Of a stretch of DNA of 64,000 bases, positions 1 through 64,000 are shown piece after piece. Every line of letters starts with the position of its first letter. Positions within the stretch are counted from its first letter, which is position 1. The position numbers and the translations under genes were made by a program. The stretch comes from Ceratodon purpureus (taxonomy: Eukaryota > Streptophyta > Bryopsida > Pseudoditrichales > Ditrichaceae), in assembly GCA_014871385.1 (NCBI GenBank), contig CM026427.1:12958430-13022429 (forward strand), in the 5' to 3' direction. The notes below the pieces were generated by a model. It was not told the origin of the DNA and made no database searches. It was given only the letters and a program-made list of their open reading frames with translations.

Positions 1-7
1 TGTTGGC

Positions 8-880
8 ATGCAAACCATACCTGAGACTTGTGTCTTTGCGGGGAAGACGTCCAAGGCTCCTGACGAGACCCAGAAGCGGCACGAGACATCAATAGAAGCC
101 ATGGTTTGCAGAATTGACCATCCCGGCGTTATTAAGTTTTTTGCGGTCAATGACTGGACGATGGAAGCCTACACGCTTTGGTGGAATGGGGATTGCCTGC
201 AGAATTTTCTGCACAAGTTCAATTCAAATATCGGTGAGGGTACTCAGAACCGTAACATCCACAAGCAGATCGATATGCCCATGGAAACACGTGACCGTGT
301 TAAGGCCTTCCGCACCCATAGGGCCAAGCTAGCTTGGGCACTCATCTGTATTATGGACCGGGTCCATAAGGGGTATTTGCAGCATAATGACATCTCCCCG
401 GGAAATGTCTTGCTTCACTTCCCAGAGGATAAAGTGAGCGAGGTTTACATTGGAGTATGCGACTGGGGCCTTGCAAGTCGGGTGTGTGAGACAACTCCTT
501 CAAGGTACGGTTACCCAAGTGATGAGGCGCGTACGGAAGCCTTCAAGGAACGTGGTAGTTTTGTGGCTCCGAAGTTGTGGTACACTTATGGTAAGCGAAA
601 TTCGGAGACCTCTTATGAAACTGTAAGGAGGAGACATCTATATACGCAGGCTGCCGATGCGTACTCGGTTGGAGTGGTAGCAAATAAGATTTGGGATAAC
701 GACGACGACTTCGACCTTTTCAAGGATACAGCGGGGAAGGCTAGATTTGCGGTGGCGTTGAAGGAGCTCACAAATCCCGATCCCAAGAGCCGCTCCACCT
801 TGCGTTTGGTCCACGCTACTCTAACAGCCCCTCCCTACAATTTCCAAATCCCAGAGTGTTGTTATCGCAAACATATTTAG
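8..880 (+). CDS. Protein kinase-like protein, C-lobe (probably 5'-partial)
   Basis: The 290-residue open frame has a recognisable kinase catalytic core. The catalytic loop reads HNDISPGNVLL (about residues 126-136), with the Asp and Asn of the HxDxxxxN pattern. A DFG-equivalent CDWGLA follows about 20 residues later. An APE-like activation segment is not obvious. No glycine-rich loop or VAIK lysine is visible before the catalytic loop, so the N-lobe probably lies upstream of the window or in earlier exons. The ATG at 8 may therefore be internal. The frame ends at TAG 878-880. It is the only clear host gene on the left and lies 400 bp from the end of the transposon. The DIS catalytic loop resembles atypical, FunK1-like or plant orphan kinases more than receptor kinases. 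Substrate and pathway cannot be inferred. Kinase fold fairly sure; start and activity unsure. Confidence 0.6.
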   Translation: MQTIPETCVFAGKTSKAPDETQKRHETSIEAMVCRIDHPGVIKFFAVNDWTMEAYTLWWNGDCLQNFLHKFNSNIGEGTQNRNIHKQIDMPMETRDRVKAFRTHRAKLAWALICIMDRVHKGYLQHNDISPGNVLLHFPEDKVSEVYIGVCDWGLASRVCETTPSRYGYPSDEARTEAFKERGSFVAPKLWYTYGKRNSETSYETVRRRHLYTQAADAYSVGVVANKIWDNDDDFDLFKDTAGKARFAVALKELTNPDPKSRSTLRLVHATLTAPPYNFQIPECCYRKHI

Positions 881-1074
881 AAGTAGGCAAGTAGTGACAA
901 CAATGTGATATTCTCAGTTCTCCATAAGAGGGGACATTTTTTGTAAGTGGTTTACTGCCACAATTTTGCAAAACTTTTCAATAAACATTGCACTTCCCAA
1001 TTGCCCTCTTCTGAAATACATGCCCTCTCTTGTCATTTATGATTTTGCCCGATGTCGCTCTTTCCCTACTAACC

Positions 1075-1270
1075 TGCAGCGCTCGCGCCCGACCGCCGGC
1101 GCCCGATGCAGCGCACTCGCCCAAATGCACGCGCCCGATCCAGGCTCGCGCCCACATGACCGCGCCCGATAAGTGTGCTCGCGACCGTCAACTGGATCGC
1201 GCCCGCAGCGACGCTCGCGCCCGTTCGCAGGCGCACGCGCGCGGCCGGAACGACGCACGCGCCCTCGCTC
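1075..1270. repeat. CpG-rich degenerate minisatellite, left flank of element O
   Basis: The stretch is built from variants of GCTCGCGCCCG and CGCGCCCGA. It is very rich in CpG compared with the AT-rich DNA around it. The same motif family resumes at 39953 on the far side of element O, so O appears to have inserted into this repeat. The open frames through it on both strands are low-complexity Arg/Ala/Pro and are not genes. Bases 881-1074 hold no feature I can support. Confidence 0.7.
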
Positions 1271-1280
1271 TCGCGCACTC
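1271..1280. repeat. Target-site duplication of element O, left copy
   Basis: TCGCGCACTC lies directly before the left terminus of O and recurs without mismatch at 39943-39952 directly after the right terminus. A 10-bp duplication falls in the 8-11 bp range typical of Mutator-like elements. Confidence 0.85.
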
Positions 1281-1370
1281 GAGGGAAGCTTGTACGTGAG
1301 CGGAGAGCGCAGAGCGGAGAGCGGTGAGCGCAGATTTGGAGAGCGGAGAGCACAGAATGGGAGACAGAAC
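1281..1370 (+). repeat. Left terminal inverted repeat of O (B side)
   Basis: The terminus continues from GAGGGAAGCTTGTACGTGAG into iterated GAGCGGAGAGC and GCGGTGAGCGCAG units. The same string, inverted, occurs at 27590-27661 and 39890-39942, and directly at 6035-6105. The first six bases differ from the B-side end of element I, so the exact end could be a few bases further in. Confidence 0.85.
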
Positions 1371-1471
1371 CTTAAAATAGCACTTTTTTTACTAAAAATA
1401 AATTATAAAATTAGAAGATCCGAATATTCTTAGTATATTTTTGGGAAGTTACTAATTTTAGTAATTTAATT

Positions 1472-1488
1472 GACCCTATAACCGTGGA
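1472..1488 (+). promoter_or_regulatory. Conserved subterminal motif of O, left
   Basis: GACCCTATAACCGTGGA lies about 190 bp inside the terminus. It recurs inverted at the other end of O (39824-39840) and at both ends of I (6137-6153 and 27454-27470). Identical sequence in matching positions suggests a functional subterminal site such as transposase binding, but this is inference. Confidence 0.6.
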
Positions 1489-1739
1489 CTAATTACAGTA
1501 TTTTCATTGAATTTGTAGTTCATATTCTCCTTTCTTGGTGATTAATTTTTTAACGTGCACCAATTACTATGCTCCAGCTCCTTCTTACTAGTTCAGGCAT
1601 ACAGTAATTCCCCTTATCTCCTTAAATTTATATGCAAATTACTACTTAAAATGTTTTGGTATTGAACCTGTGAACAGGGATCAAGTAACATTGAATTTCA
1701 TAACATTTTCTTAACATTCCTAGAATTCATCCACTGTAG

Positions 1740-2060
1740 TCTACATGCCTTTCTCCTTTTTTCTTTTTTTTTTTTTAATTTTTTTGAAATTTGTTTTGTA
1801 TTTTTTATAAAATTTTCTTTATTCTATCTATCTTGTTAGAGGGGTCAAAAGCCTCCTTGCATTTGATTCTCTCCTTCATTTTATTTTCACAATCATTTTA
1901 TTTTCACATTCAATTTGTTGATCTCCTTCATATTATTTTCAACCTTCATTTTAAATATTGCTATTCTTTTCTTTAATCTTTTTAATTTCAATTTATATAA
2001 ATGTCTTTTTTTTTTAATTTTTTTTTTTTTTTTTTCATTCTTTAATTTTTAAAGAAAAAT
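1740..2060. repeat. Poly-T and pyrimidine-rich tract of O
   Basis: T-rich DNA between the left TIR and gene B. It contains a few degenerate copies of the TTCATTTTATTTTCTC motif that is greatly expanded at the matching place in element I (26580-27140). Bases 1371-1739 are AT-rich with no gene. Confidence 0.55.
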
Positions 2061-2178
2061 TTAAATGCTAAATGACCTCTGCTAAACCTTCATCTTTTTC
2101 CATTCGGTTTAGGAGGATGACAACTTTTAAATGAATGAATAGCCGATTTTCAAGGACGCCAAGCATCTTCTTCAGGGA

Positions 2179-2185
2179 TATTTAA
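2179..2185 (+). promoter_or_regulatory. TATA-like box upstream of gene B (element O)
   Basis: TATTTAA lies 79 bp before the gene B ATG at 2264. The same heptamer sits 79 bp before gene B of element I (26313-26319, minus). A related TATTTAA precedes gene C in both elements. Confidence 0.4.
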
Positions 2186-2263
2186 GATAAGAGTAGGGAA
2201 TGTCTCTGCCTCTTTTGTATTGGTTTTATGTGAAGCTCTTTTCCGTAGTGCGGGACAGCACCT

Positions 2264-2716
2264 ATGGAAGACGTCAGAGATATTGTTGTTTCACTCGCTG
2301 ACGATGTTTGTCCATTTCAACCATATGTTGAGGTGGAGGACGAAGAAGAGGTGATGGCCAACAGCCAAGGGCGTCCGTCGACATCGGATGTTGCGGTACA
2401 ACCGGATGTAAGAGCTGACCCTCCACGTTCAGAAAATTCGGATGAAATCATAGTGCTAGAGAAGGACGCAGATGTGCCTTTGCAACCACATGCATACTCG
2501 AAGGTTGGAAAGATCCCAAGGGGAACCTATTCCAGGGAATCAGTTAATCGGAGGCGGGGAGGTGGGCCATTGCTGAAACGATCATACCAAGGACATTTGC
2601 CAAGTGTGGGAACGAAAGTGAATGCGAATGTAGTTTCTCCTGTAGTACAGTCAGCGGCTGGCAGTCCTGCTGATAGTGTAGTGGGCAACCCTAAACGTGT
2701 TAGGTTCGAAGATTAG
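2264..2716 (+). CDS. Gene B of element O: small nuclear-type protein, unknown
   Basis: A single-exon 150-residue frame with an ATG start and TAG stop. I do not recognise the family. The N-terminal half is acidic, with short Asp/Glu runs. The C-terminal half is basic, with NRRRGGGPLLKRS (about residues 93-105) as a candidate nuclear localisation signal, and the protein ends in KRVRFED. The diverged copy in element T shares only the core HAYxxVGxIxxGTYSR (about residues 74-89), which is probably the functional part. It is convergent with gene A, 254 bp from its stop, at the transposon end. By position it could be an accessory protein of the transposon, such as an anti-silencing or helper factor, but no sequence evidence fixes a role. 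The frame is intact and about 90% identical to the copy in I. Confidence 0.75.
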   Translation: MEDVRDIVVSLADDVCPFQPYVEVEDEEEVMANSQGRPSTSDVAVQPDVRADPPRSENSDEIIVLEKDADVPLQPHAYSKVGKIPRGTYSRESVNRRRGGGPLLKRSYQGHLPSVGTKVNANVVSPVVQSAAGSPADSVVGNPKRVRFED

Positions 2717-2970
2717 GACATCTAATAACAAGTATATGTTTGCCTTAATAAATGGTACATGTCAGGGGATACGAGGTATATAGTGCACTTCTTCAAGATA
2801 CAATGTATTGAAATAGAATGCAATCAATGTGAACGCCAAAGCCTTTAATATAATGAAAAAGTCAATACAGCTTCTATATTGCTGACTTAGTACATGGGAT
2901 ATTACTAAAATCATTCACTACGTGACAAATGGCCATTGTGGAAATGGAAGTTCTAAAGTAGGAGGGCTAC

Positions 2971-5900
2971 CTACTTCTTCGCCAAGGCGTGACGCAAGAT
3001 TCCACCCTCTAAGAGTAGCTTGACCTCGTTGAAGCTGAAGGTAGGCGCATGGATGAAAAGCTCGGCTTCGGGATCACGGTTGGAGACCTTCAAGAATATG
3101 TAGTATAGGTGCTTACAATACGTGAACTGAGTCTTCCCACGGAACGTAGTCATTGTCTTCTTGAATGCTGGGCAAGTGCAACTAGGGTAAGAACTGATGG
3201 TAATCTGGTACCGTGTGATGTGTGGAGCGACGCCGGAATCCAGCCCAATGATGCAACCGTGGCCCGGCTCAGGTATCATGGTGACGGAACGGAGGCGCGC
3301 TTTAAGAGATTCGGAGGAGCCCATGGAGAGTCGCTGCGCTTGATTGGGACGAGTGGCAGTGCGCTTCACCATCTTGCCGTCTCTCTTCCCTGGGTAGCGG
3401 TCAGCGTCTGCAGGGACTGGCACTGAGCTGAGATTTGCAGGAGGCGGGGCAGAGGAGAAGAGGCGTCTTGGGGAGACCGGTTTCTTCTGCGGAAGTTGAA
3501 AGCCCGCTGCTTCGAGGGCAAGAATCTCAGTAAGTTTTAGGTTAGTACCTAGTTTCACTGGCCACACCTCTGGAATGGAGGGGAATTCCTGGTCCTTTGA
3601 GTAGTGTGCTACCCACTTGCGCTTAGAGCCTTTCACGCAACGCTCAATATCGTCGGAGCAGAAGAAGAACTCAGTCTTCTCCACTAGGTTCCTGCGATAG
3701 TTAGTCCAGAGCCCAGTGTAGGTCGGTGCAGCTGTGCAATGGGGCCCCCTGACGATTCTCTCAGTGCACTTCTTCTTCGTTTCAGCTCTTTGGGCCCAGC
3801 AGCACTTCGCAGAAAGTTTGTGAAGTCTCGAAATGTGCCACTCCTTCACGTCCACCTTGGTTTCTTCAACCGCGTTGACATGGCGAATGCCGCCCTTGTT
3901 CACAGGTGAAGGTAAAGGGGAATCAACTTCCTGGGCAGGAGGTTGCGTACATTGTACCTCGGTGTCGTGTTCGGAGTCGTCTTCCACAATGACGGGCATC
4001 TGCATAGGGCGAGCCCTGACGGCACGTCTTGGGCCTCTTGGGCGTGAGAAGTTTGTCTTGTCCGGGCGATGAGACTCTTCGTCAGCTCCAATAAGGACGT
4101 CGGCTTTTCGCTTCTGTGAACCGAAGACTTCCGCTCCAGGCATGATAGGCTGACGGGTGCAGAACTCATCCGCGCCTGGCATATCGAGCATGGGCTTGTC
4201 GAGCAGTGTAGGATTTCCCCATTTCTTCGCGTTGCGTTCAGCCATCCGAAGCCTGAGTTCCTTCTTAGATGGTCCTGTTCCGCCGACGTCACCTTTGAGG
4301 AACTGGTAGTAGTTGACAACCTGTAGAAATGCCCGAACGAAATCGTCCACGGTAGCAACGTAGAGGTCGTTCCCGTTGTTTCCTGAAGCTTGGAGCCACT
4401 TGTTGTGAACTGTTTCGGCGAGGTTACAGGTAGGCATCTCTGTGAGTTCTTCTTTTGTGAATTTCTGCAGGTTTGACAGTAGGTGACGTTAGATTCACGG
4501 ATTAGAGTTCTGTAGGTTAGGGCTAGGAAACCAGTATGAAAAACATAAAAACAGAGTGCATAGAGAATACCTCGGTCATGAATCCCCCCCATTGGCGGAA
4601 GCGGTGGTGCCAGAATGACAGCCACTGATCGAGTTTGATGAGCCCGCTCTCGCCAACGACCCCGGTGGATGCCCACCATGCTCGCAACGCGTGGTACAGA
4701 GTTTCCGCCTCTGCCATGCTGGTCGCATTCTTGTACTGAGTGCACATCTTCTTGTGTTGTTCCCAGAGTTCTTCGGGGAAGTGCTTCTGCGTATACGCTA
4801 CCATGTTCTGAGTCCAGTGGAACAAGCACGACCTCTCCCGGTCCTCCATTGGGTCCTCTTTGTTGCCATTGCCGTAAAGGATCCGCACTGCATTCCAATT
4901 GGCCTGTGCGTTATCCGCCATGAACCCCTTGAAGTTCGGCGCTGCAACGCCATTGATCTCCATGACCAGGTTCAGGTTTTTCCAGAAGACGAGCTGGGCC
5001 TCCGTGTCTTCGGACTGCATGTCGCAAGTGGCGATTGTCATCACGCGGCAGTAGGTGGCGTCGTACACATGGCACGCCATCGTCGACCAGTCTTTGACGC
5101 GTTTGACATGGTCGAACATGATCCATGCGTTCTCCAAATCGCCACCAGCTTGCATACGGCTGACCAAGTCGACACCACTGCCCGGCCCGACCTCCGACAT
5201 CTTGAAGACAAAGACTTTGTCACGCATGGATCCCTGACCAGGAAACCTATTCTCCTGGACATACGCCCAGAGACTGTTACCACGGAGCTTGGTGATACCG
5301 TCCATGATTCCGTACCTTACGAATTTTTTGAAGGTGGCAACTTTGTTGCGGATGTTGGGCGACGCCATGTCTTTGCATCGATCCAGAACAGGAACCAGCT
5401 CCTCCATCGTCAGCTTCCTCGGTGGTGCATCCTCGGGCTGTAGAAGGTAGCTCCCGATGAGGAGTTTGCTCGCCTCCAGGACAACGGCGCTCTTCGTTGC
5501 TTTGTTGTTCATCTCTACCTGCTCTTCTATTAAGCTACTAATCTCTGCTTTAGAGTCTCTGTAGTCTCCAACTTTCACTGGATGATCATGTGTTCCTATG
5601 TGAATATACGCTCTAGTCTGATTCGGTTTGCCCACAACGTAATAAATCTTAGCCTCGCATGTAGCTACACATGATGGAGGTTCTTTACATACCTTGCACA
5701 CTAGCGTGGAGTCAGATGGAGGAGGCTGGTCCATGACAAAAGCTTGCAGGGTACAGCCTTCGAACTCAGTCTCGTTGACCTCAAAGATCTTGGGAACACG
5801 CTTCAGAAAGTCACACTCCTGGTTGCTGCACCGGAGCCATCCGACGCAGGTGGAACTTCGAAAAGAGAGTCCGAAGTCGTTTTTGATGTTTGTTGTGATG

Positions 5901-6034
5901 GTCTTGGTCCACAAGTGTCCGTCGTATCGTTTGTCCATTCCCTGCATAGACTTGGCGGCGAGCTTAGAGGAACCTGAAGCAGCTGGGGGCAACTCAAAAA
6001 GAACCGGACCATCAAACTTCGCAGGCAAGTACTC
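2971..6034 (-). pseudogene. Gene A of element O, 3' part: MULE transposase split by element I
   Basis: This is the C-terminal three quarters of the transposase, read on the minus strand from the insertion junction at 6034. Exon 1 ends at 4571 before a GT donor; exon 2 runs 4464-2971. It holds the Cys/His-rich segment, the DDE-type catalytic region (DATYC, then FMADNAQAN, then CLFHW) and a C-terminal SWIM zinc finger (CTCP...YCKH). No frameshift or stop was found. The only lesion is the 21.6-kb insertion, which separates it from residues 1-205, encoded at 27672-28286. The break falls in the codons for EYLPAKF, and GAGTACTTGC is duplicated on both sides. The pre-insertion gene was probably intact. 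A product could start only from an internal ATG. Confidence 0.85.
6025..6034. repeat. Target-site duplication of element I, left copy
   Basis: GCAAGTACTC is repeated exactly at 27662-27671. In the uninterrupted gene A of element I the site occurs once, around 22465-22474 (as GAGTACTTGC), which confirms the duplication arose on insertion. Confidence 0.9.
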
Positions 6035-6110
6035 GGGGAAAGTTCGTACGTGAGCGGAGAGCGTAGAGCGGAGAGCGGTGAGCGCAGAATGGAGAGCACA
6101 GAATTGACAA
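6035..6110 (+). repeat. Left TIR of element I (D side)
   Basis: GGGGAAAGTTCGTACGTGAG followed by GAGCGTAGAGCGGAGAGCG-type iterations. It matches the inverted right end of O at 39880-39942 with few differences, and the opposite end of I at 27590-27661. Confidence 0.88.
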
Positions 6111-6136
6111 TTAGGAAAATTTTCAAAAGCAAAGTA

Positions 6137-6153
6137 GACCCTATAACCGTGGA
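6137..6153 (+). promoter_or_regulatory. Subterminal motif of I, left
   Basis: GACCCTATAACCGTGGA, about 100 bp inside the end, identical to the sites near 1472, 27454 (inverted) and 39824 (inverted). Bases 6154-6804 hold no gene I can support. Confidence 0.6.
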
Positions 6154-6804
6154 GAATTACTAAATTAAGGCTTAATTTTGACACTTTTTTTAGAAAAAGA
6201 GTATATTACCGTGGAATTTAGGGTTATCTCTGGTAAGAATTTATTACGTTTGTTCTCTAAGATACAAATTAGGGCTGATGTCATGATGACGTCATGCATA
6301 CATTCCTTTAGATTTGTCATGGGTGTAGGCAAGCTACAATGATCAGGCGTTGAGTTTTAGATCAAACAATTAATTCTTTCATAGGATTATGTAAATGCAC
6401 AAGGAAAGAAACAAATTTCACAGAACATAAAGGAGGCAAGGTTTGAAAACTTCCTGGAATATTTCAAAATTCGTGTATAATATCTTGACTGCTGAAACCA
6501 AGATATACCTTGTCAGAGTCCTTGTCTTCATCGAAGATTACTCTCTCTTCCTAGGCAGCGAAGCATCTGAATTTGAGTGATACAAGTAGGAGATTTTCAG
6601 CATGAAACAACACTTGGTAAGCTGGGTTCCAGAGAAGGAGGTCACTCTTGGTTTCGTGAGCTTGTCTCTAGGTGGCGTATTAGGATAGTCATACAGTCCT
6701 TGGCAGTCTGTGCTATATGCGAAGGTAGCGATGGAGTTCGGGGGGGTCAATCTGTAGGCTTGCGTGGAACGTTTTAAGACTACAACAATTTAGTGTGTTG
6801 CGCG

Positions 6805-7176
6805 ATGCCGAAGGTGTGTAATGCTAGATCCAGGAGGACGAGAGCGGCTGTAGGTTTGCCCCCAAAGGCACCGGCGAGTTATGAGGAGCTGCGGCCGTGG
6901 CTGTTGGAGGTGGAGCGCGCCAGGGAACGAGGCATGGACCTGCCACCGTTTAGGCACATCGGAAGCCTCCATGTTGGTGAAGGTGAATGGCGTTGGACAG
7001 TGCTTTGTACGAATGAGCTTCTCCGTATTATGGAGTTGTCCCTAATCCCGTATCCCTTGCTATCGAACGTCGATGAGAATCCAGTTGTTCAGCTGCCCGA
7101 AGTGATCATATCGGATGGCGAAACTTGCTGGTTTGATATGGACAAGAGTTGGACTGTATATCCTTCGAAGGATTAG
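6805..7176 (+). CDS. Gene D of element I: conserved 123-residue protein, unknown
   Basis: A single-exon frame from ATG 6805 to TAG. I do not recognise the family. Features visible: a basic N-terminus (MPKVCNARSRRTRAAVG), a KAPASYEELRPWL segment that may form a helix, and the invariant C-terminal block PEVIISDGETCWFD. The ATG is chosen because all three copies align from it and have exactly the same length. The copy in O differs at 4 of 123 residues and the copy in T at about 27. That is far less than genes A or C differ between T and I. It is convergent with gene C, whose stop is 514 bp downstream, and faces away from the nearer TIR. Conservation suggests the product matters to the element. 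A small binding or regulatory protein is possible, but no function can be assigned. Confidence 0.8.
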   Translation: MPKVCNARSRRTRAAVGLPPKAPASYEELRPWLLEVERARERGMDLPPFRHIGSLHVGEGEWRWTVLCTNELLRIMELSLIPYPLLSNVDENPVVQLPEVIISDGETCWFDMDKSWTVYPSKD

Positions 7177-7690
7177 TACTGTGAAGTCTAGTGGGGTGTT
7201 TGAATACATTCCTTTAGATTTGGTCCCTTATCGGATCTACATACGAGTATTCCAGCACGATGGTTTTAGATAATATAGACGATTCTAGGAATAAGACAAC
7301 TCGAAACCAACTAAAAGAAATGGTCTTAGAAGTTCGTAGAATATTTCAGAGTTCGTGTAGAATAATGGAGTACCAGAAACCAAGATGTACACCAAGTCAA
7401 GAATAGATAACATGCCTATGGAAATATGGGATTTTGAATGAGTAAAATATAATTAACAGCACAATATTATATTTGAGCCTTTCTTTTGTAACATTTGATT
7501 CTTCATATTATATTTTGAGCATTACAGTTGTGACATTTCATCCTTTACAAACACGGAGACAAAATGGAAATGAGAATCATAACAAGTTTAGGTTTAGGGT
7601 AGTAGAGTAGACGAAGGATTACCCAAAGAACTCCAATTAAATCAAATCAAAGCAAATGAAAACAATGAAAGACCGAAGCCTCCTTCAAAC

Positions 7691-10600
7691 TCAGAAAATG
7701 CTACCATCGCTACTTCCACTCTCAGAACTAGATGACTCTGAATCTCCTTCTACCGCCTCATCATCGACGAATAGAAGGGCCCTGGGATCAAAAGTAGTTG
7801 GCCGACTTGGAACATATGTCAGGGCTCCAGATTGAAACGCCTGTGCTAAGCCCTCTGCGTAATCCGGAAGTATGAAAGGCTGAATCGGGCTGGAATGAAG
7901 ACGCCACGATGGAGTGGACACTGCTCTTGGCCCACGTGGCGGTGTTGCTGAAACTACTCTGCAATAGAGAACCGACTGTGGTTAGATAGAGTACGTAAAG
8001 CTAGAAAGAGAAGTAATGATTGGATAATATGAACAAAAAATGAAAGACTTACACCACTTGGAAGGTCTTGCTCTCTTAGGAGGCGCTTCGCCTGCTGCTG
8101 CCGGCCTTGGATGTTTAGGAGGACCCATGGCTGATGGTTTGAGAAGGGCGTTGAATATGGCTTCGTCCTCCTCAAAAGCGAGAATGTGACGACCAACAGC
8201 CTGGGCGGCCTTGATGGAGGCCCCTGAAACTCGAAGAGAAACAAAGAAATGAGAAACTCTGGAAAAAACGAGAGGAAAAATGAAGCAGAGATATGTAAGA
8301 AGAGTTACCTGTCCCAGCATTCCAGTCAACAACTATGTCGCCGGGCTTGGACAGCTCCTCAATGATGCTCTGCATCATCTCAGGGGATTTCTCCCTTGGG
8401 CCTCTCCACGGCACCTCCCCATTCATGAGCTGAGATTCCGCATCGGTGAAGTTGAAAATGGCATCACTCTTGGTAATGTTGAGGAGCCCATGTATCAAGT
8501 CTTCCTTCTTCGTCTGGAAGGAGAAAGTACTGCCACTACGAACGTAGACGCGAATCCAGAATCGCATAGTCTGCAGTCAAGCACAAGTAGTGAGAAAAAG
8601 AAGCGGAAGGGTTATTAGTAAGCGAAGAGAAGGGCATGTTTAGGAAAAGTACCAAGTTCTCGGGGTTCGTAGGAGAAGTCAGGCCGAGGACATTGACACC
8701 CCACCAGTCCTTGAACAGCACGTATCCACCAGCAGCAGCTTCTTCCTCGATATCCTTAGCCAGCTTCTGATCAGTGTTGTAGATGAGGCAGAGGGCACCA
8801 TCTTTCTGCAGGAAATCATCTGCAAAATGGAAGATGTCGTACAAATAATCCCTGTAGCGAGAGTTCCAAGGCGGAATACTCGTGGGAGGAACGGAAACGG
8901 ATGGGACGGGAAGATTCTCAGGAATGTCGGCAATGATCAAGTCGACTCCCAGATGGTTCTCTTCTTTGCACCGGTCCGGAACTTCGTTTTCGCGGCCTGC
9001 TCCAAACTTGAGCAAACAAGAAAGGAGAGTTAGTAACTACATAGTGAGTAGAGGTGGCAGAATCCATTAAATGTCGAAATATACGAACAAACCTTGCGAA
9101 TAAAGTCTTGAGTCTTGATCCAATCCGGGTCGCCACCTTTGCTCTCCAGTCTCCTATTTTGCCGTAACAAGGAATCCACGGATGAGTTGAAGACGGAAAC
9201 ATGTGTGGAAATCGAAGCTCCAGCGGAAGAAGTTGGTTGAGGATATAGTTTGGCCTTCCTCTGCTCAATGAGACTTCGCGTGACTGCAGAAGCACCAATG
9301 GATGAAGGCGCATTCGCTGTGTTCGACGTTGGCATTGGGACGTCTACAGTTGGAGAAGCGTTGCCCGTCTCCTTCCCTGGTGAGGAAGACTCAGCCCCAG
9401 TATCTTGTGAGGTCTGTGACTTCGAACCCAGTGTTCGCAGTCGCCGAGCTCTCCCTTTCTTCGGTTGAGGTGCAGATGATTGACTTTGATGTTCTTCGTC
9501 TTCTTCAGAACCGTCGTTGGAGTCTTCGACTACTGGCGCTCGAAGATCAAGTGATGATTTCACATCGGCCTCAGAATCGACTGTAAAACCACGGAGGCAA
9601 TCTAGATACCAACATCCTGCCTCCAAGTGGGGAGCTTTGTACCTCTTCAATTGCTGAGCAGAGTAGATACACTCGTCCGTGCCTCTCTGGATCCATAAAG
9701 GAAAGTACTTCGGGAGTTGGTGGACAGTGACGGCTCCTTTGGGAAGAAGCTCTCTCTTGAAGTACCTAATGTGGGCCAATTTTAAAATACTTAGTATGTG
9801 GGAGAGACGAAACGCAGGATTCGAAATGCACACATGTTTGAGAAAAGATTCATACCGGTAAATGACTCGCTTGACAACATCTACCGTTCCAGGGAATTTC
9901 GTGAAAATCGACTTCTTATCAAAAGTCTTCTTCGCCTTGGATCCAAGGAATGCCGGAAATGCTCTGTCCCAAAGCAGAATACGCCAGCTCTCCACGTAAT
10001 CGCCTGGTCGCTGAACATCAGGGGAGGCATTCCAATTGATGTCCAGCTCCTCAGACTTACACATGTTCTCGAACTCTTGGATGACCGCTTCTTCCAACTA
10101 CAAGAGACAGTCAGGAGAATTAGACTACAACTATCAAAGTGATACAATGACAAAGACATTATCAGTTTTGGAAATAAGGGAGCATACCCCTGCCCAGAAT
10201 GTAGCCCTGTTTAGCCAACGGTCGAGGTCAGCTTCCTTGAACTCAGGTGGTGGGAACCTGTAAGACTGCCTTGAAGTCGGAGAGGAGTTCCACCACCTCA
10301 ACCAACGAGCTTTGTACTTGGGTTCCACTGCCGCCGGCACAATCTTCTGCAGCTTGTCCAATGTCATCTCAGGTTTGTTGAGATCGCTGAAGTGGCGGTT
10401 AATCTGCATTTAGAACACAACTGTTAGCATTATGAAATGAAGATATCATAGGAGATAAGAACAAAATAGCTTAAGATGAAGTGATTAAGGATTCACCTCG
10501 GCAAGGAAGTCGTCACCATTTTTGGGATTCGCAATGGCCAAGTACTTGGTGAAGTCTTTCTTCTTGACGGCCTCAATGTAGTTGTTTGACGCTGTCGTCA

Positions 10601-13600
10601 TCGCATCCCACACTCCAGATCCAGATTGATCGTCTATTGGCGTGTTCTCCTTGTAGGCTCTTGCGGCCTGATCCGAGGCGACTGCAATCTCTCTCTGTAC
10701 ATGGATATACATTATATTAAAATCAATGTACAAACCACTTGAAATGCATTACTTAAAGTATATGGATCAGACGAATGTACTTGCTGAGTCATGGTATAAA
10801 TTCTTACTCGGTATAGGAACGCAATGAAAACCTTTGTTGTCAAGGTGAACCATCGGTCCTTTGCGTGTTTATTCTGCACACAGATTTCAAACTCTTCGGG
10901 GCTTAGAAGATCTTTGAATTCTTCTAACTTCATGACACCGAAAGAGCGGATGCGGAATAACTTCGCTGGAAGATTACTCTTCACATGGTCATTCTCAGTA
11001 GACCTGTGGACAAAATAAATAGTTTAGAAAACACATCATAATAGAAGGATGATCCGAAATCAAAATTGAAAAAATGTTCCACCAAAATTCTTACCAGTTG
11101 ATGTCGTGCATGGCATGGAGAAGATTGCCCACTTGGCCGCGGGGGTCCAATATGATGCAATGCACGGAGATGTGCCAAGCTGGGTCGTCGGCATGATGCT
11201 TGTTGATGTGCCGTAACCAAGCTGAAAGGCGATGGTTACCTTCCCATACAAAAAACATTTTGCCACTGAATTGATTGAGGTCATCGTCTAAACCTAGGTC
11301 GGCTTCGAAGGCTTCGTTAGCCCTACGCCAGCACGGGCTCCACTTTGCCTTCACTTCCTCCGTGACATCCATTGACACCTCTTCAGTGTTGAACATGGAA
11401 ATGTACATCACGCGGTCCCCATCTCTGTAGCCCTTCACGAACTCCCTCTCCAGATGTTGCACGCCCATTTCGCCAACCGGTCTGACTTTTGCCATTGCGA
11501 CCATTCTACACAATGGGACCAGCAGGCGAGACTTCCTCAAGGGCTGAATACGAACGGCATTGATGACGTTGATGGAGTCAACTTTATGCTGTGTTCGATG
11601 AAGCAGTTCCCCTTCTACAGCGTCTTTCAAGTCCAAAGGCTTTGATGATGATGGCAACACGTCCTGTGTTTGCGTCAACTCGGGTACCTGCCGTAAGCAA
11701 TGGAAATGAACAATCAAACACAATAATGTAGATACTGAGAAATGGAATTTACCAATCACATAGAGCTTTTCTCATAAATGAAAGAGTAAAAAAAAACATC
11801 TCAAATTTCATCTATAGCACCAAGAATCAAGGCCGTGCCACTCTACGAGGAGCTCTTCCATAGTACTGTCTAGCCTCTCTACTATTCCAATGATGGCGCC
11901 TCCTCCAAAATCGCCTGGTCTGACGGCAAGCGCTGGGCAGTATTGCCGGAAGGGCAAACACTACATGGGCTGGCCTCCTCAACACCAAAGGTGAAACTGG
12001 GGGATTAGGCGAAGACGGCGGTGTGCCAAGACGTGGCGAGGAGGGCATGTACACTGGAGAGGTGGGCATGTACACAGGAGAGGTGGGCTCAAATACAGGC
12101 GAAGTAGGCATGTACTGGGGTGACTGGACCTCGAAAGGTCCAGTGTCTACACCCAAAGGAATGGCTAAATCACAGGTACAAAGACGCTCATCCTCTGGGT
12201 CTGACAGGTCTGAAAGGTTTATGACAGAGATTGGAGAATTGACAGACATGTCGGGAGCATCAGAGCCTACCTGCAAGTAAAAGGCAAATGAGGAAATATG
12301 AGCTTTCTAATCATTTGAAAGATCTTTCAAATTCTCAACTTCAATTATTTAGGATAATAGAACATGTGAATTTCAAAAATGAAAACATCAGAAACAATAC
12401 CTCAGTCTCCTCAGGCCCCTTGCTTTCACTCTCGGTCCCGTTGTTCTGCTGAGAAGTATCCTGTAATTCACAAAAAAGGCACTAATGTCAATGATTAGAA
12501 TTGTTCTCAACCCTGTAGATAGGTTCTCATCTATATGCACAAATGATCACACATATATACAAGCACGAAATGGAAATAAAAAAAAAATGTGAGCCGCAAG
12601 CCTCATGGGAGGCTCATAGCCTCCTCAGCCGCGGCTCTTCAATCCAAATGCAGAGCACATACAACAAGCAGTAAGCCCCAAGCTTCCTCGGAGGCATAGA
12701 GCCTCCTCGGCCGGGGCTCAGTTAGAGGGCTCGCAGCACTGGTGTCTGCTCCGAAAGCAGGCACCAGGCTGCTTGCCACGAAATGGAAATAAAAAAAAAT
12801 GTGAGCCGCAAGCCTCATGGGAGGCTCATAGCCTCCTCAGCCGCGGCTCTTCAATCCAAATGCAGAGCACATACAACAAGCAGTAAGCCCCAAGCCTCCT
12901 CGGAGGCATAGAGCCTCCTCGGCCGGGGCTCAGTTAGAGGGCTCGCAGCACTGGTGTCTGCTCCGAAAGCAGGCACCAGGCTGCTTGCCACGAAATGGAA
13001 ATAAAAAAAAAATGTGAGCCGCAAGCCTCATGGGAGGCTCATAGCCTCCTCAGCCGCGGCTCTTCAATCCAAATGCAGAGCACATACAACAAGCAGTAAG
13101 CCCCAAGCCTCCTCGGAGGCATAGAGCCTCCTCGGCCGGGGCTCAGTTAGAGGGCTCGCAGCACTGGTGTCTGCTCCGAATGCAGGCACCAGGCTGCTTG
13201 CCACGAAATGGAAATAAAAAAAAAATGTGAGCCGCAAGCCTCATGGGAGGCTCCTAGCCTCCTCAGCCGCGGCTCTTCAATCCAAATGCAGAGCACATAC
13301 AACAAGCAGTAAGCCCCAAGCTTCCTCGGAGGCATAGAGCCTCCTCGGCCGGGGCTCAGTTAGAGGGCTCGCAGCACTGGTGTCTGCTCCGAAAGCAGGC
13401 ACCAGGCTGCTTGCCACGAAATGGAAATAAAAAAAAAATGTGAGCCGCAAGCCTCATGGGAGGCTCATAGCCTCCTCAGCCGCGGCTCTTCAATCCAAAT
13501 GCAGAGCACATACAACAAGCAGTAAGCCCCAAGCTTCCTCGGAGGCATAGAGCCTCCTCGGCCGGGGCTCAGTTAGAGGGCTCGCAGCACTGGTGTCTGC

Positions 13601-16600
13601 TCCGAAAGCAGGCACCAGGCTGCTTGCCACGAAATGGAAATAAAAAAAAAATGTGAGCCGCAAGCCTCATGGGAGGCTCATAGCCTCCTCAGCCGCGGCT
13701 CTTCAATCCAAATGCAGAGCACATACAACAAGCAGTAAGCCCCAAGCTTCCTCGGAGGCATAGAGCCTCCTCGGCCGGGGCTCAGTTAGAGGGCTCGCAG
13801 CACTGGTGTCTGCTCCGAAAGCAGGCACCAGGCTGCTTGCCACGAAATGGAAATAAAAAAAAAATGTGAGCCGCAAGCCTCATGGGAGGCTCATAGCCTC
13901 CTCAGCCGCGGCTCTTCAATCCAAATGCAGAGCACATACAACAAGCAGTAAGCCCAAAGCCTCCTCGGAGGCATAGAGCCTCCTCGGCCGGGGCTCAGTT
14001 AGAGGGCTCGCAGCACTGGTGTCTGCTCCGAAAGCAGGCACCAGGCTGCTTGCCACGAAATGGAAATAAAAAAAAAATGTGAGCCGCAAGCCTCATGGGA
14101 GGCTCATAGCCTCCTCAGCCGCGGCTCTTCAATCCAAATGCAGAGCACATACAACAAGCAGTAAGCCCCAAGCTTCCTCGGAGGCATAGAGCCTCCTCGG
14201 CCGGGGCTCAGTTAGAGGGCTCGCAGCACTGGTGTCTGCTCCGAAAGCAGGCACCAGGCTGCTTGCCACGAAATGGAAATAAAAAAAAAATGTGAGCCGC
14301 AAGCCTCATGGGAGGCTCATAGCCTCCTCAGCCGCGGCTCTTCAATCCAAATGCAGAGCACATACAACAAGCAGTAAGCCCAAAGCCTCCTCGGAGGCAT
14401 AGAGCCTCCTCGGCCGGGGCTCAGTTAGAGGGCTCGCAGCACTGGTGTCTGCTCCGAATGCAGGCACCAGGCTGCTTGCCACGAAATGGAAATAAAAAAA
14501 AAATGTGAGCCGCAAGCCTCATGGGAGGCTCATAGCCTCCTCAGCCGCGGCTCTTCAATCCAAATGCAGAGCACATACAACAAGCAGTAAGCCCCAAGCT
14601 TCCTCGGAGGCATAGAGCCTCCTCGGCCGGGGCTCAGTTAGAGGGCTCGCAGCACTGGTGTCTGCTCCGAAAGCAGGCACCAGGCTGCTTGCCACGAAAT
14701 GGAAATAAAAAAAAAATAAGAGCCGCAAGCCTCATGGGAGGCTCATAGCCTCCTCAGCCGCGGCTCTTCAATCCAAATGCAGAGCACATACAACAAGCAG
14801 TAAGCCCCAAGCCTCCTCGGAGGCATAGAGCCTCCTCGGCCGGGGCTCAGTTAGAGGGCTCGCAGCACTGGTGTCTGCTCCGAATGCAGGCACCAGGCTG
14901 CTTGCCACGAAATGGAAATAAAAAAAAAATGTGAGCCGCAAGCCTCATGGGAGGCTCCTAGCCTCCTCAGCCGCGGCTCTTCAATCCAAATGCAGAGCAC
15001 ATACAACAAGCAGTAAGCCCCAAGCTTCCTCGGAGGCATAGAGCCTCCTCGGCCGGGGCTCAGTTAGAGGGCTCGCAGCACTGGTGTCTGCTCCGAAAGC
15101 AGGCACCAGGCTGCTTGCCACGAAATGGAAATAAAAAAAAAATGTGAGCCGCAAGCCTCATGGGAGGCTCATAGCCTCCTCAGCCGCGGCTCTTCAATCC
15201 AAATGCAGAGCACATACAACAAGCAGTAAGCCCCAAGCCTCCTCGGAGGCATAGAGCCTCCTCGGCCGGGGCTCAGTTAGAGGGCTCGCAGCACTGGTGT
15301 CTGCTCCGAATGCAGGCACCAGGCTGCTTGCCACGAAATGGAAATAAAAAAAAAATGTGAGCCGCAAGCCTCATGGGAGGCTCCTAGCCTCCTCAGCCGC
15401 GGCTCTTCAATCCAAATGCAGAGCACATACAACAAGCAGTAAGCCCCAAGCTTCCTCGGAGGCATAGAGCCTCCTCGGCCGGGGCTCAGTTAGAGGGCTC
15501 GCAGCACTGGTGTCTGCTCCGAAAGCAGGCACCAGGCTGCTTGCCACGAAATGGAAATAAAAAAAAAATGTGAGCCGCAAGCCTCATGGGAGGCTCATAG
15601 CCTCCTCAGCCGCGGCTCTTCAATCCAAATGCAGAGCACATACAACAAGCAGTAAGCCCCAAGCCTCCTCGGAGGCATAGAGCCTCCTCGGCCGGGGCTC
15701 AGTTAGAGGGCTCGCAGCACTGGTGTCTGCTCCGAATGCAGGCACCAGGCTGCTTGCCACGAAATGGAAATAAAAAAAAAATGTGAGCCGCAAGCCTCAT
15801 GGGAGGCTCCTAGCCTCCTCAGCCGCGGCTCTTCAATCCAAATGCAGAGCACATACAACAAGCAGTAAGCCCCAAGCTTCCTCGGAGGCATAGAGCCTCC
15901 TCGGCCGGGGCTCAGTTAGAGGGCTCGCAGCACTGGTGTCTGCTCCGAAAGCAGGCACCAGGCTGCTTGCCACGAAATGGAAATAAAAAAAAATGTGAGC
16001 CGCAAGCCTCATGGGAGGCTCATAGCCTCCTCAGCCGCGGCTCTTCAATCCAAATGCAGAGCACATACAACAAGCAGTAAGCCCCAAGCCTCCTCGGAGG
16101 CATAGAGCCTCCTCGGCCGGGGCTCAGTTAGAGGGCTCGCAGCACTGGTGTCTGCTCCGAAAGCAGGCACCAGGCTGCTTGCCACGAAATGGAAATAAAA
16201 AAAAAATGTGAGCCGCAAGCCTCATGGGAGGCTCATAGCCTCCTCAGCCGCGGCTCTTCAATCCAAATGCAGAGCACATACAACAAGCAGTAAGCCCCAA
16301 GCCTCCTCGGAGGCATAGAGCCTCCTCGGCCGGGGCTCAGTTAGAGGGCTCGCAGCACTGGTGTCTGCTCCGAATGCAGGCACCAGGCTGCTTGCCACGA
16401 AATGGAAATAAAAAAAAAATGTGAGCCGCAAGCCTCATGGGAGGCTCCTAGCCTCCTCAGCCGCGGCTCTTCAATCCAAATGCAGAGCACATACAACAAG
16501 CAGTAAGCCCCAAGCTTCCTCGGAGGCATAGAGCCTCCTCGGCCGGGGCTCAGTTAGAGGGCTCGCAGCACTGGTGTCTGCTCCGAAAGCAGGCACCAGG

Positions 16601-19600
16601 CTGCTTGCCACGAAATGGAAATAAAAAAAAAATGTGAGCCGCAAGCCTCATGGGAGGCTCATAGCCTCCTCAGCCGCGGCTCTTCAATCCAAATGCAGAG
16701 CACATACAACAAGCAGTAAGCCCCAAGCTTCCTCGGAGGCATAGAGCCTCCTCGGCCGGGGCTCAGTTAGAGGGCTCGCAGCACTGGTGTCTGCTCCGAA
16801 AGCAGGCACCAGGCTGCTTGCCACGAAATGGAAATAAAAAAAAAATGTGAGCCGCAAGCCTCATGGGAGGCTCATAGCCTCCTCAGCCGCGGCTCTTCAA
16901 TCCAAATGCAGAGCACATACAACAAGCAGTAAGCCCCAAGCTTCCTCGGAGGCATAGAGCCTCCTCGGCCGGGGCTCAGTTAGAGGGCTCGCAGCACTGG
17001 TGTCTGCTCCGAAAGCAGGCACCAGGCTGCTTGCCACGAAATGGAAATAAAAAAAAAATGTGAGCCGCAAGCCTCATGGGAGGCTCATAGCCTCCTCAGC
17101 CGCGGCTCTTCAATCCAAATGCAGAGCACATACAACAAGCAGTAAGCCCAAAGCCTCCTCGGAGGCATAGAGCCTCCTCGGCCGGGGCTCAGTTAGAGGG
17201 CTCGCAGCACTGGTGTCTGCTCCGAAAGCAGGCACCAGGCTGCTTGCCACGAAATGGAAATAAAAAAAAAATGTGAGCCGCAAGCCTCATGGGAGGCTCA
17301 TAGCCTCCTCAGCCGCGGCTCTTCAATCCAAATGCAGAGCACATACAACAAGCAGTAAGCCCCAAGCTTCCTCGGAGGCATAGAGCCTCCTCGGCCGGGG
17401 CTCAGTTAGAGGGCTCGCAGCACTGGTGTCTGCTCCGAAAGCAGGCACCAGGCTGCTTGCCACGAAATGGAAATAAAAAAAAAATGTGAGCCGCAAGCCT
17501 CATGGGAGGCTCATAGCCTCCTCAGCCGCGGCTCTTCAATCCAAATGCAGAGCACATACAACAAGCAGTAAGCCCAAAGCCTCCTCGGAGGCATAGAGCC
17601 TCCTCGGCCGGGGCTCAGTTAGAGGGCTCGCAGCACTGGTGTCTGCTCCGAATGCAGGCACCAGGCTGCTTGCCACGAAATGGAAATAAAAAAAAAATGT
17701 GAGCCGCAAGCCTCATGGGAGGCTCATAGCCTCCTCAGCCGCGGCTCTTCAATCCAAATGCAGAGCACATACAACAAGCAGTAAGCCCCAAGCTTCCTCG
17801 GAGGCATAGAGCCTCCTCGGCCGGGGCTCAGTTAGAGGGCTCGCAGCACTGGTGTCTGCTCCGAAAGCAGGCACCAGGCTGCTTGCCACGAAATGGAAAT
17901 AAAAAAAAAATAAGAGCCGCAAGCCTCATGGGAGGCTCATAGCCTCCTCAGCCGCGGCTCTTCAATCCAAATGCAGAGCACATACAACAAGCAGTAAGCC
18001 CCAAGCCTCCTCGGAGGCATAGAGCCTCCTCGGCCGGGGCTCAGTTAGAGGGCTCGCAGCACTGGTGTCTGCTCCGAATGCAGGCACCAGGCTGCTTGCC
18101 ACGAAATGGAAATAAAAAAAAAATGTGAGCCGCAAGCCTCATGGGAGGCTCCTAGCCTCCTCAGCCGCGGCTCTTCAATCCAAATGCAGAGCACATACAA
18201 CAAGCAGTAAGCCCCAAGCTTCCTCGGAGGCATAGAGCCTCCTCGGCCGGGGCTCAGTTAGAGGGCTCGCAGCACTGGTGTCTGCTCCGAAAGCAGGCAC
18301 CAGGCTGCTTGCCACGAAATGGAAATAAAAAAAAAATGTGAGCCGCAAGCCTCATGGGAGGCTCATAGCCTCCTCAGCCGCGGCTCTTCAATCCAAATGC
18401 AGAGCACATACAACAAGCAGTAAGCCCCAAGCCTCCTCGGAGGCATAGAGCCTCCTCGGCCGGGGCTCAGTTAGAGGGCTCGCAGCACTGGTGTCTGCTC
18501 CGAATGCAGGCACCAGGCTGCTTGCCACGAAATGGAAATAAAAAAAAATGTGAGCCGCAAGCCTCATGGGAGGCTCCTAGCCTCCTCAGCCGCGGCTCTT
18601 CAATCCAAATGCAGAGCACATACAACAAGCAGTAAGCCCCAAGCTTCCTCGGAGGCATAGAGCCTCCTCGGCCGGGGCTCAGTTAGAGGGCTCGCAGCAC
18701 TGGTGTCTGCTCCGAAAGCAGGCACCAGGCTGCTTGCCACGAAATGGAAATAAAAAAAAAATGTGAGCCGCAAGCCTCATGGGAGGCTCATAGCCTCCTC
18801 AGCCGCGGCTCTTCAATCCAAATGCAGAGCACATACAACAAGCAGTAAGCCCCAAGCCTCCTCGGAGGCATAGAGCCTCCTCGGCCGGGGCTCAGTTAGA
18901 GGGCTCGCAGCACTGGTGTCTGCTCCGAATGCAGGCACCAGGCTGCTTGCCACGAAATGGAAATAAAAAAAAAATGTGAGCCGCAAGCCTCATGGGAGGC
19001 TCCTAGCCTCCTCAGCCGCGGCTCTTCAATCCAAATGCAGAGCACATACAACAAGCAGTAAGCCCCAAGCTTCCTCGGAGGCATAGAGCCTCCTCGGCCG
19101 GGGCTCAGTTAGAGGGCTCGCAGCACTGGTGTCTGCTCCGAAAGCAGGCACCAGGCTGCTTGCCACGAAATGGAAATAAAAAAAAATGTGAGCCGCAAGC
19201 CTCATGGGAGGCTCATAGCCTCCTCAGCCGCGGCTCTTCAATCCAAATGCAGAGCACATACAACAAGCAGTAAGCCCCAAGCCTCCTCGGAGGCATAGAG
19301 CCTCCTCGGCCGGGGCTCAGTTAGAGGGCTCGCAGCACTGGTGTCTGCTCCGAATGCAGGCACCAGGCTGCTTGCCACGAAATGGAAATAAAAAAAAAAT
19401 GTGAGCCGCAAGCCTCATGGGAGGCTCCTAGCCTCCTCAGCCGCGGCTCTTCAATCCAAATGCAGAGCACATACAACAAGCAGTAAGCCCCAAGCTTCCT
19501 CGGAGGCATAGAGCCTCCTCGGCCGGGGCTCAGTTAGAGGGCTCGCAGCACTGGTGTCTGCTCCGAAAGCAGGCACCAGGCTGCTTGCCACGAAATGGAA

Positions 19601-21212
19601 ATAAAAAAAAAATGTGAGCCGCAAGCCTCATGGGAGGCTCATAGCCTCCTCAGCCGCGGCTCTTCAATCCAAATGCAGAGCACATACAACAAGCAGTAAG
19701 CCCCAAGCCTCCTCGGAGGCATAGAGCCTCCTCGGCCGGGGCTCAGTTAGAGGGCTCGCAGCACTGGTGTCTGCTCCGAATGCAGGCACCAGGCTGCTTG
19801 CCACGAAATGGAAATAAAAAAAAAATGTGAGCCGCAAGCCTCATGGGAGGCTCCTAGCCTCCTCAGCCGCGGCTCTTCAATCCAAATGCAGAGCACATAC
19901 AACAAGCAGTAAGCCCCAAGCTTCCCGAACAAGCAGATACCCGCAAGCCCACTACCCACAAACATGATAATCCCAAAACCCACCCAACCGAACTGCGACT
20001 CCTCGAATTCTCGCAATCCACAATCCCCCAACACACAATTTCTCAAGCACCCGCACTCCCCGAGCTTCCAATGCGAGATTCCAATCAACATCAGCAGGAA
20101 CCCATAACCCTCATTAACCCCACGTCCCCGTCAACCCCATCGAACAGTACCCATCAAGCATACAATTGCAAAGTACCGACACCCATAGAATCTGACCTCG
20201 TCGTGCTCGTCTTCAGAGTCGAGCTCGTCGTCGTGGTCGCCCTCGATTTGGTGCTCGTGCTGCACTCCGGGCTGCTGCTGGAGCTCCACGCCTCCATCGA
20301 GCTCCAAGCCTCCATCGACCTCCACCCCTCCAGCGACCTGCACATCATCCCCCTGGCCGCGGCCGCCCACATTCTGCTCTCCCTGCGCAGCCATTGCACT
20401 CCCTCCCTCGCCTGCGTCGAGAATGCCCAGCCTTGCTCGCCTCGCCTCGAGTCGGAGGTGCTCAAACTCCGTGCATTCTCCAAGAGCGGAGCCACCACAT
20501 TGATCCTCGACCCCTCTCATCCTCTCGATGCTCTGTATAAAAATAGCAGACAAATAAATCTACGATTCCCCTGTGTAAAGTGCCGCGGCCCTCTCCCTGA
20601 GACTTAGTATTCGAGTGTGAAAATTGCCGCGGCCCCTCTCAAATAGACTTAGAGCGAACCTCACATTCTTTATTCAAACTACTCAATTACAAACCTTTCA
20701 CAAATATACTAGATTACACAAATAATTCCCATTACCTTGGTTCTAGAGAGAATATAAATACTTACCTTGTCGGGGTTTAAATAAAAATCTGATTGAGAAT
20801 CAGCCTCCCCTGTCGAGAACTCATTGAATGAAAACGATGGTTGCGGAGACTCTAGTTTCTGACTACAGTTGAAGACTAATTCTTCCGTCATGGCCTCACG
20901 TGCTCCTCTACTTAAATGTACAACCTGTTCGTGGTCGTGATTCTGGACGTCCTTGTCCTCTAATAATTCCTCTTTCTCCTCTTCTATTGAGTCGAGAATG
21001 AGTTTGCGAAGGCTACAAAACTTCAAAGCTACAGGCAGATCTCCTCCTCTCCGTTTCACGGGTGCACTCAAATGGTCACTTTTAGAATCTACCTGCTTAC
21101 GTGATGCTCTCCTCTTTCTAGCTCTTCTATTTGTAAAATCAGTGCGGCCAGGTTTCCTTCTCTGTTTAGGAGTAACATAAGTGGAGGGAGATGGCCCTCC
21201 ACTCTGCTTCAT
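7691..21212 (-). CDS. Gene C of element I: ParB-like / N4-N6 DNA methyltransferase fusion
   Basis: The model has 14 exons on the minus strand: 21212-20766, 20532-20197, 12460-12401, 12270-11965 (or to a stop at 11827), 11687-11095, 11003-10808, 10694-10497, 10403-10188, 10097-9856, 9765-9093, 9006-8653, 8570-8309, 8223-8053, 7956-7691. All junctions are GT-AG and keep frame. The N-terminal region is basic, then acidic, then has YxPTSPV heptads. Next is a ParB/Srx-like domain with the signature EGNHRLSAW (exon 11687-11095). The C-terminus resembles beta-class amino-methyltransferases in order. VDLIIADIPE stands where DPPY-type motif IV would be, then [12 protein letters not shown], then KPGDIVVDWNAGTG as the SAM-binding motif I, and [10 protein letters not shown]. 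Such fusions are familiar in phage and bacteria. In a plant transposon the role is inferred: DNA modification or binding, in the nucleus. Intron 2 is 7.7 kb of tandem repeat. The exon 4 to 5 join is uncertain. Confidence 0.78.
12585..19925. repeat. Tandem array, about 34 units of 213 bp, inside intron 2 of gene C (I)
   Basis: Near-identical 213-bp units fill the intron. Each holds three stem-loops. One is GAGCCGC...GCGGCTC enclosing a GCCTC/GAGGC hairpin. One is AGCCCC...GGGGCT enclosing GCCTCCTCGGAGGC. The third is CTGGTGTCTGC, loop TCCGAAA, GCAGGCACCAG. An A-tract of 8-10 bases separates units. On the gene C sense strand the third hairpin carries GAGCAGAC, the core shared with the arrays of O and T. 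Unit variants recur about 3.19 kb apart (AATAAGAGCC at about 14715 and 17910; GCCCAAAGCC at about 13951, 14380, 17148 and 17571), showing a 15-unit block duplication. The 62-residue frames through it are repeat artefacts. Confidence 0.95.
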
Positions 21213-21848
21213 GTGTCTAACCAAGGGAAGGACTCTCTCACAAAAAGACTTTCATGAAAACTTCTCCCTGCTTAAATACCTCTCACGTACAACTATTCTC
21301 CTAGAACCCTAAGTTGATATACAATCTCAACAACTGACACAGTGTCTGCCCACTTTATATTAAGAATATATTTAACAATTCTATAATTGAAGCTAGATTT
21401 AAAATATCAACCTTTAATTATAAGGAATATATCTAAGTGCACTATAAATTGAAAGATTTGAATCTAGCACTTCAATCATGCTCCTTTTTATATTCATTGT
21501 ATTAAATGTAGAATTAAAATGACGGCTCATTCTAATCTTATAATACATCATGTCAAATAGAATCCGCTCTACGATTCAAATTTTAAAGTAGAGTTCAATA
21601 GACCTTACCTCATATACTTAAACCTGCAAAAAGTGGCACTGTAATTAGTTAGCGCCGCCTCTCTTAAATCATACATTCGTTACCTAACTGACAGAATCAT
21701 TCCCCAACTATTCACATGGACATTCCAACCTGAATAAGATGATCATCAACGATGCATCATTCCTCTCACTTTGCTCTCGCGATAGCGCTTGGCTGATACA
21801 CTCACTCTCCTCCCTTCTTCCACTAGTATCACTGAGTTGCCTGCGAAC
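21213..21848. promoter_or_regulatory. Divergent promoter region between genes C and A (I)
   Basis: The 636-bp spacer separates the ATGs of C (minus) and A (plus). A TATTTAA box lies at 21272-21278 on the minus strand, about 60 bp before the gene C ATG, and is conserved in O (29111-29117). No clear TATA was picked for gene A. The region is AT-rich. Confidence 0.5.
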
Positions 21849-24800
21849 ATGGGGATGGTCTGTCTGTACGCCCAAGGCATGGGCATCCCTCTTAGGTTTC
21901 GCGTAGATGACGATGGTCTAGCTACGGTGTCCTCTCTTCGCCTCAGTCTCAGATTCCATTTCCGTGAGGATTCCATCAGTATAGAGGAGGAGATCTTTGA
22001 TGACGTTACTGCCGAGGTTACCCACACCCTCGGGCAACCATCAGTGAGAGATGAGAACAACATACTGCAGTGGAGACTCCTCCCTGGATCCTACAGAGTC
22101 TATGGTCTTACTGATTCTCTGATGGCTGCATCCACTGAGATCCTCACCCCCCGTCGCTCTTCTACTTGCACAATTCAGACTCCCTTACCTCGTGATGTCA
22201 AAGTCAAAGTCGAGCCTGGTACCGAGACTTCAGATGTAGAGAAACCTCCTCCGACCGTCATATCTCTCTCTTCTGATGACGAAGTCAGTCCCGTCAAGTT
22301 GGTGCCTAAGGTCCACGCAGATGCTCCTCCTTCCAATGTGTCTCCTCCATTGTCCCAGGTCACAGTTAGCATTGTTCCGCTCCTTCAAGAGATTGCTAAG
22401 ACGCGTGGGTCCAAAAACATTTTGAAGAAGATAGACTATTCCACTATTAGACACGAGAGAGTAGAGTACTTGCCTGCGAAGTTTGATGGTCCGGTTCTTT
22501 TTGAGTTGCCCCCAGCTGCTGCAGGATCCTCTAAGCTCGCCGCCAAGTCAATGCAGGGAATGGACAAACGATACGACGGACACTTGTGGACCAAGACCAT
22601 CACAACAAACATCAAAAACGACTTCGGACTCTCTTTTCGAAGTTCCACCTGCGTCGGATGGCTGCGTTGCAGCAACCCGGAGTGTGACTTCCTGAAGCGT
22701 GTTCCCAAGATCTTCGAGGTTAACGAGACTGAGTTCGAAGGCTGTACCCTGCAAGCTTTTCTCATGGATCAGCCTCCTCCATCTGACTCCACGCTAGTGT
22801 GCAAGGTATGTAAAGAACCTCCATCATGTGTAGCTACATGCGAGGCTAAGATTTATTATGTTGTGGGCAAACCAAATCAGACTAGAGCTTGTATTCACAT
22901 AGGAACACATGATCATCCAGTGAAAGTTGGAGACTACAGAGACTCTAAAGCAGAGATTAGTAGCTTAATAGAAGAGCAGGTAGAGATGAACAACAAAGCA
23001 ACAAAGAGCGCCGTTGTCCTGGAGGCGAGCAAACTCCTCATCGGCAGCTACCTTCTACAGCCCGAGGATGCACCACCGAGGAAACTGACGATGGAGGAGC
23101 TGGTTCCTGTTCTGGATCGATGCAAAGATATGGCGTCGCCGAACATCCGCAACAAAGTCGCCACCTTCAAAAGATTCAAAAGGTACGGAATCATGGACGG
23201 TATCACCAAGCTCCGTGGAAACAGTCTGTGGGCGTATGTCCAGGAGAATAGGTTTCCTGGTCAGGGATCGATGCGTGACAAAGTCTTCCTCTTCAAGATG
23301 TCGGAGGTTGGGCCGGGAAGTGGTGTCGACTTGGTCAGCCGAATGCAAGCTGGTGGCGACTTGGAGAACGCATGGATCATGTTCGACCATGTAAAACGCG
23401 TCAAAGACTGGTCGACCATGGCGTGCCATGTGTACGACGCCACGTACTGCCGCGTGATGACAATCGCCACTTGCGACATGCAGTCTGAGGACACGGACGC
23501 CCAGCTCGTCTTCTGGAAAAACCTGAACCTGGTCATGGAGATCAATGGCGTTGCAGCGCCGAACTTCAAGGGGTTCATGGCGGATAACGCACAGGCCAAT
23601 TGGAATGCAGTGCGAATCCTTTACGGCAATGGCAACAAAGAGGACCCAATGGAGGACCGGGAGAGGTCGTGCTTGTTCCACTGGACTCAGAACATGGTGG
23701 CGTATACACAGAAGCACTTCCCCGAAGAACTCTGGGAACAGCACAAGAAGATGTGCACTCAGTACAAGAATGCGACCAGCATGGCAGAGGCGGAAACTCT
23801 GTACCACGCGTTGCGAGCATGGTGGGCATCCACCGGGGTCGTTGGCGAAAGCGGGCTCATCAAACTCGATCAGTGGCTGTCATTCTGGCACCACCGCTTC
23901 CGCCAATGGGGGGGATTCATGACCGAGGTATTATCTCTGAACTCTGTTTTGATGTTTTTCATACCGGTTTCCTAGCCCTAACCTACAAAACTCTAATCCG
24001 TGAATCTAATGGCACCTACTGTCAAAATTGCAGAAATTCACGGAAGAAGAACTCACAGAGATGCCCACCTGTAACCTCGCCGAAACAGTTCACAACAAGT
24101 GGCTCCAGGCTTCTGGAAACAACGGGAACGACCTCTACGTTGCTACCGTGGACGATTTCGTTCGGGCTTTTCTTCAAGTTGTTAACTACTACCAATTCCT
24201 CAAAGGTGACGTCGGCGGAACAGGACCGTCCAAGAAGGAACTCAGACTCCGGATGGCTGAACGCAACGCCAAGAAATGGGGAAATCCTACACTGCTCGAT
24301 AAGCCCATGCTCGATATGCCAGGCGCGGATGAGTTCTGCACCCGTCAGCCTATCATGCCAGGAGCGGAAGTCTTCGGTTCACAGAAGCGAAAAGCCGACG
24401 TCCCCATCGGAGCTGACGAGGAGTCTCATCGCCCGGACAAGACAAACTTCTCACGCCCAAGAGGCCCAAGACGTGCCGTCAGGGCTCGCCCTATGCAGAT
24501 GCCCGTCATTGTGGAAGACGACTCCGAACACGACACCGAGGTACAATGTGCGCAACCTCCTGCCCAGGAAGTTGATTCCCCTTTACCTTCACCTGTGAAC
24601 AAGGGCGGCATTCGCCATGTCAACGCGGTTGAAGAAACCAAGGTGGACGTGAAGGAGTGGCACATTTCAAGACTTCACAAACTTTCTGCGAAGTGCTGCT
24701 GGGCCCAGAGAGCTGAAACGAAGAAGAAGTGCACTGAGAGAATTGTGAGGGGGCCCCTTTGCACAGCTGCACCGACCTACACTGGGCTGTGGACTAACTA

Positions 24801-25527
24801 TCGCAGGAACACTGTTGAGAAGACAGAGTTCTTCTTCTGCTCCGACGATATTGAGCGCTGCGTGAAAGGCTCTAAGCGCAAGTGGGTAGCGCACTACTCA
24901 AAGGACCAGGAATTCCCCTCCATTCCAGAGGTCTGGCCAGTGAAACTAGGTACTAACCTAAAACTGACTGAGATTCTTGCCCTCGAAGCAGCAGGCTTTC
25001 AACTTCCGCCTAAAAAGCCGGTCTCCCCAAGACGCCTCTTCTCCTCTGCCCCGCCCCCTGCGAATCTCAACTCGGTGCCAGTCCCTGCAGACGCTGACCG
25101 CTACCCAGGCAAGAGAGATGGCAAGATGGTGAAGCGCACTGCCACTCGTCCCAATCCGGCGCAGCGACTATCCATGGGCTCCTCCGAGTCTCTCAAAGCG
25201 CGCCTCCGTTCCGTCACCATGATACCTGAGCCGGGCCACGGTTGCATCATTGGGCTGGATTCGGGCGTCGCTCCTCACATCACACGTTACCAGATTACCA
25301 TCAGTTCTTACCCTGGTTGCACTTGCCCAGCATTCAAGAAGACGATGACTACGTTCAAAGGCAGGACTCAGTTCACGTATTGTAAGCACCTTTACTACAT
25401 ACTCTTGAAGGTCTGCAACCGTGATCCCGAAGCCGAGCTTTTCATCCATGCGCCTACCTTTAGCTTCAACGAGGTCAAGCTTCTCCTAGAGAGTGGAATC
25501 TTGCGTCACCCCTTGGCGAAGAAGTAG
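21849..25527 (+). CDS. Gene A of element I: MULE transposase with SWIM zinc finger
   Basis: Two exons, 21849-23927 and 24034-25527, joined at GAG|GTATTA and TTGCAG|AAA, give about 1,190 residues. The first ATG in frame (MGMVCLYAQGMG) is chosen because the diverged copy in T aligns from a matching ATG. An N-terminal beta-rich region (1-80) precedes a Ser/acidic linker. Next comes a Cys/His segment with WLRCSNPECDF and GTHDHP, reminiscent of WRKY/GCM or FLYWCH fingers (about 245-365). The MULE catalytic region has Asp 530 (DATYC), Asp 579 (FMADNAQ), the CxxH pattern CLFH (608-611), and a candidate Glu near 647 in AEAET. The SWIM finger is CTC (1122-1124) then CKH (1143-1145). It would cut and join the TIRs in the nucleus. 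It is the only complete transposase in the window and could also mobilise O. Catalytic Glu assignment is tentative. Confidence 0.88.
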
Positions 25528-25781
25528 GTAGCCCTCCTACTTTAGAACTGCCATTTCCACAATGGCCATTTGTCACGTAGTGAATGATTTTAGTAATATA
25601 CCATGTACTAAGTCAGCTATTCAGAAGCTGTATTGACTTTTTCATTATATTAAAGGCTTTGTCGTTCACATTGATTGCATTCTATTTCAATACATTCTAT
25701 CTTGAAGAAGTGCACTATATACCTCGTATCCTCTGACATGTACCCTTTATTACAGCAAACATATACTTGTCATTAGATGTC

Positions 25782-26234
25782 CTAATCTTCGAACCTAACA
25801 CGTTTAGGGTTGCCCACTACACTATCAGCAGGATTGCGAACCTCTGACTGTACTACAGGACAAACTACATTCGCATTCACTTTCGTTCCCACACTTGGAG
25901 CGTGTCCTTGGTATGATCGTTTCAGCAATGGCCCACCTCCCCGCCTCCGATTCACTGATTCCCTGGAATAGGTTCCCCTTGGGATCTTTCCAACCTTGGA
26001 GTATGCATGAGGTTGCAAAGGCACATCTGCGTCCTCCTCCAGCACTCTGATATCATCCGAATTTTCTGAACGTGGAGGGTCAGCTCTTACATCCTGTTGC
26101 ACGTCAACATCCGTTGTCAAAGGACGCCCTTGGCTGTTGGCCATCACCTCTTCTTCGTCCTCCACCTCAACATATGGTTGAAATGGACAAACATCGTCAG
26201 CAAGTGAAACAACAATATCTCTGACGTCTTCCAT
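25782..26234 (-). CDS. Gene B of element I: small nuclear-type protein, unknown
   Basis: An intact 150-residue single-exon frame, convergent with gene A and 254 bp from its stop. It begins MEDVRDIVVSLADDVC and ends KRVRFED. It shares the HAYSKVGKIPRGTYSR core with the O copy and, in looser form, with T. Differences from O are mostly in the acidic middle and near the C-terminus. A TATA-like TATTTAA lies 79 bp upstream on the minus strand (26313-26319). Family and function are not recognised. Its place beside the terminus and its basic C-terminal half fit a nuclear accessory factor of the transposon, which is inference only. Confidence 0.75.
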   Translation of the reverse strand: MEDVRDIVVSLADDVCPFQPYVEVEDEEEVMANSQGRPLTTDVDVQQDVRADPPRSENSDDIRVLEEDADVPLQPHAYSKVGKIPRGTYSRESVNRRRGGGPLLKRSYQGHAPSVGTKVNANVVCPVVQSEVRNPADSVVGNPKRVRFED

Positions 26235-26579
26235 AACTGCTGTCCCGCAGTACGGAAAAGAGCTTCACAAAACACCAACAGAAAAGAGGAAGAGACATTC
26301 CATAATCCTAACTTAAATATCCGTGAAGGAGATGCTTGGCGCCCTTGAATTTCGGCTATTCATTCATTTGAAAGTTGTCATCGTCCTCAACTGAATGGAA
26401 AAGGATGAGGGTTGAGCAGAAGTCATTTAGCATTTAAAATTTAAATGTAATAAAATAAAAGAAAAAAAATATTAATAAAAGCAAAAAGAAGAAAAAAAAA
26501 AAAAACCTTTATAAAAAATGAAATTAAGAAAATAAAAGTAAAAAAAGCAAAAATAAATATTAAGGTTGAAAATAATATG

Positions 26580-27140
26580 AAGGCGACTAAGAAAATGAAA
26601 GAGAAAATAAAATGAAAGAGAAAATAAAATGAAAGAGAAAATAAAACGAAAGAGAAAAGAAAATGAAAGAGAGAATAAAATGAAAAGGAGAATAAAATGA
26701 AAGAGAGAATAAAATGAAAGAGAAAATAAAATGAAAGAGAAAATAAAATGAAAGAGAAAATAAAATGAAAGAGAAAATAAAATGAAAGAGAAAATAAAAT
26801 GAAAGAGAAAATAAAATGAAAGAGAGAATAAAATGAAAGAGACAATAAAATGAAAGAGAAAATAAAATGAAAGAGAAAATAAAATGAAAGAGAGAATAAA
26901 ATGAAAGAGAAAATAAAAGGAAAGAGAAAATAAAATGAAAGAGAAAATAAAATGAAAGAGAGAATAAAATGAAAGAGAAAATAAAATGAAAGAGAAAATA
27001 AAATGAAAGAGAAAATAAAATGAAAGAGAGAATAAAATGAAAGAGAAAATAAAAGGAAAGAGAAAATAAAATGAAAGAGAAAATAAAATGAAAGAGAAAA
27101 TAAAATGAAAGAGAAAAGAAAATGAAAGAGAATTAAAGGA
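26580..27140. repeat. Purine-rich 17-bp tandem repeat near the B-side end of I
   Basis: About 33 copies of GAAAGAGAAAATAAAAT (plus strand) between gene B and the TIR. The long Ser/Phe/Leu frames on the minus strand are a product of this repeat. Element O has only a few degenerate copies at the matching site (1860-1930), so the array expanded in I. Bases 27141-27590 are AT-rich with no gene. Confidence 0.9.
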
Positions 27141-27453
27141 AAGGAAAGATAGATAGAGTAATGGAAGTGAATATGAAGAATAAAAGAAATAAACCATGTA
27201 GACCATGGCGGATGATTTCTAACAATGTTAAGAAAATGTTACGATATTAAATGTTACTTTATCCTTCTTAAGAGCTTTAATACCAATACATTTTATGCGG
27301 TAATTTGCATATAAATTTGAGGAGATAAGGGGAATTAATGTATGCCTAAACTAGTTAGAAGGAGCTGGAGCATAGTAATTGGTGCACGTTAAAAAATTAT
27401 CATAAAAAAAAAGAGAAAACGAACTACAAATTCAATGAAAACACTGTAATTAT

Positions 27454-27470
27454 TCCACGGTTATAGGGTC
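27454..27470 (-). promoter_or_regulatory. Subterminal motif of I, right
   Basis: Inverted copy of GACCCTATAACCGTGGA, about 190 bp inside the right end of I. Its distance matches that at the B side of O. Confidence 0.6.
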
Positions 27471-27589
27471 AATAAAATTACTAAAATTAGTATTTTTCCA
27501 AAAATATACTGGGAATATTCGAATCTTCTAATTTTATATTTTATTTTTAGTAAAAAAAGTGCTATTTTTAGGTTCTGTCCCCCACTCTG

Positions 27590-27661
27590 TGCTCTCCGCT
27601 CTCCAAATCTGCGCTCACCGCTCTCCGCTCTACGCTCTCCGCTCACGTACAAGCTACGTCC
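27590..27661 (-). repeat. Right TIR of element I (B side)
   Basis: Inverted copy of the terminal sequence; inward from 27661 it reads GGACGTAGCTTGTACGTGAG and continues into GAGCGGAGAGC iterations. Confidence 0.88.
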
Positions 27662-27671
27662 GCAAGTACTC
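27662..27671. repeat. Target-site duplication of element I, right copy
   Basis: GCAAGTACTC, identical to 6025-6034; gene A of element O resumes directly after it. Confidence 0.9.
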
Positions 27672-28286
27672 TACTCTCTTGTGTCTAATAGTGGAATAGT
27701 CTATCTTCTTCAAAATGTTTTTGGACCCACGCGTCTTAGCAATCTCTTTAAGGAGCGGAACAATGCTAACTGTGACCTGGGACAATGGAGGAGACACATT
27801 GGAAGGAGGAGCATTTGCGTGGACCTTAGGCACCAACTTGACGGGACTGACTTCGTCATCAGAAGAGAGAGATATGACGGTCGGAGGAGGTTTCTCTACA
27901 TCTGAAGTCTCGGTACCAGGCTCGACTTTGACTTTGACATCACGAGGTAAGGGAGTCTGAATTGTGCAAGTAGAAGAGCGACGGGGGGTGAGGATCTCAG
28001 TGGATGCAGCCATAAGAGAATCAGTAAGACCATAGACTCTATAGGATCCAGGGAGGAGTCTCCACTGCAACATGTTGTTCTCATCTCTCAGTGAAGGTTG
28101 CCCGAGGGTGTGGGTAACCTCGGCAGTAACGTCATCAAAGATCTCCTCCTCTATACTGATGGAATCCTCACGAAAATGGAATCTGAGACTGAGGCGAAGA
28201 GAGGACACCGTAGCTAGACCATCGTCATCTACGCAAAACCTAAGAGGGATGCCCATGCCTTGGTCGTACAGACAGACCATCCCCAT
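27672..28286 (-). pseudogene. Gene A of element O, 5' part (transposase N-terminus)
   Basis: Encodes about the first 205 residues of the O transposase from the ATG at 28286, matching the N-terminus of the intact gene at 21849 nearly residue for residue. The frame is open until it meets element I. On its own it would add only a few I-encoded residues after the break. It carries the N-terminal beta-rich region and the Ser/acidic linker but no catalytic residues. The rest of the gene is at 2971-6034. Confidence 0.88.
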
Positions 28287-29176
28287 ATTCGCAGGCAACT
28301 CAGAGATACTAGAGGAAGAACGGAGAAGAGTGAGTGTACTAGCCAAGCTGTATCGCGAGAGCAAAGTGAGAGGAATGATGCGTCGCTGTTGATCATTTTA
28401 TTCAAATTGGAATGTCCATGTGGACGACTAGGTAATGATTCATTCTGCTACGTAACGAATGTATGATTAAAGAGAGACGGCGCTAACTAATTATGATGTT
28501 GCTTTTTGCAGGCCCATAAATATGTAGTAAGATTTTTAGAATATTGCTTCGCGTATTTCAACGGTGGAGCAGATTCTTTTTTTTATGGGGTGTGATTGGA
28601 TTAAAAAGAGCCGTCTATTCCTTCTGCATTTAAAACAATAAATATATAGAATTTGAATTAATCAAATTCATGCATTAGTTATATATTTATAGGACTAATG
28701 CACGCATATGATTTATTCAAATTCTATATTTTATGCAGTGTTAGGGTTCCTCAATTTTTGCAGGTCTAAGTATATGAGGTCAAGAATTTTAGAACTATAC
28801 TTTGACAATTTGAATCGTGATGCGGATTCTATTTAACATGATGTATTATAAGATTAGAATGAGCCGTCATTTTAATTCTACATTTAAAACAATGATTATA
28901 AAAAGGAGCATGATTAAAGTACTTGATATCAAATCTTTCAATTTAGAGTGCACTTAAATTTATTCCTTATAAATAAAGGTTGATATTTTAAATCTAGCTT
29001 CAATTAAAAATTGTTTTGGATATTCTTAATATAAAGTGGGCAGACAATCTGTCAGTTGTTGAGATTGTATATCAACTTAGGGTTCTAGGAGAATAGTTGT
29101 ACGTAAGAGGTATTTAAGCAGGGAGAGGTTTTCATGAAAGTCTTTTTGTGAGAGAGTCCTTCCTTTGGTTAGACAC
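28287..29176. promoter_or_regulatory. Divergent promoter region between genes A and C (O)
   Basis: An 890-bp AT-rich spacer, about 250 bp longer than in I. The extra length looks like a local duplication: TTTTTGCAGG followed by a TAT..GTA segment occurs near 28503 and again near 28757, each followed by related sequence. TATTTAA at 29111-29117 lies about 60 bp before the gene C ATG, as in I. Confidence 0.5.
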
Positions 29177-32100
29177 ATGAAGCAGAGTGGAGGGCCATCT
29201 CCCTCCACTTATGTTACTCCTAAACAGAGAAGGAAACCTGGAAGCACTGATTTTACAAATAGAAGAGCTAGAAAGAGGAGAGCATCGCGTAAAAAGGTAG
29301 ATTCTAATAGTGACCATTTGAGTGCACCCGTGAAACGGAGAGGAGGAGATCTGCCTGTAGCTTTGAAGTTTTGTAGCCTTCGCAAACTCATTCTCGACTC
29401 TATAGTAGAGGAGAAAGAGGAGTTATTAGAGAACACGGACGACGAGAATCACGAGCAGGAACAGGTTGTACATTTAAGTAGAGGAGCACGTGAGGCCATG
29501 ACGGAGGAATTAGTCTTTAATTGTAGTCAGAAACTAGAGTCTCCGCAACCATCGATTCTCTTCAATGAGTTCTCGACAGGGGAGCCTGAATCTCAATCAG
29601 ATTTGTATTTAAACCCCGAAAAGGTAAGTCTGTATATTCTTTCTAGTACGACGGTGATGTGAATTATTTGTGAAATCTAGTGTTTTTGTAAAACGTTAGT
29701 AATTGAAAAGTTTAAGTAATGAATGTGAGGTGCGTTCTAAGTCTATTTGAGAGGGGCCGCGGTAATTTACATACTCGTCTCATAAGCCTCGTTGGGAAGG
29801 CCGCGGCAGTTGACACACGGGACCATGGATTTGAATGTTTGCTATTTTTACACAGAGCACCGAGAGGATGAGAGGGGTCGGGGATCTATCTGGTGGCTTC
29901 GTTGGTGGAGACTGCATCGAGTTGGAGCACCTGCGTGTAGAAGCGAGACGAGCGAGGCAAGGCATTCTCGACGCAGGAGAAGGAGGGAGAGCAATGGCTG
30001 CGCTGGGAGGAGAGAATGCGGGCGCCCGCGCCGAAGGTGATGTTGAGCAGGTGGCGGAAGTCGGTGCCGTGGATGCAGAGGTGGAGGTCGAGGAGCAGCT
30101 CGCACTGCAGCACGACGACCAGGTCGACGGCAACCTCGAGGACGACCTCGACAACGAAGATGACGACGACGAGGTAAGATACTTTCGGTGTCGGTGTCAA
30201 GTACAATGAAGTGGTACATTCGAATCTTTGTTGATTTCGGCTTGGGTGATTTCGGATGGATTGCTTGCTAAGTGCGCTGGTTTGGTCGGTTGATTGCTTG
30301 TGGGTTTGCTAGGCTTGGTTTGCTGCGAATTGTTGAGAATTCACTTGAGTCCCTCTCCCTCGCGATCACTCCCTGTCCCTCTCCCTGTCCCACTCCCTCG
30401 CGGTCACTCCCTGTCCCTCTCCCTGTCCCACTCCCTCGCGGTCACTCCCTGTCCCTCTCCCTGTCCCACTCCCTCGCGGTCACTCCCTGTCCCACTCCCT
30501 CGCGGTCACTCCCTGTCCCTCTCCCTGTCCCACTCCCTCGCGGTCACTCCCTGTCCCTCTCCCTGTCCCACTCCCTCGCGGTCACTCCCTGTCCCTCTCC
30601 CTGTCCCACTCCCTCGCGGTCACTCCCTGTCCCTCTCCCTGTCCCTCTCCCTGTCCCTCTCCCGCGCCGTCGCTCCCTGTCCCTCTCCCTCTCCCACTCC
30701 CTCGCGGTCAATCCCTGTCCCTCTCCCTCTCCCGCGCGACCACTCCATCTTTCTCTATCTCTCTAGTGTTCTTCTCCCTCACCCTCACTCCCTCTCCCTC
30801 TCCGTCACTCCCTCTCCCTCACTCCCTCTCCTTCTCCCTCTCCCTCACTCCCTGTCCCGCACTCCCTCTCCCTCTCCCTCACTCCCTGTCCCTCATTCCC
30901 TGTCCCTCTCCCTCTCCCTCACTCCCTGTCCCTCTCCCTCTCCCTCACTCCCTGTCCCTCTCCCTCTCCCTCTCCCTCGCCCTCACTCCTTATCCCTCTC
31001 CCTCACTCCCTCTCCCTATGAAATTACTTCTTCATGATCGATAAATTCAAGTTGAGAGTCCTTGGGGAGTGTGGGGAAAGTCATGAGTGTGATTGAATTG
31101 TTGAAAATGAACCAGGGCCGAGAAGGCTCCAAGCCTTCAATGAGGCACAGTTTTTTTTTTTTTTAATTTAATCCAATTGGAATGAGTCGGCACCGTGTCT
31201 GCTTTCGGAGCAGACACGAGTGCCGCGGCCTCATTCAATTTTGTTAATTTTTTTTTTTTTTGCTTTTTATCTTCTTCATTTTCGTTAAATTCAAGTTGGG
31301 AGTCCCTGGGGAGTGTGGGGAAAGTCATGAGTGTGATTGAATTGTTGAAAATGAACCAGGGCCGAGAAGGCTCCAAGCCTTCAATGAGGCACAGTTTTTT
31401 TTTTTTTTAATTTAATCCAATTGGAATGAGTCGGCACCGTGTCTGCTTTCGGAGCAGACACGAGTGCCGCGGCCTCATTCAATTTTGTTTATTTTTTTTT
31501 TTTTGCTTTTAAACTTCTTCATTTTCGTTAAATTCAAGTTGGGAGTCCCTGGGGAGTGTGGGGAAAGTCATGAGTGTGATTGAATTGTTGAAAATGAACC
31601 AGGGCCGAGAAGGCTCCAAGCCTTCAATGAGGCACCGTTTTTTTTTTTTTTAATTTAATCCAATTGGAATGAGTCGGCACCGTGTCTGCTTTCGGAGCAG
31701 ACACGAGTGCCGCGGCCTCATTCAATTTTGTTTATTTTTTTTTTTTTGCTTTTTAACTTCTTCATTTTCGTTAAATTCAAGTTGGGAGTCCCTGGGGAGT
31801 GTGGGGAAAGTCATGAGTGTGATTGAATTGTTGAAAATGAACCAGGGCCGAGAAGGCTCCAAGCCTTCAATGAGGCACAGTTTTTTTTTTTTTTAATTTA
31901 ATCCAATTGGAATGAGTCGGCACCGTGTCTGCTTTCGGAGCAGACACGAGTGCCGCGGCCTCATTCAATTTTGTTTATTTTTTTTTTTTTGCTTTTTATC
32001 TTCTTCATTTTCGTTAAATTCAAGTTGGGAGTCCCTGGGGAGTGTGGGGAAAGTCATGAGTGTGATTGAATTGTTGAAAATGAACCAGGGCCGAGAAGGC

Positions 32101-35100
32101 TCCAAGCCTTCAATGAGGCTCAGTTTTTTTTTTTTAAATTTAATCCAATTGGAATGAGTCGGCACCGTGTCTGCTTTCGGAGCAGACACGAGTGCCGCGG
32201 CCTCATTCAATTTTGTTTATTTTTTTTTTTTTGCTTTTTATCTTCTTCATTTTCGTTAAATTCAAGTTGGGAGTCCCTGGGGAGTGTGGGGAAAGTCATG
32301 AGTGTGATTGAATTGTTGAAAATGAACCAGGGCCGAGAAGGCTCCAAGCCTTCAATGAGGCACAGTTTTTTTTTTTTTTAATTTAATCCAATTGGAATGA
32401 GTCGGCACCGTGTCTGCTTTCGGAGCAGACACGAGTGCCGCGGCCTCATTCAATTTTGTTTATTTTTTTTTTTTTGCTTTTTATCTTCTTCATTTTCGTT
32501 AAATTCAAGTTGGGAGTCCCTGGGGAGTGTGGGGAAAGTCATGAGTGTCATTGAATTGTTGAAAATGAACCAGGGCCGAGAAGGCTCCAAGCCTTCAATG
32601 AGGCACAGTTTTTTTTTTTTTAATTTAATCCAATTGGAATGAGTCGGCACCGTGTCTGCTTTCGGAGCAGACACGAGTGCCGCGGCCTCATTCAATTTTG
32701 TTTATTTTTTTTTTTTGCTTTTTATCTTCTTCATTTTCGTTAAATTCAAGTTGGGAGTCCCTTGGGAGTGTGGGGAAAGTCATGAGTGTCATTGAATTGT
32801 TGAAAATGAACCAGGGCCGAGAAGGCTCCAAGCCTTCAATGAGGCACAGTTTTTTTTTTTTTAATTTAATCCAATTGGAATGAGTCGGCACCGTGTCTGC
32901 TTTCGGAGCAGACACGAGTGCCGCGGCCTCATTCAATTTTGTTTATATTTTTTTTTTTGCTTTTTAACTTCTTCATTTTCGTTAAATTCAAGTTGGGAGT
33001 CCCTGGGGAGTGTGGGGAAAGTCATGAGTGTGATTGAATTGTTGAAAATGAACCAGGGCCGAGAAGGCTCCAAGCCTTCAATGAGGCACAGTTTTTTTTT
33101 TTTTTAATTTAATCCAATTGGAATGAGTCGGCACCGTGTCTGCTTTCGGAGCAGACACGAGTGCCGCGGCCTCATTCAATTTTGTTTATATTTTTTTTTT
33201 TGCTTTTTAACTTCTTCATTTTCGTTAAATTCAAGTTGGGAGTCCCTGGGGAGTGTGGGGAAAGTCATGAGTGTGATTGAATTGTTGAAAATGAACCAGG
33301 GCCGAGAAGGCTCCAAGCCTTCCATGAGGCACAGTTTTTTTTTTTTTTAATTTAATCCAATTGGAATGAGTCGGCACCGTGTCTGCTTTCGGAGCAGACA
33401 CGAGTGCCGCGGCCTCATTCAATTTTGTTTATTTTTTTTTTTTGCGGAATTACTTCTTTATTTTGCTCGCGGGAGAGAATGATTTTAATTAATGACATCA
33501 GTGGATTTTCTATGACGTATAGGATACTTCACAGCAGAACATGGGGACCGAGAGTGAAAGCAAGGGACCTGAGGAGACTGAGGTATAGTTTTTGATGTTA
33601 TATTTGTTGGATACGCATGTTCTTCATTTCCGAAATAATTGAAGTTCAGCTTCTTAAAGTTCTTTAAAATGATTTGATAACTCTAACTTCCTCATGTGCC
33701 TTGTACTTTCAGGTAGGCTCTGATGCTCCGGACATGTCTGTCAATTCTCCAATCTCCGTAATCAACCTTTCAGACCTGTCAGACCCAGAGGATGAGCGTC
33801 TCTGTACCTGTGATTTAGCCATTCCTTTAGGTGTAGACACTGACCTTTTTGAGGTCCAGTCACCCCAGTACATGCCTACTTCGCCTGTTTATGAGCCCAC
33901 CTCTCCTGTGTACATGCCCACCTCTCCAGTGTACATGCCCACCTCTCCACGTCTTGGCACACCGCCGTCTTCGCCTAATCCCCCAGTTTCACCTTTGGTG
34001 TTGAGGAGGCCAGCCCATGTAGTGTTTGCCCTTCCGGCAATACTGCCCAGCGCTTGCCGTCAGACCAGGCGATTTTGGAGGAGGCGCCATCATTGGAATA
34101 GTAGAGAGGCTAGACAGTACTATGGAAGAGCTCCTCGTAGAGTGGCACGGCCTTGATTCTTGGTGCTATAGATGAAATTTGAGATGTTTTTTTTTACTCT
34201 TTCATTTAAGAGAAAATCTTTATGTGATTGGTAAATTCCATTTCTCAGTATCTACATTGTTGTGTTTGATTGTTCATTTCCATTGCTTACGGCAGGTACC
34301 CGAGTTGACGCAAACACAGGACGTGTTGCCATCATCATCAAAGCCTTTGGACTTGAAAGACGCTGTTGAAGGGGAACTGCTTCATCGAACACAGCATAAA
34401 GTTGACTCCATCAACGTCATCAATGCCGTTCGTATTCAGCCCTTGAGGAAGTCTCGCCTGCTGGTCCCATTGTGTAGAATGGTCGCAATGGCAAAAGTCA
34501 GACCGGTTGGCGAAATGGGCGTGCAACATCTGGAGAGGGAGTTCGTGAAGGGCTACAGAGATGGGGACCGCGTGATGTACATTTCCATGTTCAACACTGA
34601 AGAGATGTCAATGGATGTCACGGAGGAAGTGAAGGCAAAGTGGAGCCCGTGCTGGCGCAGGGCTAACGAAGCCTTCGAAGCCGACCTAGGTTTAGACGAT
34701 GACCTCAATCAATTCAGTGGCAAAATGTTTTTTGTATGGGAAGGTAACCATCGCCTTTCAGCTTGGTTACGGCACATCAACAAGCATCATGCCGACGATC
34801 CAGCTTGGCACATCTCCGTGCATTGCATCATATTGGACCCCCGCGGCCAAGTGGGCAATCTTCTCCATGCCATGCACGACATCAACTGGTAAGAATTTTG
34901 GTGGAACATTTTTTCAATTTTGATTTCGGATCATCCTTCTATTATGATGTGTTTTCTAAACTGTTTATTTTGTCCACAGGTCTACTGAGAATGACCATGT
35001 GAAGAGTAATCTTCCAGCGAAGTTATTCCGCATCCGCTCTTTCGGTGTCATGAAGTTAGAAGAATTCAAAGATCTTCTAAGCCCCGAAGAGTTTGAAATC

Positions 35101-38100
35101 TGTGTGCAGAATAAACACGCAAAGGACCGATGGTTCACCTTGACAACAAAGGTTTTCATTGCGTTCCTATACCGAGTAAGAATTTATACCATGACTCAGC
35201 AAGTACATTCGTCTGATCCATATACTTTAAGTAATGCATTTCAAGTGGTTTGTACATTGATTTCAATATACTGTATCTCCATGTACAGAGAGAGATTGCA
35301 GTCGCCTCGGATCAGGCCGCAAGAGCCTACAAGGAGAACACGCCAATAGACGATCAATCTGGATCTGGAGTGTGGGATGCGATGACGACAGCGTCAAACA
35401 ACTACATCGAGGCCGTCAAGAAGAAGGACTTCACCAAGTACTTGGCCATTGCGAATCCAAAAAATGGTGACGACTTCCTTGCCGAGGTGAATCTTTAATC
35501 ACTTCATCTTAAGCTATTTTGTTCTTATCTCCTATGATATCTTCATTTCATAATGCTAACAGTTCTGTTCTAAATGCAGATTAACCGCCACTTCAGCGAT
35601 CTCAACAAACCTGAGATGACATTGGACAAGCTGCAGAAGATTGTGCCAGCGGCAGTGGAACCCAAGTACAAAGCTCGTTGGTTGAGGTGGTGGAACTCCT
35701 CTCCGACTTCAAGGCAGTCTTACAGGTTCCCACCACCGGAGTTCAAGGAAGCTGACCTCGACCGTTGGCTAAACAGGGCTTCATTCTGGGCAGGGGTATG
35801 CTCCCTTATTTCCAGAAGTGATAATGTCTTTGTCATTCTATCACTTTGATTGTCGTAGACTAATTTTGCTGACTGTGTCTTGTAGTTGGAAGAAGCGGTC
35901 ATCCATGAGTTGGAGGACCTGTGTAAGGGGGAGGAGCTGGACATCAATTGGAATGCCTCCCCTGATGTTCAGCGTCCAGGCGATTACGTGGAGAGCTGGC
36001 GTATTCTGCTTTGGGACAGAGCATTCCCGGCATTCCTTGGATCCAAGGCGAAGAAGACTTTTGATAAGAAGTCGATTTTCACGAAATTCCCTGGAACGGC
36101 CGATGTTGTCAAGCGAGTCATCTACCGGTATGAATCTTTTCTCAAACATGTGTGCATTTTGAATCCTGCATTTCGTCTCTCCCACATACTAAGTATTTTA
36201 AAATTGGCCCACATTAGGTACTTCAAGAGAGAGCTTCTTCCCAAAGGAGCCGTCACTGTCCACCAACTCCCGAAGTACTTTCCTTTATGGATCCAGAGAG
36301 GCACGGACGAGTGTATCTACTCTGCTCAGCAATTGAAGAGGTACAAAGCTCCCCACTTGGAGGCAGGATGTTGGTATCTAGATTGCCTCCGTGGTTTTAC
36401 AGTCGATTCTGAGGCCGATGTCAAATCATCACTTGATCTTCGAGCGCCAGTAGTCGGAGACTCCAACGACGGTTCTGAAGAAGACGAAGAACATCAAAGT
36501 GAATCATCTGCACCTCAACCGAAGAAAGGGAGAGCTCGGCGACTGCGAACACTGGGTTCGAAGTCACAGACCTCACAAAATACTGGGGCTGAGTCTTCCT
36601 CACCAGGGAAGGAGACGGGCAACGCTTCTCCAACTGTAGACGTCCCAATGCCAACGTCGACCACAGCGAATGCGCCTTCATCCATTGGTGCTTCTGCGAT
36701 CACGCGAAGTCTCATTGAGCAGAGGAAGGCCAAACTATATCCTCAACCAACTTCTTCCGCTGGAGCTTCGATTTCCACACATGTTTCCGTCTTCAACTCA
36801 TCTGTGGATTCCATGTTACGGCGAAATAGGAGACAGGAGAGCAAAGGTGGCGACCCGGATTGGATCAAGACTCAAGACTTCATTCGCAAGGTTTGTTCCT
36901 ATATTTCGACATTTAATGGATTCTGCCACCTCTACTCGCTATGTAGTTACTAACTCTCCTTTCTTGTTTCCTCAAGTTTGGAGCAGGCCGCGAAAACGAA
37001 GTTCCGGACCGGTGCAAACAAGAGAACCATCTCGGAGTCGACTTGGTCATTGCCGACATCCCTGAGAATCTTCCCGTCCCATCCGTTTCCGTTCCCCCCA
37101 CGAGTATTCCGCCTTGGAACTCTCGCTACAGGGATTATTTGTACGACATCTTCCATTTTGCAGATGAATTCCTGCAGAAAGATGGTGCCCTCTGCCTCAT
37201 CTACAACACTGATCAGAAGCTGGCTAAGGATATCGAGGAAGAAGCTGCTGCTGGTGGATACGTGCTGTTCAAGGACTGGTGGGGCGTCAATGTTCTCGGC
37301 CTCACTTCTCCTACGAACCCCGAGAACTTGGTACTTTTCCTAAACATACCCTTCCCTTTACTGATTGATAACCCTTCCGCTTAATTTTACTCACTAGTTC
37401 TGCTTGACTGCAGACTATGCGGTTCTGGATTCGCGTCTACGTTCGTAGTGGCAGTACTTTCTCCTTCCAGACGAAGAAGGAAGACCTGATACATGGGCTC
37501 CTCAACATTACCAAGAGTGATGCCATTTTCAACTTCACGGATGCCGAATCTCAGCTCATGAATGGGGAGGTGCCGTGGAGAGGCCCAAGGGAGAAATCCC
37601 CTGAGATGATGCAGAGCATCATTGAGGAGCTGTCCAAGCCCGGCGACATAGTCCTTGACTGGAATGCTGGGACAGGTAACTCTTCTTACATATCTGTGCT
37701 TCATTTTTCCTCTCGTTTTTTCCAAAGTTTCTCATTTCTTTGTTTCTCTTCGAGTTTCAGGGGCCTCCATCAAGGCCGCCCATGCTGTTGGTCGTCACAT
37801 TCTCGCTTTTGAGGAGGACGAAGCCATATTCAACGCCCTTCTCAAACCATCAGCCATGGGTCCTCCTAAACATCCAAGGCCGGCAGCAGCAGGCGAAGCG
37901 CCTCCAAAGAGAGCAAGACCTGACAAGTGGTGTAAGTCTTCTATTCTTTGTTCAAATTATCCAATCATTACTTCTCTTTCCAGCTCTACGTACTCTATCT
38001 AACCACAATCGGTTCTCTATTGCAGAGTAGTTTCAGCAACATCGCCACGTGGGCCAAGAGCAGTGTCCACTCCATCGTGGCGTCTTCATTCCAGCCCGAT

Positions 38101-38293
38101 TCAGCCTTTCATACTTCCGGACTACGCAGAGGACTTAGCACAGGCGTTTCAATCTGGAGCCCTAACATATGTTCCAAGTCGGCCAACTACTTTTGATCCC
38201 AGGGCCCTTCTATTCGTCGATGACGAGGCGGTAGAAGGAGATTCAGAGTCATCTAGTTCTGAGAGTGGAAGTAGCGATGGTAGCATTTTCTGA
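29177..38293 (+). CDS. Gene C of element O: ParB-like / N4-N6 DNA methyltransferase fusion
   Basis: Exons: 29177-29623, 29856-30173, 33523-33582, 33713-34018 (or to a stop at 34156), 34296-34888, 34980-35175, 35289-35486, 35580-35795, 35886-36127, 36218-36890, 36977-37330, 37414-37675, 37761-37931, 38028-38293. As one chain it would be about 1,430 residues. Residues 1-150 are basic (KRRASRKK). About 150-255 are Gly/acidic. About 276-377 have four YxPTSPx heptads. The ParB-like GNHR is near 527-530. A charged Ser/Pro linker follows. ADIPE (motif IV position) is near 1109-1113 and DWNAGTG (motif I) near 1283-1289. The tail is acidic and Ser-rich. A 90-bp intron at 36128-36217 is in frame and could be retained. 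No disabling change was found. If exon 4 is not spliced at the weak donor CAT|GTAGTG, the N-terminal part would be a separate protein of about 420 residues and the ParB exon would need another start. Confidence 0.78.
30345..31020 (+). repeat. CT-rich minisatellite in intron 2 of gene C (O)
   Basis: A 38-bp unit containing CCCTCGCGGTCACTCCCTGT is repeated about nine times, then decays into CCCTCT hexamers. The strand is strongly pyrimidine-biased. Translations through it (Ser/Pro/Leu) are not genes. It is absent from elements I and T. Confidence 0.9.
31043..33445 (+). repeat. Tandem array, about 10 units of 242 bp, inside intron 2 of gene C (O)
   Basis: Each unit has a long stem-loop: CGGCAC, one base, GTGTCTGCT, loop TTCGG, AGCAGACAC, two bases, GTGCCG. 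It also has a second short palindrome AAGGCTCCAAGCCTT and T-tracts of 12-14 bases. The central hairpin is nearly identical to the third hairpin of the I array, in the same orientation relative to gene C. The rest of the unit is different. The 62-82 residue frames through it are repeat artefacts. Confidence 0.95.
33893..33957 (+). other. RNA polymerase II CTD-like heptads encoded in gene C exon 4 (O)
   Basis: About four consecutive heptads of the form Y-(M/E)-P-T-S-P-V lie in the gene C frame, ending in a TSPR variant and followed by SPNPPVSP. The Rpb1 CTD consensus is YSPTSPS. The I copy (about 12030-12105, minus) has slightly degenerate heptads with FEPTSPV and YMPSSPR. The T copy lacks them and instead has DSQEG-type pentapeptides at 44500-44560. 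Confidence 0.75.
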
Positions 38294-38807
38294 GTTTGAA
38301 GGAGGCTTCGGTCTTTCATTGTTTTCATTGGATTTGATTTGATTTAATTGGAGTTCATTGCGTAATCCTTCGTCTACTCTACTACCCTGAATCTGTACTT
38401 GTTACGATTCTCATTTCCAAATCGTCTCCTCCTATGTAGAGGATGAAATGTCACAACCGTAATGCTCAAAATATAATATGAAGAATGAAATGTTACAAAA
38501 GAAATGCTCAAAATTTAAATTGCGCTGTAACTTATATTTTACTCATTCAAAATCCCACATTTACAAAGCCATGTTACCTATTCTTGACTTGGTGTACATC
38601 TTGGTTTCTGCTACTCCAGTATTGTACACGAACTCTGAAATATTCCACGAACTTTTAAGACCCTTTGTTTTAGTTGGTTTCGAGTTCTCTTATTTCTAGA
38701 ATCATCTATATTATCTAAAACCATCATGCTGGAATACTCGTATCTAGATCCAATAAAAGACCAAATCTTAAGGATTGTATTCGAACACCCGGCTAGACTT
38801 CACAATA

Positions 38808-39179
38808 CTAATGCTTTGGAGGATATACAGTCCAACTCTTGTCCATATCAAACCAGCAAGTTTCGCCATCCGATATGATCACTTCGGGCAGCTCAACAAC
38901 TGGATTCTCATCGACATTCGAAAGCAAGGGACACGGGATTAGGGACAACTCCATAATTCGGAGAAGCTCATTGGTACAAAGCACTGTCCAACGCCATTCA
39001 CCTTCACCAACATGGAGGCTTCCGATGTGCCTAAACGGTGGCAGGTCCATGCCTCGTTCCCTGGCGCGCTCCACCTCCAACAGCCACGGCCGCAGCTCCT
39101 CATAACTCGCCGGTGCCTTTGGGGGCAAACCTACAGCCGCTCTCGTCCTCCTGGATCTCGCATTACACACCTTCGGCAT
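38808..39179 (-). CDS. Gene D of element O: conserved 123-residue protein, unknown
   Basis: ATG at 39179, stop at 38808-38810, exactly the same length as in I and T. It differs from I at four residues, three of them near the C-terminus. PEVIISDGETCWFD is intact. The gene is convergent with gene C, whose stop is about 515 bp away. Function not recognised. Bases 38294-38807 and 39180-39820 are AT-rich spacers with no gene I can support. Confidence 0.8.
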   Translation of the reverse strand: MPKVCNARSRRTRAAVGLPPKAPASYEELRPWLLEVERARERGMDLPPFRHIGSLHVGEGEWRWTVLCTNELLRIMELSLIPCPLLSNVDENPVVELPEVIISDGETCWFDMDKSWTVYPPKH

Positions 39180-39823
39180 CGCGCAACACACTGAATTCTT
39201 GTAGTCTTCAAACGTTACAGTCAAGCTTGTAGATTGACATCCCCGAACTCCTACGCTACCTTCGCATACAGCACAGCATGCCAAGGACTGTGTCACTATC
39301 CAAATACGCCACCTAGAGACAAGCTCAAGAAACCAAGAGTGACCTCCTTTTCTGGAACCCAGCTTACCAAGTGTTGTTTCATGATGAAAATCTCCTACTT
39401 GTATCACTCAAATGAAGATGCTTTGCTGCCTAGGAAGACAGAGTAATCTTCGATGAAGACAAGGACTCTAACAAGGTATATTTTGGTTTCAGCAGTAAAG
39501 ATATTATACACGAAGTTTGAAATATTCCAGGAAGTTTTCAAACCTTGCCTCCTTTACGTTCTTTCAAATTTGTCTTGTGCATTTACATAATCCTATGGAA
39601 GAATTATTTGTTTGATCTAAAACTCAACTCCTGATCATTGTATCTTGCCTAAACCCATGACAAATCTAAAGGAATGTATGCATGACGTCATCATGACATC
39701 AGCCCTAATTTGTATCTTTCAGAACAAACGTAATAAATTCTTACCAGAGATAACCCTAATTTCCACGGTAATATACTCTTTTTCTAAAAAAAGTATCAAA
39801 ATTAAGCATAAATTTAGTAATTT

Positions 39824-39840
39824 TCCACGGTTATAGGGTC
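39824..39840 (-). promoter_or_regulatory. Subterminal motif of O, right
   Basis: Inverted copy of GACCCTATAACCGTGGA about 100 bp inside the right end, matching the spacing at the D-side end of I. Confidence 0.6.
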
Positions 39841-39869
39841 TACTTTGCTTTTGAAAATTTTCCTAATTT

Positions 39870-39942
39870 TCAATTCTGTGCTCTCCATTCTGCGCTCACC
39901 GCTCTCCGCTCTACGCTCTCTGCTCACGTACGAACTTTCCCC
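39870..39942 (-). repeat. Right TIR of element O (D side)
   Basis: Inward from 39942 it reads GGGGAAAGTTCGTACGTGAG and then GAGCG iterations; nearly identical to the left end of I at 6035. Confidence 0.88.
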
Positions 39943-39952
39943 TCGCGCACTC
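39943..39952. repeat. Target-site duplication of element O, right copy
   Basis: TCGCGCACTC, identical to 1271-1280. Confidence 0.85.
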
Positions 39953-40190
39953 CAGCGCGCGCCCGTGACATCGCGTTCGCGCGGACGCTCGCGCCCGTCG
40001 TCCTGCTCGCGCCCACCCGCTCGCGCCCGTAATCGCGCTCGCGCCCGCACTAATTCAGCGCTAGGTAAATTCTTTTTACTCTTACCGTGAGTCAACTGGT
40101 CAACGCCCTTATGTGACGGACACGGGGGTCTGTCTTGTCACCATGACGGACTAACGGACTAACGGACGGTCGGTCCATTATGACAACCAT
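39953..40190. other. Host flank: CpG-rich repeat, then short GACGGAC-rich stretch
   Basis: Up to about 40055 this continues the GCTCGCGCCCG repeat seen left of O. Bases 40110-40180 hold GACGGACTAACGGAC-type short repeats. The truncated transposase of T starts near 40190. Nothing else is seen. Confidence 0.5.
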
Positions 40191-42575
40191 GCCCGGGACG
40201 CTCCCCCTTCAAGAACTGGAAGTAGGCAACGCATTGCATAAAGGCCCTTACAAAGTCGTCCACAGCTGCAACATACAAGTCGCTACCACGATCTCCGGAC
40301 TGCTGCTTCCACCGGTTGTGGATTGATTCAGCAAGGTTGCAGGACGGCATCTCTGCGAGCTCATCTTCGCTGTGATTCTGCACACAGTGGAGGTTAGGTT
40401 AGATATCTGAGTGTCCAATACCTAACTGTAGGGCACCAAACTTCAGATGCGACAGAGATTTAAAGGATAGGGTTTAATTACCAATTCCATGAAACCTCCC
40501 CATTGGCGATACCGGTAGTGCCAGAACGAAAGCCACGTTTCCAGATCTGAGAGCCCTTTCTCTGTTGCAGCGCCGGATGACATCCACCATGCTCGGATTG
40601 CCAAGAACATTGTTTCAGCTTCCGACATAGTCGTGGCGTTCTTGTACTGCTGGCAGAGTTTGATGTGCTGCGCTCGGAGGTCCGGACGAATGTGAGCCTT
40701 TGTATGTTGCTCTAGAGACTGCCTCCAATGGAATAGGCATGTCCTCTCCCTATCAATCATCATCTCGGAGGCGTTACCGCTTCCATAGATAATGCGAACT
40801 GCATTGAAGTTCGCTTGGGCACCATCCGCCATGAAGCCCTTAAAGTTAACTCTCTCGACCCCGTGAGTCTGCATGATAGCATTCAGATTCTTCCAGAGGA
40901 CGGACTGGGCAGCCGTGTCCTCCGACTGCATATCGCATGCTGCGATTGTCATTATCCGACAATAGGTGGGGTCATAGACGTGGCAAGCCATCGTAACCCA
41001 ATCCTTGACTCGCCTCACGTGGTCAAACATGATCCACGCATTCTCCAAGTCACCGCCAGTCTGCATACGCTTAACTAAATCGACTCCACTACCCGGCCCT
41101 ACCTCAGACATCTTGAAGACATACACCTTCGCCGCATCATCGCCTTGCCCCGGGAACATGTTATTCTGGATAAACTTCCAGTTGCTGAAGCCTCGCAGCA
41201 TTCTGATGCTGTCCATGGTCCCAAAGCGACTAACAGCCTTGAACGAGGTAATGCAATTTCTGATGTTTGGGGAAGAAAGGTGCTTACAGCGGTCGAAGAT
41301 TGGTTCGAGCTCCTCCAATTCCAGAATCTTCTGCGGTTCACCTTCCTTGGCCAGAAGTAATGGGCCCAGCAGCTCCTTCGCAGTTTCGAGGACGATGGCG
41401 GAATTGGTGGCGGATGGGGTACGCTCCACCTGCTCCCTGATCAAGTTCTCCGTGTGTTCGACAAAATCGCGGTTCTCGCCGGACTTCACTGGATGGTCAT
41501 GAGTTCCCAGATGAACGCATGCTCTCGTCATGTGAGGTCCAGCACTGACGTAGTATATCCTTGCAGGGCAAAGTGCAACGCAGGTCGGTGGTGTATTGCA
41601 AGACTTACAGACCACACTAGAACTCTGCGGCGGGTTAGATCCGACTTCAAACAGTCTCTCAGATATCCCATCCCATTCAGTCTCGTTCACTACCAAAGTC
41701 CTGTTTCCACGTGTTAGATACTCACATTTGACATTGTCACAACGGAGATGGCCAAGGCACGACGAAGAACGGAAGACCAACTTCAGGTCGTTCTGAATAT
41801 TTGAAGTCACTGTGCGAGTCCAAGGGTGTCCATCGTATTTTCTATCCATTCCCCGTAGCTGCTTTGCAGCGGAATGATGACCGTGAGCACCTAGGGGTGG
41901 GAACTCGAAAATGACATCGCCGTTGTACTGAGGTGGAAGGTATTGAACTTCCTGCATTCTAATTGCATTAAAATTGATGCGCGACAGAACACTCTTTGAC
42001 CTCTTACGAGCGCTAAGCTTCATGAGGCATTGAACAACACTTTCTGAAGGGGAGACTGCAACAGTAGATGGAACCGAGGACTTCGCAGGGACAACCACCT
42101 CCTCACGATTATCATCTGCAACTGGCAGAGTCTTCTCCTTGCTCTCATGGGTCACCGGAATCTCGTCTGCGTTTTCACCATCGGAGCCATCACTGAGTTC
42201 ATAGATGGTCTGAAGACCTGGCTCCGTCTTGACCTTCCTCAACAACGGCTCAGACTCAAGGCACACTGTTGTGGACGATCGGGGAGTAAGCAATTCAGTA
42301 GAGGCAGCTAGTAGAGACTCAGTAACTCCGTAAACTCTATACTTTCCAGGTTTGAGAATCCAGAACGTTCCAATCTCATTCTGAGTTGACAACTGACCAA
42401 CGGCATGCGAGAGAGCACCGGTGATATCGTCAAAGAACTCCTCTTCTACATGCAGTGATTCCTCACGAAACGGAAATCGAAGACTCAGAGTGGTGGAACT
42501 GATCATAGCGCGGCCATCTACACCTAGAGGAAAGGTAATAGGAACGGAATGCGAATCCGCACAAAGAAAGGCCAT
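40190..42575 (-). pseudogene. Gene A of element T: MULE transposase lacking its C-terminus
   Basis: Exon 1 runs 42575-40482, from the ATG of MAFLCADSHSVP to a donor at ATTG|GTAATT. Exon 2 starts at 40377 and is recognisable only as far as FLKGERPG near 40195. The SWIM zinc finger and about 430 C-terminal residues are therefore lost. The catalytic core is retained: DPTYC, FMADGAQAN (Asp-Gly here rather than Asp-Asn), CLFHW and a SEAET stretch. An acceptor-like GTTGCAG just upstream (42597) suggests a 5' leader exon. Identity to the I copy is roughly half in the core by eye. The truncation coincides with the junction to host-like DNA. Probably inactive, though a truncated protein could still bind DNA through its N-terminal Cys/His segment. 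Confidence 0.82.
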
Positions 42576-43004
42576 CGTGTTCAGATTAAGGGGCACCTGC
42601 AACAATGAGAATTCTAAAGAGGAATAAAAAACAAAGAGGTGAAGACGCATAAGAATTCTCCCATGGTTAAGTATGACGCCAAATTCAATCATCGAGTGCA
42701 TATCTACGAGTGGTGGAATAGGAAGGAACCCGAATTTGCATGCTTTAGCATTGTAATCTTAATGAGACGCTTTGTACGTACTTAGTTTGGCAACTGTAAT
42801 TTATTACATAGGGATTAGTACACGTACCCGCCCTAATCAGCAGAATTAATCCAGAGGCTGGGATACGACTGTCATGACTTAATCACAGCAACTTCCTAAA
42901 ATATTATCCTGAAAAATGGACGGGAATAGTTCAGTGTTACATTGGAACCACTCAATTCATAATGGGCTAGATGTAACCAATAAACGCGACTCCTGGGACC
43001 TATA

Positions 43005-43514
43005 TCAAAATTGACGACTGCGTTTCATAGGTCTCTGAGCGGCAACGGAATCATTATTACTATCTTCTTCTCGTTCTTCTGTGCTATGAACTGCTCGGCA
43101 TCCTCTACTCTGTAGCTTACGCCCTTTGGGCCGAGGGATACTTCTTAAAAGAAGTCTGGAATATGTTCCAGGCTTGATGACCCCGACATTTGCGTAGGCA
43201 TGGGAAGCATTACTAGAATTGCCCTTGGACTCTTGAACTTCAACAGTGGCTGCTGGCAACGACCGATCACACGCCTTTGCGTCCAAAGTCATCACATCCG
43301 ACTGTATGATCGGTGCCTTGCTCTGGCTGCAATCAAGCAAAGTCTTGGAATCCTGAATTGGTTCAAAAGGCCCGTCAAAATTTACTAAGGACAAGCTATC
43401 CTCTCTCTCCTGCTGTGTAACCGGAACTGAAGGAGTACGGGACTGATGCGAGTCCATTACGTCAGGAGTGAAAAAATCATGTGAGAAGTCCGATACTGAA
43501 TGTGGCGTTCGCAT
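43005..43514 (-). CDS. Gene B of element T: small protein, unknown
   Basis: A 169-residue single-exon frame from the ATG at 43514 (MRTPHSVSDFSHDFF). It is linked to gene B of O and I by HAYANVGVIKPGTYSR at about residues 105-120, followed by a basic stretch (RSIPRPKGRKLQSRG). The rest is not alignable by eye. It ends KRSRQF. It lies between genes A and C rather than at the element end, and on the same strand as A. This move argues that B is a real unit that travels with the element. Function not recognised. Confidence 0.65.
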   Translation of the reverse strand: MRTPHSVSDFSHDFFTPDVMDSHQSRTPSVPVTQQEREDSLSLVNFDGPFEPIQDSKTLLDCSQSKAPIIQSDVMTLDAKACDRSLPAATVEVQESKGNSSNASHAYANVGVIKPGTYSRLLLRSIPRPKGRKLQSRGCRAVHSTEEREEDSNNDSVAAQRPMKRSRQF

Positions 43515-43839
43515 GTCTTATATACAGAATGACACAACTTGACATTGGATTAAGCGGGTATAAATAAAGGGGTTATTGTAAATGCAAGCGGCATATCAAA
43601 GACGGCGGCCTTGATGATATTCTTCTTAACATGCAGTAAACAGCTGACAGTATGAAAGTTGAACTAACTTTGTCTGTACAACAGTAATTAAGACTTGGTT
43701 ACCGGATCTTAACCATGATATGCGTCGAAGTGTTATCAAGCAGTCGAGTACATATGAACATTTGGTTTGTTCATAGATTGTTCAAGCACAGCAATGTCAT
43801 GGATAAAAGAGCAAGTCTTTTTTTAGCATACAAGCAGAG

Positions 43840-46800
43840 ATGATAACCAGATCGGGTGCAAAAGCTAAGCTAGAATCTAGAAGAGAGCGACGTCTAGAGA
43901 GGTTACAGAAGTTAGCGCTTAGAGACGGCATAACTACTCCATACAATTTGCGTTCAACCATGGGGAGGAAGGGAGGAAACTCTAGTAAGGTTGTAACTAC
44001 TCGGGGAGAAGGGGGTGACGGGGATGCGTTTGATGAAGCCGAGGTCCAGCCAAAGAAACTTCAGTTTCTTGCCGACGGCGGCTGTTCAACTTTAATAGAG
44101 ACTACGAAGGTAAGTTATGTTGATATGTAGTTCACGTTCCAGTCACGTAGTTGATTTCATACATTATTCATTGATTACTAGTTCACGTTAAAAAGAGATC
44201 TCTTAGCTAGAATGATTACCGCTGCCCATATTCCAGTCACTACATGCATTTTATTCCGAGTAGACTCAAGTGTACTAAACCAGTACGAAGTACTTTAATA
44301 ACATCATTTAGGGCAACCGGACCTTAGGCAGTCGGTACACAAGGCAGATGAGCCCATAGAGGCTGTCCTTTGAAACCCTGGTTCACTTGGTAATGCTTGG
44401 CCTCGAGGCATCCACCCCCTGCAAGATCTGCAAAGTGTTAGGTCTGAAAATGCAATCACCAAACCTGTTCTAAGCTAGTGGAATTGTTTCGCAGGAAGGG
44501 GATTCGCAGGAAGTGGATTCGCAGGAAGGGGATTCGCAGGAAGGGACTTCGCAGGAAGAGGCTTTGCAAGTTCAACAGAGGCGCAGTCGACCCCAGCTTC
44601 AGAAGTCGGATTCGCATTCCTTCTACCCTGAGCCATCTCAAAGGATGGTGGAATTAGGCGCCTCAAGCGCTGGACGTGAAGAGATCGAAGTCGATGGAGA
44701 CCAGGTAATGTGACCAGCAGGGATTTATTTGCTGCTTTCTCTCCACGCGGCTCCTTGATCATGTATAGATAGAACCCATCATGCGATGGTTACAGGTGGT
44801 CGAGTGGGTATTCTTCACAAGCGCAGTACTAGAAAATGAGATAGGTATTCGGTGTATTTCGAATTCGGTAGTATTACCAGGGGGAAGGGCCCGAGCAGAA
44901 TTGCAGCAGGCACTTGAAGGCATGTGATCTCGGTAGTGTAACCAGCTGGAAGGGCCCGAGCAGACTAACAGCAAGCACTAGAAGGTATGTGATCTCGGTA
45001 GTGTAACCAGCTGGAAGGGCCCGAGCACACTCGCAGTAGGCTCTAATTTAATTAGAATTCGGTAGTATTACCTGGAGGAAGGGCCCGAGCAGACTTGCAG
45101 CAGGCACTTGAAGGCATGTGACCTCGGTAGTGTAACCAGCTGGAAGGGGCCGAGCAGACTCACAGCAAGCACTAGAAGGTATGTGATCTCGGTAGTGTAA
45201 CCAGCTGGAAGGGCCCGAGCAGACTCGCAGTAGGCTCTAATTTAATTAGAATTCGGTAGTATTACCAGGGGGAAGGGCCCAAGCAGACTTGCAGCAGGCA
45301 CTTGAAGGCATGTGACCTCGGTAGTGTAACCAGCTGGAAGGGCCTGATCAGACTCACAGCAAGCACTAGAAGGTATGTGATCTCGGTAGTGTAGCCAGCT
45401 GGAAGGGCCCGAGCACACTCGCAGTAGGCTCTAATTTAATTAGAATTCGGTAGTATTACCAGGGGGAAGGGCCCGAGCAGACTTGCAGCAGGCACTTGAA
45501 GGCATGTGACCTCGGTAGTGTAACCAGCTGGAAGGGCTCGAGCAGACTGACAGCAAGCACTAGAAGGTATGTGATCTCGGTAGTGTAGCCAGCTGGAAGG
45601 GCCCGAGCACACTCGCAGTAGGCTCTAATTTAATTAGAATTCGGTAGTATTACCTGGGGGAAGGGCCCGAGCAGACTTGCAGCAGGCACTTGAAGGCATG
45701 TGACCTCGGTAGTGTAACCAGCTGGAAGGGCCCGAGCAGACTCACAGCAAGCACTAGAAGGTATGTGATCTCGGTAGTGTAACCAGCTGGAAGGGCCCGA
45801 GCAGACTCGCGGTACGCTCTTATGAATTTCAAATTCGGTAGTATTACCAGGGGGAAGGGCCCGAGCAGACTTAGAGCAGGCACTTGAAGGCATGTGACCT
45901 CGGTAGTGTAACCAGCTGGAAGGGCCCGAGCAGACTGACAGCAAGCACTAGAAGGTATGTGATCTCGGTAGTGTAACCAGCTGGAAGGGCCCGAGCAGAC
46001 TCTCTGCAGGCACTAAAGAATCTAGTATTCAGTAGTGTTACCAGGAAGAAGGGCCCGAGCAGACTGGCAGCAGGCACTAGAAGGTATGTGATCTCGGTAG
46101 TGTAAGTAGGTGGAAAGGCCCGAGCAGACTCTCTGCAGGTACTTGAGGATATGACATCTTGGTAGTGCAAACAGGGGGTAGGGCCCGAGCAGACTCTCTC
46201 CAGGCAGTAGAAGGTATGTGATCTCGGTAGTGTAACCATGGGGTAGGGCCCGAGCAGACTCACAGTAGTCAAACAAATGACAAAATCAAGTGTAAAAAAT
46301 GAGAGAAGTAGATCTCCTAGACGAACAGATTCATTTTTATACTTCTTACTATCGTCATTACGTAAATCCACAAATCATTTGTTGGTTCAGAAGTCAACTC
46401 GGCCCGGATATGTTCATATATTGAGCTTATTCTTTGGTATTTCTCGAAAAACATATTGGAATGATGTAGTGTAACCAAGTAACAGGGCCCGAGCAGTCTC
46501 GCAGCAGGCACTTGGAGGTATGTGATCTCGGTAGTGTAACCAGCTGGAAGGGCCCGAGCAGACTCGCAGTAGGCTCTAATTTAATTAGAATTCGGTAGTA
46601 TTACCTAGGGGAAGGGCCCGAGCAGACTTGCAGCAGGCTCTTGAAGGCATGTGACCTCGGTAGTGTAACCAGCTGGAAGGGCCCGAGCAGACTGACAGCA
46701 AGCACTAGAAGGTATGTGATCTCGGTAGTGTAACCAGCTGGAAGGGCCCGAGCAGACTCACAGCAAGCACTAGAAGGTATGTGATCTCGGTAGTGTAACC

Positions 46801-49800
46801 AGCTGGAAGGGCCCGAGCAGACTCGCAGAAGGCTCTAATTTAATTAGAATTCGGTAGTATTACCTAGGGGAAGGGCCCGAGCAGACTTGCAGCAGGCTCT
46901 TGAAGGCATGTGACCTCGGTAGTGTAACCAGCTGGAAGGGCCCGAGCAGACTGACAGCAAGCACTAGAAGGTATGTGATCTCCGTAGTGTAACCAGCTGG
47001 AAGGGCCCGAGCAGACTGACAGCAAGCACTAGAAGGTATGTGATCTCGGTAGTGTAACCAGCTGGAAGGGCCCGAGCAGACTCGCAGAAGGCTCTAATTT
47101 AATTAGAATTCGGTAGTATTACCTAGGGGAAGGGCCCGAGCAGACTTGCAGCAGGCTCTTGAAGGCATGTGACCTCGGTAGTGTAACCAGCTGGAAGGGC
47201 CCGAGCAGACTGACAGCAAGCACTAGAAGGTATGTGATCTCGGTAGTGTAGCCAGCTGGAAGGGCCCGAGCACACTCGCAGTAGGCTCTAATTTAATTAG
47301 AATTCGGTAGTATTACCTGGGGGAAGGGCCCGAGCAGACTTGCAGCAGGCACTTGAAGGCATGTGACCTCGGTAGTGTAACCAGCTGGAAGGGCCCGAGC
47401 AGACTCACAGCAAGCACTAGAAGGTATGTGATCTCGGTAGTGTAGCCAGCTGGAAGGGCCCGAGCACACTCGCAGTAGGCTCTAATTTAATTAGAATTCG
47501 GTAGTATTACCTAGGGGAAGGGCCCGAGCAGACTTGCAGCAGGCTCTTGAAGGCATGTGACCTCGGTAGTGTAACCAGCTGGAAGGGCCCGAGCAGACTG
47601 ACAGCAAGCACTAGAAGGTATGTGATCTCCGTAGTGTAACCAGCTGGAAGGGCCCGAGCAGACTGACAGCAAGCACTAGAAGGTATGTGATCTCGGTAGT
47701 GTAACCAGCTGGAAGGGCCCGAGCAGACTCGCAGAAGGCTCTAATTTAATTAGAATTCGGTAGTATTACCTAGGGGAAGGGCCCGAGCAGACTTGCAGCA
47801 GGCTCTTGAAGGCATGTGACCTCGGTAGTGTAACCAGCTGGAAGGGCCCGAGCAGACTGACAGCAAGCACTAGAAGGTATGTGATCTCGGTAGTGTAGCC
47901 AGCTGGAAGGGCCCGAGCACACTCGCAGTAGGCTCTAATTTAATTAGAATTCGGTAGTATTACCTGGGGGAAGGGCCCGAGCAGACTTGCAGCAGGCACT
48001 TGAAGGCATGTGACCTCGGTAGTGTAACCAGCTGGAAGGGCCCGAGCAGACTCACAGCAAGCACTAGAAGGTATGTGATCTCGGTAGTGTAACCAGCTGG
48101 AAGGGCCCGAGCAGACTCGCAGTAGGCTCATCTTAGAACTAAATCGATGTACTTTAACGAAGTGAGCAGACTCGCAGGAGGGTGGTCAATCAATTGCATT
48201 GACTTGGTGGAGCAAGGTGCAAGGGCCGAGGCAGAGTCCTGGCAGGAAAGACACAAAGCTTAGAGACATGTGCTGATGGTCTGCTCGTCTCCTAGCTTGC
48301 TTGAAGCAGCGTTGGTTGGACTTATTTGATGTCGTTCAGGTGGTCGTTGACATTTGGTTTGGGCCGAGCAGGATAAATTTCTTTTTTATTTACTTGAATT
48401 CGTCGACTCACAGAGGATAGTGAGGTGTGACATAGTGTACTTATTCTTTTGCTTCCTGTGATGGCTGCGAAGTTCTGTTGATAATTAGGTACATTGTTTT
48501 TAAATTCAGGCCGTACAATGAGTATAAATTGAAGCAAGGGCTATTGATCAATACTTATTCATATTGGATATTACTCTTTCTTCGTTTGGCAACTATTGTG
48601 CTCTGTCTTCAACCATGTATCGAAGAACTTTGATCATGCATAACTCTGATCAGAACTTTGTACCTGCTGGTCTGCGTTCTCTCGTAAAATTCGAATTCAG
48701 CATTCGCCTTTCTAATGTGGTATTGCTTGAGATTACAGGAGCACCAACCTGAAGTAGGAGGCAATCTGGATGAGTCCCCACTGGCCCTGACCCAAAAATC
48801 TGACGGTCAAGATGGAGATTCAGATGGAGAAGCGGACTCAACTGGTGATACATTTGTGGGGAATGAGGACGAAATTCGGAACCGCCAGAAGCTAAATTCT
48901 GTTTCGACAATTGCTGAGCTCCGAATGCAGCCACATTATGCATCAAGATTTGAAGTTCCTCTTTGCCGTATGCTTGCAATGCCGATGGTGCGGCCTACGT
49001 TACAGAGTGACCTGTCCAGACTTGAGCAGGAATTTGTGCATGGCTATCGCGAGGGTGCCTCGGTATTCTACTTGTCAACCACTGACGAGGAGGGGAGAAC
49101 CCGGGAGATTTCTGATACTGACAAGGCCAAGTGGGGACCAATTTGGGAGAAGAAAAATGATGAACTCAACAACTACCTTCTCTCCATTCCCGAGTTGGCT
49201 TCCCTTACCAATCTGATGTTTTTTGTTTGCGACGGTAACCATCGGTACCAGGCCTGGTGGAACCACATTGAGCGCCTGCACAAGACGGATGAGTCATGGC
49301 ACTACTCGGTTGATTCTATTCTCTTGGAAACTAGAGGTAGAATTGGCCTAGTTATGCAGGTGATGCACAACATTAACAAGTGAGTTGCACCCTTAAACTA
49401 TAGCACCTTCAATACACTCAGCTGTTTTAGAAACCATTCTATAATTTGATTCCTGTGCTGATATTTTGCGTCACAGGAACACGGAGGATGCTCATGTTAA
49501 GACCAATCCAGTTCACACCCTCTTCAGGGTACAGAAGTATGGCCTCATGCCACTGGAGCAATTCACTGATATTTTGTCAAGTATTGATTTGAAAAGGTGC
49601 AAGAAAACAAAGCACAGTACTTGGCAAACCTTGCCTGTGAACGTGTTCACGAGTTTCATTTTCCAGGTTCATTTTCATGATCCCCTTTCATTGTTATTTA
49701 ATTTTTCTGCATGGTTGACTGGCTAATGATTTCAATAATCTCGAATGTCCCCAAAAACCACACGCAGGCTGTCCTAGTCCTTGTCGAATGCCATGGGGCA

Positions 49801-52800
49801 TCAGCAGTGGATGATCATCATGGTCTGCCCTGGTCTATGTAGCATTATTCAGCATCATCTATCTATGTCCATCGCAGACTATGCTAAATCTCTATCGTAG
49901 CATCATTGGATCATTGGTAGCTTGACTTTAAAGAACCTTGTCTGACTAAGTTCGTATTTGACATTAAGTTGGTATTTGCCCCTCTGGGAATTGGATTGGT
50001 ATTGCAGCATGAGATAAGCCGTGCCGCTGATGATGGTCTTCGAGGGTTCTTGGAACACAACGACGGCGATGTCACAGAAGCTGATAAGATTAGGGCCATG
50101 AAGGCCGCGGTGAAGAGCGAAACACGAAAACTTCGCTCTAAAATGACTAAGTTTCTTGCCGTGGCGAACCCTGAACTAACACCAGCGTGGCTGCGTGAGG
50201 TAAGTATCCGTTGCTTATCCCTTAACACTATTATTTCCTTAATTCTAAACATTCATTTAAGCTTAAAAAAAACCAGTGATTCAGTCTCTTCGTATGTCGA
50301 AAGTTCACATCAATGTTGATAGTTAATTTCGAATGAGAGTTTTCAGATCAGTACCTCGCGTTTCCCTCTACCTCAGGTCAGTGCTCCTTCCGCAGTGTCT
50401 AGCAGTGCTGGAGCAAGTGTGCTCGGGGCCGAGCACACTTGGGCACTCCCATCACATGTTTGTTTTTCATCTCGAATCGATGAATGTTGGGAGAGAGGAA
50501 TTCTGTCCGCGATAGTCCCAATCCAACTGTGCTTGGCCCCGAGCAGTCTCATTACGAAGGTTCTCGGTGACTGGACTCTCCATATTTTTTAAGGACATAG
50601 ACATTCTAGCTAAGGCATATGGACCAGCACATTCGGGCATGCAAAGATTCTAGGACTGTTCTAAATCACAACATATAGAAGGAAATCATAGTCATTTTTA
50701 ATGTCATTATTGCCTCTTCGTAGGTCATCATAGCCATATCGTTGGTCATCATAGGAAGTCCTAAGATTAGCAGACTCGCATTAGGCACTTGTAGATATGT
50801 GACCTCGGTAGTGTAACCAGGGGGACGGGCCCGAGCAGACTCGCAGCAGGCACTTGAATGTATGTGACCTCGGTAGTGTAACCAGGGGGACGGGCCCGAG
50901 CAGACTCGCAGCAGGCACTTGAATGTATGTGACCTCGGTAGTGTAACCAGGGGGAAGGGCCCGAGCAGACTCGCAGCAGGCACTTGAAGGTATGTGATCT
51001 CGGTAGTGTAACCAACTGGAAGGGCCCGAGCAGACTCGCAGCAGGCACTTGAAGGTATGTGATCTCTGTAGTGTAACCAGGGGGAAGGGCCCGAGCAGAC
51101 TTGCAGCAGGCACTTGAAGGTATGTGATCTCTGTAGTGTAACCAGTTGGAAGGGCCCAAGAAAACTCGCAGCAGGCACTTGGAGGTATGTGATCTCGGTA
51201 GTGTAACTAGGTGGATGGGCCCTAGCAGACTCTCTGCAAGCTCTAATGAATCTAGAATTCAGTACTGTTACGAGGAGGAAGGGCCCGAGCAGACTGGCAG
51301 CAGGCACTAGAAGGTATGTGATCTCGGTAGTATTACGAGCGGGAAGGGCCCAAGCAGACTCGCAGCAGGCACTAGAAGGTATGTGATCTCGGTAGTGTAA
51401 CCTGGTGGAAGGGCCTGAGCAGACTCCCAGCAGGCTCACCTGAATATTGAATTCAGTAGTGTTACCAGTGGGATGGGCCGGAGCAGACTCGCAGCAGGCA
51501 CTTGAAAGTACTAGATTTCGGTAGTGTAATGAATCTCATCATAGCATTCTCGAAGATCATCATAGCCATCAATTACAGAATGTCAAGCACTAACCGTCTT
51601 TTATATTGCAGAGTTTTCTGTCGCTCTAACAATCTCCCTATTGGATTCTTACAATCGAACTTTCCTGATCACTTGCAGGTGGAGCGGCATTATTCATCAA
51701 ACACCACCAATACAGAGCTTACCATGGAAAAGTTGCAACTCATAGCCACGGCAAGGGCTACCCCCACGGCTAAGATCAGATGGCTTCAATTCTTCAACTC
51801 CTCCGCGGCAACACGTGAGGCCCGGAAGATCCCACCGAAGCCCGTCAACGAAGAGAGGCTGACATCCTGGCTTGCGAGGGCAACTTTCTGGGCAGAGGTA
51901 TGATGCTATACATTTAGCACTTTAAATGTTTTGACTTGGATATATAATAACTAGATTCTAGCTAACTACTGTCTCTTTGAATTGCTCATATCAGCTATCA
52001 GAGCAGGCGTCCGCAAATTTTGAGGAGATTGTGCGACAGGACCAGGTCAGTATTGACATGACACTCTCCACTGAGCCGATGACTCTGGTAGCTTACGTGG
52101 AGGACTGCCGAATGAAGCTCTGGGACCACGTTTTTAATTCATACTTCCGAGGAGCCGAAGGTTTCGAGAAACAACTCGAATTTCGGGAGTTCAAGGGAAC
52201 AGATCTCGTTGTCAGACGAGTTCTATTCAGGTGTACCCTTATGTTCCAGTGGTTTGCACAATCGTGAGGTTCATAAGTCCCACTGGTTAGCGGTTTGTTA
52301 TTGACAGTCCTTAAAATTGCGTGGATTCTATGGTAATCATTCGTGCCGCAACTCAAATATTTTCGAGTCTGCTTATTTGAATATGCTTGATACATTGAGA
52401 CCAGAAAGGCTCCATTTGCTATGCAAATTGTCACCGTGCTAGGCTTTTAATCACCCTGCCATGCCCACGATGTCTATGCTTACCATGCTTTCGGTTACCC
52501 TTCTATGCTGCCCTTGTCTAATATGCTACGCATAACTTGCTGCAATGGAATCAGGTTACGGTGCTCATGAAACTGGTGATGGAATTCTTGCAGATATTTC
52601 AAGTACGAGCTCTTGGCCAAGCAGGCAATCAGAAAAGAGAATCTCCCTGTTTTTCTTACCGCATGGGTCGACAGATCGAATGAAGCATGCATGTTCTCAG
52701 CTTCACAGCAACGGACATGGACAACTTCTCATCTTACCGCTGGAGCATGGTACTTGGACTGTGTGCCAAGTTTTACACCATCCTTTGAAATCGAGCTGCG

Positions 52801-55514
52801 GAAGTCGAGGGATGCCATCGGGGAGTCTGGTATTGAAATGGTCGATCTTCAAGGGATAGAGGATGAAACTGAGCGGGCCAAGGCTCTTAAAAGAAGGATT
52901 GAGGAGGACCGGAAGAAGGCCCAGAAAGTAAGAGAAGCCGAGGAGAGGGCGGAGCAGAAGGAGCTGGAGAAGGAGCTGAAAGCAAAGGAAAAGTCGGGCA
53001 GAAAGGGCAAGAAGAAACTCAACACCCCTGGTCAGGATGATAAGAATAGTCCATCTGGCAATTCCGGCCATAAAGAGAAAACCAACTCCAGGGGTACAAA
53101 AAGAGGATCTTCATATGATCAGCTCAATCAACTCCTGGAATTCAACGATGCTGGGGAGTGTGGCCAGAATTCCGAGTTAATCTTGAACTCATCCCTCATA
53201 GATGTCCTCGCAGGCAGTGGTAATGAATTCACTCCCATGTACCTGGAGATCAAGCGTACCCTGCTTAAGGTAATCCAGATCACATGCATTTCGAACTTGT
53301 TATAATTTTTGGATGAATTTGCTCATGCCATGATGCCATGGGCATCCCATGATGTGCCATGATGCCATGGTCGTGGCGGGTAAGGGCCTGTGCAGCAGCT
53401 TGCTATTTAATTGCCCACCAGCTTCCTCTTGACCAGCGAGTTCAGATGATATTCGTTTGCTTTCTCTCCTAGTTTTTGCTCTTAATTTTGTCCCTGTAAC
53501 CTGGTGGTCTGGCCCGAGCAGACTCTAGAGCATGACACCGCAGGCAGTCTGAGTTGGCTCTCTGAAGTGGTGCGGGTATTTGCAGTATTTAGAATCATGC
53601 TCGTAGTATTGACTTTTTACCATACCACTGACTTTCCTTGAAATTGAATACCTGTACAGGTCACCGATGGGAGAAGCCTCTTCATGACTGGGAAACAGGT
53701 CAAACATCACTTTGTCGACCTTATTATTGCAGATCTACCTGAGGGCCTTCCTGTCCCCGGCGTTTCAGACCCACCTACATCCATCCCTGCTTGGAACGAA
53801 GACTCTACTGATTTCTGGCAGAACACCTTCCACTTTGCCGAGAACCACCTGCACGATGACGGAGCCATGATTCTTTTTCATCCGTATCATGCAGCAACAA
53901 AATCAAATATCCTAGGTTACTGCGATGCATTCAATTTCAGAGTTCGCAAGGAATGGTGGGCAATGAACCGACTCCACCTGACATCACCCTTCGATCCGTC
54001 AGTTACTGTAAGTTTCAATGCAATATATTAATCCCCTCATTTTATTGGACTATCATCCGACCTCTTAGTGATTGTCACAAATTGCCTATAAAGTCTTTCT
54101 GATAACCATTGAAAATTAAGTCTCAATTTACCTCGAATCTGATGAGTTGGCCTTTGTTACCAGTACTTCAGTTCTTTAATCCCAATCCCCTTCTTGCCAA
54201 AGCGAGAGTGTACGTCCCTGGCATGGTATGACCATGAATTAAAACTTGCATTCGTGGGGTGCCCGCGGCCTAGGGATGAAATGGACTCTGAATTTGTTAC
54301 TGCATTTTTCCTTGAGATTATGGCCCATGCATTGCCTCTGCAACGACTTGGTATGGCCTGCAATTTGGAATTTGCATTCGTGGAATAGTCATGCCTGCTC
54401 TGGTCTGTCCCCACCCAGAGTTCTAACAGTGCAGCCTGGAACTCATGTGGTACTAACTTGCGTGCTGTTCGTTCCTGGATTATAGACACTTCGGTTTGGG
54501 ATTACACTGCTGGTGAAGACCGGACCTCCTGCTTCAAAGTTTGCTTTTCGGCCTGTTCCTAAGCTGCTGAGCCGTCACGGTGTAGACGTGGGTCGTGATG
54601 ATTGCTTGCAGAATATAGTTCTGCCAGAGAACCAGATGTGCAATGGTCCGAAGCCATGGAGAGGCCCTCGCGAGAAGTCCGTGGTTCTGATGGAAATGTT
54701 GATTGAAGCATGCTCCGATCCCGGGAATGTTGTGTTTGACTGCACAGCAGCAACTGGTATGTTTTTGGTTTGCCTGAAATTAATGTTTTACCTTTTTTCT
54801 GAGAACTTTGCCTACTGTTTAATGTTTTTGAGTAGCACTAATAAAGTAAAGTGGATTGTACTTCAGGTCCGTCAATCCACGCTTGCCGCAACGTTGACCG
54901 GCACATCGTGGCCTTGGAGGCTGATCCAGACATTTTCAAGGCTTTGTTGCAGCCGTTAATTCGGACTTCCATAGTTCCTCAAGCCACCAGTACTGAGCAT
55001 GTCATTGTTGATGATCCCGAGGGTGAAGTTCCCGTTGCTAAGATCCTTAAGAGATCTCGATTCCAGAAGTGAGTTTAGATACTTTTTCCCTAGTGTTACG
55101 TTTTATGTACTCGCATTGAATGTGGAGTGGATTTATAAACAATGTGCCATTTACATTTGCAGATGCGATAATATGGGCTATCCTGTGCATCGTCCTTTCT
55201 TTTCTGATCCTAATTTCTACCCTAGCCCTCCACCATCATGGCATCTTCCATCTTATGCGAACAATGCTGCTATCGAACTCGCTCGTGGTTCTTATCGTTA
55301 CTATAGGTCTGAAAATGCACCAAATAGATCATTGGAGTTTGTTGATATTGAAGCAGATGAGTCAGAGGAGGCAGAAGACGAAGAAGAGCCATCCACTATC
55401 ACTTTATCGTCCTTTGAAGACGAAGAAGACTGCGAAGAAGAGCGCCGTATCGTACGCTCTTTGAGTACATTGGAGGATATTTTGGATATGTGCGTTAGAG
55501 GGGGTAGCGAGTAG
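43840..55514 (+). CDS. Gene C of element T: diverged ParB-like / N4-N6 DNA methyltransferase fusion
   Basis: Exons: 43840-44109, 44495-44704, 48739-49379, 49477-49666, 50008-50199, 51679-51897, 51995-52230, 52594-53269, 53660-54007, 54486-54756, 54867-55068, 55163-55514. Intron positions and phases from the ParB exon to motif I match O and I, although the protein is only about 40-45% identical there by eye. ParB-like signature: CDGNHRYQAWW. Methyltransferase part: VDLIIADLPE (motif IV position), [27 protein letters not shown] (motif I position), DRHIVALEAD. Exon 2 encodes DSQEG-type pentapeptides instead of CTD-like heptads. A Lys/Glu-rich coiled segment (about 52860-53040) follows the ParB part. 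The tail is acidic. All frames are open despite long divergence, which suggests the protein was under selection. It may not use a separate exon 3 or 4. A 4.0-kb array fills the intron before the ParB exon. Confidence 0.75.
44865..48130 (+). repeat. Tandem array, about 50 units of 65 bp, inside gene C intron of T
   Basis: The units contain GTAACCAGCTGGAAGGGCCC followed by GAGCAGACTC and an AGCA(A/G)GCAC(T/A)AGAAGG segment. Three monomer types form a higher-order repeat. One type carries TTTAATTAGAATTCGGTAGTATTACC-like sequence and recurs every 190-260 bp, so trimers and tetramers alternate. A unique insert occupies about 46275-46465. The Leu/Ser/Gly frames through it are repeat artefacts. Confidence 0.95.
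50414..50441. other. Perfect 13-bp-stem inverted repeat in gene C intron (T)
   Basis: The arms CAAGTGTGCTCGG and CCGAGCACACTTG are exact reverse complements separated by GG. It lies in the intron 50200-51678 ahead of the second array. Its GCTCGGGGCCGAGC centre is close to the GGGCCCGAGCAG part of the satellite unit. Confidence 0.8.
50765..51510 (+). repeat. Second array of the 65-bp satellite, gene C intron (T)
   Basis: About 11 units of the same satellite, mostly the GACCTCGGTAGTGTAACCAG type with GAGCAGACTCGCAGCAGGCA. It shares an intron with the hairpin at 50414. An isolated unit-like GGCCCGAGCAGACTC occurs at about 53512 in a later intron. Confidence 0.92.
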
Positions 55515-55679
55515 ATAGGGAACTTTTATGTACCTTTCTAATTTATTAACATCTCCTTCCGTTTTTGTTGTTCATTTTAGTCGGTTTAAAGTGTCTGAAT
55601 TTCAACCCGTCATGCGCTTCAGAATGTGATACACCTCTCAGCGTTCGTCACGCTACTTTGTGAATGTTATGATAATGTC

Positions 55680-56870
55680 ATCATTTTTTTTTTCCGTTTC
55701 CCATCTCCTTTTATATTTCCCATTTATCCCTTGAATAGGCACCATTCTTCTCTATTAACACCGCCTTCATTTTTATTTTTATTTTTTCTCCTTATTACCC
55801 ATCTTATAATCTCATTTATCCCTTCCACTCCCAAGCTCACCGTAGAACCCGTTATGATTTCGTTTTTGTACTCCACTTCCCCTTTTTATTTTCCATCTAT
55901 CCCTTTCATTGGCACCTTTATTCCTTATTAACACCTCTATTGTTTTTTTTTGGTTTATTTTTCATTCCATCGTATATTCTCAATTATCTCTTCCACTCCC
56001 AAGTTCATCCTCACTCCCATCCTCGTTTTCATTTTGTTTTTCTTTTTCCCGTTTCCTTTTCATTTTTTCCATTCATCCCTTCCATCGGCACCTTTATTCT
56101 TTATTAACGCCTCTATTGTTTTTTTTGGGTTTATTTTTCATTCCATCTTATATTCTCATTCATCCCTTCCACTCCCAATTTTATCCTCACTCCCACCCTC
56201 GTTTTCATTTTGTTTTCCTTTTTTCCGTTTCCTTTTCCTTTTTTCCAATTATCCCTTCCATTGGCACCTTTCTTTTTTATTAACACTTCCATTTTTTTAT
56301 TTATTTTTATTTTTTACATTCCATCTTATATTCTCAATTATCTCTTCCACTCCCAAGTACATCCTCACTCCCATCCTCGTTTTCATTTTGTTTTTGTTTT
56401 TCCCGTTTCTTTTTCTATTTTTCCATTCATCCCTTCCGTCGGCACCTTTCTTCTTTATTAAGGCCTCCATTTTTTCATTTTATTTTTTTTCCTTTTTTAT
56501 ACATCTTATATTCTCCTTTATCCCTTCCACACCCAAGCTCACCCTCATTCCCATCCCCGTTATGTTTTTGTTATTGTTTTCCACTTTCCTTTTTTATTTT
56601 CCATTTACCCCTTCTATTGGCACCTTTCTTCTTTATTAACACCCCCTTTGTTTTTTTCTTTTTTTTTCATTCCATCTCATATTCTCATTTATCCCCTCCG
56701 CTCCCAAGCTCACCCTCTTTCCCATCCTCATTCATTCTTTTTTTCTTTTCCCAGTCCCTTTTTTTGATTCTGCATTCCATCGTATATTTTCACCTATCCT
56801 TCCATTGCCGCTTTCCACCCTCTTTATCCAATAGTCCGATTAATACGAAGAAAGTAAAGCCAGTTTCCTA
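55680..56870 (+). repeat. Pyrimidine-rich tandem repeat, about 175-bp period
   Basis: About six units, marked by CACCTTTxTTCTTTATTAACACC at roughly 55740, 55910, 56090, 56265, 56440 and 56620. It lies 3' of gene C of T. The plus strand is strongly T/C-rich, so the Phe/Ser/Pro frames are not genes. Bases 56871-57593 hold no gene I can support. Confidence 0.85.
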
Positions 56871-57593
56871 ATTTCAGAGCAGTGATTTCCAGATTCCATG
56901 CTGCGCCTATAAAGTCTGCTCGGGGCCTTGCAATAAGTTCCAGGTCATGCTTATCCACTCTCATTCTATAAATTCGTGGCCTTCAGAGCATTGCTCCACA
57001 CCGGATAGACTTGAGAGAGGCAGCTCATGAGAACACGCTCGACAAGAGTGGAACTATAAGCTCCAAAATAACATATTGAACTCCTTTGAGCGGATTATTA
57101 CACCAAATTCCGCCCATTTTTTCCCCTCTCTCTTTTAATGAAATAATAAGCACAAGAGGAAGACTTCTAAGTACATCGTTTTTAGTGTTAAGAAACTCAA
57201 TTTACATGTTGCTCAAATCCGGACTCTCATATTCATAACTGAAGAGGAACCATATTACATTCAAGTGGATTAACAATCTTGATGTACAGTGGAAGGCCGC
57301 CACCCATTTACAGAGGCAACACTCATCTATGTGCCATCTTCTCAAACCCATAACAGCAATGATTATCATCCCAAAAAACAAAACATATCTCCATATAAGT
57401 AGAGGTACTAATCTACCGGTACTTATGACTGAAGCCTGCATTTCAAGTCAACATATGGATAAGCAGCTACCAGCTCCGCATGTCTATATATGGTGCGTGA
57501 AGCTCCTTATGGTAAAGGAAGCTAACTCTGCACTACGAGATACACTCTTTAGCGTCTTGGAGAACCCCACTAGTTTCCTATTTCTTAATGTAA

Positions 57594-57965
57594 TCAAGCC
57601 ATCGGGGGACACTCCATCCAACTCTTGTCTATATCAAACCAGCAAGTCTCGCCATCCGAAATGATCACTTCGGGCAGCTGAAGAACTGGATTCACAACGG
57701 CGGTGGAGGGCAACGGATACGGGATAAGGGATGCCTCCATGATTTGGACAAGCTCAATGGTACAGAGCACTGTCCAGTGCCATTCCCCAGCGCCAACATG
57801 GAGGCGTCCGATGTGCCTATACGGCGGCAGGTCCATGCCTCGAAGCCTAGCGCGCTCCACCTCCACCAGCCATGGCCGCAGCTCCTCATAACTCGCCGGT
57901 GCCTTTGGGGCTAGACCCACAGCCGCTCTCGTCCTCTTCGACATCGCATTTCGGACCTTTGGCAT
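57594..57965 (-). CDS. Gene D of element T: conserved 123-residue protein, unknown
   Basis: ATG at 57965 (MPKVRNAMSKRTRAAVG), same length as in O and I. About 27 of 123 residues differ from I. The block PASYEELRPWL and the block PEVIISDGETCWFD are kept. At the nucleotide level, including third codon positions, it is strikingly close to O and I, unlike genes A and C of T. It is convergent with gene C across the pyrimidine repeats. Function not recognised. Bases 57966-58420 hold two plant-telomere-like units (CCCTAAACCCTAAA at about 58073-58087) and no gene. Confidence 0.78.
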   Translation of the reverse strand: MPKVRNAMSKRTRAAVGLAPKAPASYEELRPWLVEVERARLRGMDLPPYRHIGRLHVGAGEWHWTVLCTIELVQIMEASLIPYPLPSTAVVNPVLQLPEVIISDGETCWFDIDKSWMECPPMA

Positions 57966-58434
57966 CGCACCCCAGAAGGGTTTGTTGTTCCTAAACCTTT
58001 CAAGCTAGACTACAGATTTCCTTCCCCACGTCGTTCTGCACCTCTACATGCAACAGAGAATGGCGGTACTTAACCCTAAACCCTAAAACGCCACCTCAAA
58101 GCGAGCTCAAAATCCTGGATTCGCCACTTCAAGAGGATGTCATCTGCTGCAGAGAGCTAGGAATCTCTTAGATGTATGATAGAGTTGAAGTGAATTAGGT
58201 ACGTGGGAAGCACCGTCACTGCGATCTCGACGCTCGTGAGAAAAATTTCGTCCGCTCAGTTATTACATTCTAGGGATTCGCCATCCATATCCCATACTTG
58301 CAGTACACATGTAGGTTTAGTGTAGTAGTTGCTAGGTTCCAATCCTTATCTTATTCAGCACAGAATCCATTCTTTGTACACTGTTTTCAACTTATATAAC
58401 CTTGCATTGGAATTTTCCTCTATGCTTGTCATTT

Positions 58435-58795
58435 ATTTCTTCCATGGCACCTTTCTTCTTCATTAACACCCCCTTTGTTTTTTTCTTTTTTTTTCATTCC
58501 ATCTCATATTCTCATTTATCCCCCCCTGCTCCCAAGCTCACCCTCTTTCCCATCCTCATTCATTCTTTTTTTCTTTTCCCAGTCCCTTTTTTTGATTCTG
58601 CATTCCATCGTATATTTTCATTTATCCTTCCATTGCCGCTTTCCACCCTCTTTATCCAATAGTCCGATTAATATAAAGAAAGTAAAGCCAGTTTCCTAGT
58701 GTCAAAGCACTGATTCCCACATTCCATGGTGCGCCTGTAAAGTCTGCTCGGGGCCTTGCAATAAGTTCCAGGTCATGCCTATTCACTCTCATTCA
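58435..58795 (+). repeat. Dispersed duplicate of 56598-56975
   Basis: The last pyrimidine repeat unit and its flank, ending in AAAGTCTGCTCGGGGCCTTG, are repeated here with few changes. The stretch before it (about 58350-58440) is in turn repeated at about 58795-58885, so several short duplications overlap. Confidence 0.8.
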
Positions 58796-58989
58796 GCACA
58801 GAATCCATTCCTTTTACACTCTTTTCAACTTATACAACCTTGCATTGGAATTTTGCTCTATGCTTGTCATTCCTTTCTTTCATGCTAAGTCTTTTTTTCT
58901 ACTTCTCTTTTCTTTTTTTCGTAAATGTCATAAAACTTATTTCATTGTTTTTTTAATAGTTTTTCTCCTTCACATACAGATCATATATT

Positions 58990-59505
58990 CTCTCATAATG
59001 CACATCACATTCATATCACATACACACCACATTCAGATCACATACAAATCACATTCAGATCACATTCAGATCACATACACATCACCTTCAGATCACATTC
59101 AGATCACATACACATCACATTCAGATCACATTCAGATCACATACACATGACATTCAGATCACATTCAGATCACATTCAGATCACATTCAGATCGCATACA
59201 CATCACATTCAGATCGCATACACATCACGTACACATCGCATACACATCCCATACACATCACCCATACATCCCATATACATCACCCATACATCCCATATAA
59301 ATCACCCATACATCCCATATACATCATCTATACATTCCATATACATCACCCATACATCCCATATACATCACCCATACATCCCATATACATCACCCATACA
59401 TCCCATATAAATCACCCATACATCCCATATACATCATCTATACATTCCATATACATCACCCATACATCCCATATACATCACCCATACATCCCATACTAAT
59501 CAAGG
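58990..59505 (+). repeat. ACATCA / CATCCCATA microsatellite
   Basis: First half: iterated CACATTCAGATCACATACAC. Second half: iterated CCCATACATCCCATATACAT. The His/Ser/Thr and Ile/Pro/Tyr frames through it are not genes. Bases 59506-60188 show no gene I can support. Confidence 0.92.
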
Positions 59506-60188
59506 TCGATCAGATAAGCCGGTCAGCAATTCACGAGGTTTATCCCATAATCTTTGGTGGCATCGAATTTAACTTGAATACTATCCTGTACATGTGAGCC
59601 AATTAACGTCAATTGGGCAGTGGCTTTGGTGTGTTATACTTCTCGAGAGAAAGCAATGGACGTCGTACCTCGCAAAGGATAATCGCTGGGGCCATTCCCA
59701 AAATGACATAAAAAATTCAAATCGGATGAAAGAAAAATGTAATAAAAGAAAAAAGAAAAATGTAATAAAAGAAAAAATCTGCAGTTGCTCCGCAGTCTTT
59801 TTATACGCCAATTTATCCTTTATCTCTCTTACTTGGCTATACTTTATCTTGATAGTAGACTTAAGGACTAAATAAAGAAATTTCTATGAAATCTAGTAGT
59901 CTTCATTATCCTAAACCGTATCCACCCCAAGATAAACTTAATCCATTCACTTCTCCTGAGGTGACTACGTGGAAAGATGAAAATTCAAAATACTAACACC
60001 CGTAGCCTTCAATGATGGCTGTAAATCACATCTAAAGACGGATATAGGTAAGCACGGAAATAGGCACGCACGGTCATAGGTGTTATTCAGTTCATACTTT
60101 TCAAAAAAAAATTAATGTGAAGCTATAATATGCTGTAGTTGTAGACTGTGAGAAACTTCACCAAAAACATCAAAATTTCTGCAAAGTT

Positions 60189-60240
60189 ACCGCTCACCGC
60201 TCTCCGCTCTCCGCTCACCGCTCGCAGAATAGCATTTCCC
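60189..60240 (-). repeat. Candidate degenerate right terminus of element T
   Basis: CCGCTCACCGCTCTCCGCTC, a second such block, and a TTTCCC end match the layout of the D-side TIRs at 6035 and 39942. The GTACGTGAG core is altered, so this is a moderate call. Confidence 0.5.
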
Positions 60241-60384
60241 ATTGCGTGCCTAATCTATTTCTCAAGCTTGTTGACTAAAGTTGTGTGCATGTGCATAACT
60301 GCATGTCCTATAAAATAACGGCTACTATTTGTAGGATTAGGGACGCTAATTTTGGTAATAATATAAAAGTTGCAAACTTGTACC

Positions 60385-61173
60385 ATGAGTTGTGTGCATA
60401 AATGTGGCCATCAAGAGTTGTGCTTCCAGTGCATCGAGGGCCGGAAGTGTTGTTCGATCTGTGACGAGAGCATCGATGGTCGGGAGGTGTTGAAGAAGGA
60501 GAGCTATGTAAGCACACATTTGCAGTCTTTGGGAGGTGCTAGTGACATACTCAAAGACCCCTTGATTGCTACCGCGGCAAGCAGAAAGAAAGCGGCTAAA
60601 GCGGCAGTAGTAAAAGCCTCGAAAAATAAAGCGGCTGCAGTGAAAGGCCCCGATGTGTTAACCGCAGATGCTGATTTGAGTACTATAGCGTGTTTCTCCG
60701 ATAGCGATGACGAAGGCATGGGAGAGCAACACTAGTGCGGTGATGAGGAGTTCAATGAAGGGGGCAAGCGGCTTGTGCTTCCATTTCGTGGGCAAGGTGA
60801 CGATCTAAGCAAGACGGAGTTGGTGCCTGCCTTGCACGTCGAAGAGGATGCGGTGACTGAGGCCGTGTGTTTAGAGAGTCATGAAGACGCTTCAGAGCCG
60901 ATGCGAGCGGTGGAGGAATGTATGTCTAAAAAAACAAGCAAGGGAAGAGCCAGGAGGTCTCCGTATGTTGAAACCCTCAACCACACTCGAGTCATCGCGA
61001 AGTCCATGTCCGATCTGCTTGCAGTACCGCCTTCCTCAAGTGCAAGCCGTGTGGAGAAGTCTGCGACTGATGCGGTTTCAAAGGGAAGGAGGGGATGCCC
61101 GGCGGAAGGCCTAAAGGAAGCCATTTCTATTCCAGTGGAGGCCCGCAAACTCCAGGAACGAGTGTATTCCTGA
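60385..61173 (+). pseudogene. RING-like Cys/His protein, one in-frame TAG
   Basis: From the ATG at 60385, the N-terminus MSCVHKCGHQELCFQCIEG with a following CCSIC reads like the second half of a RING finger: C-x-H-x3-C-x2-C-x6-C-x2-C. The first zinc ligand pair would have to come from an upstream exon not seen here. An Ala/Lys-rich stretch (AASRKKAAKAAVVKASKNK) and an acidic patch follow. A TAG at 60733-60735 interrupts the frame, after which the same frame stays open to 61173 with Ser/Lys-rich sequence. It could be a pseudogene, a 116-residue protein with a fossil tail, or an unspliced intron. E3 ligase activity is only a family-level guess. Confidence 0.45.
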
Positions 61174-61395
61174 GTGAGGACCGTTCCTTCCAGACTGACT
61201 TTGTGATCTCAATCAATTGTAGAGTTATGGTTTGATTAATAGTAAGAGTTATTGTCCTGCGGGTTTAGTTCAGCTTCAAATGAGTTATCATAGAAAAGTA
61301 GACACTGAATAGCATGATGCAGGATGTTCTTTAGGTATTTTTTGTTGTTACAGGTCTTGTTGTGACTCTTACATCAGAAGCTTACTACAAATCCT

Positions 61396-61418
61396 CACCA
61401 TGCCAGAGATGCGTCAAA
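61396..61418 (+). repeat. Left CACTA-type TIR
   Basis: 20 of 23 positions match the inverted right end. The fourth base is C, giving CACCA rather than CACTA. TSD CCT precedes it. Confidence 0.78.
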
Positions 61419-63822
61419 CTTGACGTAAATCCACACTATCCTGAATTAGTGTGGAAAAAATATCCAATTAAACGTGGCGCGCGTCAAGCGTTTTAACGTG
61501 AAAAAGTCACCAATAACGTCACTGTGTCAAAGAGGATATGGGTGAAACGCGAATAAAATTTATACGTTCAAAATAACGGCATCACGTTAAATTAAACGGA
61601 CACGTTCCTGTTGGACAGTAATTTTTTCACCTACTTCTTTACCTCAAGGAACTTTAGATATGACTAAATATAGTAAGTCTCCTCGTAAGCACGTTTCTTA
61701 TGACAGGGAGGACGTTTATCTTAACAAGTGCTACATTAAAATGTGTTAAAAAAACGTAACACATTGACTGACGTGGAATGAGTGCGCTGACGTGGAATGC
61801 TTGAAGAGTCAATGGCTGACGTGGAAGGTAGTTTTGACTATGGTTGACCATAGTAGTATCCAGAGCAGCGTGTTTCTTATAACATTGAGGCGTTACAGGT
61901 AACATGCGCCACGTTCAAGTGTGTTAAAAAAAACGTACCGAGAAGTCTGACGCGGAATGACTGTGCTGACGTGGAATGCGTTGTAGGGTGATAGGCTGAC
62001 GTGGAAGGTTTAGGGTTGGACTGGTCAAGCAATGTTTGAGAGCCCGAGGGGCTGTCAACATTGACGTGCGCGTTTCTTGTAACAAGAAGTGCGTTCAGAT
62101 GTGTTACAAAAAACATGACAAACCTATTTGATGTGGAATGCGTGCGCAGATGTGGAATGTGTGCGTGGAGGAATTTGGTGACGTGGAATGTAAGATTTGA
62201 CCTGCAATATTTTATTTGGGAGTCTAGGAGGCTGTCAATAGTGACGCACGCGTTTCTTGGGTCAGAAAGTGCGTTTCTTGTAGCGGGAAGTGCGTTTCTT
62301 GTAACATAAAGTGCGTTCAAATGTATTACAAAAAACGAAGGCACCTAGGGTTGGCGGCTAGGGTTTGCCGGCTAGGGTTTGACGGCTAGGGTTTGACGGT
62401 TAGGATTTGATGGCTAGGATTTGGCGGCTAGATTTTTGAGGGGGTTTTGGAGTGAGGATTGACTCTTTTTCTCTCTATCCAAGTGTTTCAACTGGAGCTA
62501 GGAGTGTGTGTGTATGTGAGTATGGAGCAAGGAATGTGTGTGAGTATGAAGCTAGGAGTGTGTATGTGAGTGTGAGTGTGGAGCTAGGAATGTGTGTGTG
62601 TGTGTGAAAGTGTAGAAGTTGAATATTACTTTCATGAGGCCATTACTTTCCTCTATCCTAATGATGACGCAATTGTGTATACAGGAAGAAGTTGGGGGTT
62701 TGGAGAAATTGCTGGGACAGAATGCAACAGTGCCGGTGAAAACCTTTAAACGGGTAAGAGCTTCTTGATACTAAACCTTCAGTTGGGATTGTTTGGCTGA
62801 TTTGTTGCTGTGACCTCACCGTTGGCTTGATCACGTGGGCTGTGTAGATTAAGAAGAATCTAGCGTGAGCCTCCTGGGATGTACGCACCGTTTGCGTCCT
62901 CTACATGCCAATCGCACCTCCAAGAAGTAGACGAGCTCATTTTGGTAGAAAGTTGTATGCTATCGCAATGTAGAGGTAGACTTTATGTATTTTGTATTTG
63001 AATGACAGAACATTGTAACAAAAAAGTTACAACGTGTTTAATTGTGTTTTAATTGACGCTTCGTTTGCGTTTTGAATGACGTTCTCTTGTGTTACAGAAC
63101 GTTATTGCTTACGTTCAATAGTGTTTGTATGTGTCATAATGATCATGAGCTATGCGTTCGGGTAAACATTAAATTGCGTTTCAGTGAACATCCAAAATCC
63201 ACTTTAATGTTACAAAAAGTGACGCTGCGAACGTCAACTTCCGTGTAAATGCGTTTTTCAAAACGCATTCAAATACGTGACACATGCGTTTATCAGCGTC
63301 CAAACATGTTATAATGAACGTCCACACTGCGTTTACATAAACATACAAAACACGTCACACTACGTTTACGTAAACACACAAAAACCGTCAACATAAACCG
63401 TTTTTGTAAACATACAAAACCCGACACCATAAACGCATCTGGGAATATTCTCGGATCCGTGATCATGACACGTGTCACCATCTCAACCGTTGAAATCAAG
63501 TGCCACGTCAACTGCCACGCAATATCTGACGTGGAATGGACAATGGAGGGAAATATCCACGTAAAGTCCAACGTGGAATGAAAAATAGCGAGAAATGCTC
63601 ACGTGGCAAAAAGCAACTCCCTCGATTTACTGATCCCAGGTAACTTCTGGCAATTCCGAGTAACGTGGTTTAACAGAGATGACGTGCGCACGTTAAAACG
63701 TTTTAACGTGCCATGACGCGTCCCGTCATAATCAAAAGACCTATGTGACAGGGCGTGTCACTTTGGACTAGTCAAAAAATCCACATTAAACCGCGTTAAA
63801 AACCGCGTTAAACGGCGTTATC

Positions 63823-63845
63823 TTTGACGCATCTCTGCCCTAGTG
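63823..63845 (-). repeat. Right CACTA-type TIR
   Basis: Inward from 63845 it reads CACTAGGGCAGAGATGCGTC; CCT follows at 63846-63848. Bases 63849-64000 show nothing further. Confidence 0.8.
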
Positions 63846-64000
63846 CCTTGCAGGCTCAAAATGAAAACATAATTCACAATACGCTTCCAAAAATATTGCA
63901 AAATTCATGTTAAGTGACAAGCTTCTGTATTGTTCAATTTAAGTTTCAAGGACCAGGATAGACTTGTCTTCAAGGTGCAAATTTACATCGGCATTGTTAT

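Follow-up and report, generated by a model that had tools for sequence, protein, structure and literature searches.

Giant DNA transposons encoding a protein that joins a ParB domain to a DNA methyltransferase have been described in algae. Sola1-1_Ec32, a 21.5-kb element of Ectocarpus, encodes a 1104-aa ParB and N4/N6 methyltransferase protein, and the accessible part of the same account cites further ParB-methyltransferase transposon cases from green and red algae and presents these proteins as an intriguing class whose members may bind the transposon that encodes them and modify it (PMC12477816). Among Mutator-like elements (MULEs), the VANDAL family of Arabidopsis carries the anti-silencing factor VANC. 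VANC21 binds YAGTATTAY, which is not a palindrome, and the accessible part of that work mentions neither a ParB nor a methyltransferase domain (PMC5735166).

The locus analysed here lies in a window of 64,000 nucleotides (C7:12958430-13022429) of the Ceratodon purpureus genome (362.5 Mb in 151 contigs). The likeness to Sola1-1_Ec32, which is by description only, comprises a giant DNA transposon, a protein of ~1,100 aa with ParB and N4/N6 methyltransferase parts, cargo on the strand opposite the transposase and the same proposal of self-modification; the algal carrier is a Sola1 and not a Mutator-like element, its host is a brown alga, and the accessible part of the account mentions neither a tandem palindrome array nor module exchange (PMC12477816). 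The preliminary description of our locus had regarded its cargo as undescribed. This does not hold, since both the ParB-methyltransferase cargo and the idea of self-modification are already known, as far as the accessible part of that account goes (PMC12477816). New relative to the literature searched (most subscription journals lay outside it) appear to be the Mutator-like nature of the carrier, the exchange of modules and the arrays of matched palindromes; we found there no ParB-methyltransferase gene in a MULE and no such arrays. The same architecture is found here in another transposon superfamily and in a land plant, and its candidate target sites are readable from the sequence.

Bacterial ParB-parS systems combine the ParB/Srx fold with palindromic sites in clusters, and the elements described here likewise pair a ParB/Srx fold with clustered palindromic candidate sites. 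In contrast to bacterial ParB, the moss gene (gene C) is eukaryotic, bears introns and is fused to a methyltransferase-like part, and its candidate sites lie in a transposon array; they are longer than parS and most have a spacer. The DN4MT proteins of Marchantia are reportedly 4mC writers, and 4mC is also said to occur in bdelloid rotifers, with activity shown or argued. Like them, gene C represents an N6/N4-type methyltransferase domain in a eukaryote, but its DPPY motif is altered and it is borne by a transposon.

Results and Discussion

Nested elements in the window

Long inverted matches in a self-comparison of the window resolved a nest in which the transposase gene of copy 2 is interrupted by the insertion of copy 1 (Table 1), which corrects the preliminary description. 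The bounds that it gave for copy 1 (6035-27661) proved exact, as judged from the target duplication (TSD) GCAAGTACTC and from a 43-bp TIR core. This core, searched with at most 3 mismatches, occurred at four window positions, which are all the ends of copies 1 and 2, and in 0 of 100 shuffles. The transposase gene (gene A) and genes B, C and D, all reported before, were present in copy 1, and a fifth gene, E, which had been overlooked, was found in copies 1 and 2. These two copies had been called near-identical, which is right for most of their length (94.2% and 95.7% identity in the two longest stretches) and wrong for three shorter stretches at 80-91%. Between them, dN/dS was 0.09 for exon 2 of gene A, 0.19 for D, 0.23 for C, 0.40 for B and 0.57 for E; gene C is under purifying selection.

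Exact 10-bp TSDs were found in copies 1 and 2, in 9 of 11 further end pairs and in element X, a relative elsewhere on the same contig, and the TIR core stood at either end of both window copies, 1 and 2. By its 10-bp TSD and its TIRs, which in MULEs are often long, the element is Mutator-like. The TSDs of MULEs measure 8-11 bp and those of VANDAL elements 9 bp, according to the accessible part of an account of the group (PMC6446971). The remaining 2 of the 11 end pairs, neighbours on contig C7, have crosswise matching flanks, the footprint of an inversion by recombination between two elements. At C7:33495-73093 (L009 and L010 with L034 and L035), two head-to-head elements have their target duplications swapped.

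SWIM zinc fingers are found in transposases of many MULE clades, and the preliminary description assigned a MULE-SWIM transposase. The Mutator-like nature of the element stands, given the TSDs, the TIRs and a weak match of the transposase to that of ISCth4, which was the best among solved structures (other fold-search matches were taken as noise). The SWIM part was recognised by eye only, as a SWIM-like CxC...CxH motif (CTC...YCKHLYY) near the end of the protein, in the open reading frame 24010-25527, which had no Pfam match. Sola1 elements have a TSD of 4 bp, and the 10-bp TSDs argue against a Sola1 identity; a Pfam search for KDZ gave no match. Pfam contained no family above cutoff for gene B or gene D, and gene B shows arginine- and lysine-rich stretches by eye. 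Outside the elements, positions 1-880 hold an open stretch that is protein kinase-like (HNDISPGN motif, by eye), and GC-rich repeats (gctcgcgcccg, by eye) lie on both sides of the copy 2 insertion site, at 1071-1280 and 39953-40055.

Table 1. Coordinates of the elements and of their features. Positions refer to the window, except for element X.
Feature	Position	Strand	Remarks
Copy 1, complete Mutator-like element	6035..27661	+	21.6 kb
TSD copy 1, left, GCAAGTACTC	6025..6034	.	exact 10 bp
TSD copy 1, right, GCAAGTACTC	27662..27671	.	exact 10 bp
Left TIR, copy 1	6035..6090	+	TIR core search and alignment
Right TIR, copy 1	27606..27661	-	TIR core search and alignment
Gene D, copy 1	6805..7176	+	123 aa; no Pfam match
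Gene C, copy 1	7691..11687	-	ten GT-AG exons, modelled from conservation, in frame
Tandem array, copy 1	12564..19925	.	213-bp units, 34.6 units, 34 alpha palindromes
Gene B, copy 1	20709..21251	-	open frame; Pfam only sub-threshold REV match
Gene A, copy 1, Mutator-like transposase	21849..25527	+	two exons, intron ~23927 to 24034; frames open
Gene E, copy 1	25782..26264	-	convergent to transposase
Copy 2, right part	1281..6034	-	right TIR, gene E, most of transposase
Copy 2, left part	27672..39942	-	transposase start, B, array, C, D, left TIR at 39942
TSD copy 2, TCGCGCACTC	1271-1280 and 39943-39952		exact 10 bp
Gene E, copy 2	2249-2716	+	
Gene B, copy 2	29138-29662	+	
Tandem array, copy 2	31027..33443	.	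243-bp units, 10 units, 10 alpha palindromes
Gene C, copy 2	34296..38293	+	ten GT-AG exons, in frame
Gene D, copy 2	38808..39179	-	
Copy 3, second-clade element	40190..60240 (about)	-	right end missing
Gene C, copy 3	48739..55514	+	ten-exon model, frame open
Gene D, copy 3	57594..57965	-	
Element X	C7:4816388 onward		about 15.7 kb; TSD CTAACCTAGG

The protein encoded by gene C

In copy 1 the ParB-like exon comes first (11687-11095) and the methyltransferase-like exons lie near the end of the gene (9006-8053); a possible further exon is located upstream (12306-11830), and the 5′ start of the model is provisional. The first conserved exon has a ParB fold, in agreement with the ParB/Srx assignment made from the letters. 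The Pfam ParB profile gave no match, either with the exons (E<=1) or with the complete protein (E<=10). All 73 aligned ParB exons share GNH, and nearly all have the R that comes after it; we take this GNH(R) to resemble the GERR motif of ParB. When the ParB exon alone was used as query, 391 relatives were recovered, of which 120 were listed and 70 of these entered the alignment. With the whole protein as query, 7990 candidates were scored and none reached E<=0.001, probably because introns split the gene calls. No relatives of the transposase or of ParB were found in the viral contigs searched, and neither a ParB relative nor, with it, a bacterial donor in the prokaryote genomes searched.

The N4/N6 methyltransferase likeness was also borne out: the spliced protein matched the N6_N4_Mtase profile (PF01555) with 35.9 bits, above the curated cutoff of 26.7, over profile positions 163-218 of 221 only, and a PHROG methyltransferase with an E of 1.1e-10. 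The catalytic motif of N6/N4 DNA methyltransferases is (D/N/S)PP(Y/F/W). In gene C, motif IV was not DPPY in any of the 24 loci read, being D(I/V)PE in 23 and DILE in one, and it was DLPE in copy 3. D(I/V)PE aligns with the DPPY of DpnA and CcrM in a stretch of the alignment that scores below 0 bits. The motif I region is retained as D/E-W-x-AGTG, with DCTAATG in copy 3. For the motif-IV exon, dN/dS ranged from 0.33 to 1.08 when eight loci outside the alpha clade (defined below) were compared with copy 1, with values of at least 0.54 in six and of 0.33-0.34 in two. Given the altered motif and these ratios, the methyltransferase-like enzyme may be inactive. The change in the catalytic motif makes methylation uncertain and weakens the self-methylation that the preliminary description had inferred.

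Mosaic structure of the family

A genome-wide search with the left end listed 40 matches of 1563 candidates, and 20 loci were read. Methyltransferase exons were present in 20/20, at least part of the ParB exon in 19 and gene D in 16; four loci (L016, L017, L024 and L026) have the same left end without gene D. The order TIR-D-methyltransferase-ParB was found in all five loci picked by D. The genes had been placed inside the TIRs, and in each of the 25 loci, selected through their left end or through D, they do adjoin the left TIR. Among the matches listed, 35 of 150 ParB places had, in the expected orientation, a D place at a distance of 4.2-4.5 kb. The ParB exons of copies 2 and 3, used as queries, gave the best 150 of 1899 and the best 150 of 1872 candidates, respectively; as these two lists share no place, the genome contains at least 300 ParB loci. 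The best 150 of 1220 candidates for gene D and the best 90 of 2487 for the transposase were all at least 98% identical and none had a stop, but since only the best matches were scored, the D, transposase and ParB lists are largely uninformative on decayed copies.

An alignment of 12 elements showed that the TIR and gene D are 94-99% identical throughout, while the methyltransferase exons are 91-100% identical or, when L018 and L021 are compared with the rest, 71-73%. The ParB exon and the middle of gene C were only 66-68% identical between copy 1 and eight non-alpha elements, and the break in identity was sharp, near offset 3250 of copy 1. In pairs of copy 1 with non-alpha elements, dS was 0.02-0.06 in D versus 1.4 to saturated in ParB, with a ParB dN/dS of 0.11-0.13 where computable. 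In element X, identity to copy 1 or 2 was 100% in D, 98.6% in transposase exon 1, 84% in exon 2, 89% in E, 72% in ParB and 52% in gene B. ParB, the array and B thus act like one module that is exchanged against a shared backbone, few elements being available for B and the array.

Palindromes in the tandem arrays

In copies 1 and 2 the arrays sit between genes C and B, with one inverted repeat per unit. The alpha palindrome of copy 1 is of the type GTGTCTGCT-5-AGCAGACAC, with one mismatch between its arms. In a first set of 24 elements (the three window copies, X and the 20 loci), 18 had a palindrome in their array repeats, and its sequence followed the ParB clade. The alpha palindrome was present in 7/7 elements with an alpha ParB, the beta palindrome in seven with a beta ParB and in L015 (whose 10 kb showed no ParB), gamma in L019, and delta in X and L016. 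No such palindrome was found in the other six (L014, L017, L023, L024, L026 and copy 3), and two types in one array were found in 0 of 24. The delta arrays were without a clean one-per-unit pattern; a delta core that six elements have at position 768 stands alone, outside the array, and was excluded from the partition.

Nine more loci, read upstream of ParB, served as a held-out check. Those with a ParB at least 97% identical had alpha in 6/6, at several spacings and imperfect in two, and those at 89-95% had it in 2/3, with none in L064; in L058, L060 and L065 the alpha sites were imperfect, without an 8-bp perfect arm. In total, alpha was present in 13/13 alpha-ParB elements (six held out), in 2/3 borderline ones and in 0/18 others. 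Two loci with a 76% ParB carry the beta palindrome. The gamma ParB (L019) is 82-83% like the beta ParBs over the full exon and their palindromes differ, while L066 and L067, as distant from L018 as gamma is, retain the beta palindrome.

The units that carry a given palindrome varied. In the first set, alpha units measured 213 bp (copy 1, L009, L010 and L013), 243-244 bp (copy 2 and L012) and 202 bp (L011), so that the seven alpha elements, with only three kinds of unit, are not independent; held-out alpha spacings were near 199, near 243 and 362 bp. Units of copy 1, copy 2 and L011 have little in common except the palindrome (the copy 2-like unit of L012 has one further 21-bp stretch in common with copy 1), and the beta unit of L018 matches those of L020 and L028 only at the palindrome and short stretches. 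Each unit was shuffled 300 times in blocks of two bases and the longest perfect arm was taken as the statistic. The observed arm was reached in 0/300 shuffles for L011, X, L018 and L020, in 1/300 for copy 2 and 5/300 for L019, and in 24/300 for copy 1, 19/300 for L014, 40/300 for L026 and 300/300 for copy 3. Since the array lies physically beside ParB, part of the palindrome-ParB association is explained by linkage; this accounts for array and ParB travelling together, but not for a palindrome kept while the unit changes.

Proposed role of gene C and alternatives

Our preferred reading, to which we assign a probability of roughly 0.45, is that the ParB domain of gene C recognises the palindromes arrayed in the element that encodes it and directs the C-terminal domain to this element, so as to mark or protect it or to license its transposition. 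The palindromes repeated in the array would be candidate parS-like sites. ParB would load on them, possibly with the use of CTP as a clamp-like protein might, the C-terminal domain would thereby be brought to the element, and the bound protein would mark it or protect it against host silencing, or license transposition. The analogy is VANC, which in VANDAL MULEs acts by binding tandem-repeat motifs, and binding by gene C may serve marking, anti-silencing (as with VANC), end pairing or copy control. A ParB-array-B module swapped onto the backbone (the ends, D, often the methyltransferase end, the transposase and E) could provide a new recognition specificity and leave the mobility machinery unchanged. 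More tentatively, the family may carry a ParB-parS-like self-recognition of its own whose protein-array cassette is exchanged as a unit, giving new specificities. If so, gene C would join VANC as a second transposon protein that recognises tandem repeats of its own element, and the family would illustrate how a selfish element alters its address with its engine unchanged, swapping specificity much as restriction-modification systems do.

Gene C might instead work without methyl transfer, the ParB clamp on the array pairing or protecting the ends of a 16-22 kb element in a MURB- or segregation-like manner. The loss of DPPY fits this, as do the ratios of the motif-IV exon in six of the eight non-alpha loci (0.54-1.08) next to those of ParB, but the motif I region is kept, PF01555 scores above its cutoff and the comparison of copies 1 and 2 shows purifying selection on the whole of gene C, and we regard this possibility as rather unlikely. 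A little less probable still is that array growth by hairpin-driven amplification left the palindromes as a by-product, or that they are sites of a host factor, in either case matching the ParB clade by neighbourhood only. The array does adjoin ParB wherever both were read, and 6 of the 24 elements have arrays without a palindrome; against this, alpha units vary in length and sequence with the palindrome kept, and the beta units of L018 and of L020 and L028 are alike at little else.

Gene B, which travels in the same exchanged module, could be the array-binding protein, with gene C acting elsewhere. Its divergence in element X beside a nearly unchanged transposase exon 1 indicates that B co-varies with the module, and its arginine- and lysine-rich stretches would suit such a role; yet it has no Pfam family above cutoff and was not detected in copy 3, and ParB proteins are the classical binders of palindromes. 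We consider this reading quite improbable. Finally, MULEs often capture host fragments, according to the accessible part of the account of MULEs cited above (PMC6446971), and gene C could be passenger DNA of the Pack-MULE kind with no role for the element. This was rejected as extremely improbable, given that gene C exons were found in 20/20 left-end and 5/5 D-picked loci and that ParB is under purifying selection across deeply diverged copies.

Copy 3 and a second clade

Copy 3 comes from a second clade, likewise abundant, its ParB exon being only 40% identical. Between copies 1 and 3, genes C and E were saturated in dS (35% amino acid identity in C), and D had a dS of 0.43. A TIR-like left end was seen by eye at ~60189-60240; neither a TSD nor a recognisable right TIR was found for copy 3, the end of its transposase is absent and a search for gene B in it failed (best E 0.47). 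The preliminary description took it for the one old copy, which is mistaken for its clade, because four further places in the genome carry the ParB exon of copy 3 at 100% identity. An open frame in copy 3 (43005-43517) has a weak likeness to gene E (29% over 92 aa) and is placed upstream of the transposase, not downstream as gene E is elsewhere.

Among the matches listed, ParB exons with stops were enriched on the 110.5-Mb contig C6, both with the copy 2 query (21 of 71 on C6 versus 3 of 79 elsewhere) and with the copy 3 query (20 of 42 versus 10 of 108). This would be expected if C6 were a non-recombining sex chromosome, and the contig presumably fits the V chromosome of a male Ceratodon purpureus.
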